Assembly (NCBI GenBank): GCA_019689635.1
Contig: JADGHB010000004.1
Coordinates: 1-64,000, forward strand
DNA length: 64,000 nucleotides
Direction: 5' to 3'
DNA from: Nevskia sp.
Lineage (GTDB): Bacteria; Pseudomonadota; Gammaproteobacteria; Nevskiales; Nevskiaceae
Shown one piece after another: positions 1 through 64,000 of this stretch. Every line of letters begins with the position of its first letter. The stretch's first letter is position 1. The translations under genes were made by a program, and so were the position numbers. The notes below the pieces were generated by a model. It was not told the DNA's origin. It did not search any database and saw nothing but the letters and a program-made list of their open reading frames with translations.

Positions 1-88
1 TGCCGTCGCCGAGCAGCCCGCGGCGGATGTCGTCGAGCCAGACGCTCTGGCGGTAATCGGCCAGATCGAGCAGGGGGTTGTCGGTCAT
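1..88 (-). CDS. tal: Transaldolase, N-terminal fragment cut by window edge
   Basis: The minus strand from 88 reads MTDNPLLDLADYRQSVWLDD followed by IRRGLL. The SVWLDxIRR stretch is the usual start of bacterial transaldolases. Only 29 codons are present, so the catalytic lysine cannot be checked. A strong Shine-Dalgarno GGAGG sits at 99-95, six bases before the ATG. It is the third gene of a minus-strand carbohydrate operon after phosphoketolase and alpha-glucan phosphorylase, and transaldolase would recycle sedoheptulose-7-phosphate made alongside phosphoketolase. It could also be the N-terminus of a transaldolase/glucose-6-phosphate isomerase fusion; the window does not say. Confidence 0.7.
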   Translation of the reverse strand, partial: MTDNPLLDLADYRQSVWLDDIRRGLLGDG

Positions 89-477
89 GGAGTGCCTCCG
101 TGCGCCGGTCAAACCGGCGAGGTGTAGTGAATGAAAGAGTCATACGTTGAAGGGTTAGCGGCCCACGACGGCCCCGAGTCATGCGCAGGCGGGGGCGACT
201 CCGCCGGCGAAGCGTTGACAGGGGTACGTGCGGGCTGGGTATCGAGCCGCGAAATCCATGCCCCGCCGGTAGGTGGGTCACTTCGGGGTGCCGACGCCGT
301 GGAGGAGGGCGGAAGGCCACACCGGACGCGCCGCCAGCGCGAGGCGCGGACGGACTCCGCGCGGTCAGAGACCCTACGCACGCACGGAAACACCTCGCAC
401 GGGAACCGGGAGATCCCGCGCCCGTCTGCGGCAGAGGGAGTCGCAGACCGCAACGGGAAGTCCAAGGACTGAAGCCG

Positions 478-1974
478 ATGATGAACGGACGCGGGAAGTC
501 GGACAGCCTCGTAGTAGCGGGGAAGTCGCCGAACAAGGCCGTGGAACCGGCTGCGGAGGCGATGGAGCCAAGGGGGCTGGCCGAGGGGAACTCGCCCGAG
601 CGCAACATGCCCCGGACGCAGAGCCGGCAGGGCATGCCCAGCGCGCTCGAGCGGGTACGTCAGGCAGCAGTAAGAGACAGGAAGCAGCGGTTCACCGCGC
701 TCCTGCACCATGTCTACGACGTGGAGCGCCTGCGCGCGGCGTATTTCGCCATGAAGCGAGACGCCGCGGCCGGCATCGACGGCGAGACGTGGCGGCACTA
801 CGGCGAGAACCTGGAGGCCAATCTTGTGGACCTCGCCGACAGGCTGAAGCGGGGAGCGTACCGGGCGAAGCCGGTCAAGAGGGCATTCATCCCGAAGACG
901 GACGGGCGGCTGCGGCCGCTCGGTGTTCCCGCGCTGGAGGACAAGATCGTCCAGCGCGCCGTCGTCGAGGTCCTGAACGCCATCTACGAGATCGACTTCC
1001 TCGGCTTCTCCTATGGATTCCGGCCGGGGCGCAGCCCGCATCAGGCGCTGGATGCGCTCGCGGTCGGCATCCACCGGACGAAGGTGAACTGGGTGCTCGA
1101 CGCCGACATCCGAGGTTTCTTCGATACCCTCGACCACGGATGGCTGGTGAAGTTCGTCGAGCACCGCATCGCGGACCGGCGCGTCGTGCGGCTCATCCAG
1201 AAGTGGTTGGCCGCGGGCGTGCTGGAGGACGGGAAGCGAACACGTAGCGAGGTAGGGACCGTGCAGGGCGGGAGCATCAGCCCGCTTCTGGCGAACCTCT
1301 ACCTGCACTACGTGTTCGACCTCTGGGCCCACAACTGGAGGAAGAAGCGGGCGCGCGGCGACGTCATCATCGTGCGCTTTGCTGACGACTTCGTCGTGGG
1401 GTTCGAGCATCGCGAGGAAGCGGAGCGTTTCCTCGCCGAGCTTCGTGAGCGGTTCGCGAAGCTCGGCCTGGCGCTGCACCCGGACAAGACGCGCCTCATC
1501 GCCTTCGGCCGCAAGGCCGCCAGCGAGTGGCGTCACCGGGGTGGACCGAAGCCCGGCACCTTCAACTTTCTCGGCTTTCTGCATTCGTGCGGCAAGACGC
1601 GGAAGGGCAGGTTCATCGTGCTTCGCCAGACGATGCGAGAGCGGTTGCAAGCCAAGCTCGTGGCGTTGAAGCTGGAGCTGCGGCGGCGCATGCACCTGCC
1701 CGTCCCGGAACAGGGGACCTACGTGCGCAGCGTCGTCACAGGGCACGTGCGCTACTTCGGCGTGCCCAACAACGGCGCGGCCATTGGCCTGTTCCGCAAG
1801 GTGGCCGGCTGGCTGTGGTGGCGCGTACTGAAGCGGAGGAGTCAGCGCAAGCGACTCCCGTGGAAGCGGATGAAGCGCTACCTCGACCGCTGGCTGCCGC
1901 CCGCGCGCATCTGCCACCCTTGGCCCTCGCAGCGCCTGGCGTTCGTCACCCAAGGCAAGAGCCGGATGCGGTAG
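478..1974 (+). CDS. ltrA: Group II intron reverse transcriptase/maturase
   Basis: About 498 residues if started at the ATG at 478; ATG 607 (MPRTQSRQG) is an alternative. The reading frame stays open further upstream, but that part overlaps structured intron RNA. The order of motifs is that of intron-encoded RTs: RT0-RT1 region (GIDGETWRHYG), the FIPKTDGRLRPLGVP motif, GFRPGRSPHQAL, an RT4 TVQGGSISPLLANLYL block, and the catalytic FADD box (FADDFVVGF). These are followed by a maturase X/thumb region. There is no C-terminal HNH endonuclease, so target cleavage would be endonuclease-independent. The stop codon (1972-1974) falls inside intron domain V. Confidence 0.93.
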   Translation: MMNGRGKSDSLVVAGKSPNKAVEPAAEAMEPRGLAEGNSPERNMPRTQSRQGMPSALERVRQAAVRDRKQRFTALLHHVYDVERLRAAYFAMKRDAAAGIDGETWRHYGENLEANLVDLADRLKRGAYRAKPVKRAFIPKTDGRLRPLGVPALEDKIVQRAVVEVLNAIYEIDFLGFSYGFRPGRSPHQALDALAVGIHRTKVNWVLDADIRGFFDTLDHGWLVKFVEHRIADRRVVRLIQKWLAAGVLEDGKRTRSEVGTVQGGSISPLLANLYLHYVFDLWAHNWRKKRARGDVIIVRFADDFVVGFEHREEAERFLAELRERFAKLGLALHPDKTRLIAFGRKAASEWRHRGGPKPGTFNFLGFLHSCGKTRKGRFIVLRQTMRERLQAKLVALKLELRRRMHLPVPEQGTYVRSVVTGHVRYFGVPNNGAAIGLFRKVAGWLWWRVLKRRSQRKRLPWKRMKRYLDRWLPPARICHPWPSQRLAFVTQGKSRMR

Positions 1975-2031
1975 CTCCGCACGTCCGGATCCGTGGAGGG
2001 GGTGTTCAGCGATGAGCATTCCTACTCCGAC
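1959..2031 (+). ncRNA. Group II intron domains V and VI
   Basis: Domain V is a 34-base hairpin at 1959-1992. It starts GAGCCGGATGCGG, including the AGC catalytic triad, and closes with CCGCACGTCCGGATCC. Domain VI follows: GGAG (1995-1998) can pair with CTCC (2025-2028), leaving the A at 2024 bulged as the branch point, and the intron ends at 2031. This is visual base pairing only; no folding was run. Confidence 0.8.
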
Positions 2032-2046
2032 TTTCGGGCGAGTCAT

Positions 2047-4572
2047 TCAGGCCGGACGTTGCCACCAGTGGATCAGCTCGCATTCGAGCGGCACGCGGGC
2101 CTCGGCGTGGTCCGGGACGATGCGCGGAGTGTAATCCTCCGCGGGCCGCGTGCCGGCGAGCCGCACCTGATAGAGAAAGGCGTTTTGGGCGCCTTCGATG
2201 GGCGCGCCGCGCTCCATGCGCTGCACGACCGGCTCTTCGCCGGGCAGGGGATCGGCGTAGAGCTCCACCGCCACCGCTTGCGGCGCGATCTCGCCGAGAT
2301 AGACCTGGGCGTGAAACAGCCAGCCGTCGCCGTCGCGGCGCTGCTCGACGTTGCCGAAACGCACTTCGTGCCAGCGGCTGCGCAGCGTGGCTTCCCAGCG
2401 GCGCAGTTCGACGGCGAGCCGGCCGCCGTCGGCGCAACGCCGCTGGCAGGCGGCGGCGGCCGGGCGATAGAGCTGCTCGAGGTACTCGCGCAGCATGCGA
2501 TTGGTGGAAAAGCGCGGCGCCAGGCTGGCCAGACTGGCGCGCAGGCGCGCGACCCATTGGCGAGGGATGCCTGCGGCGTCGCGCGTGTAGAACTGCGGGA
2601 CGACTTCGCGTTCGAGCAGCTCGTACAGGCGCAGGGCGTCGAGCAGATCGTTCTTCGCGTCGTGCGCGGTCCGGCCATCGCCGATGGCCCAGCCGACTTC
2701 GGGCGTGTAGGCCTCGGCCCACCAGCCGTCCACGGTCGAGAGGTTGAGGCCGCCGTTGACCAGCACCTTCATGCCGCTGGTGCCGCAGGCCTCCCAGAAG
2801 CGCCGCGGCGTATTGATCCATAGATCCACGCCCTGCACCAGGAGCTGCGCCAGCGCGAGGTCGTAATCTTCCAGGAATACCGCGTGCGAGCGCAGGTCCG
2901 GCCGCTGGCAGAAAGCAGCCCACTCGCGCACCATGCGCTTGCCCTCCGCATCCTGCGGGTGCGCCTTGCCCGCGACGATCAACTGTACCGGCCGGTGCGG
3001 GTCTGTGAGCAGGCGCGCCAGGCGTTCGGGATCGGTGAGCAGGAGGTTGGGGCGCTTGTAGGCCGTGAAGCGACGCGCAAAGCCCAGGGTGAGTGCGTTG
3101 GGATCGAGCACCTGGGCGGCAGCGGCGATCTCGGCCGGATCGGCGCCCCGCTGGCCGAGCTGACGCCTCAGGCGCAAGCGCGCCTGCTGCACCAGGTCCT
3201 GCCGCTCCCGCGCTTTGAACGTCCACAAGGTCTTGTCGTCGAGCGCTTCGACCGCCTCCTTGAGCTCGCTCAGGGCGCTGCGCCAACGGCCTTTGCCGCA
3301 GGACGCGGTCCACAGTTCGTCGGCCCACTGCGAGTCCCAGCTCGGCGCGTGCACGCCATTGGTGATGTGGCCGACCGGCACCTGCACACGGGGCCAGCGC
3401 GGGTAGAGCGGTTGCATCAGCTGGTGCGTCACCGTACGGTGCAAGCGGCTCACCGCATTGACCTGGCCGCAGGTGCGCATGGCGAGATAGGCCATGTTGA
3501 ACGGTTCGGACGAGTCGCACGGGTCGCGCCGGCCCAGTCCGGCGAGCGCCTGTTCCTCCACGCCCAGTTCGCGGGCGAATTCGCGCCCGTAGCGGACCAG
3601 CAGGTCCATGGGGTAGCGATCGAACGCCGCGTCCACCGCGGTGTGGGTGGTGAAGACGTTACCGGCCCGCGTCGCCCACAGCGCTTCCCAGAAGTCCAGT
3701 TTGTGCTCCTGCATGAACGCGCGCGCGCGGGCGAGCGTGACCAGCGCGGCGTGTCCTTCGTTGAGGTGGCAGATCTGGGGCCGGTAACCCAGCGCGCCGA
3801 GCGCGGCCCAGCCGCCGATGCCCAGCACCAGCTCTTGCACGAAGCGCGTTTCGGGTTCGGCGTCGTAGAGCTTGCCGGTGATGCCGCGATCGGCCGGGCT
3901 GTTGAGGGGATCGTTGCAGTCCAGCAGCAGCAAGGGCACGCGCCCGACCTGCGCACGCCACACGCGCAACCTCAGGGTGCGTCCGGGCAGGTGCAACGGC
4001 ACCGAGAGCCAGGCGCCGTCGGCGTCACGCGCAGCCACGATGGGCAGCGTGTCGGGTGCGTTGGCCGGATACAGCTCGCGCTGCGCGCCGTCCGCGTCGA
4101 GCATCTGGCGGAAGTAGCCTTCCTGGTAGAGCAGCCCCACCGCCACCATGGGCAAGCCCAGCTCGCTGGCGGCCTTGAGATAGTCGCCGGCGAGGACGCC
4201 CAGCCCGCCCGAGTACAGCGGCAGCGCTTCGGCCAGGGCGTACTCCATGCAGAAATAGGCCGTCAGCGGCAGCTGATCTCCGCCGCGGGTCTGTAACCAG
4301 GCCGGCGCGGTATGGTGTTCGTGCAATTCGCGGGCGACGCGATCCACCTCGGCGCGGAAGGCCGCATCGGCGGCGGCACTTTCCAGACGCCGCTGCGAGA
4401 CGGTCTGCAGGATGAGCCAGGGGTTTCGGGTGTTGAGCCAGATCTCCGGGGCCAGGCGCTCCCACAGGCGATCGGAGGCGTGATTCCAGGTCCAGTGCAG
4501 ATTGACCGCGATCTCGGCGAGGGCTTCCAATCCTGCCGGCAAGGGTCTGCCGAAAGGCGTGCCTACTTCCAT
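2047..4572 (-). CDS. glgP: Alpha-glucan (glycogen) phosphorylase
   Basis: The 841-residue protein starts [14 protein letters not shown]. It releases glucose-1-phosphate from glycogen or maltodextrin using pyridoxal phosphate. The N-terminus carries the DUF3417 block seen in GlgP-type alpha-glucan phosphorylases ([17 protein letters not shown]). The C-terminal half has the PLP/phosphate motif [19 protein letters not shown], followed by DGWWAEAY. Length matches the short GlgP family (about 840-860). The start overlaps the end of phosphoketolase by 10 bases, implying translational coupling. The product can enter the hexose-phosphate pool that feeds phosphoketolase and transaldolase. Confidence 0.95.
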
Positions 4573-6950
4573 TGCCACTGGCGGATTTCCGGCAGGTCCT
4601 CGCCGCGGCGGACGATATAGTTGCGATGTTCGACCAGCTTGTCGCGCACCAGCTGCTTGAGGTAAGCCGCGCGGTAGGCGAGCTTGGGGACGCGGTCGGC
4701 GACGTCGGCGACGAGGTGGAAGCGGTCCAGCTCGTTGCGCACCGCCATGTCGAAGGGCGTGGTCGTGGTGCCTTCCTCCTTGTAGCCGCGCACGTGCAGG
4801 TTGGCGTGGCCGGCGCGGCGATAGGTCAGGCGGTGGATCAGCCAGGGATAGCCGTGATAGGCGAAGATCACCGGCTTGTCGCGCGTGAACAATGCATCGT
4901 AGTCGCGGTCGCTGAGGCCGTGCGGATGTTCTTCGTGCGGCTGCAAGGTCATCAGATCCACGACGTTGATCACGCGCATGCGCAGCTCCGGTGCGTGCTG
5001 GCGCAACAGCTCCACTGCGGCCAGCACTTCGATCGTCGGAACATCGCCGGCGCAGGCCAGCACCACGTCGGGCTCGGAATCCGCGTCGTTGCTCGCCCAG
5101 TCCCAGACGCCGATGCCGGCGGCGCAGTGCTTGATCGCGGCGTCGAGGGTGAGCCACTGCGGCTGCGGCTGCTTGCCGGCGACGATCACGTTGATGCGAT
5201 CGCGCGAGCGCAAGCAATGCTCGGCCACGCACAGCAGCGTGTTGGCGTCCGGCGGGAGATAGACGCGGATGATGTCGGCTTTCTTGTTGACGACGTGGTC
5301 GATGAAGCCCGGATCCTGGTGGGAGAAACCGTTGTGGTCCTGGCGCCAGACGTGCGAGGTGAGCAGGATGTTGAGCGAGGCGATCGGCCGCCGCCAGGGA
5401 ACTTCCTTGCTGACCTTCAGCCACTTGGCGTGCTGGTTGAACATCGAGTCCACGATGTGGATGAAAGCCTCGTAACAGGAAAACAGGCCGTGGCGGCCGG
5501 TGAGCAGATAGCCTTCCAGCCAGCCTTGGCAGAGATGCTCCGACAGCACTTCCATGACGCGGCCATCCGGCGCAAGATGGGCATCGTCATCGGGATGCCG
5601 TTCGCCCATCCACGTGCGGCCGGTGACCTCGAACAGCGCGTCGAGGCGGTTGGAGGTGGTCTCGTCGGGACCGACGACGCGAAAGTTGCGGCGCTCGGCG
5701 TTGAGCCTCATCACGTCGCGCAGATAACGGCCGAGCACGCGGGTGGCCTCGGCGTGCACCGCGCCGGGTTGCGGCACCGCCACCGCGTGCGCGGCGAGCG
5801 GCGGCAGTTCCAGCGAGCGCAGCAGCCGCCCGCCGTTGGCGTGCGGGTTGGCGCCCATGCGCCGCTCGCCCTGGGGCGCCAGCGCGATCGTTTCGGGATA
5901 CGGGCGGCCGCGCTCGTCGAACAGTTGTTCCGGCCGGTAGCTGCGCAGCCAGGCTTCCAGTTGCGCAAGGTGGGCGGGGTTGGTGGCGACTTCGGCCAGC
6001 GGCACCTGGTGCGAGCGCCAGGAGCCTTCGGTCTTCTTGCCATCCACGGTTTTGGGGCCGGTCCAGCCCTTGGGTGTCGCCAGCACGATCGCGGGCCACT
6101 TCTGCCGGGCGACGGCCGGAGGATTCCCGCGCGCCGCCGTCTGGATCGCGCGGATGGCCGCCAGCGACCGGTCCAGCGCGACCGCCATCTGACGATGCAC
6201 CGCGTCCGGTTCTTCGCCTTCCACGAAAATCGGCGCGTAACCGTAGCCGGTCAGCAGGCTCGCCAGCTCTGCGCGCGGGATGCGCGCCAACACCGTGGGA
6301 TTGGCGATCTTGTAGCCGTTCAAATGCAGAATCGGCAGAACCGCGCCGTCGCGCGCCGGATCGAGGAATTTGTTGGAATGCCAGGCGGTGGCCAGCGGAC
6401 CGGTTTCGGCTTCGCCATCGCCGATCACGCAGACCACGATCAGCTCGGGATGGTCGAAAGCCGCGCCGTAGGCGTGCGCCAGGCTGTAGCCCAGCTCACC
6501 GCCTTCGTGGATCGAACCCGGCGTCTCCGGCGTGACGTGGCTGCCGACACCGCCGGGAAACGAGAAGCGGCGGAACAGACGGCGCATGCCCTCGAGATCG
6601 CGCCCGAGGTCGGGATAGCATTCGCTATAGCTGCCCTCGAGCCAGGTGTTGGCGATCATCGCCGGTCCGCCGTGGCCGGGCCCGGCGACGAAGATCATCT
6701 GCAGATCGTCGCGTCGGATCACGCGGTTCAGATGGGCGTAGATGAAGTTGAGGCCGGGCGTGGTGCCCCAGTGGCCGAGCAAACGCGGTTTGATGTGCGC
6801 GGCGTCGAGCGGCTCGCGCAGCAGGGGATTGTCGAGCAGATAGATCTGGCCGACGGAGAGATAATTGGCTGCGCGCCACCAGAGGTTGAGCCGCTGCAGT
6901 TCGGCGGCGTCGAGTGCGGCGGACGGGGATGAAGCCTGCCAGTCGTTCAT
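4563..6950 (-). CDS. xfp: Xylulose-5-phosphate/fructose-6-phosphate phosphoketolase
   Basis: A 795-residue thiamine-diphosphate enzyme that splits xylulose-5-phosphate and/or fructose-6-phosphate with phosphate, giving acetyl phosphate. Family motifs are clear: [52 protein letters not shown] and [18 protein letters not shown]. Two upstream in-frame starts exist (6995 and 7019). The FNR-type box at 7018-7033 with a matching -10 at 6996-6991 predicts a transcript start near 6984, so the ATG at 6950 (MNDWQAS) is preferred; no clear Shine-Dalgarno precedes it. It leads the operon xfp-glgP-tal, which suggests acetate or acetyl-CoA production from stored glycogen. Confidence 0.95.
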
Positions 6951-6983
6951 GGCGTTCGAAGCGGTGCGTAACGGGACGGTCGA

Positions 6984-7067
6984 TTCCCGAAGCATAGTCT
7001 CCGCGTGCGTACGTTCCATTGACCTGAGTCAATCGGCCGAGTGCCGCGGCGTTGGATGATGAACGCC
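6984..7067. promoter_or_regulatory. Divergent promoter region with an FNR/ANR-type box
   Basis: A perfect inverted repeat ATTGACCTGAGTCAAT occupies 7018-7033. Its core TTGAC-N4-GTCAA matches the FNR/ANR/FixK half-site pattern TTGAY-N4-RTCAA. On the minus strand a -10-like TATGCT lies at 6996-6991, with its centre 32 bases from the box centre. On the plus strand GATGAT lies at 7055-7060, also 32 bases from the centre. That spacing is what a class II site at -41.5 requires, so one dimer could drive both xfp and the glutamine amidotransferase. The spacing is seen; the regulation is inferred. Confidence 0.6.
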
Positions 7068-7091
7068 ATGTGAAAGACGCCGGTGCGAACG

Positions 7092-7916
7092 ATGTGCGAA
7101 CTTTTTGCCATGTCCAGCCGTATGCCGGCCAGCGTGCGGTTCTCGCTGGAGGCCTTCGCGCGGCGCGGCGGACTGGAGGGGCCGCACAAGGATGGCTGGG
7201 GACTGGCGTACTACCGCGACGGCGACGTGCAACGGATCCGGGATCCCGAGCCTGCCGCGCACAGCGCCTGCCTCCGTTTCCTGCAGGATCGTCCGTTCAT
7301 CAGTTCCGCCGTGATCGGCCACATCCGCCGGGCAACCCAGGGTTCGCACGGGCTACGCAACTGCCAGCCGTTCACGCGCGAGCTGGGCGGCGCGATGCAC
7401 GTGTTCGCGCACAACGGCGATCTCGACGCGGTGCGCCTGCGAACCCGCTTCACGCTCGGTGCCTATCACCCGGTCGGCGACACCGATTCCGAATACGCGT
7501 TCTGCGCGCTGCTGGAAGACCTGCGCCTGGCCTGGATCGCGGAGGGCGGCCGGCCGCCGCTCGCGGCGCGGCTGGCGATCGTCGCCGACTTCGCGGCCGC
7601 GATCCGCGCACTGGGACCCGCCAACTTCATCTATGCCGACGGCGATGCGCTATTCGCGCACGGGCACCGGCGCATGCACGACGGCGAAGGACCGCGGCCG
7701 CCGGGTCTCCATGTGTTGTGCCGCCACTGCACGCAAGCTGCGGCGAGCTTCGAGGCCGAAGGTCTCTCGCTCCGCTCGGCGCCGGCGGAACAGGACGTGG
7801 TGCTGTTCGCAAGCCAGCCGCTGACCGCGGAGCCCGCCTGGCAGCCGCTGGGGGAAGGCGAGGTGATCGCCGTGCGCGGGGGGCGCGTGGCGGCCCGTGT
7901 GCCGGCTGACCGGTAG
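7092..7916 (+). CDS. Class II glutamine amidotransferase (YafJ-like)
   Basis: A 274-residue protein of the YafJ/GATase-2 family. The start was set at ATG 7092 because the next codon is the Cys expected to become the N-terminal nucleophile (MCELFAMSS); a GTG three codons upstream would bury it. Other motifs fit: GPHKDGWGLAYY, GHIRRATQG and FAHNGDL. These Ntn-type domains hydrolyse glutamine to ammonia and glutamate; the acceptor for YafJ-like proteins is not established. The gene is transcribed divergently from xfp. Confidence 0.85.
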   Translation: MCELFAMSSRMPASVRFSLEAFARRGGLEGPHKDGWGLAYYRDGDVQRIRDPEPAAHSACLRFLQDRPFISSAVIGHIRRATQGSHGLRNCQPFTRELGGAMHVFAHNGDLDAVRLRTRFTLGAYHPVGDTDSEYAFCALLEDLRLAWIAEGGRPPLAARLAIVADFAAAIRALGPANFIYADGDALFAHGHRRMHDGEGPRPPGLHVLCRHCTQAAASFEAEGLSLRSAPAEQDVVLFASQPLTAEPAWQPLGEGEVIAVRGGRVAARVPADR

Positions 7917-8059
7917 CAGCGCCGCGCCAAGGCCGATCCATTTCACCGCCGGATTGCTCACGCTGCCCTTGGCCGGAATCTTTTCGACGTTGCAGCCTGC
8001 GCTGCCTCCCGGCGCGGACCATCGAGCCGGCCCTATACGGCAGCAAAACGGTCACCGTC

Positions 8060-8075
8060 ATTGATCGAGGTCAAT
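8060..8075. promoter_or_regulatory. Second FNR/ANR-type box, upstream of ompW
   Basis: ATTGATCGAGGTCAAT contains TTGAT-N4-GTCAA, nine of ten positions of the FNR/ANR consensus TTGAT-N4-ATCAA. It is centred 79 bases before the ompW start. A poor -10 (GACCAT, 8098-8103) lies 33 bases from its centre. E. coli ompW is known to be FNR-responsive, which supports a regulatory reading. Confidence 0.55.
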
Positions 8076-8146
8076 GCCGCGCGCGAGCCCTGGCACGGAC
8101 CATGGGCCGCCTCGATCGGAGGCACTGTGTCGTGTCGGAGAGCCTC

Positions 8147-8767
8147 ATGAACTCAAAATTGTTTATCGTATTGCTGCTCGGGATCGGCGCGCTCGCCCCC
8201 ATGGCGGCATCCGCTGAGGGCTGTTTCCAGCAGGCTCAGCCCTGGATGGTGCGCGTGGGCGGGCACAATATCGATCCCACCGGCGGCACCAGCAATACCT
8301 CGGCGGGCGGCGTGGCCGTGGACAGCAAGTTCGGTTTGACGCTCAACCTCGACTACCGCTTGTGCAAGAACCTGAGCGTGGACGTCCTGGGTTCACAACT
8401 CTTCACCCATGACCTCAAGCTCAACGGGACCAAGGTCGGCACCACCCAGCTCCTGCCGCCGACGCTGACGTTGCAATATCACATTCTGCCCGACACACGC
8501 TTCGATCCCTTCGTCGGCGTAGGCGTCAACTACACCCACTTCTGGCATGAACGCATCAATGTGCCAGGCGTGAGTTTGCACCTGAGCCCAACCTTCGGTT
8601 TCGCCGCGCAGGCCGGGGTGGACATCGCGCTGGCCCCCCGCTGGGTCATGGGCGTGGACGTGCGCTACATGCAGATCGAGCCCGACGCCTACGTCAATGG
8701 CACCAAGATCGGCACCGTGAACGTCGATCCCGTGGCCTATGGCGTGAACTTCGGTTATCGCTTCTAG
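8147..8767 (+). CDS. ompW: OmpW family outer membrane protein
   Basis: 206 residues. The ATG at 8147 follows GGAG at 8137-8140 and opens a classic signal peptide (MNSKLFIVLLLGIGALAPMAASA). The mature part shows OmpW-type beta strands: PWMVRVGGHNIDP, a DVLGSQLFTHDL region, LLPPTLTLQYHI, FDPFVGVGVNYTHFW, and a final YGVNFGYRF strand ending in the aromatic residue typical of outer-membrane barrels. OmpW forms a small eight-stranded channel for hydrophobic molecules. The gene stands alone between an FNR-type box and a strong downstream terminator. Confidence 0.92.
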   Translation: MNSKLFIVLLLGIGALAPMAASAEGCFQQAQPWMVRVGGHNIDPTGGTSNTSAGGVAVDSKFGLTLNLDYRLCKNLSVDVLGSQLFTHDLKLNGTKVGTTQLLPPTLTLQYHILPDTRFDPFVGVGVNYTHFWHERINVPGVSLHLSPTFGFAAQAGVDIALAPRWVMGVDVRYMQIEPDAYVNGTKIGTVNVDPVAYGVNFGYRF

Positions 8768-9136
8768 TCCGCATCCATCATGAGGGGATCGAGCGCTCAC
8801 CCGTCGCTCGAGGCGGCCCCGCAGACCGGCCGAAAGCCGATCAGCCCGAAAATCCGGGGAACGGGTTGTTCTAAGGTGAAACCGCCAGCCAGCGCAGCTT
8901 CCATCAAGCTCGGCGTCGGATTTTCGTGCGACCTCGTGATGGATGCGGGCGAGCGTTCGAGCGTCCAGGCAAGGCTCAAACGTCCGGCGCCGGGAACCCG
9001 GCGCCGGACGCTTTTATCGCAGGCTTCGTGAAGGAGCGGCGGAAGATCGCCGCGGGTCGCGTTGGCGCTTGAAATCCGCGGGCATGGATCATAAATCCGC
9101 GGCAGATCCGCGATAGAATGGCTCCGGAGGTCTCGT
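8768..9136. other. Intergenic region between ompW and fmdB
   Basis: This 369-base stretch has no convincing gene: the short open frames here have no recognisable protein character. It contains one strong terminator hairpin (8981-9010). The rest shows nothing I can name apart from the purine-rich GGAGG at 9126-9130 that serves fmdB. Confidence 0.6.
8981..9010 (+). terminator. Rho-independent terminator after ompW
   Basis: A perfect 14-bp inverted repeat (CGTCCGGCGCCGGG, a 2-base loop AA, then its complement) is followed directly by CTTTTAT. It lies 214 bases after ompW and would end that transcript. Confidence 0.85.
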
Positions 9137-9463
9137 ATGCCTTTTTACGAATACGTCTGCGGCCGTTGTGGCGCGGAGGCGGAGATTCTGCAGAGGATTT
9201 CCGATCCGCCGGCCACCGAGTGCCCGAGCTGCCACGCGCCGAGCCTGGTGAAACGCGTCTCCGCGGCCGGCTTCCGCCTCAAGGGCGGCGGCTGGTACGA
9301 GACCGATTTCAAGTCCAATGGTAAACGCAACCTCGCCGGAGATTCCGAGCCGGCGGGCGGGGCCAAAGACGAGGGCAAGGGCGAGGCCAAGGGACACGGC
9401 TGTGCGGCCGGCGCCTGCGGTTGCGCGACCCAGAGCAGCGAGAAATCGGCAGCCCCGGCATGA
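9137..9463 (+). CDS. FmdB-family zinc ribbon protein
   Basis: 108 residues beginning MPFYEYVCGRCG, the hallmark of the FmdB regulatory-protein family. Two CxxC pairs (CGRC at residues 8-11 and CPSC about 25 residues later) form the zinc ribbon. A glycine/lysine-rich linker follows, and the tail is Cys-rich (GHGCAAGACGCA). The family's biochemical role is not firmly known. It overlaps the next gene by ATGA (9460-9463), so the two are probably co-translated. Confidence 0.88.
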   Translation: MPFYEYVCGRCGAEAEILQRISDPPATECPSCHAPSLVKRVSAAGFRLKGGGWYETDFKSNGKRNLAGDSEPAGGAKDEGKGEAKGHGCAAGACGCATQSSEKSAAPA

Positions 9464-10089
9464 TCCGCAAGTGGATCTTCGCCGGGCTGATGGTGTGGAT
9501 TCCGCTCGGCGCGACCTTGCTGGTCATCCGTTTCGTTCTCAATCTGCTCGACACCAGCCTGCTGCTGATCCCGGAATCGCTGCGTCCGCACATCCCGGGA
9601 CTCGGTGTCGTGCTCAGCATCGCCCTGGTGATCGGCACGGGCGCGCTGGCCGCCAATTATCTGGGCGGTCAGTTCCTGGCCTGGATCGAGAGCCTGGTCG
9701 ATCGCATCCCGCTGGTGCGATCGCTCTACGGCGGCACCAAGAAGCTCGCCGAGTCGCTGTTTTCCGAGAATTCGAGCTCCTTCCGCAAGGTCGTGCTGGT
9801 GGAATGGCCGCGCGCCGGAATGTGGTCGGTGGGCTTCCAGGCCGGTGACCCCTTGCCGGAAGCGCACCAGCGCAGCGGGCGCGAGATGGTGACGGTCTTC
9901 ATTCCGACCACGCCCAACCCGACTTCGGGTTTCATCATGCAAGCGCCCAAGGACGAGGTGATCGTGCTGGACATGAGCGTCGAGGAAGGCATGCGCTACA
10001 TCATCTCGCTGGGCATGGTTAGTCCCGGCCGCGTTGCGCCGGACAAGGCGAACCAAGCCCGCGCGCCGCTGCCACGCGCCTCGGGCTGA
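9460..10089 (+). CDS. DUF502 family membrane protein
   Basis: 209 residues. The start overlaps the fmdB stop (ATGA). Two N-terminal hydrophobic helices (MVWIPLGATLLVIRFVLN and GLGVVLSIALVIGTGALA) precede a conserved soluble part with IPLVRSLYGGTKKL, VEWPRAGMWSVGF and PTTPNPTSGF, all characteristic of DUF502. Function is unknown. FmdB and DUF502 genes commonly sit directly before aspS in proteobacteria, as here. Confidence 0.9.
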   Translation: MIRKWIFAGLMVWIPLGATLLVIRFVLNLLDTSLLLIPESLRPHIPGLGVVLSIALVIGTGALAANYLGGQFLAWIESLVDRIPLVRSLYGGTKKLAESLFSENSSSFRKVVLVEWPRAGMWSVGFQAGDPLPEAHQRSGREMVTVFIPTTPNPTSGFIMQAPKDEVIVLDMSVEEGMRYIISLGMVSPGRVAPDKANQARAPLPRASG

Positions 10090-10158
10090 CGCGCCGCCCT
10101 GGTGCGGCAGGCGTGGCGCACGCTCCTGCTACAATCGTCTTTTCCGTTTTTCCCTGAC

Positions 10159-11967
10159 ATGCGTACACATTACTGCGGCCAGGTCGGCGAGACGCTGGCC
10201 GGTCAAACGGTCTGCGTCTGCGGCTGGGTACATCGGCGTCGCGACCACGGCGGCGTGATCTTCATCGACCTGCGCGACCGCGAAGGCTTGCTGCAAGTGG
10301 TGTTCGATCCGGAAAACCCCGAGGTGTTCGCCCAGGCCGAACGCCTGCGCAGCGAATTCGTGGTGCGGATCGAGGGCCGGGTGCGGCTGCGGCCCCCGGG
10401 CACCGAGAACCCGGCGCTGTCCACCGGCAAGGTCGAGTTGCTGGCGCGATCGCTGAGCCTGATCAACCGTTCCGAGACACCGCCGTTCTCGTTGGACGAC
10501 GACACGGTGGGCGAGGAGACGCGGCTCAAGTACCGCTACCTCGATCTGCGCCGGCCGCCGATGCAGAAGAACCTGCGGCTGCGTCACGACGTCATCCGCC
10601 GCATCCGCGCCTACATGGACGCGCAGGGCTTCGTCGAGGTGGAGACTCCGATCCTGACCCGCGCCACGCCGGAAGGCGCGCGCGACTATCTGGTGCCGAG
10701 CCGCACGCATCCCGGCCGTTTCTTCGCCTTGCCGCAGTCGCCGCAGTTGTTCAAGCAGCTACTGATGGTCGGCGGCCTGGATCGCTATTACCAGATCGCG
10801 CGCTGCTTCCGCGACGAGGACCTGCGCGCCGACCGCCAGCCGGAATTCACCCAGCTCGACGTGGAGACCTCGTTCCTGTCCATGGACGAGATCATGGCGC
10901 TGATCGAGCCGCTGGTGGTCGGCTTGTTCCGGGACGTGCTGGACGTGGATCTGGGCAAGCTGCCGCGCCTTTCCTACGCCGAGGCCATGCGCCGTTACGG
11001 TTCCGACAAACCGGATCTGCGCAATCCGCTGGAACTGGTCGAGATCAAGGACCTGGTGGCCGATAGCGAGTTCAAGGTTTTCGCCGGACCAGCGCGCGAT
11101 CCCGGCGCTCGGGTCGCCGCCCTGCGCGTGCCCGGCGGGCGGGAGCGGCTTTCCCGCGGGGCGATCGACGGCCACACCGAGTTCGTCAAGCAGTTCGGCG
11201 CCAAGGGTCTGGCTTACCTCGTCGTCAATGACAAGTCCCGCGGCCGCGAGGGCCTGCAGTCGCCGATCGTCAAGAATCTGTCGGACGCGGCGCTGGCCGG
11301 TATCCTGGAGCGCACCGCGGCCGAAAACGGCGACGTGATTTTCTTCGGCGCCGACAAGTTCAAGATCGTGTGCGACGCCCTGGGCGCTTTGCGCCTGCGG
11401 CTGGGCCAGGACTTGGGACTGCTGCAAAGCGCCTGGAAGGCGCTGTGGGTGGTGGACTGGCCGATGTTCGAGTGGGACGAGCAGCAACGACGCTGGCTGG
11501 CCTTGCATCATCCCTTCACGGCACCCAAGGTGCTCGACGCGAAAGCTTTGGAGAACGATCCGGGCAGCGCGCTGTCCCAGGGCTATGACCTGGTGCTCAA
11601 CGGCGTGGAGATCGGCGGCGGTTCGGTACGTATCCACCAGGCTGAACTCCAGTCCACGGTCTTCGGGCTGCTCGGCATCGGCGAGGACGAGGCGCGGGAG
11701 AAATTCGGTTTCCTGCTGGAGGCGCTGCGCTACGGCGCGCCGCCGCACGGCGGCATCGCGCTGGGCCTCGACCGCCTGGTCATGCTGATGGCCGGCGCCG
11801 GTTCGATCCGCGAAGTGATCGCCTTCCCCAAGACTCAAACCGCCCACGATCCGCTGACCGGCGCGCCGGGCACGGTGGATCCGCAGCAGTTGCGGGAACT
11901 GTCGATCCGCTCGACGGTCGCCACACCGACCAGCTCCGCCAAGCCGCTCCACCCCGACAAGGCCTAG
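10159..11967 (+). CDS. aspS: Aspartyl-tRNA synthetase
   Basis: 602 residues, starting [15 protein letters not shown]. The N-terminal OB-fold anticodon-binding domain ([17 protein letters not shown]) is followed by the class II catalytic core. Motif 2 is seen in [19 protein letters not shown] and motif 3 in [14 protein letters not shown]. The bacterial GAD insertion lies between about residues 290 and 420, and HHPFTAPK is present. It charges tRNA-Asp; whether it also charges tRNA-Asn cannot be judged safely by eye. The length is normal for the bacterial type. Confidence 0.97.
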
Positions 11968-11971
11968 CCTG

Positions 11972-13294
11972 ATGCCGCCTCGCCGACCATTCATCGTCAT
12001 TTCCGTTGTGCTGCTCGCTCTGGCGCTGGGCGCTTGCAGCGGGACGGTGGGGACCGGCAGCGGCCCCCAGCGCCTGGAAATCGTCCAGTCCACGGGCGCG
12101 CCGGCCAGTTCGATCGTCGCTTACCAGTGCCTGCGCAGTTCGCTCGCGGCGGTGCTGCATTTCAGCGACGGTTCGGCCGGCAATTTCACCAATCGCGTGG
12201 TCTGGAGCAGTTCCGATCCCGGCACGGTGCGCATCGCCAACAGGAACGAGGAGCCCATCCCCGGCACGCTCGACGGGTTCTATGCGCCGGGGACGCTGAC
12301 CCCGGTGGCCACCGGCAGCGCCGTGATCACCGCGGAGTATCAGGGACTCACCGCGCAGGTGCAGGTCAGCGTGCATCCGCTTGCTGCGCTGACCATCAAG
12401 CAGATCGTTCAGGGCAACGCGGTGGTCCCCGCCAATGGCGCGTTCACCCTGGGCGTGGGCACCCGGCAAGCGCTGCAACTGACGGCCCTGCTCGACAATG
12501 TCGAGACCGACATCACCAAGCTGGCCACCTGGTCGTTCGAGGTGCCCAACGACGGCGAAGCCTCCATCGATACCACGACCGCGACCGTGACCGCCAACGG
12601 CGCCGGCGGCCCGATGCAATTGAATGCGGGATTCGACGCCTGTCCGGATCCCCGCTTCCGGGCCAGTGTGCAACTCAGCGTCGCCGACATCCGCGGCATC
12701 AGCATCCAGCCGGAGTTCGCCGGCAATCCGCCGCTCATCGTCGGCAACAGCGAGAAGTTCAACGTCTTGGCGGATCTCGGCAACGGCCTGACCCAGGACC
12801 TGAGCGACCAGCCAGGCACCCAGCTCAGCTCCTCCGAGCCCACGCTGCTGCAATTCGGGGCGAGCGGGCAGGGCAACATCGCCTATGCCCTGAATCCCGG
12901 CGGCCCCATCGAGATCTTCGCCAGCTTCACCGGCAATGGCATCCGCTACGACGCGACCTCGCTCGTGGCCAGCACCATTTCCGCGACGCTCGACACGATC
13001 CGCGTCAGCCCGACGAGCGCGGAGGTCACCGCGGGCAGCCTCACGCCGGTGCAGTTCCGGGCCTACGGCAGCTACAACAGCGGCGGCCTGACGCAGGAGA
13101 TCACCCGCCAGGTCACCTGGTCGTCCAGCGACTCCAGCACGGCCACCATCAGCAATAGCGCTCAGACCGCCGGCCAGGCCCTCGGTTTGGCCGCCACGAG
13201 CCACGGCGACCGCGTGGTGACCATCACCGCCAACGACAACAACGCGATCATCGATGGCACGGATCAGGCGCTGCTCACGGTGCACGAACCCTGA
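11972..13294 (+). CDS. Lipoprotein with bacterial Ig-like (Big2-type) repeats
   Basis: 440 residues. A lipoprotein signal peptide ends at LALGAC, with Cys 22 as the likely lipidation site. The rest looks like tandem immunoglobulin-like repeats: pairs of VVWSSSDPGTVRIAN / VTWSSSDSSTATISN and GSAVITAEYQG / RVVTITAND are typical of Big2 domains. It starts four bases after aspS and shares its orientation. I do not recognise a specific function; surface adhesion or a structural role is likely. Confidence 0.75.
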   Translation: MPPRRPFIVISVVLLALALGACSGTVGTGSGPQRLEIVQSTGAPASSIVAYQCLRSSLAAVLHFSDGSAGNFTNRVVWSSSDPGTVRIANRNEEPIPGTLDGFYAPGTLTPVATGSAVITAEYQGLTAQVQVSVHPLAALTIKQIVQGNAVVPANGAFTLGVGTRQALQLTALLDNVETDITKLATWSFEVPNDGEASIDTTTATVTANGAGGPMQLNAGFDACPDPRFRASVQLSVADIRGISIQPEFAGNPPLIVGNSEKFNVLADLGNGLTQDLSDQPGTQLSSSEPTLLQFGASGQGNIAYALNPGGPIEIFASFTGNGIRYDATSLVASTISATLDTIRVSPTSAEVTAGSLTPVQFRAYGSYNSGGLTQEITRQVTWSSSDSSTATISNSAQTAGQALGLAATSHGDRVVTITANDNNAIIDGTDQALLTVHEP

Positions 13295-13373
13295 AGGCCG
13301 CCGGGTTTCGGGGAGAGCGTCTGGTAAAATCGCCGCAGGCATGCCTTGGCCGATGCTGCCGGTGAGGTGAGCG

Positions 13374-14471
13374 ATGTCCGCCGCCCTGAAGATCGATCGT
13401 TTCAATCTGCTGCCCGACGACGAGTGCGAGGCGCGCATCGTGGCCGCCAAGCGGCTGCTGGGCCGTCGGCTGGTCATCCTCGGCCACCACTACCAGCGTG
13501 ATGAAGTGTTCAGACACGCCGATTTCACCGGGGATTCGCTCAAACTCTCGCAGCTCGCGGCGCAGACCGATGCCGAGTTCATCGTGTTCTGCGGCGTGCA
13601 TTTCATGGCCGAAGTCGCCGACATCGTCACCGGCGGTCGGCGCACGGTGATCCTGCCCGATCTCGCCGCCGGCTGCTCCATGGCCGACATGGCGGATCTC
13701 GCAAAGGTGAGAAAGTGCTGGAAAGAACTCTCGGAAGTCATCGATCCCGATGAGCAAGTCACTCCAGTCACTTATATCAATTCGGCAGCGGACCTGAAGG
13801 CGTTCTGCGGCGAGCACGGCGGCATCGTGTGCACCAGCTCCAACGCTCGCGCCGTACTCGAATGGGCCTATGGCCGCCGCGAGAAGGTTTTGTTCTTCCC
13901 CGATCAGCACCTGGGCCGCAACACCGCCTATCGCATGGGCATCCCGCTGGAACACATGGCGCTGTGGGACTTCACCAAACCCATGGGCGGGCTCACGCCC
14001 GAGCGGATCCGGCAGGCGAAGATCATCCTGTGGAAGGGGTTCTGCTCGGTGCACCAGATGTTCCACCCCCAGCACATCCACAAGTTCCGTCGCGAGCACC
14101 CGCAGGGCAAGGTGATTTCCCACCCCGAAAACGATTTCGAGGTCTGTCAGCTGTCCGACTACGTGGGCTCCACGGAATACATCCTGCGCACCGTGCGCGC
14201 CTCCGAGTCCGGCACGCACTGGCTGGTGGGCACCGAGCTGAACCTGGTCAACCGCCTCAAGGCCGAGATGGCGCCCAAGGGCGTGACCGTGCAGTTCATG
14301 TCGCCGATGGTGTGTATGTGCTCCACCATGTTCCGCACCGACCCGCAGCACCTGGCCTGGACGCTGGACAATCTGGTGGCAAACCAGGTGGTGAACCAGA
14401 TCCGCGTGCCGGAAGCGGTCGCCGTGCCCGCGCGCCGGGCGCTGGACCGCATGCTGGAAGTGGTCGATTGA
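13374..14471 (+). CDS. nadA: Quinolinate synthase
   Basis: 365 residues. It condenses iminoaspartate with dihydroxyacetone phosphate to quinolinate for NAD synthesis and uses a [4Fe-4S] cluster. Visible family motifs include ILGHHYQRDEV, FTGDSLKLSQLAA, VFCGVHFMAE (first cluster Cys), IVCTSSNAR, LFFPDQHLGRNTA, HPEC-type HPENDFEVC, and MCSTMFRTDPQHL near the C-terminus. Length and order match the long bacterial NadA type. The neighbouring glyA starts 41 bases downstream. Confidence 0.96.
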   Translation: MSAALKIDRFNLLPDDECEARIVAAKRLLGRRLVILGHHYQRDEVFRHADFTGDSLKLSQLAAQTDAEFIVFCGVHFMAEVADIVTGGRRTVILPDLAAGCSMADMADLAKVRKCWKELSEVIDPDEQVTPVTYINSAADLKAFCGEHGGIVCTSSNARAVLEWAYGRREKVLFFPDQHLGRNTAYRMGIPLEHMALWDFTKPMGGLTPERIRQAKIILWKGFCSVHQMFHPQHIHKFRREHPQGKVISHPENDFEVCQLSDYVGSTEYILRTVRASESGTHWLVGTELNLVNRLKAEMAPKGVTVQFMSPMVCMCSTMFRTDPQHLAWTLDNLVANQVVNQIRVPEAVAVPARRALDRMLEVVD

Positions 14472-14512
14472 CCTTCGGCGCCCCCGGCCGATAACCAACG
14501 GAGCTTCGTACT

Positions 14513-15799
14513 GTGTGGACCGACGCCAAAACGCTCGCCCAGGCCGATCCCGAGCTGTTCCACGCGATCGAGGCGGAGGCGGCGCGCCAGGAGGCGCACA
14601 TCGAGCTGATCGCTTCGGAGAATTACGCCAGCCCTGCGGTGATGGAGGCCCAGGGGAGCGTGCTGACCAACAAGTACGCCGAAGGCTATCCCGGCAAGCG
14701 CTACTACGGCGGCTGCGAATACGTCGATGTGGCCGAGCAGCTCGCCATCGAGCGCGCCAGGCAACTCTTTGGCTGCGACTACGCCAACGTGCAGCCGCAT
14801 TCCGGCGCCCAGGCCAACGCTGCGGTGTTCGCGGCGCTGGTGCAGCCCGGCGACACGATCATGGGCATGAACCTCGCCCATGGCGGCCATCTCACGCATG
14901 GCCATCCGGCGAACTTCTCCGGCAAGAACTACCGGGTCGTGGCCTACGGTCTGGATCCGGCGACCGGGCTGATCGACTACGACGCGATGGAACGCCTCGC
15001 CTTGGAGCACAAGCCGAAAATGCTGATCGGCGGCTTCTCCGCCTATTCGCGGGTCAAGGACTGGGCGCGCATGCGCGCCATCGCCGACCGGATCGGCGCC
15101 TGGTTTTGGGTGGACATGGCGCACGTCGCCGGGCTGGTCGCGGCGGGCCTGTATCCCAGCCCGCTGCCCCACGCGCACGTCGTCACCACCACCACGCACA
15201 AGACCCTGCGCGGTCCGCGCGGCGGCCTCATCCTGTCCCAGGGTCAGAGCGAGGAGTTCTACCGCAAGCTGAACTCCGCCGTCTTCCCCGGCATCCAGGG
15301 CGGGCCGCTGATGCATGTGATCGCGGCCAAGGCGGTGGCGCTGCGCGAGGCGCTGCAGCCGGAGTTCAAGGCCTACCAGCAGCAGGTGATCGCCAACGCG
15401 CGGGCCATGGCCAAGGTCTTTCTCGACCGCGGTTACGCCGTGGTTTCCGGCGGGACCGACAACCACCTGTTCCTGCTCGACCTGCGCTCGCGCAACGTGA
15501 CCGGCAAGGACGCCGAAGCCGCGCTGGGCCGGGCGCACATCACCGTCAACAAGAATGCGGTGCCCGACGATCCGCGCCCGCCCATGGTGACTTCCGGCCT
15601 GCGCATCGGCAGCCCGGCCAGCACCACCCGCGGTTTCAAGGAGCGCGAGATGGCCGAGATCGCGGGCTGGATCGCCGACGTCGTCGACGCCCTGGCCGTG
15701 GGGCACGAACTCGATGCCGTGATCGCGCGCGTGCGCGGCCAGGTCGAGGCCTTGTGCGCCCGATACCCCGTGTACGGCGCACGCAAGCGCGCCGCGTGA
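14513..15799 (+). CDS. glyA: Serine hydroxymethyltransferase
   Basis: 428 residues from a GTG start ([15 protein letters not shown]). This PLP enzyme interconverts serine and glycine with tetrahydrofolate. Diagnostic motifs are [36 protein letters not shown], and the PLP-lysine block [16 protein letters not shown]. Length is exactly that of bacterial GlyA. The first gene of the nrdR-rib chain begins 72 bases downstream, as in many gammaproteobacteria. Confidence 0.97.
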
Positions 15800-15871
15800 A
15801 CCGTGAGACGCCGGCCCGGCCGTGACGCGTTTCATTCCTCGTCGGTCGCCTTCCGGTGGCGGGTCTGAGCG

Positions 15872-16405
15872 ATGCAGTGTCCTTTCTGCAAAGCGTCCGA
15901 CACGCGCGTGATCGATTCGCGGCTGTACGAAGAGGGCACCCAGGTGCGGCGTCGCCGCGAGTGTCCGCAGTGCGGGAACCGCTTCACCACCTTCGAACGC
16001 GCGCAGCTTTCGCTGCCGCTGGTCCTCAAGAGCAGCGGCAAGCCGGAGCCCTTCGACGAGGACAAGCTGCGCCGCGGCATGGCGGCGGCGTTGTACAAGC
16101 GGCCGGTGCCGCAGGAAGCGCTGGATCACGCGATCGAGAACGTCCTGCGCAAGCTGCGCGCCAGCGGCGAGCGCGAAGTGCCTTCGCGCCGCATCGGCGA
16201 ATGGGTGATGGACGAACTGCGCGATCTCGATCACGTCGCTTATGTGCGCTTCGCGTCCATTTACCGCAGTTTCCAGGACGTCAACGCCTTCCGCGAGGAG
16301 ATCGAACGCCTGGAGCGCCTGCCGTCCGCCGAGCTGCGCCGCAGCCAGCTGCCCTTGATCGAAGCGGCCGAAGAAAAACCCGCGCCCGCGCATGGCAAGC
16401 GTTGA
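15872..16405 (+). CDS. nrdR: Transcriptional repressor NrdR
   Basis: 177 residues with the standard N-terminal zinc ribbon ([16 protein letters not shown], then [12 protein letters not shown]) followed by an ATP-cone domain ([17 protein letters not shown]). It senses ATP/dATP and represses ribonucleotide reductase genes. The C-terminus is somewhat longer than the typical 150-160 residues. It overlaps ribD by 14 bases, so the two are probably coupled. This is the conserved nrdR-ribD junction. Confidence 0.96.
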
Positions 16406-17498
16406 ATCCGCCGCCGACGCGCTGATGGCGCGCGCGCTGGCGCTGGCCGCGCGCGGCCGCATGAGCACGCATCCCAATCCGCGGGTGGGCTGTCTCGTGG
16501 TGCGCGATGGCGAGATCGTGGGCGAGGCTTACCACGTGCGCGCCGGAGAGCCACACGCCGAAGTGCTGGCTCTGCGCGCGGCGGGCGCGCGCGCGCGGGG
16601 CGCCGAGGTCTTCGTCACGCTCGAGCCCTGCGCCCACCATGGCCGCACGCCGCCCTGCGTGGACGCGCTGCTCGCCGCCGGCGTCAAGCGCGTGTGGGCG
16701 GCGCTGGAAGATCCCGATCCGCGCGTGTCCGGCCGGGGCCTGGCGCGGCTGCGCGAGGCCGGCGTGGAGGTGCGAGTGGGCGTGGGGCGCGCAGCGGCGG
16801 AAGCGGAGAATCGCGGATTCCTCTCGCGTCATCGAAAACAGCGGCCGTGGTTCACGCTCAAGCTCGCCGCCAGCCTCGACGGCCGCACGGCGATGGCTTC
16901 CGGCGAGAGCCGCTGGATCACCGGCGAGTCGGCGCGGCGCGACGTGCATCGTCGGCGCGCCGAGGCCGGCGCCGTGCTGACCAGTGCCGCCACCGTGCTG
17001 GCCGACGATCCGCGGCTCGATGTCCGTGAGCTCGAAACGGGCGACCGGGCGGCCGTGCGCCAGCCGGATCGCATCGTGCTGGCCGGCCGCCAGCGACTGC
17101 CGCCGAACGCCAGAGTCTGGGCTCCCGGCGCGCGCCGATTGCTATTGACCGCCGCCGCGCAAGACGTTCCGGAGGGGGTCGAAGTGCTGTCGCTGCCGGC
17201 GGACGACGCAGGCCACGTCGAGCTCGCCGCCGTCGCGCGGGCGCTGGCGCAACGGGAGGTCAACGAAGTGTTGATCGAATGCGGGCCGCGCCTGGCCGGC
17301 GTCTGGCTGAGAAGCGGTCTGGTCGACGAGTGGCTGCTGTATCTCGCCCCAATGCTGCTGGGGCACGAGGCGCGGCCGCTCGCGCTGCTGCCCGGGATCG
17401 TCACGCTGGAACAGGCTTTGCGCTTCCGTCTTTCGGAGGTGACGACCTTGGGCGAGGATCTGCGCCTGACGCTACATCCCGAGTCCCGGAGGACGTGA
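16392..17498 (+). CDS. ribD: Riboflavin biosynthesis deaminase/reductase RibD
   Basis: 368 residues and two domains. The N-terminal deaminase has the zinc signature PHAEVLALR ... [12 protein letters not shown]. The C-terminal reductase begins near [14 protein letters not shown] and GESRWITG. Together they convert the GTP-derived pyrimidine to 5-amino-6-ribitylaminouracil 5-phosphate. It overlaps nrdR upstream and shares one base with ribE downstream (TGATG). All genes for the late riboflavin steps follow in order. Confidence 0.96.
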
Positions 17499-18103
17499 TG
17501 TTCACCGGCATCGTCGGCGACGTCGGCCGGATCACGAGCGTGCGCAAACACGGCAGCGACCGCCGCATCGTGGTCGCATGCCAGGGCGACTATCTCGAAG
17601 GCCTCGCCCGTGGCGACAGCGTGGCGGTTGCCGGCGTCTGCCTGACCGCGGTGGCGCTCGGCCGGCGAAGCTTCGCCGCCGACGTATCGGCAGAGACGCT
17701 GGCGCTGACCACGGCCGGCGCGTGGCGGGCCGGTACGGAAGTGAACCTGGAGCGCGCCCTGACCCCGACCACCCCGCTGGGCGGACATCTGATGTCCGGT
17801 CACGTGGACGGCGTGGGCGAACTGGTGGCGCGCCGACGGGAAGCGCGTTCCTGGCGGCTCAGCTTTTCCGTGCCGGCGCGGCTGGCGCGTTACATCGCGC
17901 GCAAGGGATCGATCGCGGTGGACGGCGTCAGCCTCACCGTCAACGAAGTCGCGGGACGCCGGTTTGGGGTTAACATCATCCCCCAAACCTGGGAACACAC
18001 CACCCTGGGCCGCCTGGAGCCGGGGGCGAAAGTGAACCTGGAAGTGGATTTGATCGCGCGTTACCTGGAACGTCTGTTCCAAGCACGAGGACAAAAACGA
18101 TGA
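17498..18103 (+). CDS. ribE: Riboflavin synthase, alpha subunit
   Basis: 201 residues starting [12 protein letters not shown]. It has the internal repeat of two lumazine-binding domains, each with a G(D/S)SVAV(A/D)GVxLT signature: GDSVAVAGVCLTAV around residue 41 and GSIAVDGVSLTVNEV around residue 138. LGGHLMSGHVDG separates them. It dismutates two 6,7-dimethyl-8-ribityllumazine molecules to riboflavin. GGAGG at 17487-17491 provides the ribosome site, and the end overlaps ribBA by ATGA. Confidence 0.96.
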   Translation: MFTGIVGDVGRITSVRKHGSDRRIVVACQGDYLEGLARGDSVAVAGVCLTAVALGRRSFAADVSAETLALTTAGAWRAGTEVNLERALTPTTPLGGHLMSGHVDGVGELVARRREARSWRLSFSVPARLARYIARKGSIAVDGVSLTVNEVAGRRFGVNIIPQTWEHTTLGRLEPGAKVNLEVDLIARYLERLFQARGQKR

Positions 18104-19257
18104 ATGGCAAGATCGCAACGCTGGATGCCGCGCGCGAACGCAAGCTCGATTCCATCGAGGACATCGTCGCCGACCTCAAGGCCGGGCGCATGGTGATCAT
18201 GATGGACGACGAGGCGCGCGAGAACGAGGGCGACCTGATCATGGCGGCCGAGAAGGTCACGCCCGAGGCGGTGGCTTTCGTGATCCGCCATTCCAGCGGC
18301 ATCATCTGCCAGCCGATGACGCGCGAGCGTCTGGAGGAACTGCGCCTGCCCTTGATGGTGGCGGAAAACACCGACAGCCACCGCACCGCTTTCACCATCT
18401 CGGTGGATTATCGCCACGGCACGACCACCGGCATCTCGGCGCACGATCGCGCCGCCACCATTCGCGCGCTGGCGGATCCGGCGAGCAAGGCGGAAGATTT
18501 CGCCCGGCCCGGCCACATCTTTCCGCTGCGCTACACCGAGGGCGGGGTGCTCGCGCGCGCCGGTCACACCGAGGCCTCGATCGATCTCGTGCGGCTCGCC
18601 GGCCTGCGTCCCGCGGCGCTGATCTGCGAGGTGGTCAACGACGACGGCAGCATGAAACGCGGCCCGGAGCTCCACGCCTTCGCCCGCGAGCACGGACTCA
18701 AGATCGGCACCATCGCCGACCTGATCCGTTACCGGCTGGCCCACGAGCACAGCGTCGAGCGCGTGGCCGAGCAGAAGGTGCGCACCGAATTCGGCGAATT
18801 CCGCATGGCGGTGTACGAGGACCGCATCGACAAGACCGTGCATCTGGCGCTGGTGCGGGGCGAGATCGATCCTGCCCGGCCGACACTGGTGCGCGTGCAC
18901 GTGCGCAACATGCTGCAGGACGTGCTGGGCGTGCAGCACGAGGACTTTTCCTGGCCGCTGCGCCGTGCCCTGCAGCGCGTGGCGGACGAAGGCGCCGGCG
19001 TGGTGGTGCTGCTGCGCAAGCCGGAGTCGCCGCGCGACCTGGTGCAGCAGATCGCCAGCCTCAACCAGCCGCATTTGTCCTCGCAGCCGCCGGGCGCGCC
19101 GCCGGACGAACGCCAGGTGTTGCGCACTTACGGCGTCGGCGCACAGATCCTGGCCGACCTCGGCGTACGCAAGATGCGCGTGCTCTCCGCGCCCAAGAAA
19201 ATGTACGCTTTGTCGGGCTTCGGCCTGGAAGTGGTCGAGTACGTCCCCTGCGTCTAG
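18100..19257 (+). CDS. ribBA: 3,4-dihydroxy-2-butanone-4-phosphate synthase with degenerate GTP cyclohydrolase II domain
   Basis: 385 residues. The N-terminal RibB domain is intact: MDDEARENEGDLIMAAE, HSSGIICQPMT, HGTTTGISAHDRA and GHTEASIDLVRLAG. The C-terminal domain is RibA-like in length, but the zinc-binding signature of active GTP cyclohydrolase II (CLTGD...RCDCG) is absent. The aligned stretch reads VRVHVRNMLQDVLGVQHED and lacks all three cysteines. The enzyme probably makes only dihydroxybutanone phosphate, and another ribA must exist elsewhere. Such RibB-X fusions are known in gammaproteobacteria. Confidence 0.93.
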   Translation: MNGKIATLDAARERKLDSIEDIVADLKAGRMVIMMDDEARENEGDLIMAAEKVTPEAVAFVIRHSSGIICQPMTRERLEELRLPLMVAENTDSHRTAFTISVDYRHGTTTGISAHDRAATIRALADPASKAEDFARPGHIFPLRYTEGGVLARAGHTEASIDLVRLAGLRPAALICEVVNDDGSMKRGPELHAFAREHGLKIGTIADLIRYRLAHEHSVERVAEQKVRTEFGEFRMAVYEDRIDKTVHLALVRGEIDPARPTLVRVHVRNMLQDVLGVQHEDFSWPLRRALQRVADEGAGVVVLLRKPESPRDLVQQIASLNQPHLSSQPPGAPPDERQVLRTYGVGAQILADLGVRKMRVLSAPKKMYALSGFGLEVVEYVPCV

Positions 19258-19271
19258 CGCTGCCGACCGCC

Positions 19272-19772
19272 TTGCCCAAAACGATCGCCAAGACCGGCTA
19301 CGCGCCGCCGCCGCCTCCGGGCGCGACCGAATTCAAGAACGCCCGCGTGGCGCTGCTCGCCACGCGCTGGAACGTGGAAGTGGTGGACCGGCTGCTCGCC
19401 GGCAGCCGCCGCTGCCTCGCGGAGTGGGGCGTCGCCGACCGGCACGTGCGCGAATTCCGCGTGCCGGGGGCCTTCGAGCTGCCGCTGGCCGCCAGCGCCG
19501 TGATGCGTCAGGGGCGCTACGACGCGGTGGTCGCGCTGGGCGCGGTGGTGCGCGGCGACACGCCGCATTTCGATTTCGTCGCCGGCGAGTGCGCGCGCGG
19601 CCTGCGCGAGGCGAGCCAGCGGCACCGTGTGCCGCTGGGCTTCGGCGTGCTCACGGTCGAAACCGCGGCGCAAGCCTTGGCGCGGGCCGGCCGCGGTCGC
19701 GACAACAAGGGCTACGAGGCCACCGCCGCGGCGCTCGAGATGGTCCGGCTGTTGAGAGCCGTCGATGGCTGA
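19272..19772 (+). CDS. ribH: 6,7-dimethyl-8-ribityllumazine synthase
   Basis: 166 residues from a TTG start at 19272. The core motifs are present: VALLATRWNVEVVDRLL, REFRVPGAFELPLAA, ALGAVVRGDTPHFDFV (with the catalytic His) and PLGFGVLTVET. The N-terminus is about ten residues longer than average and proline-rich (YAPPPPPG). It forms the capsid-like synthase that condenses the RibD and RibB products. The last eight bases overlap nusB. Confidence 0.95.
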   Translation: MPKTIAKTGYAPPPPPGATEFKNARVALLATRWNVEVVDRLLAGSRRCLAEWGVADRHVREFRVPGAFELPLAASAVMRQGRYDAVVALGAVVRGDTPHFDFVAGECARGLREASQRHRVPLGFGVLTVETAAQALARAGRGRDNKGYEATAAALEMVRLLRAVDG

Positions 19773-20217
19773 GACGGTTTCCACCAGCCGCCGGGGCCTG
19801 GCGCGCCGGCTCACGGTCCAGGCTTTGTACCAGTGGCTGGTCAACGAGACCAGCCCCGATGCTCTGCTGCGCCAGTTCCAGGAACAGGATGAGGGCTTGG
19901 GCCGCGCCGATCCCGAATACTTCGCCGAGCTACTGCGCGGCGTGGTCAGCGAAAGCCGCGCGCTGGACGAAGAGGTCGCGCCTTTGCTCGACCGGCCGCT
20001 GGAGCAGCTCGATCCGGTGGAGCACGCGGTGCTGCTGCTGGGCGCCTACGAGCTGCGCCACCGGCCGGAAGTGCCATGGAAAGTCGTGGTCAACGAGTCG
20101 GTCAACCTCGCCAAGCTGTTCGGCGCCGAGGAGGGCTACAAGTTCGTCAACGGCGTGCTCGACCGCCTCGCGCATCGGACGCGCAGCGCCGAGATCGCCG
20201 CCCAAGCGCGTGACTGA
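19765..20217 (+). CDS. nusB: Transcription antitermination factor NusB
   Basis: 150 residues starting MAETVSTSRRGLARRL. The all-helical NusB fold is marked by ARRLTVQALYQWLVN, DPVEHAVLLLGAYELRH, VPWKVVVNESVNLAKLFG and FVNGVLDRLA. With NusE/S10 it binds boxA RNA to prevent premature termination of rRNA operons. It overlaps ribH and thiL by eight bases each; the ribH-nusB-thiL order is widespread in proteobacteria. Confidence 0.96.
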   Translation: MAETVSTSRRGLARRLTVQALYQWLVNETSPDALLRQFQEQDEGLGRADPEYFAELLRGVVSESRALDEEVAPLLDRPLEQLDPVEHAVLLLGAYELRHRPEVPWKVVVNESVNLAKLFGAEEGYKFVNGVLDRLAHRTRSAEIAAQARD

Positions 20218-21160
20218 GTTCGAACTCATCCAGCGCTATTTCGCGGCGCAGTCCGCGCCGCGCGCGGACGTGGCGCTCGGCGTCGGCGACGATACCGCCG
20301 TGCTCCGCCCGCCGCCGGGCGAGGAGCTGGCGGTCACCACCGACACCCTGATCGAAGGACGGCATTTCCCTCGGGACACCGCGCCGGGCGACGTCGGCTG
20401 GAAAGCCCTGGCCGTGAATCTCTCCGATCTCGCCGCCATGGGCGCGCAGCCGCGCTGGTTCGTGCTGGCGCTCACGCTGGAGCCCTCGCGGGCGCACGAT
20501 GCCTGGCTGGCCGCGTTCGCCGAGGGTCTCGCGCGCCTGGCGTACGAGACCGGCGTCGCGCTGGTCGGCGGCGACACCACGCGCGGAGCCTTGTCCATCA
20601 CCATCACCGCGCTCGGCACGCTGCCACCGGGCGCGGCCCTGCGCCGTTCGGGCGCGCGAGTCGGCGACGTGGTGTGCGTGACTGGCACGCTGGGTGACGC
20701 GGCGCTGGCGCTGCGATCCGCTTCGGCGACGGCCGGGGATGAATATCTGCGTGCCCGGCTGAACCGGCCGGCGCCTCGCATCGAGGCCGGTCTTGCCTTG
20801 CGCGGGCTGGCCAACGCGGCGATCGATCTGTCCGACGGCCTGGCCGGCGATCTGCGCCACATTCTGCAAGCCAGCGGCGTGGGCGCCGAGATCGAGATCG
20901 ACACGCTGCCGATGTCCGCGGCCTTCGCCCGGCTGCACGACCCCGCCGAACGCCTGCGCCTGCAAGCCTGCGGCGGCGACGACTACGAATTGTGCCTGTG
21001 CATCCCGCCGGACAGGCTCACGCAGGCGCGCACGCGGCTGGGCGCGCTGCCGCTCACCGAGATCGGGCGCATCCGCGGCGAACCCGGCCTCGTGTGGCGT
21101 GACGCGCGCGGCAAGCCCTTGAACCTCGATCTGCATGGCTACCGGCACTTCGGCGACTGA
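20210..21160 (+). CDS. thiL: Thiamine-monophosphate kinase
   Basis: 316 residues from a GTG start (TEFELIQRYF). Conserved ThiL motifs are GVGDDTAVL, TTDTLIEGRHF, AVNLSDLAAMGA, LVGGDTTRG, DLSDGLAGDL and ACGGDDYELC. The kinase phosphorylates thiamine monophosphate to the active diphosphate, the cofactor used by the phosphoketolase in this window. The start overlaps nusB by eight bases, and the end overlaps murI by 26 bases. Confidence 0.96.
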   Translation: MTEFELIQRYFAAQSAPRADVALGVGDDTAVLRPPPGEELAVTTDTLIEGRHFPRDTAPGDVGWKALAVNLSDLAAMGAQPRWFVLALTLEPSRAHDAWLAAFAEGLARLAYETGVALVGGDTTRGALSITITALGTLPPGAALRRSGARVGDVVCVTGTLGDAALALRSASATAGDEYLRARLNRPAPRIEAGLALRGLANAAIDLSDGLAGDLRHILQASGVGAEIEIDTLPMSAAFARLHDPAERLRLQACGGDDYELCLCIPPDRLTQARTRLGALPLTEIGRIRGEPGLVWRDARGKPLNLDLHGYRHFGD

Positions 21161-21965
21161 CGCGCGCCGCGAGGCGCCGATCGGCGTGTTCGATTCCGGC
21201 CTGGGCGGGTTGTCGGTGCTGCGCGAGCTGGCGAGACGGCTGCCGGAGGAACGTTTTCTCTACGTCGCCGACAGCGCGCATTGCCCTTACGGCAGCAAGA
21301 CCGCCGCCGAGATCGTCGCGCGCGCCTGCGCGCTCACCGATTTCCTGCTCGCCCGCGGAGCCAAGCTGATCGTGGTCGCCTGCAACACCGCGACCATCGC
21401 GGCGGTGGAATATCTGCGCGCCAGTTATTCGGTGTCCTTCGTGGGCATGGAGCCGGCGGTCAAACCGGCGGTGGCCGCGACCCGGACCGGCGTGGTCGGC
21501 GTGCTGGCCACCGCCGCGACGCTGGCCGGCGACAAGCTGCAGCGCCTGATCGAGCGGCATGCCGACTCCGTGCGCGTGCTCACCCAGCCGGCGCCGGGCT
21601 TGCCGGAACGGGTCGAGGCCGGCGAACTGGATACGCCGCAGACGCGACGGCTGGTGGAGCGCTACACCGCCCCACTGCTCGCCGCGGGCGCCGATGTCAT
21701 CGTGCTGGGCAGCACCCACTATCCCTTTCTGGCCCCCTTGATCCGCAGCGTGGTCGGTCCCGGCGTGCGCCTGCTCGACACCGGCGAGGCGGTGGCGCGG
21801 CGCGTGGCCGCCGTGCTTGAGCAAGAGGATTTGCGCAACCGCGAGGGAAGGGGCGGGATCGAGTTCTTCACCAGCGGCCCGGTCGCGCATCTGGAGACGA
21901 TCGGCAGCCGGCTGTGGGGCGCGCCCATCGCGGGCAGCGCGCTCCCGGCTTCGGCTAAGCTGTGA
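21135..21965 (+). CDS. murI: Glutamate racemase with Cys-to-Ser change at the second catalytic site
   Basis: 276 residues. It supplies D-glutamate for peptidoglycan. The first active-site cluster is intact (GVFDSGLGGLSVLREL; Cys 83 in VVACNTATIAA). At the second site, the usual GCTH motif reads GSTHYPFL, so Ser 193 replaces the cysteine that normally deprotonates the opposite face; His 195 is kept. The codon is AGC at 21711-21713. Similar Ser variants occur in some racemases, so activity may be reduced or one-directional rather than lost. The gene overlaps thiL and pgpA. Confidence 0.9.
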   Translation: MATGTSATDARREAPIGVFDSGLGGLSVLRELARRLPEERFLYVADSAHCPYGSKTAAEIVARACALTDFLLARGAKLIVVACNTATIAAVEYLRASYSVSFVGMEPAVKPAVAATRTGVVGVLATAATLAGDKLQRLIERHADSVRVLTQPAPGLPERVEAGELDTPQTRRLVERYTAPLLAAGADVIVLGSTHYPFLAPLIRSVVGPGVRLLDTGEAVARRVAAVLEQEDLRNREGRGGIEFFTSGPVAHLETIGSRLWGAPIAGSALPASAKL

Positions 21966-22513
21966 ACATGCGCTTGCCGAACGCGGACCGGCGCAGCGGT
22001 TACCAGCCGCCCCGCGAGCTGGTGCTGAGCACGCCGGAGCACCTGATCGCCTTCGGGTTCGGAGCGGGTCTGGCGCCGTTCGCGCCGGGCACCGCGGGCA
22101 CCCTGGTGGCGCTGCCCTTGTGGCTGGCGCTGAGCGCTTTGCCCTGGCCGCTGTATGTCGCGGCACTGGCGCTGCTCTTCGCCTTCGGCTGCTGGGTGTG
22201 CGGCGCGAGCGCGCGCCTGCTGGGCGTGCATGACTATCCCGGCATCGTCTTCGACGAGATCGTCGGTTTTCTTCTCGCCGCGCTGCCGCTGCTGCCCGCG
22301 CTGGGCTGGGTGAGGCACCACCCCGGGCTGTGGCTCCTCGCGGCCTTCGTGCTGTTCCGCGCGCTCGACGTGTGGAAACCTTGGCCGATCCGCAACGTCG
22401 ACCGTCGGCTGGGCGGCGGCTTCGGCATCATGTTCGACGATGCGCTGGCCGCGGCATATGCCGCCGTTGCGCTCGCGGTCGTCGCATGGCTGGGACGCCC
22501 GCACGCGCCCTGA
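21962..22513 (+). CDS. pgpA: Phosphatidylglycerophosphatase A
   Basis: 183 residues from GTG 21962, overlapping the murI stop; an ATG two codons later is equally possible. After a short N-terminus come the PgpA motifs FGFGAGLAPFAPGTAGT and IVFDEIVGF, and RALDVWKPWPI. There are several hydrophobic membrane helices. It removes the phosphate from phosphatidylglycerol phosphate. pgpA next to thiL is a common pairing; here murI is inserted between them. Confidence 0.95.
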   Translation: MNMRLPNADRRSGYQPPRELVLSTPEHLIAFGFGAGLAPFAPGTAGTLVALPLWLALSALPWPLYVAALALLFAFGCWVCGASARLLGVHDYPGIVFDEIVGFLLAALPLLPALGWVRHHPGLWLLAAFVLFRALDVWKPWPIRNVDRRLGGGFGIMFDDALAAAYAAVALAVVAWLGRPHAP

Positions 22514-22591
22514 GGTAATCCTCATTGTCCTGGCGCCGGAACCAGCGCTGAGGCAGGCTAAACGCGGACCCTCTCGCATCCCGTCACGGAC

Positions 22592-24391
22592 ATGAACCGG
22601 AATCGATCCAGCCTCCGCATCGGCTGCGCCGCCGCTTTCTGGGGCGACACCAACACCGCGGCCGCGCAGTTGGTGCACCAGGGAAACATCGATTATCTGG
22701 TCTTCGATTACCTCGCGGAGATCACCCTGTCGATCCTCGCCGCCAAGCGCATGAAGGATCCCAACCAAGGCTACGCCACCGATTTCGTCGAGCACGTGAT
22801 GGCGCCGCTGTTGCCGGAGCTCAAGCGCCGCGACATCCGCGTGGTCGCCAATGCCGGCGGCGTGAACCCGCTGGCGTGCAAGAAAGCGCTCGAGGACGTC
22901 GCGCGCGCTGCGGGGCTCGAGGTGAAAATCGGCGTGGTGCTCGGCGACGACCTGCTCCCGCGACGCAAGGAGTTCGCGCAGTGCACCGAACTGGACAGCG
23001 GCGCTCCCTTGCCAGGAACATTGTTGTCCATGAACGCCTATCTCGGCGCGCTTCCCATCGCGCGAGCGCTGGCGGCCGGTGCGCAGATCGTCATCACCGG
23101 TCGCTGCGTGGACTCGGCGCTGGTGCTGGGTCCGCTGCTGCACGAGTTCGGCTGGCGCGCGGACGACTACCACCGGCTGGCCGCCGGCAGCTTGGCGGGA
23201 CACATCATCGAGTGCGGGGCGCAATGCACCGGCGGCAATTTCACCGACTGGGAACGCGTCGCGGAGGGTTACGCCGACATGGGCTTTCCCATCGTCGAGG
23301 TCGAGGAGAGCGGCGCGTTCGTGGTGACCAAGCCCGAAGGGACCGGCGGCCTGGTGTCGGTGCCTACCGTGGCCGAACAGATGCTGTACGAAATCGGCGA
23401 TCCGCGCGCCTATCTGCTCCCGGACGTGGCTTGCGATTTCACGCGCGTCACGCTCGAACAGGTCGGCGAGCACCGGGTGCGCGTGACCGGGGCCCAGGGC
23501 CGTCCGCCGACGGCGACCTATAAAGTCAGCGCGACCTATCCCGCCGGCATGCGCTGCTGCGCGCTGTTCATGATCGGCGGCATCGATGCGGCCAGGAAGG
23601 GACGGGCGTCGGCCCATGCGATCGTCGCAAAAGTGCGGCGCCAGTTATTGGCGGCCAGGCTCGGCGACTTCACCGGAGTGGACATCCACTGCATCGGGGC
23701 CGAGGAGAGCTACGGCCCGCACGCGCGAGACGGCGCGCGCGCCACGCGCGAAGTCGTCGTCAAGATCGCGGTGCATCACCCGAATCCCAAGGCGCTCAAG
23801 CTCTTCGCGCGCGAGATCGCCCAGGCGGCCACGGCGATGGCGCCGGGCTTCACTGGCTATTTCGGCGGCGGTCGTCCGGAGCCGCATCTGATTCCCAAGC
23901 TGTTCTCGACGCTGGTGCCCAAGGCGCAGGTGCCGATCGAGGTCTTGGTGGGTGAGCAGCGTTTGGCCGTTGAAGTGCCGACCGCCGGCGGTTATACGCC
24001 GCCACCGCCGGAGCCGCCCGCCGCCCCCGTCGAGGTGCACGACCCGGTGACGGTGCCACTGATCCGCTTGGCGTTCGCACGGTCCGGCGACAAGGGCGAC
24101 CACGCCAACGTCGGCGTGGTGGCGCGTCGCCCCGAGTATTTGCCGTACATCAGCGCGGCGTTGACCGCAGAGGCGGTGCGCGACTACTTTTCCCATGTGC
24201 TGGCCGGCGGCCGGCAAGGTCGGGTCGAGCGCTGGAGTTTGCCGGGAAGTCACAGCCTCAATTTCCTGCTGTACCACGCGCTGGGCGGGGGTGGGGCGGC
24301 GAGCCTGCGCACGGATCCACAGGGCAAGGCCTTCGCGCAGATGCTGCTCGACTACCCGATTCCCGTGCCGGCCGCGTTGATCGCCGGATAG
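22592..24391 (+). CDS. atuA: AtuA-like acyclic terpene utilisation protein (DUF1446)
   Basis: 599 residues. The first about 450 match the DUF1446/AtuA family: [48 protein letters not shown] and [19 protein letters not shown]. The last about 110 residues form the small ferredoxin-like AtuA C-terminal domain ([20 protein letters not shown]). In Pseudomonas atuA belongs to the citronellol/geraniol gene cluster, but its reaction is not established. Here it stands alone, 24 kb from the atuB-F genes, with the CO2-fixation island between them. Confidence 0.88.
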
Positions 24392-24420
24392 GGCGCTTTC
24401 AGGTATGGCGCACGGCCCGT

Positions 24421-24442
24421 ACCGGCGCGCCGAGGCGCCGGT
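24421..24442 (+). terminator. Hairpin after atuA, possible terminator
   Basis: ACCGGCGC, a six-base loop and GCGCCGGT form a perfect 8-bp stem 30 bases after the atuA stop. There is no T-run after it, so it may be a weak or Rho-dependent end, or only an mRNA-stabilising structure. Confidence 0.35.
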
Positions 24443-24461
24443 CCAGCACGGCCTTGCCAAA

Positions 24462-24540
24462 ACATAATGGCTTCTTATCAATGGGATAATTAATTACATA
24501 TTAATCTTATTCATCCCAAGCGACTAACATAACGCGGTCT
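24462..24540 (+). promoter_or_regulatory. AT-rich promoter/operator of the DAB operon
   Basis: The surrounding DNA is about two thirds GC, but this segment is strongly AT-rich. It contains TTAATTACATATTAA (24490-24504), a perfect dyad TTAAT-N5-ATTAA that fits the T-N11-A pattern of LysR-family operators. CbbR encoded nearby is the obvious candidate. The first dabB codon is about 170 bases downstream. No -35/-10 pair could be assigned with confidence. Confidence 0.5.
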
Positions 24541-24677
24541 TCCGTATCCCGGTGATCGACGCCGGGCTGACGGTGCCCGGACGAACCGGCGGCGGGTGGC
24601 GCCGGCGCGGACCGGGAGAGGGCGGTTGCGTTTCGACCGACCGCTTCGGCGCGACAAGACTAAAAAGAGGGTTCGAA

Positions 24678-26375
24678 GTGGAACCTTGGGTTTTTGCATG
24701 TCTGATCGGCTTGCCGCTGGTACCGGCGGGGTCCGCGCTTCTCGTTTCCCTGGTCGGTCGGGCGAGCGCCTCGGTTGCTGCGCGCCTCAGCATAGGGGCG
24801 ATGGGGTTGACTCTGCTGTTGGCGCTGGCCTTGCTCGGGGCTTGTTTGTCGATGCCCGCGGCCACGGCGGGGGCGATGCGACTCGGGCCCTTGGCGCTGT
24901 TGCTGGATCATCTGGCGGTGGCCATGGCGGTGCTCGTCGCCGCGATCAGTCTCGTCGTCCATGTGTACTCGATGCGTTACATGGCTGACGAGCCTGGCTA
25001 TGCGCGCTTTTTCGCCCTTCTCGACCTGATGACGGCCGATATCCTGCTGCTGGTCTGCGCTGGAGATCTGCTGACGTTGCTGCTGGCCTGGTTCCTGGTG
25101 GGCGTGGTCTTGTACTTCCTGCTCGGCCATGACACCACCCGCACCGCCAGCGGCCGCTATGCGTTCTGGACTTTCCTCACCTACCGGATCGGAGATTTAC
25201 CCCTGCTGGCCGCGGCGCTCTTGTTGTGGCGCGGCTACGGAAGTTTGCAGTTGCCGGAGTTGTTCGATCGTGTCGCTGCCGAGCCGGGGTTGCAGCTCGC
25301 AGGCTGGCCGGTGGTGGGCGTGGTCGCCCTGCTGGTGGCCTTGGCGGCGTTCGCGCGCTCGGCACAGTTTCCCCTGCATCCCTGGTTGCCTTACTCGATG
25401 GAGGGCCCGACGCCGGTGTCGGCATTGATGCACGCAGGCATCGTCAACGCCGGCGGTTTCTTGCTGAATCGGTTTGCTCCGCTCTTTCTCCATACCCCGG
25501 CGGTGTTGCACACGGTTTTCGTGGTGGGCCTGGTCACGGCGCTGATGGGTTCGGCATTGATGCTGACTCAAAACGACATCAAGAAATCCCTGGGTTACTC
25601 GACCATGGGGCAGATGGGTTTCATGGTCATGGAATGCGGCCTGGGCGCTTTCTCGCTCGCCATCTACCACTTGATCGCCCACGGCTTGTTCAAAGCCACG
25701 CTGTTCCTCGGCTCCGGCAGCGTCATCGGCCAAGCGCGCCAGCATGACGGCGTGCCGCCCGACGAGGTCTACACGTTTGTCGTCGAACGCCGGCCGATGC
25801 GTCCAACGCGCCTGCCGTGGGCGGTCGCCTTGGGAGTGACGGTGGTCGTGCCGGCGTTGGTGCTCGGTCTCGCTCACGCGTTGATCGCGGCCGACTTCGT
25901 CCACACTCAAGGTGCGATCATTCTGCTGTTTTTCGGCTGGGTGACCGGCGCACAAGTGTTTTTCTCCATCCATCGTCTGCCCAGCGAGAATCCGTGGCGC
26001 ACGATGGGGATGACCTTGCTGTCCTTCGTGATCGTGGTCGTCGGCTACACCCTCGTCGGGCATTTGTTCGAGCGTTTCCTGTATCCGAATCGGGCCATCA
26101 GCGCTGCGCTGTACGCCGCTGCGGGCATCGATCTCGTCGCTTTCGACGCGCTGGTGGTGCTGTTGACGGTGGCTCTGGTCGGCGCCTGGATGATGACGCT
26201 GTATGCGGATGCCATCGAGATGCCGGAGCCCGCGAGCGGTCGCTGGAACCGCGTTTACCTGAACCTTTACGCGCTGTTTTCACGGGAGTTCTACGTGGCC
26301 GATGTGTATCGGCGCATCGGAGAGGGGCTGATCGCCGCTGCCAAACGCGTCAACGTCCGTCTGCGCTGGGTGTGA
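24678..26375 (+). CDS. dabB: DabB, proton-channel subunit of the DAB inorganic-carbon pump
   Basis: 565 residues from GTG 24678 (VEPWVFACLIG), chosen because a GAGG lies eight bases upstream and the extra upstream residues are Gly/Arg-rich and unlike the family. It is a polytopic NuoL/MrpA-like membrane protein: HVYSMRYM, a broken-helix region FARSAQFPLHPWLPYSMEGPTPVSALMHAG, and QNDIKKSLGYSTMGQMGFM. DabB is thought to couple ion movement to the DabA carbonic-anhydrase-like subunit so that CO2 becomes trapped as bicarbonate in the cytoplasm. It is the first gene of dabB-orf-dabA-PII. Confidence 0.92.
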   Translation: MEPWVFACLIGLPLVPAGSALLVSLVGRASASVAARLSIGAMGLTLLLALALLGACLSMPAATAGAMRLGPLALLLDHLAVAMAVLVAAISLVVHVYSMRYMADEPGYARFFALLDLMTADILLLVCAGDLLTLLLAWFLVGVVLYFLLGHDTTRTASGRYAFWTFLTYRIGDLPLLAAALLLWRGYGSLQLPELFDRVAAEPGLQLAGWPVVGVVALLVALAAFARSAQFPLHPWLPYSMEGPTPVSALMHAGIVNAGGFLLNRFAPLFLHTPAVLHTVFVVGLVTALMGSALMLTQNDIKKSLGYSTMGQMGFMVMECGLGAFSLAIYHLIAHGLFKATLFLGSGSVIGQARQHDGVPPDEVYTFVVERRPMRPTRLPWAVALGVTVVVPALVLGLAHALIAADFVHTQGAIILLFFGWVTGAQVFFSIHRLPSENPWRTMGMTLLSFVIVVVGYTLVGHLFERFLYPNRAISAALYAAAGIDLVAFDALVVLLTVALVGAWMMTLYADAIEMPEPASGRWNRVYLNLYALFSREFYVADVYRRIGEGLIAAAKRVNVRLRWV

Positions 26376-26378
26376 GCG

Positions 26379-27170
26379 ATGACGACGGAGAATCTGTGGT
26401 GGGCGTGTGTGGCGGTGTTCGTGCCGCTGTTTCCCTTCAGCATGATTTTCAATGCCGCCTATGCGGTCGCGCGCTGGACCTGGGTGCGCCTGGTCATGCT
26501 GCTGCTCTGGCCGCAGATCGGTCTGTGGCTCGTACCGGCGGCGAGCGCGGCGCCCGAGCATCGACTCGCGCCCTGGCTGAGCCTGCTGGGTCTGGCGACC
26601 GGGGTGTTCTACGCCTGGCGCCTGCTGTCGGTGCGCGCACTGAACGTGTGGGTCTCATTCTGGGCCACCTCGGCGTGGTCGCTGGCGTGGGCGGTGATGC
26701 TGGGTGGCGGGCACGGTGCGGATTTGCGCATCGCCATGGCCGGCGTTTCGGTTACCGCCGCGGCGCTGGCGTGCGGCGTCCGCGCGCTTGCCGACTGCTG
26801 GGGCGAGGCCTATCTCGGTCCTCGCCACGGCTTGGGCAGGCAGGCGCCGCGGCTGGCGGGAGTCCTCGTCGTGGGGCTGCTCGCGGCCATGGGCACGCCG
26901 GTGCTGCCGATGTTTTTCGTGATGCTATGGCTGGTGATGCACACTGACGGCTACGGCGTCGTCGGTGCGATGGTGGTATGGCTGCTGTGGAGCTGGTCTG
27001 CGGCTCGCGTCTGGCAAGTGCTGCTGTTCGGCGCCGAGCGGAAGGAGGCGATCTGGTCCCAAGAAGCGGTGACCGACCTCTCCCGGTTCAGTACGATGAG
27101 CGCGCTGCTGTTGGCGATCGCCGGCGCGGGCGCGGCCATGATCTGGAGCGCGAGATGGCTGATGCAATGA
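26379..27170 (+). CDS. Polytopic membrane protein between dabB and dabA
   Basis: 263 residues, almost entirely hydrophobic, with about seven or eight likely membrane helices. It starts three bases after dabB and overlaps dabA by 16 bases, so it is surely co-translated with the pump. Fragments such as GRQAPRLAGVLVVGLLAAMG resemble antiporter-like NuoM/MrpD helices, which suggests a shortened ion-channel module, but I do not recognise a named family. It may be a third membrane subunit of this DAB version. Function unknown. Confidence 0.75.
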   Translation: MTTENLWWACVAVFVPLFPFSMIFNAAYAVARWTWVRLVMLLLWPQIGLWLVPAASAAPEHRLAPWLSLLGLATGVFYAWRLLSVRALNVWVSFWATSAWSLAWAVMLGGGHGADLRIAMAGVSVTAAALACGVRALADCWGEAYLGPRHGLGRQAPRLAGVLVVGLLAAMGTPVLPMFFVMLWLVMHTDGYGVVGAMVVWLLWSWSAARVWQVLLFGAERKEAIWSQEAVTDLSRFSTMSALLLAIAGAGAAMIWSARWLMQ

Positions 27171-30100
27171 ACCTCGGCAGCATTCTGCGCGTCCACGCGA
27201 CCGCCTATGTCGCGGCGGAGCCGGTGCCGCTGTTCTGGCCCATGCGCACGTTCGTGCACAACAATCCCTTGCACGGGCTCGAGAATCGTGCGTTCACGCA
27301 GGCGGTGGACGAAGCGCGGCGACTGTTTCACGCCGACGTCTATCTGCCGCGCACGCAGTATCAGCGCTACCGCAGCCAGGGCAAGGTGCACGAGCCCACA
27401 CTGGAAGCCGAAACGCGCGAGCTGGCCGAGCAGGCGCCCGCCGTGGCCGGTATCGACTGGATGCGCTGGTTCTGCGCCGTCCGCGACGGCGCCAAGGATG
27501 GGTCTTATCTCGTGCCCGATGCCACGCCGCACGACGTGCTCGCGGCCTTGTCCGGACGCGCGTCCGAGGGCGTCGCCTCGGAACCCGAGGCGAACACCCG
27601 GCTGGCCGAGGCGCTGCCGCCGTGGCGACCGCTGACCGAGTGCGTCGACGCGCTGTGGGGCACGCGCCTGGCCGACGACCTCGACGAGTTGCTGATCAAA
27701 TCCTGCCTCGACTTCTTCGACGAGGATCAGTCGTCTTGGCGCATGCCGGGGCGCGAGCGCGGTTTCTACGTCGCGTGGGCAAGAATCGCGCGGCGCAACC
27801 TGCGTTTGTTCTTGCGCGGGCTCGCGTTGCGGCGCATCCTCGACGCGGCGCCGCGCGCGGACATCGCCATCGCTTACGTGATGCGCGAACTCGGCATCGC
27901 CGAGGAGCACTGGCAGGGTTATTTCACGCGCGAGTTCATGCGCCTGCACGGCTGGGCCGGATTCATTCGCTGGCGCTCGGGCGCGGCGCACTATCACTGG
28001 GGTCGTAAACATCCGGCGGATCTCGTCGACTACCTGGCCGTGCGACTGGTGTTCGCGCTGGCGCTGATCCAGGAAAGCGCGCGTCATCGCGGCACACCGG
28101 CCAACCGGGCCGAACTCGACGCCTTCATTCGTGAACGGCCGCAAGAGGCGCGCTTGCGCTATGCCTTGTACAGCGAAGGTCCACTGCCGGGTTTCGCGCA
28201 GCGCATCGACGATGCACTGGAACGCGGCGACGAGGCCGCTCTCGCCGCATTGGCCGAGACCTACGCGCAGCGCCTGCGTCGCGCGCGAGCCGAAGCGCAG
28301 GCGCAGCGCTTGCGCGACATCGCCGCGCGCGCCGGCACGCCGGTCGCGCGTCTGGCCGGGCTCAAGCTCGAGGAGCTCGAAGCCTTGCTGCAGGGCTTGC
28401 GGCGCTTCGAGCAGTGCGAGGGCGCGATCTGGCTGCGGGCCATGGAGCGCCAGGCCATCGAAGACTTCCTGCGGCAGATGCGCCCACCGGCGGATTTGCC
28501 GGCGGGCAAGCGTCCCTTCGTGCAAGCGCTGTTTTGCATCGACGTCCGCTCGGAGCGCTTACGTCGACATCTTGAGGCGGTGGGCGATTATCAGACCTTT
28601 GGCATCGCCGGATTCTTCGGCGTGCCGGTCGGTTTTCTGGGCTTCGGACGCGGCAGCGAAACCCATCTCTGCCCGGCGGTGATGCAGCCCAAAAACCTGG
28701 TACTGGAACTCCCGGCCGAGCCCGACTACGAGGATGAGGTTTTCTTCTCCACGCTGAGCCACGTGTTGCACGACTTGAAGAGCTCTGTGCTTTCTCCGTT
28801 CGTGACCGTGGAGGCCATCGGCGCGCTGTTCGGTTTCGACCTGTTGGGCAAGACCATGGCCCCGCTGGCTTATCACCGCTGGCGCCGGCGCATGGAAGCC
28901 CGTAAGCCGCGGACTCGCCTGTTGCTCGACAAGCTTTCGCGTGAGCAGGCCGATTCCATCGTGCGCGCCCTGCAGCGCGCCTTGATCGTCAAGGCGCTGC
29001 ACGCCGAACTGGGCATCGAGCGCGAGCGGGTCGATGACGACATCATCCGCGAGCTGCGCGAAACCGCGCTGGGGCATCAACGCGGCCCCACGGCGCTGAC
29101 GCGCGTGCTTGGGCTCGCACCCGAACGCGAAGCGCAGTTCATCACCAAGCTGCGCGAGATATACCGGGTCGATGCCGCGTATGCCGACCATCAGATGAAT
29201 CTGCTTGGCCGCGTCGGGTTTTCTTTCGACGAGCAAGTGCGCTATGTCTGGACGGCGCTGACGTCGATCGGGCTGACGCGCAATTTCTCGCGCTTCGTGC
29301 TGCTCATCGGCCATGGCAGCATCTCGGAGAACAATCCCTACGAAGCCGCTTTGGATTGCGGTGCCTGTGGCGGCAATCGCGGATTGGTGAGCGCGCGCGT
29401 GTTGGCGCAAATGGCCAACAAGCCCGACGTTCGCGCGCAATTGCGCGCGCAGGGCATCGAAATCCCCAGCGACACCTGGTTCGTGCCCGGCCTGCACGTG
29501 ACCTCGACCGACGAGGTCGAGCTCCACGATCTGGAGCTATTGCCGCCGCAACACCTGATTTACCTGGAGCGGTTGCGCAACGGATTGCGCGCCGCCAGCC
29601 GCTTGTGTGCCGCCGAACGTGTACCCACGCTGCTGCCCGAGTGCAAGGCGCCCAGACCCGCTCGGGCCCAGCGCATCGCGCGCGCCATGTCGCTGGACTG
29701 GTCGCAGGTTCGTCCCGAATGGGGGCTGTCGGGCAACCTGTATTTCGTCGTCGGCCGTCGTGGGCTTACGCACAAGGCCAATTTTCGCGGGCGCAGTTTC
29801 CTGCAGTCCTACGATTGGCGCTGCGATCCCAAGGGCCGCTTGCTGGAAAACATTCTCGCCGGCCCGGTGGTCGTCGGTCAGTGGATCAACATGGAGCATT
29901 ATTTCTCGGTGGTCGACAACGCCCATTTCGGCAGTGGCAGCAAGGTGTATCACAACGTCGCCGGTCGTTTCGGGGTGATGACCGGCAATCTGTCGGATCT
30001 GCGCACCGGTTTGCCCGCGCAAACCGTCCTGTATCGAGGCCGGCCGTTCCACGAACCGTTACGCATGGTCACCGTCATCGAGGCGCCGCTGGATTTCGCG

Positions 30101-30280
30101 CGACGCGCCATCGATGCCGTGGTCAAGGTCAAGAGCCTGGTCCAGGGACAGTGGATCCGTGTCGTGGTGGTCGATCCGACGAGCGATCATCAGGCGTTCT
30201 TGTACGACCGCGGGCAGTGGATCCGCTGCACGGCACGACCTTGTGACACCTCCACACACAGAGAGGTCGAGGCAGCATGA
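27155..30280 (+). CDS. dabA: DabA, carbonic-anhydrase-like subunit of the DAB pump (DUF2309)
   Basis: 1041 residues from ATG 27155; a second ATG (27167) overlaps the previous stop as ATGA and is equally plausible. The zinc site can be read directly: Cys 461 and Asp 463 in LFCIDVRSER, His 720 in LIGHGSISENNPYEAAL and Cys 735 in DCGACGG. The 15-residue His-Cys spacing equals that described for Halothiobacillus DabA (H524, C539). VPLFWPMRTFVHNNPLHGLE marks the N-terminal domain. It converts CO2 to bicarbonate in one direction when coupled to DabB, feeding the carboxysomes encoded next door. It ends in an ATGA overlap with the PII-like gene. Confidence 0.95.
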   Translation: MADAMNLGSILRVHATAYVAAEPVPLFWPMRTFVHNNPLHGLENRAFTQAVDEARRLFHADVYLPRTQYQRYRSQGKVHEPTLEAETRELAEQAPAVAGIDWMRWFCAVRDGAKDGSYLVPDATPHDVLAALSGRASEGVASEPEANTRLAEALPPWRPLTECVDALWGTRLADDLDELLIKSCLDFFDEDQSSWRMPGRERGFYVAWARIARRNLRLFLRGLALRRILDAAPRADIAIAYVMRELGIAEEHWQGYFTREFMRLHGWAGFIRWRSGAAHYHWGRKHPADLVDYLAVRLVFALALIQESARHRGTPANRAELDAFIRERPQEARLRYALYSEGPLPGFAQRIDDALERGDEAALAALAETYAQRLRRARAEAQAQRLRDIAARAGTPVARLAGLKLEELEALLQGLRRFEQCEGAIWLRAMERQAIEDFLRQMRPPADLPAGKRPFVQALFCIDVRSERLRRHLEAVGDYQTFGIAGFFGVPVGFLGFGRGSETHLCPAVMQPKNLVLELPAEPDYEDEVFFSTLSHVLHDLKSSVLSPFVTVEAIGALFGFDLLGKTMAPLAYHRWRRRMEARKPRTRLLLDKLSREQADSIVRALQRALIVKALHAELGIERERVDDDIIRELRETALGHQRGPTALTRVLGLAPEREAQFITKLREIYRVDAAYADHQMNLLGRVGFSFDEQVRYVWTALTSIGLTRNFSRFVLLIGHGSISENNPYEAALDCGACGGNRGLVSARVLAQMANKPDVRAQLRAQGIEIPSDTWFVPGLHVTSTDEVELHDLELLPPQHLIYLERLRNGLRAASRLCAAERVPTLLPECKAPRPARAQRIARAMSLDWSQVRPEWGLSGNLYFVVGRRGLTHKANFRGRSFLQSYDWRCDPKGRLLENILAGPVVVGQWINMEHYFSVVDNAHFGSGSKVYHNVAGRFGVMTGNLSDLRTGLPAQTVLYRGRPFHEPLRMVTVIEAPLDFARRAIDAVVKVKSLVQGQWIRVVVVDPTSDHQAFLYDRGQWIRCTARPCDTSTHREVEAA

Positions 30281-30603
30281 GCACGATCAAGTTAAGTCCG
30301 CTGAAAAAACTCGAAATCATTCTCGAGGGGGCGCATCGCGAATTCGCCACCGCCTTGCTCGAACGCGCCGGCGTCACCGGTTACACCATCGTCGGCAATT
30401 TGTCCGGCAAGGGCAGCCACGGCTTTCGCGAAGGTCACCTCATGTTCAACGAAGACGACGCGCTGATCATGATCATCGCCGCCGTGCGCGAGGAACTTGT
30501 GGCACCGTTGTTCGAAGGTTTCCAGCCCTTTTTCGAAACCCACTCCGGCGTGATTTTCGTCAGCGACATCCAGGTGCGGCGGCCGGTCAAATTCGGCGCT
30601 TAG
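30277..30603 (+). CDS. PII-like signalling protein of the DAB operon
   Basis: 108 residues, fitting the PII/CutA-type ferredoxin-like fold in length and hydrophobic pattern: KKLEIILEGAHREFATALLERAGVTGYTIV, a loop NLSGKGSHGFREGH where PII proteins carry the T-loop, then ALIMIIAAVREELVAPLF and GVIFVSDIQV. It resembles the carboxysome-associated PII homologues that sense adenine nucleotides and bicarbonate, so it may gate the DAB pump. It starts on the last base-quartet of dabA (ATGA). It ends tail-to-tail with cbbR, the two stops overlapping (30600-30603). Confidence 0.82.
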   Translation: MSTIKLSPLKKLEIILEGAHREFATALLERAGVTGYTIVGNLSGKGSHGFREGHLMFNEDDALIMIIAAVREELVAPLFEGFQPFFETHSGVIFVSDIQVRRPVKFGA

Positions 30604-31526
30604 TCGTCGCGTGTGACGGGATGGCGCAGGCGCGCCAAGGTTCTGGCTTCTTCGATGAGGAAGCGGTGGAAGGCCGTGGCCACCGCCGAGAGGCGCTTGC
30701 CCTTGCGGTGCACGACGTACCACTGTCGGACGATGGGGAAGCGCTCGACGTCCAGGATCACCAGCCGCCGCAGCGCCAGCTCCAGCTCCAGCGTGTATAG
30801 CGACACGATCCCGAGCCCCAGGCCCGCCTCCACGGCTTGCTTGATCGCTTCGTTGCTGCTCATCTCCATCACCGAGCGAAACTCCCGGCCGTGCCGCGTG
30901 AAGTGACGCTCGGCGGCCTTGCGCGTGCCTGAGCCCGGTTCGCGACTGATGAAGACTTCGCGCTCCAGCCGTTTGAGCGAGACGTTGCGTTTTCCGGCCA
31001 GAGGATGATTCGGTGCGGCGATGACCACCAGTGGGTTGTCGAGGAACGCGCGGGCGACGAGTTCGGCGTCCTCCGGCGGCTGGCCCATGATGGCCAGATC
31101 CTGGTTCGACGACGAGAGCGTTGCGAGGATTTGCGTCTGGTTGGATACCTGCAGCCGCACCTGCACTTTGGCGTGGCGGGCGCAGAACGCGGCGATCAGT
31201 TTGGGCATGAAATAGTTGGCCGTACTCGCCACTGTGAGGTCGAGTTCCCCGCGCTGCACGCCGCGGAACTCCGCCATCGCCGACACGAGATCACGCATCT
31301 TGGCGTCGATGAGCGTGGCGTGGCGATGTAGTTCGCGACCGGCGTCGGTCGGCCGGATCTGTTTTCCGAGCTGGTCGAACAACGGCACACCGATCTGCTC
31401 CTCCAGCTGTCGCATCTGCATCGAGACCGCCGGTTGAGTCAGGTGGAGTACGTCGGCCGCGCGCGTGAAGCTCTGTTGGCGGACGACGGCGTCGAAGATC
31501 TGGAGCTGTCTCAACGTCAGGTGCAT
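30600..31526 (-). CDS. cbbR: LysR-family regulator of CO2 fixation, CbbR
   Basis: 308 residues starting MHLTLRQLQIFDAVVRQQSF, a typical LysR N-terminal helix-turn-helix (FTRAADVLHLTQPAVSMQMRQLEE). The effector domain contains LDLTVASTANYFMPKLIAAF and SNEAIKQAVEAGLGLGIVSL. It is transcribed divergently from cbbL, the classical cbbR position, and probably activates the cbb-cso operon. The frame continues 14 codons upstream, but MHLTLRQLQIF is the family start. It may also act at the DAB promoter. Confidence 0.93.
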   Translation of the reverse strand: MHLTLRQLQIFDAVVRQQSFTRAADVLHLTQPAVSMQMRQLEEQIGVPLFDQLGKQIRPTDAGRELHRHATLIDAKMRDLVSAMAEFRGVQRGELDLTVASTANYFMPKLIAAFCARHAKVQVRLQVSNQTQILATLSSSNQDLAIMGQPPEDAELVARAFLDNPLVVIAAPNHPLAGKRNVSLKRLEREVFISREPGSGTRKAAERHFTRHGREFRSVMEMSSNEAIKQAVEAGLGLGIVSLYTLELELALRRLVILDVERFPIVRQWYVVHRKGKRLSAVATAFHRFLIEEARTLARLRHPVTRDD

Positions 31527-31738
31527 GGCGAATACATAAGTGGACCTAACTAGATGTATCAAAAACAACGATTAGAGTTTATGTTAGTGCTCCTTTATGT
31601 TCCTGTCACGCGAGGCGACGGACCGAACCAGGACGCGTGACCGGCATTCCCGAGTCGCGCGGGCCCGCCAGGGTGACGCGGTCAGCCGCAGTTCGTCGAT
31701 CGCCGAACCCGATAGCGCGCGTGAAGGAGTGCTTGAAG
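31527..31738. promoter_or_regulatory. cbbR-cbbL divergent control region
   Basis: The 31527-31605 part is AT-rich. It holds an inverted repeat ATACAT (31532-31537) / ATGTAT (31554-31559) with a 16-base spacer, and a direct repeat TTTATGTT at 31578-31585 and 31594-31601 (16-base period). Both are plausible CbbR contact sites. The rest, up to GAAGGAG at 31723-31729 (the cbbL ribosome site), is a GC-rich leader. Which element is bound is inferred. Confidence 0.55.
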
Positions 31739-33160
31739 ATGGCCGTCAAAACCTACCAGGCCGGCGTCAAGGAGTATCGGCAAACCTACTGGCAGCCGGA
31801 TTACGTGCCCCTCGACACCGACCTGCTGGCCTGTTTCAAGATCACCCCGCAGCCGGGCGTGGATCGCGAGGAGGCGGCGGCGGCGGTGGCCGCGGAGTCG
31901 TCGACCGGCACCTGGACCACGGTGTGGACCGACCTGCTCACCGATCTCGACTACTACAAGGGCCGCGCCTATCGGATCGAGGATGTGCCCGGTGACGATA
32001 CGTGCTTTTACGCTTTCGTGGCGTATCCGATCGACCTGTTCGAGGAAGGCTCGGTGGTCAACGTGTTCACCTCGCTGGTGGGCAACGTGTTCGGGTTCAA
32101 AGCCATTCGTGCGCTACGACTGGAGGACGTGCGCTTTCCCATCGCTTATGTGAAGACCTGTGGCGGCCCGCCGCACGGCATCCAGGTCGAGCGCGACAAG
32201 CTCAACAAGTACGGCAGACCCCTGCTGGGCTGCACCATCAAGCCCAAGCTCGGCTTGTCGGCCAAGAACTACGGCCGCGCGGTGTATGAATGCCTGCGCG
32301 GCGGCCTGGATTTCACCAAGGACGACGAGAACGTCAACTCCCAGCCGTTCATGCGCTGGCGCGCCCGCTTCGACTTTGTGATGGAGGCCGTCGAGAAGGC
32401 CGAACGGGAAACGGGCGAGCGCAAGGGTCATTACCTCAACGTCACGGCGCCGACGCCCGAGGAGATGTACAAGCGTGCCGAGTACGCCAAGGAAATCGGC
32501 GCCCCCATCATCATGCACGACTACATCACCGGGGGCTTTTGCGCCAACACTGGTCTGGCCAATTGGTGTCGTAACAACGGGGTCTTGTTGCACATCCATC
32601 GTGCCATGCACGCCGTGCTCGACCGCAATCCGCACCATGGCATCCATTTCCGCGTGCTCGCCAAGATTTTGCGGTTGTCCGGCGGCGACCACCTCCATAC
32701 CGGCACCGTGGTTGGCAAGCTCGAGGGTGATCGGGCAGCCACCCTCGGCTGGATCGACCTGCTGCGGGAATCCTTCATTCCCGAAGATCGTTCGCGCGGC
32801 ATTTTCTTCGATCAGGACTGGGGCTCCATGCCTGGGGTCTTCGCGGTCGCTTCCGGCGGCATCCACGTCTGGCACATGCCGGCGCTGGTCACCATCTTCG
32901 GCGACGATTCGGTGCTGCAGTTCGGTGGCGGAACGCTGGGTCATCCCTGGGGCAATGCCGCCGGGGCCCACGCCAACCGCGTCGCATTGGAAGCCTGCGT
33001 GCAGGCGCGCAATGAAGGACGCAATCTGGAAAAAGAGGGCAAGGAGATCCTCACCGCTGCGGCACAGCACTCGCCAGAACTCAAAATCGCGATGGAGACC
33101 TGGAAAGAGATCAAGTTCGAATTCGATACCGTGGACAAACTCGACATCGCCAACCGATGA
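31739..33160 (+). CDS. cbbL: RuBisCO large subunit, form IA
   Basis: 473 residues (start [18 protein letters not shown], typical of carboxysomal form IA). The enzyme carboxylates ribulose-1,5-bisphosphate. The active-site block [17 protein letters not shown] carries the carbamylated lysine. Also present are [30 protein letters not shown] and loop 6 (the VVGKLEG region), with [14 protein letters not shown] near the C-terminus. It is followed by cbbS and the csoS2 scaffold, so the enzyme is packaged in alpha-carboxysomes. It is the first gene of the 13-kb operon. Confidence 0.98.
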
Positions 33161-33231
33161 AGTGCGAGTGAGATCCGTGATCGATCGCGTTTTCACACAT
33201 CGACCCGTTTTTGTGGATTGAGGATATTTCC

Positions 33232-33558
33232 ATGGCCGTTCAAGCCTATCGCTCGACACTCAAGAACGAAACGTTTTCGTTCCTGCCGGCACTGACACCC
33301 GAACAGGTGCGCCGGCAGATCGCCTACGCCATCCAGCAGGGCTGGAACCCGGCCGTGGAGCACACCGAACGCGGGACGCCGGCGAAAGTCAGCTTCTGGT
33401 ACATGTGGAAACTGCCGATGTTCGGCGAGCAATCGGTGGACGCCGTGATGAGCGAGCTCGAAGCCTGCCATCGCGAGTTCCCCGACCACATGGTGCGCTT
33501 CGTGGCCTACGACAACTATGCCCAAAGCCAGGGCACGGCGTTCGTCGTCTACCGCTGA
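33232..33558 (+). CDS. cbbS: RuBisCO small subunit, form IA
   Basis: 108 residues starting at [19 protein letters not shown]; the ATG at 33232 has GAGGA about eight bases before it. Family motifs include [32 protein letters not shown] and [20 protein letters not shown]. It caps the CbbL octamer and helps contact the CsoS2 N-repeats. It lies 71 bases after cbbL. Confidence 0.97.
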
Positions 33559-33663
33559 TCGTCGCGGGCCCGCGCCACGGCGCGGGTTCAGCGAGCGGGG
33601 AATGGCGCACGCCAGAGGGCGAGGTTCAGCCCGCGATGAAAGCCAAGTGCCGAGGTCCTTCTT

Positions 33664-35427
33664 ATGACAACCGTCGCACCGAGTCGCATGACTGTCACGC
33701 TGTCCGGACGTGAGCTGGCCTTGCAACGACGCCAGGCGCTGGCGCGCCATGGCAAGACCGGCATCGTCAATTGCGCCAGGGCGCAACCCGCGATACGCAC
33801 GGTGCCACCGCCGGGCGTCGCCGGGGACCGCCTCACGGCGGCGGCCGAGCCACTTGCGGCACAGGTGCGACCGTCGGCGCACACCGGACCAATCGCAGTA
33901 TCCCACGGTCGCCTGATCGCCATGCAGCGTCGGCAGGCCTTGTCGTCGATCGGTCGGGCGGGGTTGACAACGAGCGCCGCGTCGCGGCCCAGCGGCAGGA
34001 TCAAGGCGCGGCACATCGAGCCCGCACCGCCCAAGGTGGAGGAAGCGCACACGCTGTCTGGTCAGACCATCACCGGCACGATGGTCGAGCGCAGTCCCAA
34101 AGTGACCGGCACCGAGACCGGTGCTTGCCGGGTCATCACCGGCACGGAATATCTCGGCGCCGAGCAGTTCCGCGACCAGTGCCGCACCAAGCCGCCCTCG
34201 ACGCCGCGCAAGGTCAGCGTCATGTCGAGCCGTGGCGGCCGCCCGGTGACGGGCGCCGCCGTCGACCGTGCCGCGAAAGTGACCGGCAACGAAGTGGGTT
34301 CTTGCCGCACGGTCACCGGCAGTCAGTACTACAACTCAGCGGATTTCGCGAGCCTGTGCGAGTCCGGCGGGCCGCGCAAGGTGGGCGAGATGCACACCTT
34401 GAGCGGACAGGTCGTCACCGGCTCGGAAGTGGCGCCCAGTCCCAAGCTCACCGGTGACGAATCCTTCCAATGTCACCCGGTGACGGGCACGGATTACATC
34501 AGCCCGCGTCAACTCGAGACGGTGTGCCCTCCGGAAAAGGTTCCGGATGTAAAGCCGGTGAACAAGGTAGCGGTGGATGCCACGCTACGCGGTCATCGAG
34601 TTTCCGGCAGCGCGGTCGGGCGGTCCGACAAGGTTACCGGGGATGAGGCCGGCGCCTGCGCGCCGGTCAGCGGAACGCCTTACATCGGACGGACTCAGTA
34701 CGCCGAGTTTTGTCCGCCGTCGAGCATCGACGCGCAGGCCGCGCGCGTGCCGGACAGTGCCGTGATTCCGGCGACCGTGGTCACCGGCGATCGCCCCGGC
34801 GCCGGAGGATCCCGGGTAACCGGTGACGAGCGCGGCGCGTGCGAAACGGTGTCGGGGACGCCTTATCTCGGTGCCGACACCCTGCCGCCGCAGTGTTCCA
34901 GCAGCGGGCGCTTCGTTTCCCGTTCCCGCGCGAGCGAGGCGCCGCCGCGTCCACCACCCCCGAAAGCGTTCAGCATCGTCAGTCCGGCTCGTCAGGCGCG
35001 CGAGCGTCATGGATCCGAGGTCACGGGCAGCAGCACCCGCTCGGAGCGCATCACTGGGCCCATCAACAAGGCCGACGGCCTGATCACGGGCACTCCCGAA
35101 TTCCGTCACCGCGACGACGTCCGCCGTCAGGCGCCGGATACTCAGTCGTCATCCGCAGCGCTGCGGCTCAGCGGCGAAGGCAGCCAGCGGGGACGCCCGG
35201 TTTCGGGCGACGCCTGGAACCCCGCGACGCGCGTCACCGGCACCGAGGGCACGTCCAGCGTGGTGCGTAACCTCTCGCTGCGGGGACAGGCGCGCGGTGC
35301 CGGCGTCAACGCGGCGAGGTTTCGCGAGATCGAACGGCCGCCGGTTCCGGACTCGGTGGTCACCGGCTCGTCAGGCAATACCCGCAAGGGCGCCACGGTG
35401 ACCCTCTCCGGCGGAGCCAGAGGCTGA
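33664..35427 (+). CDS. csoS2: Carboxysome assembly scaffold CsoS2, compact form
   Basis: 587 residues, shorter than usual CsoS2 (about 700-900). The N-terminal region has only two RuBisCO-binding repeats (QRRQALARHGK near residue 21 and QRRQALSSIGR near 88). The middle region has five repeats with VTG-type motifs and paired cysteines: C155/C173, C214/C232, C270/C288, C332/C350 and C393/C411, every pair 18 residues apart. The C-terminal region has further VTG/ITG motifs without the Cys pairs and ends with VTLSGGARG, the shell-anchoring end. CsoS2 links RuBisCO to the shell proteins. GAGG precedes the ATG. Confidence 0.93.
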   Translation: MTTVAPSRMTVTLSGRELALQRRQALARHGKTGIVNCARAQPAIRTVPPPGVAGDRLTAAAEPLAAQVRPSAHTGPIAVSHGRLIAMQRRQALSSIGRAGLTTSAASRPSGRIKARHIEPAPPKVEEAHTLSGQTITGTMVERSPKVTGTETGACRVITGTEYLGAEQFRDQCRTKPPSTPRKVSVMSSRGGRPVTGAAVDRAAKVTGNEVGSCRTVTGSQYYNSADFASLCESGGPRKVGEMHTLSGQVVTGSEVAPSPKLTGDESFQCHPVTGTDYISPRQLETVCPPEKVPDVKPVNKVAVDATLRGHRVSGSAVGRSDKVTGDEAGACAPVSGTPYIGRTQYAEFCPPSSIDAQAARVPDSAVIPATVVTGDRPGAGGSRVTGDERGACETVSGTPYLGADTLPPQCSSSGRFVSRSRASEAPPRPPPPKAFSIVSPARQARERHGSEVTGSSTRSERITGPINKADGLITGTPEFRHRDDVRRQAPDTQSSSAALRLSGEGSQRGRPVSGDAWNPATRVTGTEGTSSVVRNLSLRGQARGAGVNAARFREIERPPVPDSVVTGSSGNTRKGATVTLSGGARG

Positions 35428-35438
35428 AGCGTCGGACG

Positions 35439-36995
35439 ATGAACACGCTCAAGCGCATGCAAGCGCTGCGGCGGCAACCGCAGGAACCGGGTTTGCGGCC
35501 GGCGGCCGCGCGGGTGCCGAACCACGCCGGCGCAGACCGTGCGCCCGCGCCCGCCAATCCGGCTTGCGTGCTCGGGCCTGACCAGCCTTGCGAGCACGGC
35601 TTGGTGGATGTCGAACTCAACACGCTGCTGCAGGCCTACGAGCAGGCGGTGCGACAACGCTTCCTGGGGATCGTCGGCGTTTTGAAGACGCTGTCCGCCC
35701 GTCAGCATGAAGTGGATTTCGCGAGCTGGGCGACGGCGTTCGCCGAGCAGCAACTTGGCTACTCCTTGCCTGCGAGCCTGCTGGAGCGCGCCTGGGTTGG
35801 CGGGCTCGATCTCCGGCGCCTGCACTCCTATTGCATTTTCAACAGTCTGAAACGGTGCGTCGACGCGGCAGCGACGGAGCAATCCGCCTGGCGTGCGCGC
35901 TTGCCCATCGATCCCTCATTCCTTCGGCGCTGCGGCTATCACACCGTGGACATCAGCCCCTGCGCGGACGGACGTCTGCAGGGATTGGTGCCGTTCATTC
36001 TGCGCATGCAGCCGGCGCCGGAGGTTTACGTCAAGGCCTATGCCGGGGCGCTGTTCGACATCGAGTCGGACATGGCCGACTGGGCGCACCGCGAGGTGGA
36101 GCGTCTGTCCGGGACGATGGCTGACGGCGAACGATTGAATTATCTCAAGATCGCCGTTTATCACTACAGCAGTTCTTTGCCCGCCGAGCACGGCTGCGCG
36201 GCGCATGGCAGCGACGGCCGTCAGGCGGCCGAGTCGGCCCTCGAACGACTCGAGGCGCTGCGCGCAGCGATCGATCGCACCTACGGCGCCGGCGCCGCGC
36301 CGGACGTGCTATTGATCGGCGTGGACACCGATCTGGATGCCTTACGCATCCACTTGCCGGATGGCCGGGGCGATCTCCATCCTGAGCGTTACGTCGAGAC
36401 CGCGGCGATCTACCGGCACACGCTGGGCCTGCCGCCAGCGGCCGTGACGACGCGGATCGCCCAGATCGTCGCGGAAGCGGAGCAGGCGGATGGACCGGCA
36501 CAAGGGCGGGGCGCGATGCACGAGGGCCTGCGCAGCCTGATCCTGGCGCTCGCACAAGCCAATCTGTCGCAAATCGAATACGTCATCCGCTACCACGCCG
36601 GACGCTATGCGGTCGTCGGGCACGACGAGGAGTGCATCGTCATCGGCGAGGCGCCGAGCCAGCTCCAGCTGCGCAATCTTTTTTATTTCGCGCATCTGGA
36701 TACCGTGGAGGAAGGTGCCGCCGATCTCGACGTCGGAATCAAGATTTTCCGCAGCTTGAACTGCTTGCAAGGTTTGCCCGTGCCGGTGCTGGTGCATTTC
36801 AGCTATGACGACCGGGTGACCGGCTCTCGGACCCGCGCCGTCGATCGGGCGCGCCGGGTGCGTGACGCGATGGCACGGCGTTATTCCGACCTCGTGCGAG
36901 ACGGTCTGCTCAATTTCCAAGTGGCGGTCAGCGATCGTCATGGAGATGCCTGCTGCGTGTTCATTCCCGAGGCCGCCGACGATGCCGCGCATTGA
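35439..36995 (+). CDS. csoSCA: Carboxysomal carbonic anhydrase CsoSCA
   Basis: 518 residues, similar to Halothiobacillus CsoSCA (514). The epsilon/beta-type zinc ligands can be placed: Cys 175 with the Asp 177-Arg 179 pair (SPCADGR), His 242 in AVYHYSSS and Cys 253 in EHGCAAHG. The 11-residue His-Cys spacing equals the known enzyme (H242, C253). A disordered, arginine-rich N-terminus (MNTLKRMQALRRQPQ) probably tethers it to RuBisCO. Inside the shell it turns bicarbonate into CO2. It starts 12 bases after csoS2. Confidence 0.95.
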   Translation: MNTLKRMQALRRQPQEPGLRPAAARVPNHAGADRAPAPANPACVLGPDQPCEHGLVDVELNTLLQAYEQAVRQRFLGIVGVLKTLSARQHEVDFASWATAFAEQQLGYSLPASLLERAWVGGLDLRRLHSYCIFNSLKRCVDAAATEQSAWRARLPIDPSFLRRCGYHTVDISPCADGRLQGLVPFILRMQPAPEVYVKAYAGALFDIESDMADWAHREVERLSGTMADGERLNYLKIAVYHYSSSLPAEHGCAAHGSDGRQAAESALERLEALRAAIDRTYGAGAAPDVLLIGVDTDLDALRIHLPDGRGDLHPERYVETAAIYRHTLGLPPAAVTTRIAQIVAEAEQADGPAQGRGAMHEGLRSLILALAQANLSQIEYVIRYHAGRYAVVGHDEECIVIGEAPSQLQLRNLFYFAHLDTVEEGAADLDVGIKIFRSLNCLQGLPVPVLVHFSYDDRVTGSRTRAVDRARRVRDAMARRYSDLVRDGLLNFQVAVSDRHGDACCVFIPEAADDAAH

Positions 36996-37007
36996 CGGGG
37001 GATCGAC

Positions 37008-37265
37008 ATGAGAATCATGCGCGTGGAAAAAACGCTGGTGTCGACCAACCGCATCGATCGCTTGGGTCATCGTCCGCTGCTGGTGGTTCAGGACAAGCCC
37101 GGCGGTCCGCGCAGCGTCGCCGTGGATGCGGTGGGCTGTATCCCGGGCGACTGGGTGATCTGCGTGGGATCCTCGGCGGCGCGCGACGCGGCCGGCGCGA
37201 GAGATTTCCCCTCGGACCTGACCATCGTCGGCATCATCGATCACTGGAATCCGGAGGCGGAGTGA
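37008..37265 (+). CDS. csoS4A: Carboxysome vertex pentamer protein CsoS4A
   Basis: 85 residues of the EutN/CcmL/CsoS4 pentamer family: MRIMRVEKTLVSTNRIDRLG, LLVVQD and AVDAVGCIPGDWVICVGSSAAR, ending LTIVGIIDHWN. Pentamers close the twelve corners of the icosahedral shell. Its stop shares one base with the start of csoS4B. Confidence 0.95.
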   Translation: MRIMRVEKTLVSTNRIDRLGHRPLLVVQDKPGGPRSVAVDAVGCIPGDWVICVGSSAARDAAGARDFPSDLTIVGIIDHWNPEAE

Positions 37266-37513
37266 TGGACATCTGGAAGGTCGTCGACGAATTGGTGTGC
37301 ACACGGCGCGTGCCGGGATTGCATGCCGCTTCCTTGCGCGTGCTGGAAGGGCAGACCGGCGAGCGCATGGTGGCCACCGACCCGGTCGGCGTACCGCCGG
37401 GCAAATGGGTTTTCACGACCCTGGGCACGGCGGCGCGCTACGCCATGCCCGACCCCACGACGACGACGGATCTGACGATCTGCGGAATCATCGATCAATG
37501 GAGCCAGACATGA
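37265..37513 (+). CDS. csoS4B: Carboxysome vertex pentamer protein CsoS4B
   Basis: 82 residues of the same pentamer family as CsoS4A (VDELVCTRRVPGLHAASLRVL, DPVGVPPGKWVFTTLGTAAR, LTICGIIDQW). Two pentamer paralogues in tandem are standard in alpha-carboxysome operons; either can close vertices. The start overlaps csoS4A by one base, so the two are coupled. Confidence 0.95.
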   Translation: MDIWKVVDELVCTRRVPGLHAASLRVLEGQTGERMVATDPVGVPPGKWVFTTLGTAARYAMPDPTTTTDLTICGIIDQWSQT

Positions 37514-37613
37514 AGACGGTGCATTCCCGAGGAGCAACACGGCGCTCGAGGTCCGAGCGCTGGAGCGTGGCGCAAAGCGGTAAGACCGAACTTTTGACCA
37601 AGGAGTAGAGCCA

Positions 37614-37910
37614 ATGGCTGAGATGACAGGTATTGCCCTGGGCATGATCGAGACGCGCGGTCTGGTGCCGGCGATCGAGGCGGCGGACGCGATGACGAAG
37701 GCGGCGGAGGTGCGTTTGATCGGTCGGCAATTCGTGGGCGGCGGTTATGTGACGGTGATGGTGCGCGGCGAGACCGGCGCGGTGAACGCCGCGGTGCGCG
37801 CGGGCGCGGATGCCTGCGAGCGGGTGGGCGACGGCCTGGTGGCCGCGCACATCATCGCGCGCGTGCACAGCGAGGTCGAGGGAATCCTTCCCACGGCGCC
37901 GAGCGTTTGA
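37614..37910 (+). CDS. csoS1: Carboxysome shell hexamer protein CsoS1, first copy
   Basis: 98 residues with a single BMC domain: GIALGMIETRGLVPAIEAAD, AEVRLIGRQFVGGGYVTVMV and GDGLVAAHIIARVHSEVE. It forms the flat hexamers whose central pore admits bicarbonate and RuBP. AAGGAG lies ahead of the ATG. From 37641 to 37882 it is base-for-base identical to the next gene, so the two products differ only at their ends. The assignment to CsoS1A versus CsoS1C is not meaningful here. Confidence 0.96.
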   Translation: MAEMTGIALGMIETRGLVPAIEAADAMTKAAEVRLIGRQFVGGGYVTVMVRGETGAVNAAVRAGADACERVGDGLVAAHIIARVHSEVEGILPTAPSV

Positions 37911-38219
37911 GGCGGCGCGGCGGCTTTCCAACTTATTTCAGGAGTATGCGATGGCAGGAGTAACGGGCATTGCCCTAGGCATGATCGAGACGCGCGGTCT
38001 GGTGCCGGCGATCGAGGCGGCGGACGCGATGACGAAGGCGGCGGAGGTGCGTTTGATCGGTCGGCAATTCGTGGGCGGCGGTTATGTGACGGTGATGGTG
38101 CGCGGCGAGACCGGCGCGGTGAACGCCGCGGTGCGCGCGGGCGCGGATGCCTGCGAGCGGGTGGGCGACGGCCTGGTGGCCGCGCACATCATCGCGCGCG
38201 TGCACAGCGAGGTCGAGGG
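37641..38219 (+). repeat. Pair of identical 242-bp direct repeats inside the two csoS1 genes
   Basis: Bases 37641-37882 and 37978-38219 match without a difference by eye, including third codon positions. The flanking codons differ (for example CTGGGC versus CTAGGC just before the block, and GGAATC versus GGGATT just after it). The repeat start-to-start distance is 337 bases. Confidence 0.9.
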
Positions 38220-38289
38220 GATTCTGCCGACCAGGCCGCAGCACAACGGCGGTGGTCGCGATGCGGAAATCACCTCGACGCGCAGCTGA
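37951..38289 (+). CDS. csoS1B: Carboxysome shell hexamer protein CsoS1B, extended second copy
   Basis: 112 residues starting MAGVTGIALGMIETRGL. The BMC domain is identical in sequence to the first copy over 80 residues. It then carries a 14-residue-longer polar tail (RPQHNGGGRDAEITSTRS), as in the CsoS1B type of Halothiobacillus. An AGGAG lies eight bases upstream of the ATG. The tail may point outwards or bind a partner. Confidence 0.95.
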   Translation: MAGVTGIALGMIETRGLVPAIEAADAMTKAAEVRLIGRQFVGGGYVTVMVRGETGAVNAAVRAGADACERVGDGLVAAHIIARVHSEVEGILPTRPQHNGGGRDAEITSTRS

Positions 38290-38307
38290 GCGCGCCACGC
38301 CGCGGCC

Positions 38308-38739
38308 ATGGCGGTCGATCCGAGGACGCTAGGGTGGTTCGCGCGCGCGCTCAATCACGAGCTGGGCGCCGTGCAGCAGTACCTCGCGCAGAGCGTGCTC
38401 GCGCGCTTGTGGGGTGATGCCGAGCTGGCCGCGCGGCTGCGCGCGGAGGCGCTCGAGGAACTCGAACACGCCGAACGCCTGATGGAACGGCAGATTCTGT
38501 TCGGCGTGGCGCCGTCGGCCGGGTCGTTGCCGGTGACACGACTCGGGCGCGATGCCGCAGAGCTCCTTGCTCAGGATCGTCGCCTGGAGGCGAATGCGGT
38601 AGCGCTCTATGCCGACGCCTTGACGCACGTCCGCCGCCTGCGCCACCGCGATTCCGCCGCCGTGCTCGAATCGATACTGGCCGAGGAGCGCGCCCATCTC
38701 GATCACATCGCGCAGCTCCAGCCTGGCGGGAGCGGTTGA
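38308..38739 (+). CDS. Ferritin-like protein of the carboxysome operon
   Basis: 143 residues, a four-helix ferritin-like protein of the bacterioferritin group. Di-iron ligands are visible: Glu 18 in NHELGAVQQY, the EELEHAERLM helix, Glu in RRLEANAVALYADAL and EERAHLDHI. The Met after EHAERL fits a heme-binding position in bacterioferritin. Such genes are a regular member of alpha-carboxysome operons; the role may be iron storage or redox protection, not established. The following acRAF start is one base after its stop. Confidence 0.85.
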   Translation: MAVDPRTLGWFARALNHELGAVQQYLAQSVLARLWGDAELAARLRAEALEELEHAERLMERQILFGVAPSAGSLPVTRLGRDAAELLAQDRRLEANAVALYADALTHVRRLRHRDSAAVLESILAEERAHLDHIAQLQPGGSG

Positions 38740-38740
38740 C

Positions 38741-39007
38741 GTGACCGATTGGCTCGATGGCTGGCAACGCTGCGGCAAGCCGGCGACGCTCACGCGGCGT
38801 TTCACTTTCGAGGGCTACGCGCAGACACGCGCGTTTCTCGCGGCGCTGGCGCAGTTGTCGGAAACGCTGGGCCGCCATCCCCAGAACATCAGCTTCGGCA
38901 CCACCTATGCCAACATCACGCTGGAAGCCGAGAATGGCGCGGACTTCAGCGAAAGCGAAAAACAGTTCGCCGCACGCATCGCAAGCTTGGCGGAGCCGCG
39001 TCCATGA
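38741..39007 (+). CDS. acRAF: Alpha-carboxysome RuBisCO assembly factor acRAF (pterin dehydratase-like)
   Basis: 88 residues from GTG 38741. It matches the pterin-4a-carbinolamine dehydratase-like fold that is degenerate in the carboxysome family: [32 protein letters not shown] and [12 protein letters not shown]. In alpha-carboxysome operons this protein acts as a RuBisCO assembly chaperone rather than an enzyme. It overlaps mcdA by ATGA (39004-39007). Confidence 0.9.
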
Positions 39008-39648
39008 GCGCGCATCCGCCGCGGGTGATTGCCGTCATCAACCAGAAAGGCGGTGTCGGCAAGACCACGGTGGCCATGAACCTGGCGGCCGGACTCGCGC
39101 GGCGCGGCTCAACCGCGGTCCTCGATCTCGATCCGCAGGCATCGGCCACGCAATGGGCGGCGGCGGGTCGGCAGCCTTATCCGGCGACGGTCAGGCCGTG
39201 GCGTGCGGATGCCGCCCAACACGATCTGCGCGAGGAGTTTCGCGCGTTCCAGTATGTCGTGCTCGACTGCCCGCCCGCGGTTGACGCCAGGGCGGCTCAT
39301 CTCGCGCTGGGTGTCTGCGATGTGGCCTTGATCCCGGTGTTGCCATCGCCGGTGGATTTGTGGGCCAGTCTGCGCCTGCCGCGCGAGATCGAGGAAGCGC
39401 GCGAACGCAATCCGCAGTTGCGCGCCTGCTTGTTGCTCAACCAGATCGAATTGCGCAGCGCGCTTTCGGCGGGAATGCGCGACGCCCTGGCCGAATTCGG
39501 CGTGCCGGTGCTGCGCGCGTCTCTCCGCCGCCGCGCTGTTTACAAAAACACCGCGCTCGACGGCGTGTCGGTTTATCAAATGGGTTCGCGAGGCTTGTCC
39601 GCCGTCGCGGAAATCGAGGGCATCATCGAGGAGGTTCTCGCCCCATGA
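39004..39648 (+). CDS. mcdA: Carboxysome-positioning ATPase McdA (ParA family)
   Basis: 214 residues starting [17 protein letters not shown]. The deviant Walker A (KGGVGKTT), the DLDPQASAT switch and the VVLDCPP Walker B are complete. The product is a ParA/MinD-type ATPase that coats the nucleoid and, with McdB, spreads carboxysomes through the cell. The start overlaps acRAF by ATGA and the end overlaps mcdB by four bases. Confidence 0.93.
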
Positions 39649-39872
39649 CGCGCATCAAAGACAAGCTCGCCGAGAGCGTGCGGCAAGCCCAGCGCGCCAA
39701 GCCCGAAGAGCGCGCGCAGACCGCCCGCGTCGCCACGCGGCGCAAGACCGCGCCCGGCGAGACGCCATCCAAGAGCACCGCACCCGCGCACACGAGCAGC
39801 GACGACTGCAGCCGGGACGAACCGGCGGCCAGCGCTCACCTGTTGTTTCCGGAACGGATCTGGCCGGACTGA
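39645..39872 (+). CDS. mcdB: Carboxysome-positioning adaptor McdB, alpha type
   Basis: 75 residues, mostly polar and disordered, with a basic N-terminal half ([20 protein letters not shown]). The C-terminus ends ERIWPD, matching the invariant C-terminal tryptophan motif of alpha-McdB proteins. It begins on the last bases of mcdA. It would bind the carboxysome shell and stimulate McdA ATPase. The size fits, though alpha-McdB sequences are otherwise poorly conserved. Confidence 0.85.
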
Positions 39873-39890
39873 TAGTCGAGGACCATCATC

Positions 39891-40805
39891 ATGCAGGACG
39901 AACCAACGATGCGCACCTATCCAGCGAGAAGAAGCGCGGCGCTGCATTCGGTCTCCGTCAGCGAGCGCAGTGCTGCGCGGCCGGCGGCCGAGGTCGCCGC
40001 GTCTGGCGACGCGCTCGCTGCGTATCGCGTCACCGAGCGACCGTACTACCGTGAAGTCGGTGACGAGGTGGCCTTGTACGAGACCGCGTATTCGGTACGC
40101 ATGCCGATGATGCTCAAGGGGCCGACGGGCTGCGGCAAGACCCGCTTCGTCGAATACATGGCGTGGAAGCTGGGCAAGCCGCTCATCACCGTGGCCTGCA
40201 ACGAAGACATGACGGCCTCCGATCTGGTCGGGCGCTTCCTGTTGGACGCCCAGGGCACACGCTGGCAAGACGGGCCTTTGGCGTTGGCCGCGCGCTTTGG
40301 TGCCATCTGCTATCTCGACGAAGTCGTGGAAGCACGGCAAGACACCACGGTGGTCATCCATCCGCTCACCGATGCGCGCCGCATCCTGCCGTTGGAGAAA
40401 AAAGGCGAGATCGTCCGCGCCCATCCCGATTTCCAGCTCGTCATTTCTTACAACCCCGGTTACCAGTCGCTGATGAAGGATCTCAAGCAGTCGACCAAGC
40501 AACGCTTCGGGGCGCTGGACTTCAACTATCCCGAACACGAGATCGAGGCCGAGATCGTGGCGCACGAATCGGGTGTTGCGCTGGAGGTGGCCAAAAGTCT
40601 GGTCCACATCGCCGAACGCGCCCGTAACCTCAAGGGTCACGGACTCGATGAGGGTATTTCTACCCGCATGCTGATCTACGCCGGTTCGCTCATCGCCAAG
40701 GGAGTGGCGCCGCTCGCCGCCTGCCGCGTGGCGCTGGTGCGGCCGATCACCGATGATCCCGACATGCGCGATGCGCTGGATGCGGCGGTGACCACCTACT
40801 TCTGA
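39891..40805 (+). CDS. cbbQ: RuBisCO activase AAA+ subunit CbbQ
   Basis: 304 residues of the MoxR AAA+ family. Walker A GPTGCGKT is at residues 77-84, Walker B is YLDEVVEA, and sensor [19 protein letters not shown] follows. CbbQ hexamers work with CbbO to remove inhibitory sugar phosphates from RuBisCO. The N-terminus is about 40 residues longer than common CbbQ (about 265). GAGGA at 39880-39884 supports ATG 39891; MRTY (39909) is the alternative. Confidence 0.95.
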
Positions 40806-40870
40806 TCCTGCGGCTTAAGCTTCGCCGCGGCACGCCGCGGCGGGTGCCGGCGGCCGGCGGTTGAAATCCC

Positions 40871-43228
40871 ATGGCCATCCACCTCGAAGAGTTCCAGGAC
40901 TTGCTCGACGAACTGCCCGGCGGCGCTCAGGACTACCTGCGCGCGTCCTGGAACGATGCCGCCCGCGCGTTTTCCGCACGCGGCCTGGACCATTTGCTCA
41001 AGGGCGCCGTCGCGTTGCACGAGCTGGGTCGCGGTGAAGAGCTGGTGGTCAGCTTCCTCCAATCCATGCCCGAGGTGGCGCGCGCCATCGGCGAGGACGT
41101 GTTGCCCGATCTGGTCAACTTCCTGCTCGGCATGGCCTCGAAGACCTCCGGGCAGGTGTTGGCCTTGATCTGCGGCACCGCGCCGCTGGCCGCTTCACGG
41201 CTGGGCGACGCCGAGCTGTTCCGCGGTTATCTCCAGGTGCTCGAAATCCTGCTGGCGCAGGCGCCGCGCGGTCTGCGCCCGATGCTGGAGAACCTCGACC
41301 GGCTGCTCACCCAGCTCACGCTCGGCGGTCTGCGGCGCTGGGTGCAATGGGGCGCGCAGGCGTACAAAGCCGACTTCGACGGCCAGGTCGCTTACTTTTC
41401 TCTGCAGAGCGCGGACGCTTTGGCCGTGCTGCAGCAGGAACGCAAGGGCACGCTGTTCGTGGACATTCAACGGCGGCTCAATATCTACCTGCGTGCCATG
41501 TGGGGACGCGATTTCTTTCTGCGCCCGACCGCGGGTGACTACGAAAACCGCGCGGGGCTCAAGCCGTACATCGAACACTACGTGATCCACCTCGCCGACG
41601 CCTACGACGACTACCAGCCGCTCGGACCTGAAACACCGGCGCCGCAACGTGTGAGCGCCTTGGAAATCTACCGCGCGGCGGCCAATCACTGTGCCGCGCA
41701 TCTCGTGTTCACGCCAACGCCACTATCGATGCAGCAACTGCTGCCGGTGCAGATGGCGCTCATCGAGGCGATCGAGGACGCACGGGTCGAGACGCTGGCC
41801 ATCCGTGAGTTTCCAAACATGCGCGAAGCCTGGCTGGCTTTGCATCCTGTCGTCGATTACGCGGCGGAGCCGGCGACAGTGGGCGAGCTGCTCGACCGCC
41901 TGGCGCGTGCGCTGCTCGAAGAGCAGTCGGCGGATCCGCATCCCTGGGTGATGCAGGCCGTGGCCGCGTTCCGCGCTCAGACCGATCTTGCGTCCAATCA
42001 GACGAGCTGGAATCTCGGGGTCGAGCTGTCACATGGCCTGATGGCGCTGCCGTTGCCGCCCTATGACCGTCGGCGCGACGGTTTGAGCGCCATCTACCGT
42101 GACGACAACCGCGCGGTTTGGCAGTTGGAGGAGTACGACGAAGCCCAGGCGCTGGCGGCTACTTGGGAGACGCGCCAGCAGGTGCGCAAGAAGGTCAACC
42201 TCATCGAGATGGTCAACGCGCTGGACAACGAGTTCGCCGGCGACGACGCGCAGGAAGTGTGGGAGCTGCCGACGGAGTATTTCTTCGACGACGGCCAGAC
42301 CATCAACGCGCTCGAGGGCCGTCCGCCGATCTCGGCGCCGTTCCACTACCCCGAGTGGGACTACCAGATCCAGCTCGCACGGCCCAACTGGGTCACCGTG
42401 CTGGAGCGCCATCCACCGCTAGGCGAGCTCGACGTGATCGAAGGCATCCTCGCCGAGAACAGGCCGGTGATCTCGCGCTTGAAGTTTCTGATCGAATCGA
42501 TGGTGCCGCAGGGCATGCAGCGCATCCGTCGTGTCGAGGACGGTGACGACATCGATCTTGACGCCGCGATCCACGCACTCATGGACATTCGACTGGGTCG
42601 GCAGCTCGACCCGCGCATCATGATGCGCCGGCGGCGAGCGTTGCGCCAACTCGCGGTGCTGGTGCTGCTCGACCTGTCGGAGTCTGCCAATGACAAAGTG
42701 CGCGGACAAGACTACTCGGTGCTGGATCTCACGCGCGCGTCGACGGTGCTGTTGGCCGACGCTCTCGACCGTATCGGTGATCCTTTCGCCATCCATGGAT
42801 TTTGTTCGGATGGACGACACGACGTGCACTACTATCGCTTCAAGGATTTCGATCAACCTTACGGCGAGCTCGTCAAGGCGCGGCTCGCCGGCATGAAGGG
42901 GCGATTGTCGACGCGCATGGGCGCGGCGCTGCGTCATGCCGCGCATTACTTGGAACAGCAACACAAGTCGAGACGCGTTGTGTTTGTCATCACCGATGGC
43001 GAGCCCGCGGACAACGACGTGCGCGACCCGCAGTACCTGCGCTACGACGCCAAACAGGCCGTCGAAGAACTGGCGCGCAAGGGGATCACCGTCTACGCGC
43101 TTTCACTCGATCCCCACGCGGACCAATACGTGTCGCGCATCTTCGGCGTAAAAAACTTCACCGTCATCGATCAGGTCGAGCGGCTGCCCGAACGCTTGCC
43201 TCTGCTTTATCTGAGCCTGACGCGGTGA
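40871..43228 (+). CDS. cbbO: RuBisCO activase adaptor CbbO with von Willebrand A domain
   Basis: 785 residues. The C-terminal von Willebrand factor A domain has a MIDAS motif ([12 protein letters not shown], DxSxS) and [10 protein letters not shown]; the long helical N-terminal part binds the CbbQ hexamer. The pair is the Q/O-type RuBisCO activase. It begins 65 bases after cbbQ. It reads into csoS1D with a 10-base gap. Confidence 0.94.
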
Positions 43229-43238
43229 GGCGCGATCG

Positions 43239-43871
43239 ATGAAAATCACGCTGCGCACCTACGTGTTCATGGACGCCCTGCAACCGCAGTTGGCGTCTTA
43301 CCTTGCGACTTCTTCGCAGGGCTTCCTGCCGATTCCCGGCGATGCCTGCATGTGGATCGAGGTCGCCCCCGGCATGGCCGTGCATCACCTCTCCGACATC
43401 GCGCTCAAAGGAACGAACGTGCGCATGGGGGAACAGGTGGTCGAGCGCGCGTTCGGCTCGATGGAGATCCACTACCGCAACCAGAGCGAAGTCCTGGCGG
43501 CGGGCCAGCTGGTGCTCAAGCAACTCAACACCACCGAGGCGTCGCGGTTGCGCTGCAAGGTGGCCTGGAACGAGATCATCCGCGCCATCACCCCCGATCA
43601 CACCACGCTGATCAACCGCCAGTTGCGCAAGGGGTCGATGATCCTGCCCGGCAAAAGCATGTTCATCCTCGAAGTGGAACCGGCGGGGTACATCGTCTAC
43701 GCCGCCAACGAGGCCGAGAAAGCGGCGCACATCACCTTGGTCGACGTCAAGGCCTTCGGCAATTTCGGACGCCTGACCATGATGGGATCCGAAGCGGAAG
43801 CCGAGCAAGCGCAGCGCGCCGCCATCGCGGCGATCGAGCAGCTCAACCAGCGCGCCAGACCGCACGACTGA
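43239..43871 (+). CDS. csoS1D: Tandem-BMC shell protein CsoS1D
   Basis: 210 residues with two fused BMC domains in one chain: an N-terminal domain ([20 protein letters not shown], ...[13 protein letters not shown]) and a second with [16 protein letters not shown]-type strands. This matches CsoS1D, which forms pseudohexameric trimers with a gated large pore, often stacked in pairs. The pore may pass RuBP and PGA. It lies ten bases after cbbO, a typical position for proteobacterial operons. Confidence 0.93.
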
Positions 43872-43884
43872 TGGAGCCGTGACC

Positions 43885-44709
43885 ATGGAAATCGACTCCA
43901 TCGCCAAGAAGCTGCTGTTCTCGACGGTGCGCGTGGATACCGAGCTCGAGGATGGCGGCCAAGGTTCCGGCACGGCCTTCATCATCACCCACGTCCATGC
44001 CAAAGGCGCGACCCCGTTCATCGTCACCAACCGCCACCTGGTGGAAGGCGTGCGCCGCGGCGGGCTCGTCTTCACGCGCAAACAAGAGGGCAAGCCGGCC
44101 CTGGGCCAGCGGTTTCAGCTCAACATCGACGAGTTTCCGGCCGCTTGGTTTTACCATCCCGACGAAACCGTGGACCTGGCTGTGGTGCCCTTGCGTCCTC
44201 TGGAGCGCGCCGCACGCGCGCTCGGCGTCGAGCTCTACTATCACGCCGTGGACAGCCGGCGCATTCCCGATGCTGCGGCGGTGCGCGGATTCGACGCCCT
44301 CGAGGAGATCCTGTTCGTGGGCTATCCCAGCGGGGTGTGGGACCACGTCAATCTGATGCCCATTCTGCGCCGCGGCACCACGGCCACACCGCTGGAGCTG
44401 GACTTCGAAGGCCACAAGCAGTTCCTCATTGACGCCGCCGTCTATCCCGGTTCCAGCGGCAGTCCGGTATTCGTCCTGCGCGGCGACCCGGCGCGCCCTC
44501 ATCGACCGAACGGCATGACGATTTGGTTCGCAGGGGTCATCGCCGCCGTTTTCTTTCGCGAGGAGACCAACCAGCTCGTGCCCGGTCCGGTTCCGGCTCA
44601 AACCGCCTCGCCGGCGGTCAGCGCCGAAATGATCGATCTGGGTCTGGTGATCAAATCCGAGGCGGTGCGCGAACTCATCGAGGCATTCTTGCGCCGCTGG
44701 ATCGAATGA
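43885..44709 (+). CDS. Trypsin-like serine peptidase at the end of the carboxysome operon
   Basis: 274 residues. The ATG at 43885 was chosen because GGAG (43873-43876) is eight bases upstream; the GTG at 43879 is too close. The triad is complete: His 51 in VTNRHLVEG, Asp 98 in ETVDLAVVPL and Ser 191 in YPGSSGSPVF. No signal peptide or membrane segment is visible, so it should act in the cytoplasm. It begins 13 bases after csoS1D. I know of no assigned carboxysome role; processing or quality control of shell or scaffold proteins is a guess. Confidence 0.88.
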   Translation: MEIDSIAKKLLFSTVRVDTELEDGGQGSGTAFIITHVHAKGATPFIVTNRHLVEGVRRGGLVFTRKQEGKPALGQRFQLNIDEFPAAWFYHPDETVDLAVVPLRPLERAARALGVELYYHAVDSRRIPDAAAVRGFDALEEILFVGYPSGVWDHVNLMPILRRGTTATPLELDFEGHKQFLIDAAVYPGSSGSPVFVLRGDPARPHRPNGMTIWFAGVIAAVFFREETNQLVPGPVPAQTASPAVSAEMIDLGLVIKSEAVRELIEAFLRRWIE

Positions 44710-44967
44710 CTGCGGGGTCGGGCGCCAGGTCTTTCTCGCCTGCGCGCGGCCAAGTGGCGGAATTGCCTCGAGCGCCCACCGCGCGCTGGCGGGAAACCCG
44801 GGTCGCGTTCGAGATGCAGTGGCGCGCGGTCCCAGTCGTGACGAGCTGGGCGTAGCGGCGCTCGTCATTGCGCGCACGGACAGGAAGGCTTGGCGCCACG
44901 GCTTCGCATTCCTGCGGCATGACCTTTAAAATACATACTTCTCCCGTCTCAGACCCCCCGAGACCCC

Positions 44968-46617
44968 ATGTCCGTAGAGCGCGATGTCATGGAATACGAC
45001 GTGGTCGTGGTCGGCGCCGGACCGGCCGGCCTGGCCGCGGCGATCCGTCTCAAGCAGAAAGCCGAGCGGGCGGGCCAGGCGCTCTCGGTGTGCGTGGTGG
45101 AGAAAGGCTCGGAGGTCGGCGCGCACATCCTCTCCGGCGCCGTGTTCGAGCCGCGCGCCTTGGCCGAACTGATCCCCGACTGGAAAGAAAAGGGCGCGCC
45201 GCTGATCACGGAAGTGCTGCGCGACGAAGTGTATTTCTTCGGCGAGAAGCGCGCGTTCAGGATGCCCAACGCTTTCGTGCCCAAGACCATGCACAACCGG
45301 GGAAACTACATCATTTCTCTGGGCAAGCTGGTGCGCTGGCTGGGCTCGCAGGCCGAAGCCCTGGGCGTGGAGATCTATCCCGGTTTCGCCGCGCAGGAGG
45401 TGGTGATCGAGGACGGCGTGGTGCGCGGCGTGCAGATCGGCGACATGGGCATCGCGCGCGACGGCCATCACAAGGACAGCTATACGCCCGGCATGCAGTT
45501 GCGCGCCAAGTACACGTTCTTCGCCGAAGGCTGCCGCGGCCATCTCGGCAAGCGGCTGATCGCGCACTACCGTCTGGACGAAGGGCGCGATCCCCAGCAT
45601 TACGCCATCGGCCTCAAGGAACTGTGGCGGGTGCCACAGGCGCAGCATCAGCCCGGCCTGGTCCTGCACGGCGCCGGCTGGCCGCTGGACAAGGACAACC
45701 CCGGCGGATCCTTTCTTTACCATCTCGAGGATCAGCAAGTGGCGGTCGGGCTGATCGTGGATCTGTCGTACAGCAATCCCTATCTCTCGCCCTTCGACGA
45801 ATTCCAGCGTTTCAAGCTGCACCCGGTGATCCGCAAGCACCTCGAGGGCGGCGAGCGGCTGGCCTACGGCGCGCGCGCCATCGTCAAGGGCGGCTTCCAT
45901 GCGTTGCCCAAGCTCGCTTTCCCCGGCGGCGTGCTGATCGGTGACGATGCCGGGACGCTGAATTTCTCCAAGATCAAGGGCAGCCACACCGCGATGAAGT
46001 CGGGCATGCTCGCCGCCGAGGCCGCCGCGGAAGCGCTGCTGGCCGGCGGCGCCGGCGGCGATGAGCTAGCGGGCTATACCGAGAAGTTCAAGGCGAGCTG
46101 GCTGTACGACGAGTTGTACCGCAGCCGCAACTTCGGCGCGGCGCTGCACAAGTTCGGGCCGGTGCTGGGCGGCGCGCTTACCTACCTCGAGGAAAACTGG
46201 TTCAAGGGGCGCGCGCCGTGGACGCTGCGCGACCTGCGGCGCGACCACGAGTGTTTACAGCCTGCCGCCCAAGCCAAAAAAATCCAGTATCCCAAACCGG
46301 ACGGCAAGCTCACGTTCGACAAGCTGTCCTCGGTGTTCCTGTCCAGCACCAATCATGAAGAAGATCAGCCGGTGCACCTGGTGCTCGCCGATCCGAGTAT
46401 TCCCATCGAAAAGAACCTGCCGCTCTACGACGAACCGGCGCAGCGCTATTGCCCGGCCGGCGTGTACGAAGTGGTGGACGAGGGCGGCAGCAAGCGCTTC
46501 CAGATCAACGCGCAGAACTGCGTGCACTGCAAGACCTGCGACATCAAGGATCCCGCGCAGAACATCACCTGGATCGCGCCCGAGGGCGGCGGCGGCCCGA
46601 ACTACGCCGCGATGTGA
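44968..46617 (+). CDS. etfQO: Electron-transfer flavoprotein-ubiquinone oxidoreductase
   Basis: 549 residues. FAD-binding VVVVGAGPAGLAAAIRL opens the protein; the long central region binds quinone (GMQLRAKYTFFAEGCRGH). The C-terminal [4Fe-4S] ferredoxin-like domain has CPAGVYEV and CVHCKTCDIKDPAQ. It passes electrons from ETF, reduced by acyl-CoA dehydrogenases, into ubiquinone. It leads etfQO-etfB-etfA, serving the acyl-CoA dehydrogenases further on. The 44710-44967 gap before it holds no gene I can support. Confidence 0.97.
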   Translation: MSVERDVMEYDVVVVGAGPAGLAAAIRLKQKAERAGQALSVCVVEKGSEVGAHILSGAVFEPRALAELIPDWKEKGAPLITEVLRDEVYFFGEKRAFRMPNAFVPKTMHNRGNYIISLGKLVRWLGSQAEALGVEIYPGFAAQEVVIEDGVVRGVQIGDMGIARDGHHKDSYTPGMQLRAKYTFFAEGCRGHLGKRLIAHYRLDEGRDPQHYAIGLKELWRVPQAQHQPGLVLHGAGWPLDKDNPGGSFLYHLEDQQVAVGLIVDLSYSNPYLSPFDEFQRFKLHPVIRKHLEGGERLAYGARAIVKGGFHALPKLAFPGGVLIGDDAGTLNFSKIKGSHTAMKSGMLAAEAAAEALLAGGAGGDELAGYTEKFKASWLYDELYRSRNFGAALHKFGPVLGGALTYLEENWFKGRAPWTLRDLRRDHECLQPAAQAKKIQYPKPDGKLTFDKLSSVFLSSTNHEEDQPVHLVLADPSIPIEKNLPLYDEPAQRYCPAGVYEVVDEGGSKRFQINAQNCVHCKTCDIKDPAQNITWIAPEGGGGPNYAAM

Positions 46618-46683
46618 CGCCGCGGGCCGGGCTCGCGCTCGCCGGGATCCGGTTTTTGAGATTTTCAGAAGGAGCAGCAAGCG

Positions 46684-47430
46684 ATGAAAGTGCTGGTCAG
46701 CGTCAAACGCGTGGTGGATTACAACGTGCGCATCCAGGTCAAGCCGGACGGCTCCGGCGTGATGACCGAGGGCGTCAAGATGAGCATGAATCCCTTCGAC
46801 GAGATCGCCATGGAAGAGGCGGTGCGGCTGCGCGAGAAGGGCAAGGTCACCGAGATCGTCGCCGTCACCGTCGGCGGCGCCAAGTGCGAGGAGACCTTGC
46901 GCACGGCGCTGGCTTTCGGCGCCGACCGCGCGATTCATGTCAAAGAGGAAGGTGAACTGCAGCCGCTCACGGTCGCCAAGGCCTTGGCCGCGGTGTTCAA
47001 GAAGGAGGACGCCCGGCTTTTCCTGCTGGGCAAGCAGGCCATCGACGACGACGCCAACCAGACCGGCCAGATGGTCGCCGGGCTGCTGGAGCTGCCGCAG
47101 GCCACGTTCGCTTCCAAGATCGAGCTCGACGGGACGCGGGCGAAAGTCACGCGCGAAGTGGACGCCGGCCTGGAAACGCTGGAGGTCGATCTGCCGGCCG
47201 TGGTGACCACCGACCTGCGCCTGAACGAGCCGCGCTACCTCAAGCTGCCGGACATCATGAAGGCCAAGAAAAAGCCCATCGAGGCAGTGACGCTGGCCGA
47301 GCTGGGCGTGACGCCGGGTGCGGCGCTCAAGACGCTCAAGACCGCCCCGCCGCCCAAGCGCAGCAAGGGCGTGATGCTCAAGACGGTCGATGAACTGGTG
47401 TCGGCCCTGAAAGCCAAGGGCCTGGTTTGA
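46684..47430 (+). CDS. etfB: Electron transfer flavoprotein, beta subunit
   Basis: 248 residues starting MKVLVSVKRVVDYNVRIQV, with MSMNPFDEIAMEEA and QAIDDDANQTGQMVAGLL, which are typical of AMP-binding EtfB of the beta-oxidation type. It carries electrons from acyl-CoA dehydrogenases to ETF-QO together with EtfA. GAAGGAG lies upstream of the ATG. Confidence 0.97.
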   Translation: MKVLVSVKRVVDYNVRIQVKPDGSGVMTEGVKMSMNPFDEIAMEEAVRLREKGKVTEIVAVTVGGAKCEETLRTALAFGADRAIHVKEEGELQPLTVAKALAAVFKKEDARLFLLGKQAIDDDANQTGQMVAGLLELPQATFASKIELDGTRAKVTREVDAGLETLEVDLPAVVTTDLRLNEPRYLKLPDIMKAKKKPIEAVTLAELGVTPGAALKTLKTAPPPKRSKGVMLKTVDELVSALKAKGLV

Positions 47431-47489
47431 ATCCCAAGCAGTAGCGGCGGACCGGATTACGGCCGACGCAAAGAATCGAGAGAGAATCC

Positions 47490-48431
<942 letters not shown>

Positions 48432-48450
48432 GCGTTCGGCAGTGAATCCA

Positions 48451-48478
48451 GCGAAGGCCGGATGCGTCCGGCCTTCGC
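48451..48478 (+). terminator. Hairpin after etfA
   Basis: GCGAAGGCCGGA, loop TGCG, then TCCGGCCTTCGC: a perfect 12-bp stem 19 bases after the etfA stop. Only CGTTCT follows, so it lacks a strong T-run; it may be a weak terminator or attenuator before the next gene. Confidence 0.5.
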
Positions 48479-48498
48479 CGTTCTGGGAGATCGAAAAC

Positions 48499-49371
48499 AT
48501 GCCTTACCGATCCGTTTTTCGCCCCGGCCTGTTCGCGGGCCAGACCATCGTCGTCACCGGCGCCGGGTCCGGCATCGGCCGCTGCACGGCGCACGAGCTG
48601 GCCGCGCTCGGCGCGCACGTGGTGCTCACCGGCCGCAAGCCGGAAAAACTGGAGCGCGTGGCCGCGGAGATTCGCGAGGACGGCGGCGCGTGCTCGCACC
48701 GGGCTTTCGACATCCGCGACGAGGACGCCGTGAAAAGCAGCGTCGCGGCGATCGTCGCCGAACGCGGCGCGATCCACGGACTGGTCAACAACGCCGGCGG
48801 CCAGTTCCCCGCGCCGCTGGCGGCGATCTCCAAGAAAGGCTGGGACGCCGTGGTGGCGAACAACCTGACCGGCGGCTTCCTGGTCGCGCGCGAAGCGTTC
48901 AACCAGTCGATGAAGAACACCGGCGGCGCGATCGTGAACCTCATCGCCGACATGTGGGGCGGCATGCCGGGCATGGGCCATTCCGGCGCGGCGCGCGCCG
49001 GCATGCTCAACTTCACCGAAACCGCGGCCGTGGAGTGGGCCTGCTACGGCGTGCGCGTGAATGCCGTGGCGCCCGGCTGGATCGCCTCCAGCGGCATGGA
49101 TCATTACGACCCGGCCTTCGCCAAGGACGTCATTCCCAGGCTGCGTCAGGCCGTGCCCTTGAAGCGCCTGGGCGAGGAAGCCGAGGTGAGCGCCGCCATC
49201 GTGTTCCTGCTCTCGGAAGCGGCGGCTTACATCAGCGGCGCCTGCCTCAACGTGGACGGCGCGTCCTCGCGCAATTCGCGCATCTTCCCGCTCCTCGAGC
49301 ACGCGCGGTCCCGGCCGTTCACCGGATTCCACCGGGCCGTGAAGCCCAAAGCGCTCGATTCCTCGGCATAG
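48499..49371 (+). CDS. atuB: AtuB-like short-chain dehydrogenase
   Basis: 290 residues starting MPYRSVFRPGLFAGQTIVV, with cofactor motif TGAGSGIG and NNAGG. The usual Tyr of the YxxxK active site is not evident: the aligned stretch reads MGHSGAARAGMLN. ADMWGGMPGMGHSGAARAG resembles the AtuB type of Pseudomonas as I recall it. It is the first gene of the atu-like block, just after etfA. A role in citronellol/citronellal oxidation or another step of that pathway is inferred from context. Confidence 0.75.
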   Translation: MPYRSVFRPGLFAGQTIVVTGAGSGIGRCTAHELAALGAHVVLTGRKPEKLERVAAEIREDGGACSHRAFDIRDEDAVKSSVAAIVAERGAIHGLVNNAGGQFPAPLAAISKKGWDAVVANNLTGGFLVAREAFNQSMKNTGGAIVNLIADMWGGMPGMGHSGAARAGMLNFTETAAVEWACYGVRVNAVAPGWIASSGMDHYDPAFAKDVIPRLRQAVPLKRLGEEAEVSAAIVFLLSEAAAYISGACLNVDGASSRNSRIFPLLEHARSRPFTGFHRAVKPKALDSSA

Positions 49372-49522
49372 CGGTGCCGGCGGGGCGGGATTCCCCACCC
49401 GCGACGCCGCCCGCGAAACGCAAGCCGGGCGCGCGCATCGGACTCCTGCGGAGACGTCGGCGGCAGCTCAGGCCAGGGGCGCCCGACCACGAAGCGCCGC
49501 GGGCGCGCCGTTCTGCGGGGCG

Positions 49523-50158
49523 CTACGCTCGCGCGACCGAGCGGCTGCGCGGAGGCCGACTCACCGCGCGCACGCAGAACTCGGCGATGGCCGCGATGCG
49601 CCGTTCCGGATCCTTGATGCGCTGGCGCGCGTGTCGCAAGGGGCCGATCAAGGCTTCGGTATAAGCGCCGACGATGCACGAGGCGCTCGCCTCCACGTCC
49701 TGCGCCGGGAATTCGCCGCTGGCGATGCCTTCTTTCAAGATCGCCTTGAACACGGCGCTCAACTTCCGGCGCGCCTGGATGCGCGCGGCGTCCACCTCGG
49801 CCTCGGCCGGTTCGGCGATGAAGGCATAGGCGAGGTTGGGGCCGGTGAGCGCGCGGCGCGTGAAACACGCGACCGCCGCGTAAAGCCGTTGCCGCGCGCT
49901 GCCGGGGCCGCGGCGGATTTCCTGGAGCAGCTCGATCTCGCGTTGCACGGCCTCGCGCAAGGCCTCGACCAGCAGCTCGGATTTGGAGCGGAAGTAGCGG
50001 TAGATCATGCCGGTGGAGACGCCGGCGGTCTCGGCCACGGCGGCGATCTGTGCCGCGCGCAACCCTCCTGCGGCGACGCGCTGGCGGGTCGCGGCCAGGA
50101 TCCGGCGGCGATTGTTCGCCAGCCGTTTTTCCATCAACGCGGATCGCCGGTACGCCAT
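49523..50158 (-). CDS. atuR: TetR-family repressor, AtuR-like
   Basis: 211 residues starting MAYRRSALMEKRLANNRRR. The DNA-binding helix-turn-helix reads AAVAETAGVSTGMIYRYFRSKSELL, the classical TetR signature. It is divergent from atuC across about 100 bases, as is common for a repressor of an acyl-CoA pathway; atuR plays this role in Pseudomonas. The name rests on position rather than on sequence. The frame extends 22 codons further upstream into the control region. Confidence 0.75.
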   Translation of the reverse strand: MAYRRSALMEKRLANNRRRILAATRQRVAAGGLRAAQIAAVAETAGVSTGMIYRYFRSKSELLVEALREAVQREIELLQEIRRGPGSARQRLYAAVACFTRRALTGPNLAYAFIAEPAEAEVDAARIQARRKLSAVFKAILKEGIASGEFPAQDVEASASCIVGAYTEALIGPLRHARQRIKDPERRIAAIAEFCVRAVSRPPRSRSVARA

Positions 50159-50185
50159 CGATCGAATGAGCGACGTTTCAAGGAA

Positions 50186-50199
50186 TGAATGATACTTCA
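50186..50199. promoter_or_regulatory. Possible TetR operator between atuR and atuC
   Basis: TGAATGATACTTCA is a TGAA-N6-TTCA inverted repeat in the unusually AT-rich spacer between the divergent genes. TetR-family sites are of this kind, but it is short and could be chance. Confidence 0.3.
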
Positions 50200-50259
50200 C
50201 TTCTTTTCCGGAGTGGATTAGCATCCTCGCTCCGTCGCCCGTCTGGAAGTGCGCGTGCC

Positions 50260-51885
50260 ATGCCCGCCATCGAGTCCAAAATTTCCACGGCCAGCGCCCA
50301 GTTCAAGCAGAACCGCGCAGACATGTTGCGTCTGATCGCCGAGTTCCGCGCGATCGAAGCCAAAGGCCGCGCCGAGGAGGAAAGCAAGCGCGAGCGCTTT
50401 CACCAGCGCGGTCAGATGCTGCCGCGCGAGCGCGTCCACTTGATGCTCGATCGCGGCTCGCCCTGGCTGGAGCTGGCCACGCTCGCCGGTTACAAGCATC
50501 ACGACGACAAGGATGGCGCGCTCGCCGGCGGCAACACCATCATGGGCATCGGCTACGTGGCCGGCGTGCGCTGCATGGTCACGGCCAGCAACTTCGCCAT
50601 CAAGGGCGGCACCATGACGCCCTGGGGCGTGCAGAAGACGCTGCGCATCCAGGAGATCGCGCTACAGCAGAAGCTGCCCTGCGTGTCGATGATCGAGTCG
50701 GGCGGAGCCAACCTGCTCTACCAGGCCGAGGTGTTCATTCCCGGCGGCAAGACGTTCGCCAACCAGGCGCGTTTGTCGGCGGCGGGCATTCCGCAGATCA
50801 CGGTGGTCCACGGTTCAAGCACGGCCGGCGGCGCCTACATGCCCGGCTTGTCGGATTACGTGGTGATGGTGCGCAAGCGCGCCAAGGTTTTTCTGGCCGG
50901 GCCACCGCTGCTGCGCGCGGCCACTGGCGAGATCGCCACCGACGAGGATCTGGGTGGCGCAGAGATGCACTGCCAGATCGCCGGCACCAGCGAGTTTCTG
51001 GCCGAGGATGACGCCGACGGCATTCGCCTGGCGCGGGAGATCGTCAGAAGCCTCGACTGGAACCGGCAGCGGCCGAAGCTCGCGCTGCGCGAAGTGCGCG
51101 CGCCGCTGTACGACATCGACGAGCTGTGCGGCGTGGTGCCGGTGGACTATCGCAAGCCCTACGACTGCCGCGAAGTGATCGCGCGCATCGTGGACGGCAG
51201 CGAGTTCCTCGACTTCAAGTACGAATACGACCAGCAAACCATCTGTGGCCGTGCCGCGATCCACGGCCACGCGGTGGGCATCATCGGCAACAACGGCCCC
51301 ATCACCACGCGCGGCGCGACCAAGGCCGGGCAGTTCATCCAGCTCTGCTGCCAGGCCGACCTGCCCATCGTGTACCTGATGAACACCACCGGCTACATGG
51401 TGGGCAGCGAGTCCGAGCAGGGGGGCATCGTCAAGCACGGCAGCAAAATGATCCAGGCGGTGGCCAACGCCACGGTGCCGCAGCTGACGATCGTCATCGG
51501 CGGCTCCTTCGGCGCGGGCAACTACGGCATGTGCGGGCGCGGCTTCGGACCGGATTTCATCTTCGCCTGGCCCAATTCGCGCACTTCGGTGATGGGCGGC
51601 GAGCAGGCGGCCAAAGTCATGAGCCTCATCACGCGCGAGAAGTGGCTCAAGGAAGGCCGCAGCATCGGCGAGGCCGAGGAAAAGCAGCTCGCCGCGATCG
51701 AGCAGAACATCATCAAGCAGTTCGACCGCGAGTCCAACGCCTTCGCCGCGACCGCGCGTCTGTTCGACGACGGGTTGATCGATCCGCGCGACACGCGCCG
51801 CGTGCTGGGCTATTGCCTGTCGATCTGCCGCGAGGCGCGCGCGCGGACGGTGCGACCCAATACCTTCGGCGTGGCGCGGTTTTGA
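50260..51885 (+). CDS. atuC: Geranyl-CoA carboxylase, beta (carboxyltransferase) subunit
   Basis: 541 residues of the acyl-CoA carboxylase beta family: ESGGANLLYQAEVFIPGGKTFANQARLSAAGIPQI, VHGSSTAGGAYMPGLSDYVVMV and GSFGAGNYGMCGRGFGPDFIFAWPNSRTSVMGG. AtuC-like traits versus methylcrotonyl-CoA carboxylase are LAGYKHHDDKDG and the NFAIKGGTMTPWG region. With AtuF it carboxylates a branched 2-enoyl-CoA at the methyl carbon. A methylcrotonyl-CoA substrate (leucine degradation) cannot be excluded. Confidence 0.82.
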   Translation: MPAIESKISTASAQFKQNRADMLRLIAEFRAIEAKGRAEEESKRERFHQRGQMLPRERVHLMLDRGSPWLELATLAGYKHHDDKDGALAGGNTIMGIGYVAGVRCMVTASNFAIKGGTMTPWGVQKTLRIQEIALQQKLPCVSMIESGGANLLYQAEVFIPGGKTFANQARLSAAGIPQITVVHGSSTAGGAYMPGLSDYVVMVRKRAKVFLAGPPLLRAATGEIATDEDLGGAEMHCQIAGTSEFLAEDDADGIRLAREIVRSLDWNRQRPKLALREVRAPLYDIDELCGVVPVDYRKPYDCREVIARIVDGSEFLDFKYEYDQQTICGRAAIHGHAVGIIGNNGPITTRGATKAGQFIQLCCQADLPIVYLMNTTGYMVGSESEQGGIVKHGSKMIQAVANATVPQLTIVIGGSFGAGNYGMCGRGFGPDFIFAWPNSRTSVMGGEQAAKVMSLITREKWLKEGRSIGEAEEKQLAAIEQNIIKQFDRESNAFAATARLFDDGLIDPRDTRRVLGYCLSICREARARTVRPNTFGVARF

Positions 51886-51900
51886 ACGGAGACCATCATC

Positions 51901-53067
51901 ATGCTTCTCAGCCACGAACACCGGCAGCTCTTCGACACCACGCGCAAGTTCGTCGAGACCGAACTCAATCCGCAGGTGGCGCAGTGGGAGCGCGAGGGCC
52001 GATGGCCGGCGCACGAGATCTTGAAGAAGATGGGCGCGCTGGGCCTGCTCGGCATCAACAAACCGACCGAAGTCGGCGGATTGGGGCTGGACTACTCCTA
52101 CCAGGTGGCTTTCGCCGAAGCGCTGGGTCATTGCAAGTGCGGCGCCTTGCCGATGGCGATCGGCGTCCAGACCGACATGGCCACGCCGGCATTGACGCGT
52201 TACGGCTCGGACGAGCTGAAAGAAAACTACTTGAAACCGGCCATCGCGGGCGAGCAGGTCGCGGCGATCGGGGTGTCCGAGCCGGGCGCCGGCAGCGACG
52301 TCGCCGGCATCAGAACCCGAGCGCGCCGCGTCGGGGGCGACTACGTGATCGACGGCCAGAAGATGTGGATCACCAACGGCACTCAGGCCGACTGGATCTG
52401 TCTTTTGGCGAACACCTCAGAAGATGATGCAAACCGGCACGGCAACAAGAGCCTGATCGTCGTGCCGCTGGACGCCAAAGGCATCGACCGCCGCACCAAG
52501 CTCGACAAGCTCGGCCAGCGCGCCAGCGACACCGCCATCGTTTTCTTCGACGGCGTGCGGGTACCGGCTCGCAACCTGATCGGCGAAGAAGGCCGCGGCT
52601 TCGTCTACCAGATGCAGCAGTTCCAGGAAGAGCGCTTGTTCCTGTCGGCCAGCATCCTGTGCGCGATGGAGCGCGTGCTGGAGGACACCGCGACCTACAC
52701 CCGGCAGCGCCAGGCTTTCGGTCAGGCCATCCTCGACAACCAGTACGTGCACTTCCGTCTGTCCGAACTCAAGACCGAGCTGGAAGCCACGCGCGCGCTG
52801 GTGTGGCGCGCCACCGAGGCGCTGGTGGCCGGCGAGGACGTGACGCTGCTGGCTTCGATGGCGAAGCTCAAGTCCGCGCGTCTGGCCCGCGAGCTCACCG
52901 ACGCCTGTCTGCAGTTCTGGGGCGGGCAGGGTTACATGTGGGAGTCCACGGTCGCGCAGTTTTATCGCGATTTGCGGCTGCACTCCATCGGCGGCGGCGC
53001 CGACGAGGTGATGCTGGGCATCATTGCCAAGCGCCTGGGATACGTCGGCCAGAAGAAATCTCCTTGA
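51901..53067 (+). CDS. atuD: Acyl-CoA dehydrogenase, citronellyl-CoA type
   Basis: 388 residues. Family motifs: AIGVSEPGAGSDVAGIRTRA, MWITNGTQADW, LGQRASDTA. The catalytic base is placed on the helix-G glutamate (QFQEERLFLS), because the usual IYEGT base position reads IGGGADEV. This is the isovaleryl/long-chain branched-acid arrangement, in line with a citronellyl-CoA or isovaleryl-CoA substrate. Electrons go to the ETF encoded upstream. It starts 15 bases after atuC with GGAGA before the ATG. Confidence 0.85.
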   Translation: MLLSHEHRQLFDTTRKFVETELNPQVAQWEREGRWPAHEILKKMGALGLLGINKPTEVGGLGLDYSYQVAFAEALGHCKCGALPMAIGVQTDMATPALTRYGSDELKENYLKPAIAGEQVAAIGVSEPGAGSDVAGIRTRARRVGGDYVIDGQKMWITNGTQADWICLLANTSEDDANRHGNKSLIVVPLDAKGIDRRTKLDKLGQRASDTAIVFFDGVRVPARNLIGEEGRGFVYQMQQFQEERLFLSASILCAMERVLEDTATYTRQRQAFGQAILDNQYVHFRLSELKTELEATRALVWRATEALVAGEDVTLLASMAKLKSARLARELTDACLQFWGGQGYMWESTVAQFYRDLRLHSIGGGADEVMLGIIAKRLGYVGQKKSP

Positions 53068-53080
53068 GCGGAAAACGCCC

Positions 53081-53896
53081 GTGAATCTGCCTCAGACCAA
53101 AGACCTCCTGTTGTCTTTCGATGCCGGCGTGCTGCGCGTGACGCTCCATCGTCCCGAGGCGCGCAACGCCATGAGCCGCAGCCTGCTGGAGGAGCTGGGC
53201 GCGGCGTTCGATGCGGTGCGCGACGACCGCGGCGTGCGCGCCATCGTGTTGCGCGGCGTCGGCGGTCATTTCTGCGCCGGCGGCGACATGAAGGAGATGA
53301 TGACCGGCGGGCTGAAAGCGCCGGGACCCGGCGAGGCCGATCCGATCGTCGTCTACTCGCGCGCTTTCGGCACCATGCTGCGCAAGGTGGAGCGCGCGCC
53401 GGCGGTGGTGATCGCGATCTGCGAAGGCGCCGTGCTCGGCGGCGGCTTGGGCCTGGCCTGTGTTTCGGATCTCGCGCTGGCCCACGTGGATGCGAAGTTC
53501 GGCCTGCCCGAGACCACGCGCGGCCTGCCGCCGGCGCAGATCGCGCCCTTCGTGGTGGAGCGCATCGGCCTGACCCAGGCGCGCCGGCTGTGCCTGACCG
53601 CCGCGCAGTTCGACGGTCGCGAGGCGCAGCGCTTGGGAATCGTTCACGACATCTTCGCCGACCCGGCCGAGCTGGACGCCAAGCTCGCCGCGTGGCTCGA
53701 ACGGATCATGCGCTGCGCCCCGCAGGCGAACGCCATGACCAAGGACATCATCCTCAACGTCGCGCGTCAGGACCTGGATTGGGTGCTCGACGACGCGGCG
53801 AAAAAATTCGCGCAGGCGGTGCGCGGGACGGAGGCGCCCGAAGGCATCGCCGCGTTTTTGCAGAAGCGCATCCCGGCCTGGGCCAAGAATCGATGA
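53081..53896 (+). CDS. atuE: Isohexenylglutaconyl-CoA hydratase-like enoyl-CoA hydratase
   Basis: 271 residues from GTG 53081 (NLPQTKDLLLSFDAGVL). Crotonase motifs: RPEARNAMSRSLLEEL, GHFCAGGDMKEM and GAVLGGGLGLACVSDLALA. LTQARRLCLTAAQFDGREA and FLQKRIPAWA resemble AtuE as I recall it. It hydrates the carboxylated intermediate before cleavage. It starts 13 bases after atuD and overlaps atuF by ATGA. Confidence 0.8.
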   Translation: MNLPQTKDLLLSFDAGVLRVTLHRPEARNAMSRSLLEELGAAFDAVRDDRGVRAIVLRGVGGHFCAGGDMKEMMTGGLKAPGPGEADPIVVYSRAFGTMLRKVERAPAVVIAICEGAVLGGGLGLACVSDLALAHVDAKFGLPETTRGLPPAQIAPFVVERIGLTQARRLCLTAAQFDGREAQRLGIVHDIFADPAELDAKLAAWLERIMRCAPQANAMTKDIILNVARQDLDWVLDDAAKKFAQAVRGTEAPEGIAAFLQKRIPAWAKNR

Positions 53897-55887
53897 GCAA
53901 ACGTTTCGACACGGTGCTGGTCGCCAATCGCGGCGAGATCGCAGTCCGCGTGATCCGCGGCGCGAAGAAACTCGGTTATCGGACGGTGGCCGTCTATAGC
54001 GACGCCGATCGCGATGCACGGCACGTGCGCGAGGCGGACGCGGCGGTGCGCCTCGGACCCCCCCCGGCGCGCGAGTCGTACCTGGCCATCGACAAAATCA
54101 TCGCGGCCGCGCAGGCGACTGGCGCGCAAGCCATCCATCCGGGTTATGGCTTTCTCTCCGAACGCGCGGATTTTGCACGCGCTGTGCACGATGCAGGACT
54201 GGTGTTCGTCGGGCCGGATGCGGATTCGATCGAGGCCATGGGCAACAAAAGCGCCGCCAAGCGCCGCATGCTCGCCGCCGGCGTGCCTTGCGTGCCGGGT
54301 TACCAGGGCGAGGACCAAAGCGACGCAACGCTGATCGCGCAGGCGCAGAACATCGGATTACCAGTGATGATCAAGGCTGCGGCGGGCGGCGGCGGGCGCG
54401 GCATGCGTCTGGTCCACGACGCCTCGCGACTGGCCGAGAACCTCCGCTCCGCGCGCTCCGAGGCCACCAATGCCTTCGGCAGCGGCGAGCTCTTGATCGA
54501 GAAGGCCGTGGTCGAGGCGCGCCACGTCGAAATCCAGGTGTTCGGCGACCGCCACGGCAAGGTGGTGCATCTGGGCGAGCGCGATTGCTCGATTCAGCGC
54601 CGCAACCAGAAGGTCGTCGAGGAAACGCCGAGTCCGGCGGTGGACGAGGCGCTGCGCGCGAAGATGGGCGCCGCGGCGGTCGCGGCGGCCAGGGCGGTCC
54701 ACTACGTCGGCGCCGGCACGGTGGAATTCCTGCTCGCGCCCGACGGGCATTTCTATTTCCTGGAAATGAACACGCGCCTGCAGGTCGAACATCCGGTGAC
54801 CGAGTGCGTGTATGGCGTGGATCTGGTCGAGTGGCAGTTGCGCGTCGCCCAAGGCGAGCCCTTGCCGCTGGACCAGGACGAAATCCTGGCGCGCCGCCAC
54901 GGCCACGCGATCGAAGTGCGCCTGTGCACCGAGGATCCGCGACGCAATTACCTGCCGCAAACCGGCACGGTCTTGCGCTGGCGCGCGCCGCAGGGCGAGG
55001 GCGTGCGCGTGGACACCTATCTCGAAGACGGCGTGGTCATCGGGCCCTACTACGACTCGATGCAAGCCAAGCTCATCGCCTGGGGCGCCGATCGCGAGGC
55101 CGCGCGCCGGCGCCTGCTCAAAGCGCTGGACGACACCGTGCTGCTGGGCGTGACCTCCAACCGCGACTACCTGCGCGCGGTGCTCGCCCACGAAGCCTTC
55201 GCTTCGGGAAAGTTCAGCACCGCCTTCGTCGACCGCTATTTCCCGCAGCAACGGCTGGCCGCGGCAAAACCCGCGCCGCGCCACGTCGTGCTCGCGGCTT
55301 GCGCGCTCTACGCCGACGACGCGCGCCGGCTGGCCGCCGAGCACGGCCTGCCTGCGGAACTGATCGGCTGGCACAGCTCGCACGACTCGCCCGCGGATTT
55401 CAAGCTGCGCTGGCGCGACCAGGATGAGGCGCTGGAATTGCTGGCGCTGGGCGGCCGCGAGATCAAAGCGGAGATGGCGGGAGAAAAATTCGAACTGGAA
55501 CTGCTGTCCGCGAGCGACGGTGAATTCCGTTATCGCGTGGACGGCGCGGCGGCGCAAGCCCGCTATGCGCGCAGTGGCGACGTGCTCTGGCTCGACGCCG
55601 AGGCGGCGATCGAGACCTATCTCGATCGCACGTACGCGCCCGCGGAGATCGCGGCGCAAGGCGCCGACGGCCGTATCCTGGCCCACAGCGACGGCAAAAT
55701 CGCGGCGGTCCACGTCAAGCCGGGCGAGCGCGTGAGCAAGGGGCAGACGCTCGTGGTCCTGGAAGCGATGAAGATGGAGTTCCAGCTTGCCGCGCCCTTC
55801 GACGGTGTGGTGCAAGCCCTGAGCGTCGAAGCCGGCATGCAGGTGCGCGGGCGGCAGTTGTTGCTGGAGCTGGCGCCCGCCGAATGA
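53893..55887 (+). CDS. atuF: Geranyl-CoA carboxylase, alpha (biotin carboxylase/biotin carrier) subunit
   Basis: 664 residues. Biotin carboxylase domain: VLVANRGEIAVRVIR, IHPGYGFLSERADFA, KAAAGGGGRGMRLV and EMNTRLQVEHPVTE. The C-terminal biotin carrier motif EAMKMEF lies near residue 626. It transfers CO2 to the biotin that AtuC then uses. The start overlaps atuE (ATGA). Length matches AtuF/LiuD (about 660). Followed by a terminator shared with the opposite-strand ompA. Confidence 0.85.
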   Translation: MSKRFDTVLVANRGEIAVRVIRGAKKLGYRTVAVYSDADRDARHVREADAAVRLGPPPARESYLAIDKIIAAAQATGAQAIHPGYGFLSERADFARAVHDAGLVFVGPDADSIEAMGNKSAAKRRMLAAGVPCVPGYQGEDQSDATLIAQAQNIGLPVMIKAAAGGGGRGMRLVHDASRLAENLRSARSEATNAFGSGELLIEKAVVEARHVEIQVFGDRHGKVVHLGERDCSIQRRNQKVVEETPSPAVDEALRAKMGAAAVAAARAVHYVGAGTVEFLLAPDGHFYFLEMNTRLQVEHPVTECVYGVDLVEWQLRVAQGEPLPLDQDEILARRHGHAIEVRLCTEDPRRNYLPQTGTVLRWRAPQGEGVRVDTYLEDGVVIGPYYDSMQAKLIAWGADREAARRRLLKALDDTVLLGVTSNRDYLRAVLAHEAFASGKFSTAFVDRYFPQQRLAAAKPAPRHVVLAACALYADDARRLAAEHGLPAELIGWHSSHDSPADFKLRWRDQDEALELLALGGREIKAEMAGEKFELELLSASDGEFRYRVDGAAAQARYARSGDVLWLDAEAAIETYLDRTYAPAEIAAQGADGRILAHSDGKIAAVHVKPGERVSKGQTLVVLEAMKMEFQLAAPFDGVVQALSVEAGMQVRGRQLLLELAPAE

Positions 55888-55908
55888 GCGTCTTCGGCAG
55901 CAAGCGAT

Positions 55909-55939
55909 AAAAAGGCGCCGGAGCGGATACTCCGGCGCC
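55909..55939 (-). terminator. Terminator between atuF and ompA
   Basis: GGCGCCGGAG (55914-55923), a six-base loop, and CTCCGGCGCC (55930-55939) form a perfect 10-bp stem. On the minus strand it is followed by TTTTT, an ideal intrinsic terminator for ompA. On the plus strand there is no T-run, so its effect on the atu operon is less certain. Confidence 0.8.
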
Positions 55940-55958
55940 CGGATTGCCCGTTCGAGCG

Positions 55959-57182
55959 CTATTTCTTCGGCGGGGCGGGTTCCTGCGCCGCGGCTTGCGA
56001 GGCTTTCGTGGAACCCTGCTCGATGACCTTGACGTGGGCCGGGGCACGCAGCACCACGAACTCCACGCGCCGGTTGAGCGCGCGTCCTTCGGCGGTCTTG
56101 TTGCTGGCCAGCGGATGGCTCGCGCCGTAGCCCTTGGCGCTCAGGGCTTCGGCCTTGACGCCTTTGGAGACGAGATAGTTTTTCACCGCCTCCGCGCGCC
56201 GCTGCGACAGCCGCCGGTTGTAGGCCGCAGGGCCGGTGGAGTCGGTGTAGCCGTCGATCTCCACGCTCAGCTCCGGCTGCGCGCTCAGCGCCCGCGCCAC
56301 CTCGTCCAGCGTCTGCCGCGCAGGGGCGGTGAGCCGGTCCGAGTCGAGCTGGAAATTGATCGAACGCAGGATCACTTTCTGCTCGACGATCCGGCAGTGC
56401 TCGTCCACCTTGAAACCGGCCGGTGGATGGCACGCGGGCTTGGCCGGAGGCGGCGGAGACGCTGGAGCCTGGGGTACGGGTGGGGGTGTCGTTTCCGCCA
56501 CCGGCTGGGGCTGGGCCGGCGTTGCGCCGAAGCGGTAGCGCAGGCCGAGCAGGACGCCGTTGCTGCGGTAGCGCGCGTCGATGGGATCGCCGGCGCCGAC
56601 CTGGAAGGCGCCGCGCTGGGTTTCCAGGTATCGCCAGTCGGCCGACAGCGTCAGCCGCGGCGTCAGCACCAAGCTCACGCCGGCGCCGCCTTGATAGGCG
56701 AACAGGGTGTCGTAGGCGCTGTCGCCGCCGAGGCCGCCGATGCTGGGATGGCGGATGGCCACGCGCGCGCCGCCGAGGCCGACGCCCAGATAGGGCTGCA
56801 CCAGGCTGAAGAAGCCGCTCGGCGCCTTGTAGTCGTACCAGAGATTGGCGAGCAGGCTGTAATTGTTCTCGAAGCCGCCGGCCGCAGCCTTGCCGAAGGA
56901 TCCGCTCACGAACTGGTCGAGGTCGTTGCGCCGGTAATCGAACTCCAGCTCGGGACGGAAACCGTTGGCGAAAGCGTAGCCGCCGTCGAGGCCGGCGACG
57001 AAGCCGTTCTTGAACGAAAAGTTGCCGAGATCGGCGCCGTCCTGCAGCCAGTCCTGCCGGCTCTGGAAATTGAGGCCAGCTTCGATGCCGGCATAGGGGC
57101 CGTCGCCGGCCTGAGCCAGCGCCGGCAGGCATGAGCTAGCGGCGCAGGCGAGACCGGCCGCGATCTTTGTCCAAGCACGCAC
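55959..57182 (-). CDS. OmpA-family outer membrane protein
   Basis: 407 residues. The start is GTG 57182 (VRAWTKIAAGLACAASS): AAGGAG is seven bases upstream and a signal peptide ends LPALAQA. The N-terminal half is an eight-strand barrel (PYAGIEAGLNFQSRQ, FVAGLDGGYAFANGF, RLTLSADWRYLE). A Pro-rich linker leads to the OmpA C-terminal peptidoglycan-binding domain (VEIDGYTDSTGPAAYNRRLSQRRAEAVK). It anchors the outer membrane to the wall. It lies opposite to the atu genes and ends at a shared terminator. Confidence 0.92.
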   Translation of the reverse strand: MRAWTKIAAGLACAASSCLPALAQAGDGPYAGIEAGLNFQSRQDWLQDGADLGNFSFKNGFVAGLDGGYAFANGFRPELEFDYRRNDLDQFVSGSFGKAAAGGFENNYSLLANLWYDYKAPSGFFSLVQPYLGVGLGGARVAIRHPSIGGLGGDSAYDTLFAYQGGAGVSLVLTPRLTLSADWRYLETQRGAFQVGAGDPIDARYRSNGVLLGLRYRFGATPAQPQPVAETTPPPVPQAPASPPPPAKPACHPPAGFKVDEHCRIVEQKVILRSINFQLDSDRLTAPARQTLDEVARALSAQPELSVEIDGYTDSTGPAAYNRRLSQRRAEAVKNYLVSKGVKAEALSAKGYGASHPLASNKTAEGRALNRRVEFVVLRAPAHVKVIEQGSTKASQAAAQEPAPPKK

Positions 57183-57326
57183 GAACTTCTCCTTTTTCTT
57201 GAGACGGGTGTCGAAACGCGGCAAGCGCCGAGCGCACCGCGTGTGCATCGCCGACTCCCGGCCGATAAGCATACAAGTCCGAGCGCGCCTGCCCAAGACC
57301 GCAGGCGCTTGCCGCAACCGCGGCGC

Positions 57327-58475
57327 TCAGTAACCGAGCTGGCGGGCGGCGAGGTCCTTCATGATCTCGGTGGCGCCGCCGCCGATGGACAGCACTTTCG
57401 TTTCGCGGTACACGCGCTCGAGCTTGGCGCCGCGCAGGTATCCCGCGCCGCCGAGGATTTGCACCGCCTCGCCCGCGACCCACTCGAGCGTACCGGTGGC
57501 GAGATTCTTGAGCAGGCACAGCTCGGCGATCGGCATCTGGTTCTGGCCGACGCGCCAGCACAGGAGGTCGAGCTGCGCCTTGACCGCGTCGATGCGCATC
57601 TTCATGTCCACCAGCTTGTGGCGGATGACCTGGCGCGCGATGAGCGGCTTGCCGAAGGTCTCGCGCGAGCGCGCATAGGCCAGTGCCTCGTCGTAGCACA
57701 GCTGCGCCGTGGCCCAGGCCTGCGCGGCGAGCATCAGGCGCTCGTTGTTGAAGTTGCGCATGATGGCCATGAAGCCCTGGTTCTCGGCGCCGACGAGGTT
57801 CGCTACGGGCACGCGGCAATCGTCGAAATAAATCGTGGCGGTATCCGAGCAGCGCCAGCCCATCTTGTCGAGCCGGGTGCGCGTCACGCCGGGCCGGTCG
57901 GCCTCGATCACCAGCAAGGAGATGCCGCCCAGGCCCGGCCCGCCGGTGCGCACCGCCACGGTGAACCAGTCCGCACGCATGCCGGAGGTGATGAAGGTCT
58001 TGGTGCCCTTGACCCGGTAGTCGCCGCCGTCGCGCACGGCGCGGGTCCGCAGGTTCGCCACGTCGGAGCCGCCGGAGGGTTCGGTGATCGCCAGCGCGGC
58101 GATCTGCTCGCCCGCCAGCACCGGCCGCAGGAAGCGCTCCTTCAGCGGCTCGCTAGCGGCGTGGACCAGCGGCGGGCAGGCGATGCCGTGGGACAGCAGG
58201 CTCGCGATCAGCCCGCCCGCGCCGGTGCGTGCCAGCGCCTCGACCAAGATCACCAGGTAAAAAAGGTCCGCGACTTCCACGCCGCCGTAGGCCTCGGGAA
58301 AGCCGATGCCGAGGATGCCGGCTGCGGCCGCCTTGCGGTGCAGTTCGCGCGGGATCTCGCCGGCCGCTTCCCAGGCTTCGATGTACGGCTCGCATTCGCG
58401 CTCCACGAAGCGGCGCACCTGGGCGCGAAAGGCATCGTGCTCTTCGGTTTCGTAAGGCGACAGGCGCGGCGGCAT
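57327..58475 (-). CDS. Second acyl-CoA dehydrogenase
   Basis: 382 residues starting MPPRLSPYETEEHDAFRA; upstream codons are rejected because MPPRLSP fits the family length. Motifs: AIGITEP-type ALAITEPSGGSDVAN, FITSGMRADWF and MGWRCSDTATIYF. The helix-G glutamate (NFNNERLMLAAQ) and the IGGGATEIM end again point to a branched or long-chain acid, as in the AtuD gene. It is divergent from the acyl-CoA ligase 101 bases away. Substrate unknown. Confidence 0.9.
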   Translation of the reverse strand: MPPRLSPYETEEHDAFRAQVRRFVERECEPYIEAWEAAGEIPRELHRKAAAAGILGIGFPEAYGGVEVADLFYLVILVEALARTGAGGLIASLLSHGIACPPLVHAASEPLKERFLRPVLAGEQIAALAITEPSGGSDVANLRTRAVRDGGDYRVKGTKTFITSGMRADWFTVAVRTGGPGLGGISLLVIEADRPGVTRTRLDKMGWRCSDTATIYFDDCRVPVANLVGAENQGFMAIMRNFNNERLMLAAQAWATAQLCYDEALAYARSRETFGKPLIARQVIRHKLVDMKMRIDAVKAQLDLLCWRVGQNQMPIAELCLLKNLATGTLEWVAGEAVQILGGAGYLRGAKLERVYRETKVLSIGGGATEIMKDLAARQLGY

Positions 58476-58576
58476 GGGTTTGCACGAAGGCGAGGGCTTC
58501 GCGCAGACTTTACGAGCGCGCCGGCCAGGGCGCCACAACAATCTCGCTTACTGCGCAGACACCTGGGGGAGAGCAC

Positions 58577-60265
58577 ATGCAGATCGCTGCCGAAGAGCTG
58601 CCGCTGGCGCGCGTCCAGCACTGGGCGCGCACGCGGCCCGCTGCGGTGTATTTGACGCAGCCGCTGGAGGCCGGCGCGGTCCGGGAGTGGACCTGGGCGC
58701 AGGCGGTGGACGAGGCGTGCCGCGTCGCGGCCTGGCTCAAGGCGCAGGGTGCCGAGCGCGGCTGGCCGGAACGCGCGCGCGTGGCGATCCTCTCGAAGAA
58801 CTGCGCGCACTGGATCCTGATGGATTTCGCCATCTGGATGGCGGGCTACGTCAGCGTGCCGCTGTATCCCACCGCCTCGGCCGCGACGGTGCGCCAGGTC
58901 CTGGAACACAGCGAAGCGGTCGCCTGTTTCGTGGGCAAGCTCGACGACTGGAAGGCGATCGCGAGCGGCTTGCCGCCCGCCGTCTTGCTGCTGGCCTGCG
59001 CGCTGTCGCCCCCGGAGTGCGGCGCCGCCGCGCGCTGGGAGCAGATCGTCGCGAGCACGCCACCGCTGACGCCGATCGCGCCGCGCGAAGCCGGCGAGCT
59101 GGCCACGATCATCTACACCTCCGGCACCACGGGCGTGCCCAAGGGCGTGATGCACTCTTTCGGGACCTTCGCGCTGGCGCCCAAGACCACCGCCCAAATC
59201 TGGCCCGTGGACGCCAACGAACGCGTGCTCTCGCATCTGCCTCTGGCGCACGTGGCCGAGCGCCTGCTGGTCGAGGCCAATTCGGTGTATCACGGGTTCC
59301 ACGTTTTTTTCGCCGAGTCGCTGGATACTTTCGTGCGCGATCTCAAGCGCGCGCGGCCGACGTTCTTCGGCACCGTGCCGCGCCTGTGGACCAAGTTCCA
59401 GCAGGGCATTTATGCGCAGATGCCCAAGCAACGCCTGGATCGCATGCTCGCCGTGCCCGTGCTGGGGCGCTGGGTCGGCCGCAAGGTGCTCGCCGCCATC
59501 GGTCTGGATCGCGTGCGCTACGCCGCTTGCGGCGCCGCGCCGATGCCCACCGAGCTTTTGAGCTGGTTCCGCAAGCTGGGGCTGGATTTGTTCGAGGTCT
59601 ACGGCATGACCGAGAACTTCGCACTGTCCCACGGCACGCGGCCGGGCGAGGGCCGGATCGGCTACGTCGGTCGTGCGTATCCCGGCGTGGAATGCCGGCT
59701 GGGCGCGGGCGGCGAAGTGCTGGTCAAGAGCCCCGCCAACATGCTCGGCTATTACAAGGCCCCCGAGCTCACGCGCGAGACGCTGGATGCCGAAGGCTGG
59801 TTGCACACCGGCGACATCGGCGAGATCGACGAGCGCGGCAGGTTGCGCATCACCGGCCGGCTCAAGGAAATCTTCAAAACCGCCAAGGGCAAGTACGTGG
59901 CGCCGGCGCCGATCGAGGACCGCCTCAGCCGCCATCCGCAGCTGGAAGCGGTATGCGTGTGCGGCGCCGGACTCCCGCAGCCCTTCGCCATCGTCATGCC
60001 GGCGACCCATCCGGCCTGGTTCGAGGATGCGGCGCAGCGCGAGGAATTGCGCGCCTCGCTCGCCGCCCACCTGGAGCGCGTCAACGCCGAGCTGGAGCCG
60101 CACGAAAAGCTGGCGTTTCTCGCCGTGGTCCGAGAAAGCTGGACGGTGGACAACGGCCTGATCACGCCCACGCTCAAGGTCAAGCGCAGCCAAATCGAGA
60201 ACCGTTACGCGCCCAAGTTCGACGCCTGGGCGGCGCGCCGGGAAGCAGTGGTGTTCGACGATTGA
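58577..60265 (+). CDS. atuH: AMP-forming long-chain acyl-CoA synthetase, AtuH-like
   Basis: 562 residues from ATG 58577 after GGGGGAGA. The adenylate motifs are IIYTSGTTGVPKGVM, EVYGMTENFA, GWLHTGDIGEIDERG and GRLKEIFKTAKGKYVAPAPIE, which are standard for long-chain acyl-CoA ligases. It would activate a branched terpenoid acid for the AtuC-F steps. It lies next to an SDR, as in the Pseudomonas atuG-atuH pair. Substrate range cannot be inferred from sequence. Confidence 0.85.
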   Translation: MQIAAEELPLARVQHWARTRPAAVYLTQPLEAGAVREWTWAQAVDEACRVAAWLKAQGAERGWPERARVAILSKNCAHWILMDFAIWMAGYVSVPLYPTASAATVRQVLEHSEAVACFVGKLDDWKAIASGLPPAVLLLACALSPPECGAAARWEQIVASTPPLTPIAPREAGELATIIYTSGTTGVPKGVMHSFGTFALAPKTTAQIWPVDANERVLSHLPLAHVAERLLVEANSVYHGFHVFFAESLDTFVRDLKRARPTFFGTVPRLWTKFQQGIYAQMPKQRLDRMLAVPVLGRWVGRKVLAAIGLDRVRYAACGAAPMPTELLSWFRKLGLDLFEVYGMTENFALSHGTRPGEGRIGYVGRAYPGVECRLGAGGEVLVKSPANMLGYYKAPELTRETLDAEGWLHTGDIGEIDERGRLRITGRLKEIFKTAKGKYVAPAPIEDRLSRHPQLEAVCVCGAGLPQPFAIVMPATHPAWFEDAAQREELRASLAAHLERVNAELEPHEKLAFLAVVRESWTVDNGLITPTLKVKRSQIENRYAPKFDAWAARREAVVFDD

Positions 60266-60266
60266 A

Positions 60267-60282
60267 CCGCCCCGACGGGCGG
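60267..60282 (+). terminator. Hairpin after the acyl-CoA ligase
   Basis: CCGCCC and GGGCGG pair across a four-base loop, followed by GGTTCTC and, a few bases on, CTTTTTC. It is a short, moderate hairpin that may slow transcription before the next gene. Confidence 0.3.
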
Positions 60283-60314
60283 GGTTCTCAACTTTTTCTT
60301 GCAGGGGGAAAGCG

Positions 60315-61121
60315 ATGTATTCGCTCAAGGACAAGATCGCGGTGGTGACCGGCGCCGGTTCGGGCATCGGCCGGGCGTTGGCGCAGAACCTCGCCGCGCG
60401 CGGCTGCCGGCTGGCGCTGGCCGACATCGACGAAGCCGGACTCGGCGAGACTGCGGCGCTGCTGCCGGGTGAGACGGACGTGATGCAGGTGCGTCTGGAC
60501 GTGGCCGACCGCGCGGCGGTGTATGACTTCGCCGCGCGCGTGAAACAGACCTTCGGCACCGCGCACGTGGTCGTCAACAACGCCGGCGTCGCCGTTTCGC
60601 AGACGATCGAGAACCTGAGCTACGAAGACTTCGAATGGCTGATGGGCATCGACTTCTGGGGCGTGGTTTACGGCACCAAAGCCTTCCTGCCGCTGCTGCG
60701 CGCCCAAAACGAAGGCGCCATCGTCAACCTCTCCAGCGTGTTCGGCATCATCGCCGTTCCGACGCAGGGCGCCTACAACGCCGCCAAATTCGCGGTGCGC
60801 GGCTTCACCGAAGCCTTGCGCCACGAGTTGCGGGGGACCGGCGTCAAGGCCATCTGCGTCCATCCGGGCGGCATCAAGACCAACATCGCGCGCCGCGCGC
60901 GCTTCTACGCCGATCCTTCCGGGGAGACCGACCAGGCCAAGGCCGCGGCGCATTTCGACCGGCTGGCGCGCACCACGCCCGAACGGGCCGCCGAGATCAT
61001 CGTGCGCGGCGTCGAGCGCGGCACGCCCCGCGTCCTGATCGGCGCCGACGCCTGGCTGATCGACCGGATCCAGCGCTGGTTTCCGGCGAGCTACTGGAGC
61101 CTGATGGCGCGCTTTGTTTGA
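60315..61121 (+). CDS. Short-chain dehydrogenase/reductase, AtuG-like
   Basis: 268 residues with TGAGSGIG, NNAGVAVS and the catalytic YNAAK (AYNAAKFAVRGFTEAL). It is a standard NAD(P)-dependent SDR; the VHPGGIKTNIARRARF segment is of the acyl-CoA or alcohol dehydrogenase kind. It lies 49 bases after the acyl-CoA ligase in the same orientation, matching the atuG position in Pseudomonas. Its substrate is not known. Confidence 0.85.
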   Translation: MYSLKDKIAVVTGAGSGIGRALAQNLAARGCRLALADIDEAGLGETAALLPGETDVMQVRLDVADRAAVYDFAARVKQTFGTAHVVVNNAGVAVSQTIENLSYEDFEWLMGIDFWGVVYGTKAFLPLLRAQNEGAIVNLSSVFGIIAVPTQGAYNAAKFAVRGFTEALRHELRGTGVKAICVHPGGIKTNIARRARFYADPSGETDQAKAAAHFDRLARTTPERAAEIIVRGVERGTPRVLIGADAWLIDRIQRWFPASYWSLMARFV

Positions 61122-61193
61122 AGCTCGTCCGGTGCTATCTTGCTTACAAGTCTGTAAATAACGCTGCGCTCGGCGACGGGCTCGGAGGAGAAC

Positions 61194-63455
61194 ATGGACG
61201 GATCACGGCGGGCGCGCGCCGGGCGCGCGGTGCGGCTTGTGCTTTTTCTGGCCGTCGGCGGCGCGCTTTCGGCCTGCGGCGGTTCCAGCGTGCCGCAGGG
61301 CAGCGACGCGAGCGGCAGCGTGCCGCCGCAGCAGGCGAGCATCGACGACCAGTTGCCGTCCGGCACGGCGGGCACGGCCGACCGCTGCGACTTCCTCGAT
61401 CCGAGCTATTGCCTGTTCCCTTTCCCCAACGACTATTTCACGGTGGAAGATTCCACCTCCGACACCGGCCGGCGGGTGAACCTGCAGCGCGCCTCGATGC
61501 CGAAAAGCCGCATCGTGCTCGACAAGCCGATCGACCCGGCGGAATGGAACCGCAACGACGGTTTTTCGCCCGGCGCGATGATCGAGCTGCATGTGCCCGG
61601 CGTGGATCTGGCCAAGACCGGCGCGCCGCCGATCACCGACATTCCGCGTTCGCTGAAGTCCGATTCGCCGATCCTGCTGATCGACGCCGACACTCTGGAG
61701 CGCCAGCCGATCTGGGCCGAGCTGGACATGAACAACGTGTCCTCGCCCGACCGTCAGGCGCTCATCATCCGCGTGGCCAAGAACCTGCAATACGGCCACC
61801 GTTACATCGTCGCCTTGCGCAATCTCAAGGACGCCAGCGGCGCCACGATCGAGGCCGGCCCCGCGTTCCGCATCTACCGCGACAACCATGCCAGCAGCCT
61901 GGACTTCGTCAACCGCCGCCGCGCGCATGTGGAGGCGCTCTTCGCCACGTTGGCGAAAGCCGGCGTGGGGCGCTCCGATCTTTATCTGGCCTGGGATTTC
62001 ACCGTCGCTTCGCAGCGCAGCCTCACCGGCCGCATGCTGCACATCCGCGACGACGCCTTTGCCGCGTTCGCCAACGGCGTGCCCGACTTCAAGATCACCC
62101 GGGTCACCGATTACACCAGCGACCAGAACCCCAAGATCGCGCGGCAGGTCGAAGGCACGGTCACGGTGCCGACCTACCTGTTCATTCCCGACAGCGAAGC
62201 GACGCTCGCGCCCATCACCGACGTGATCGAACAGGTGCTCGCCGCGGGGGCGAGCGCGCCGGTGCCGGTCGCCACACTGCAAGGCCTGTTCGCGACGCTC
62301 GGCGACCAGGACCTGCCGCTGACGCGCTTTTACTACGGAACACCGAATCCCGCTCCCTACGATCTTCCGCAGCGTTTCGCCGGCGGCACGCTGACGGCGC
62401 CTTTCACCTGCATCATCCCCCGCGCCGTGCAGAGCGCCGATGGCCACATCCATCCCGCACGCATCGCGCTCTACGGCCACGGCCTGTTCGGCTCGCGCGA
62501 CGAAGTCACCGCCGGCAACGTCGAGGACATGGCCAACGAGCACGACTTCGTGTTCTGCGCCGCCAACTGGCTGGGCTTCTCGCAGGGCGACCTGCCCAAC
62601 GCGCTGATCACGCTGCTCGACGTGTCCAACGCGCGCTCGTTCTTCGACACCACGCAGCAGGGCGTGCTCAACTTCCTCGCGCTGGGCCGCGCGCTGCTCA
62701 GCCCGCAGGGTTTCGCCGCGCAGGCCGCCTTCCAGATGGGCAGCCCGCCGCAAAGCGTGCTCGACACCACCGAGTTGTACTACGACGGCAACAGTCAGGG
62801 CGGCATCCTGGGCGGCCTGCTGATGAGCGTGGCGCAGGACATCACCCGCGGCGTGCTGGGCGTGCCGGGCATGAATTATTCGCTGCTTTTGGAGCGCAGC
62901 TCGGACTTCGCGACCTACTCGAAATTTCTCTACGCGGCCTATCCCGACAGCCTCGACCAGGAGTTCATCTTCTCGCTGCTGCAGATGCTGTGGGATCGTG
63001 CCGAGGCCGACGGCTACGCCGAGGCCATGACCACCGGCGCGCTGCCGAACACGCCGGCGCACCAGGTGCTGATGCACGTGGCGTTCGGCGATTTCCAGGT
63101 CAGCATGTGGGCGGCGCAGAACGAGGCGCGCACCATCGGCGCGCAGCGACACTGTCCTTCGCTGGAGCCGGGCCGCAACCCCGACCGCGCCGAATTCCCC
63201 GGCATTCCGTGCATGAGCGACGAGGCCAGCGGGCACGACGGGTCGGCTTTCGTCATCTGGGACAGCGGACCGGACAAAGTCGCGCCCCCGCCGACCGACG
63301 ACGTGCCACCCACCGGCGACCACGACCCGCACGGCGACCCGCGGGCCACGCCGGCGGCGCGCAGCCAGAAATCGGAGTTTCTGAAGCCTGACGGCAAAGT
63401 GATCGACGTCTGCGGCGGCAAACCCTGTGGTTCCGACGGCTATACCCCGCCCTGA
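61194..63455 (+). CDS. Large lipoprotein with serine-hydrolase motif
   Basis: 753 residues. A lipoprotein signal peptide ends ALSACG (Cys about 26). The middle contains the nucleophile elbow YYDGNSQGGILGG (G-N-S-Q-G, Ser about 534), as in alpha/beta hydrolases. The N-terminal half (FPFPNDYFTVEDSTSDTGRRV) and the Pro/Asp-rich tail (DDVPPTGDHDPHGDPR) are not catalytic in appearance. It may be a surface-exposed esterase or lipase that frees terpenoid or fatty acids for the adjacent pathway; this is inference. Confidence 0.8.
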   Translation: MDGSRRARAGRAVRLVLFLAVGGALSACGGSSVPQGSDASGSVPPQQASIDDQLPSGTAGTADRCDFLDPSYCLFPFPNDYFTVEDSTSDTGRRVNLQRASMPKSRIVLDKPIDPAEWNRNDGFSPGAMIELHVPGVDLAKTGAPPITDIPRSLKSDSPILLIDADTLERQPIWAELDMNNVSSPDRQALIIRVAKNLQYGHRYIVALRNLKDASGATIEAGPAFRIYRDNHASSLDFVNRRRAHVEALFATLAKAGVGRSDLYLAWDFTVASQRSLTGRMLHIRDDAFAAFANGVPDFKITRVTDYTSDQNPKIARQVEGTVTVPTYLFIPDSEATLAPITDVIEQVLAAGASAPVPVATLQGLFATLGDQDLPLTRFYYGTPNPAPYDLPQRFAGGTLTAPFTCIIPRAVQSADGHIHPARIALYGHGLFGSRDEVTAGNVEDMANEHDFVFCAANWLGFSQGDLPNALITLLDVSNARSFFDTTQQGVLNFLALGRALLSPQGFAAQAAFQMGSPPQSVLDTTELYYDGNSQGGILGGLLMSVAQDITRGVLGVPGMNYSLLLERSSDFATYSKFLYAAYPDSLDQEFIFSLLQMLWDRAEADGYAEAMTTGALPNTPAHQVLMHVAFGDFQVSMWAAQNEARTIGAQRHCPSLEPGRNPDRAEFPGIPCMSDEASGHDGSAFVIWDSGPDKVAPPPTDDVPPTGDHDPHGDPRATPAARSQKSEFLKPDGKVIDVCGGKPCGSDGYTPP

Positions 63456-63620
63456 GGGCGTCGCTGTTGATGCTTCGACTGCACGTAAGCGGCGACCGCG
63501 CGCATTTCATCCGGCCTCTGGTTCTTGATGATGCCGCGCATGGCGATCGAGTTGCGTGGTCGTTCCTGGATCGCGTCTGCGTTCGAGCGGACGTCCAAGG
63601 GGTATGCGTTCGGGAAGGCT
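63441..63620 (-). pseudogene. Possible remnant of a c-type cytochrome C-terminus
   Basis: The minus strand reads NSIAMRGIIKNQRPDEMRAV followed by AAYVQSK. This resembles the last helix of small cytochromes c (MRG...L(S/R)DEE..AVAAYV). The frame is closed by TGA at 63623-63621, and no CxxCH heme motif is visible upstream in any frame, so a working cytochrome is unlikely. The fragment is short, so chance is possible. Confidence 0.3.
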
Positions 63621-63879
63621 CAGTCCGCAGGATTCGCTGGATACGCCGGACTGGCGGGCGAATCAAGGACAAGATTCGTGTGGTCCGACACGGCGTGTAA
63701 ACCGCTCGTTGCCACCCTGGTCGCCGCGAGACGGCTCGTTCGCCCCGTCGGCGCTCACGGTGTGCTGGCGTCACTTGCCAGCCGGCGCCGGATCGGCTGA
63801 AACTCTTGCGCAAGGAGGCTTTCTAAGGCGGTGAAAGTCGAACGCCAGACCTGCGGCACCATCGATATGGAGGAACGCG

Positions 63880-64000
63880 ATGTCCGAGGAACGCCACTGG
63901 ACGCTGGCCGACATCCCCTGGCACGAGCTGGAACGCGACCGGGTGGCGGACAGCGAAGAGCTGTTCTATATGGTCAGCACGGCTTCGCTGATCGAGATCA
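63880..64000 (+). CDS. Ferritin-like domain protein, N-terminus cut by window edge
   Basis: ATG 63880 is preceded by GGAGG six bases upstream. The first residues read MSEERHWTLADIPWHELERD, followed by SEELFYMVSTASLIEI. The DIPW...LL..V..AS.IE pattern resembles the start of ferritin-like domain proteins of the type that open with WTLDDIPW. Only 40 codons are visible, so the metal ligands cannot be checked. The assignment is tentative. Confidence 0.4.
   Translation, partial: MSEERHWTLADIPWHELERDRVADSEELFYMVSTASLIEI

What the first reader, a model, noticed from the sequence alone, without database searches (positions are those of the whole stretch)
43885..44709. Cytoplasmic trypsin-like peptidase encoded with the carboxysome
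A complete His-Asp-Ser triad (H51, D98, S191) sits in a protein without a signal peptide, 13 bases after csoS1D, at the end of the cso-mcd-cbbQO operon. I know of no described carboxysome role for such a peptidase. It might trim CsoS2, degrade misfolded shell or control RuBisCO turnover.
Basis: partly seen in the sequence, partly recalled or inferred. Interest (0 to 1): 0.7.

Follow-up and report, generated by a model that had tools for sequence, protein, structure and literature searches.

The report
Dedicated protease of one carboxysome lineage
The gene is real: one lineage of carboxysomes (the protein shells in which some bacteria fix CO2) carries its own cytoplasmic serine protease, apparently recruited once from a phage- and plasmid-borne family and kept through several transfers between species, and I found no description of a carboxysome protease in the papers I could search.

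Summary
The ORF at 43885-44709 encodes a 274-aa protein with no signal peptide. It lies 13 nt after csoS1D, at the end of the cso-mcd-cbbQO operon.

I found 22 further loci in Nitrobacter, Nitrosomonas, Thiomonas and other Pseudomonadota. In 19 the gene directly follows csoS1D. In one it follows cbbO, in a genome without csoS1D. In two it sits beside the bicarbonate transporter gene sbtA. These peptidases form one clade (98/99). In a CsoSCA tree of 66 alpha-carboxysomes the 12 peptidase-bearing loci also form one clade (100/100), so one gain and no sampled loss. dN/dS is 0.05-0.14, like cbbO and cbbQ. Most alpha-carboxysomes (56 loci examined) lack the gene.

Outside carboxysomes the family is PADLOC's candidate defence family PDC-S45, found in prophages, on plasmids and in other operons.

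Best reading: a recruited, lineage-specific protease for carboxysome or CO2-concentrating proteins. The substrate is unknown; CsoS2, McdB, CbbO and SbtA are untested candidates. I found no published description.

The parts
43885..44709 (+). The peptidase: HtrA/Trypsin_2-fold serine protease, 274 aa, PDC-S45 family, no PDZ domain and no signal peptide; triad H51, D97, S191
43239..43871 (+). csoS1D, tandem-BMC shell protein, 13 nt upstream
   Evidence: PDB 7dhq E=5e-109; CsoS1D 3f56 E=2e-79
40871..43228 (+). cbbO, vWA adaptor of the CbbQO Rubisco activase
39891..40805 (+). cbbQ, MoxR-type AAA+ Rubisco activase
39013..39648 (+). mcdA (ParA-like carboxysome positioning ATPase)
38741..39007 (+). 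[quoted passage not shown]
37614..38289 (+). two csoS1 hexameric shell protein genes
35439..36995 (+). csoSCA, carboxysomal carbonic anhydrase
33664..35427 (+). csoS2, scaffold protein (candidate substrate)
31727..33558 (+). cbbL-cbbS, form IA RubisCO

Best explanation
The gene encodes a cytoplasmic serine protease with an HtrA/Deg-type catalytic domain and no PDZ domain. It was recruited once from a phage- and plasmid-borne peptidase family (PDC-S45) into the operon of one alpha-carboxysome lineage, and it now acts on proteins of the carboxysome or CO2-concentrating mechanism. Shown here: a single origin, linkage to carboxysome or bicarbonate-transport genes in every member found, co-inheritance with the operon, purifying selection, an intact triad, and a predicted protease fold. 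Inferred: that it is active, that it is made with the operon, and that its substrates are CCM proteins. The mechanism I think most likely is limited proteolysis of exposed or disordered segments, as HtrA proteases do, to remove or trim unassembled or damaged components such as the intrinsically disordered CsoS2 and McdB or the CbbO adaptor, adjusting carboxysome assembly or turnover.
For: 12 of 12 close homologs (70-82% identical) directly follow csoS1D, all but one shown with cbbQO and other cso genes. Five of five Nitrosomonadaceae genomes with an intact csoS1D locus have the gene next to it. Further linked loci are L086, L087 and L218, and L085 after cbbO. L216 and L217 sit by sbtA in genomes that carry CsoS2. 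The peptidase tree gives one clade of carboxysome-linked rows, 98/99 and 100/100. The CsoSCA tree of 66 loci puts all 12 peptidase-bearing loci in one clade, 100/100 with one change. dN/dS is 0.05-0.14, and Spearman correlations of its distances with those of other operon proteins are 0.71-0.97. Triad invariant in 48 sequences. Model pLDDT 89.2, pTM 0.88; best PDB matches Deg2, DegP, DegQ and DegS, Z 19-20.
Against: No activity, expression or interaction data exist here. Most alpha-carboxysomes work without the gene (56 loci examined; several of those contigs end early). The family elsewhere serves other, unknown ends. In two genomes the gene lies beside bicarbonate transporters rather than in the cso operon, so its target could be transport rather than the carboxysome. 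No CsoS2-type Rubisco-binding motif was found in it.
Confidence: 0.6

Rival explanations
1. Anti-phage cargo: a PDC-S45 defence-type peptidase inserted once at the 3' end of the operon, which still serves defence and uses the operon only for expression and spread.
For: PADLOC PDC-S45 E=2.5e-87. All 48 aligned relatives match PDC-S45. Relatives are common in prophage contigs, many near contig ends, and on plasmids beside recombinases. The carboxysome clade nests among prophage proteins.
Against: No loss in the sampled clade and dN/dS like the operon's enzymes, whereas defence genes usually turn over fast. When rearranged the gene stays with CCM genes. PDC-S45 is only a candidate family, and a relative also sits inside a hydrogenase hyp operon.
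Confidence: 0.15
2. CbbQO partner: the peptidase is the third member of a MoxR-vWA-peptidase set, with CbbQ (MoxR AAA+) and CbbO (vWA) presenting or gating substrates, for example dead-end Rubisco or CbbO itself.
For: Every peptidase-bearing operon read at sufficient length has cbbQ and cbbO, and in G163 the gene directly follows cbbO without csoS1D. MoxR-vWA systems with trypsin peptidases are described in PMC7159879.
Against: Many cbbQO-bearing carboxysome loci lack the peptidase, and CbbQO activates Rubisco without a protease (PMC8718961). In G1353 and G1324 the gene is away from cbbQO.
Confidence: 0.15
3. Regulator of bicarbonate uptake: the peptidase controls the level of SbtA- or SulP-type transporters or the PII-like SbtB, and belongs to the wider CO2-concentrating mechanism rather than the shell.
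For: In G163 the next genes are sbtA, sbtB and a LysR regulator; in G1324 and G1353 it lies beside sbtA, in G1353 between a SulP transporter and sbtA.
Against: In the other loci the gene ends the operon, and no sbtA was noticed directly after it where flanks were read.
Confidence: 0.08

Closest known systems
HtrA/Deg proteases (MEROPS S1C: DegP, DegQ, DegS, plant Deg2)
   Same: Catalytic-domain fold (Z 19-20), triad order, DAA-to-Ser spacing like HtrA, a C-terminal helix aligned.
   Different: No PDZ domain, no signal peptide, only 14-21% identity; cytoplasmic.
PADLOC PDC-S45 (PDLC05022), candidate single-gene defence family
   Same: Full-length profile match, E=2.5e-87; same family by sequence.
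   Different: A distinct clade fixed in carboxysome/CCM gene sets; antiphage activity unproven for the family and not indicated here.
MamE/MamO, HtrA-type proteins encoded in the magnetosome island (from memory; one MamE title seen in a reference list)
   Same: An HtrA-fold protease encoded with a bacterial organelle.
   Different: MamE is membrane-bound with PDZ and haem domains; different organelle; no orthology tested.
Peptidase of the GRM3 microcompartment locus (PMC4207490)
   Same: A peptidase gene in a microcompartment operon; the authors suggest a regulatory role.
   Different: Catabolic compartment; whether it is the same family was not tested.
MoxR-vWA ternary conflict systems (PMC7159879)
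   Same: MoxR AAA+, vWA protein and trypsin-type peptidase encoded together.
   Different: Here the pair is the Rubisco activase CbbQO; no VMAP-type third protein seen.

Membership tests
Trypsin_2 (PF13365) serine peptidases | Profile match above the curated cut-off | tested here: met
   37.1 bits against 27.6
Trypsin_2 (PF13365) serine peptidases | Conserved His-Asp-Ser triad | tested here: met
   H51, D97, S191 invariant in 48 sequences
Trypsin_2 (PF13365) serine peptidases | Proteolytic activity | not testable with these tools
   Needs purified protein and an S191A control
HtrA/Deg (S1C) | Chymotrypsin-like protease domain of the HtrA type | tested here: met
   Z 19.7, rmsd 2.5-2.7, 188-192 residues aligned
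HtrA/Deg (S1C) | One or more C-terminal PDZ domains | tested here: not met
   Protein ends after the protease domain; only Trypsin_2 found
HtrA/Deg (S1C) | Export to periplasm or membrane, as for most bacterial HtrA proteins | tested here: not met
   No hydrophobic N-terminal segment
PDC-S45 | Full-length match to PDLC05022 | tested here: met
   E=2.5e-87, profile 11-285 of 293
PDC-S45 | Location in a prophage, plasmid or defence neighbourhood | tested here: not met
   Carboxysome/CCM neighbourhood in all 23 loci; N. hamburgensis carries the whole operon on a plasmid
PDC-S45 | Anti-phage activity | not testable with these tools
   No experiment available
Alpha-carboxysome gene set | Conserved linkage to and co-inheritance with cso/cbb genes | tested here: met
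Alpha-carboxysome gene set | Physical presence in, or action on, the carboxysome | not testable with these tools
   Needs proteomics or interaction assays
MoxR-vWA ternary conflict systems | MoxR AAA+ and vWA genes adjacent | tested here: met
   CbbQ and CbbO
MoxR-vWA ternary conflict systems | VMAP, iSTAND or FtsH third component | tested here: inconclusive
   The peptidase shows only Trypsin_2; other operon genes were not searched for VMAP

The most novel reading that the evidence does not exclude
A phage- or plasmid-borne defence peptidase was domesticated into a protease dedicated to a bacterial microcompartment: it cleaves a carboxysome scaffold or adaptor (CsoS2, McdB or CbbO) to control assembly, positioning or turnover in one alpha-carboxysome lineage.
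Probability: 0.3. Interest if true: 0.75.

Novelty: new variant of a known kind. Interest (0 to 1): 0.57.

Why it matters
How carboxysomes are quality-controlled and dismantled is largely open, and to my knowledge no protease had been assigned to them. A conserved, operon-encoded protease in cultured species such as Nitrobacter winogradskyi, Nitrosomonas eutropha and Thiomonas delicata makes the question directly testable with one deletion and one S191A trap mutant. It is also a clean case of a mobile-element peptidase recruited to an organelle, and could be a useful part for controlling engineered carboxysomes.

Tried and rejected
Recent or chance neighbour: rejected by 22 further linked loci and by the trees. 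Strict csoS1D partner: rejected, since G163 has no csoS1D at E<=1e-10 genome-wide yet keeps the gene. Universal carboxysome gene: rejected, absent from 56 other alpha-carboxysome loci. Rubisco-binding N-peptide motif like that of CsoS2: none found (simple pattern only). Solved close homolog: none by sequence; only folds. Papers: 10 searches and targeted reading of four carboxysome-locus papers gave no mention of an alpha-carboxysome protease; many subscription papers are not held, including the N. hamburgensis genome paper and the MamE papers. Not reached: complex prediction, CsoS2 frameshift-site comparison, a metagenome scan. The genome-contig scan used the single window protein and missed more divergent members of the clade, so 23 loci is a lower bound. 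Fisher's test on genome co-occurrence (p=0.001) ignores phylogeny and is not used as evidence.

Full report
What is there. The ORF at 43885-44709 starts with ATG, ends with TGA and encodes 274 residues. It lies 13 nt after csoS1D, which follows cbbO; the tail of the operon is acRAF-mcdA-mcdB-cbbQ-cbbO-csoS1D-peptidase, behind cbbLS-csoS2-csoSCA-csoS4AB-csoS1-bfr. The protein matches Pfam Trypsin_2 and, over its full length, PADLOC family PDC-S45 (E=2.5e-87). It has no NCBIfam match at E<=0.001. H51, D97 and G189-S-S-G-S-P194 are invariant across 48 diverse homologs. No hydrophobic N-terminal segment was found.

Fold. An AlphaFold2 model from a 48-sequence alignment has pLDDT 89.2 and pTM 0.88. 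Foldseek and VIA-align place it with the protease domains of HtrA/Deg proteins: Deg2, DegP, DegQ, DegS, Z 19-20, 14-21% identity. There is no PDZ domain. So it is a stand-alone HtrA-type protease domain.

Distribution. The window's genome has one copy, and no close homolog exists in 57 other genomes of its family; of those 57 only one has CsoS2, a divergent operon without the peptidase. This fits arrival of the whole operon by transfer. The genome-collection scan plus a plasmid search gave 12 loci with 70-82% identity: Nitrobacter species (including the N. hamburgensis plasmid), Thiomonas delicata, Nitrosomonas eutropha and several MAGs. In all 12 the gene directly follows csoS1D. One of these, L028 labelled Burkholderiales, encodes a peptidase identical to that of Nitrobacter L029 and may be a mis-binned contig. 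Every Nitrosomonadaceae genome with csoS1D has the peptidase next to it.

Wider survey. In 369 genomes of the class, 72 have CsoS2 and 17 have a PDC-S45 match. Reading the cso regions shows the peptidase linked in G163, G320 and G415 besides the window, and absent from 56 other cso loci, of which several are cut by contig ends. G078, G334 and G248 have a distant PDC-S45 protein elsewhere in the genome. A search of 379 genomes of the order of Thiomonas added G1419 (linked after csoS1D), G1353 and G1324. The last two have CsoS2, but their peptidase lies beside sbtA; in G1353 it lies between a SulP transporter gene and sbtA, about 18 kb from cbbO. G163 has no csoS1D anywhere; its peptidase follows cbbO by 7 nt and precedes sbtA, sbtB and a LysR regulator. 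Every member of the clade found so far thus sits with carboxysome or bicarbonate-uptake genes: 23 loci with the window, 20 of them directly after csoS1D.

History. In a tree of 35 family members the 20 carboxysome-linked proteins are one clade (98/99). With prophage relatives added they remain one clade (100/100) nested among prophage proteins. In a CsoSCA tree of 66 alpha-carboxysomes the 12 peptidase-bearing loci are also one clade (100/100, one change). So one gain in one carboxysome lineage and no loss in the sample, through the transfers that brought this lineage to Nitrobacter, Nitrosomonas and Thiomonas. dN/dS is 0.05-0.14, like cbbO and cbbQ, and pairwise distances track those of other operon proteins (Spearman 0.71-0.97). 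The gap to csoS1D is 2-74 nt in the loci measured and about 80-95 nt in Nitrosomonadaceae.

The family elsewhere. PDC-S45 relatives sit alone on plasmids beside recombinases, in prophage contigs, often near their ends, between hypB and an AhpC/TSA gene in a hydrogenase hyp operon (L146), and beside an AAA/M41 protein, a kinase-WD40 protein and an FHA-vWA protein (L145). The only paper found that names PDC-S45 reports it in Sinorhizobium prophages as a PADLOC candidate (PMC12429752). A defence origin is therefore plausible but unproven.

How it may work. Inferred: an active protease made with the operon that removes or trims exposed segments of CCM proteins. Disordered CsoS2 and McdB and the CbbO adaptor are natural candidates, but nothing here tests them. 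A CbbQO partnership is attractive because MoxR-vWA pairs elsewhere work with trypsin-type peptidases (PMC7159879), and every peptidase-bearing operon read at sufficient length has cbbQO. A role in bicarbonate uptake is suggested by the sbtA neighbours in three genomes. Continued defence is the main rival, weakened by the absence of loss and by the strong purifying selection.

Known or not. Axen 2014 lists alpha-carboxysome accessory genes without a protease and notes a peptidase only in the GRM3 locus (PMC4207490). Papers on atypical carboxysome loci, on carboxysomal CbbQO and on CsoCbbQ do not mention one. RefSeq-derived annotation calls the N. hamburgensis gene only 'serine protease'. The library lacks many subscription papers, so a mention elsewhere cannot be excluded.

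Noticed in passing
L146:9237-10091: A PDC-S45 peptidase gene sits inside a hydrogenase maturation operon: hypA, hypB, peptidase, AhpC/TSA protein, hypF, hypC, hypD.
   Followed up: partly
L145:2852-12856: The non-carboxysome relative L010 (45% identical) lies between an AAA/M41 (FtsH-like) 1200-aa protein and a kinase-WD40 protein, followed by an FHA-vWA protein: a conflict-system-like cluster.
   Followed up: partly
L217:812-1135, L216:13446-13781, L034 about 12646-12948: A small (about 100 aa) protein without Pfam match lies between the peptidase and sbtA in two genomes, with a relative downstream of the N. eutropha operon.
   Followed up: no
L176, L186, L190, L192, L196, L197: Several prophage PDC-S45 proteins end in a cysteine-rich CPCGSGKRxKxCCG motif (SEC-C-like), suggesting a fused metal-binding tail.
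   Followed up: no
L153-L208: Many prophage copies of the family lie within about 1-2 kb of a viral contig end, a usual place for cargo genes.
   Followed up: no
L036:6842-7375: In N. eutropha Nm24 csoS1D is split over two contigs (C4 and C30), with a cut lysR next to it: assembly break or rearrangement.
   Followed up: partly
window 33664-35427: CsoS2 is short here (587 aa) compared with 891 aa in N. hamburgensis (locus L025).
   Followed up: no
window 24552-30603: Genes for a proton-conducting subunit, a DUF2309 (DabA-like) protein and a PII-like protein precede the operon, resembling a DAB inorganic-carbon pump; the same order is on the N. hamburgensis plasmid.
   Followed up: no
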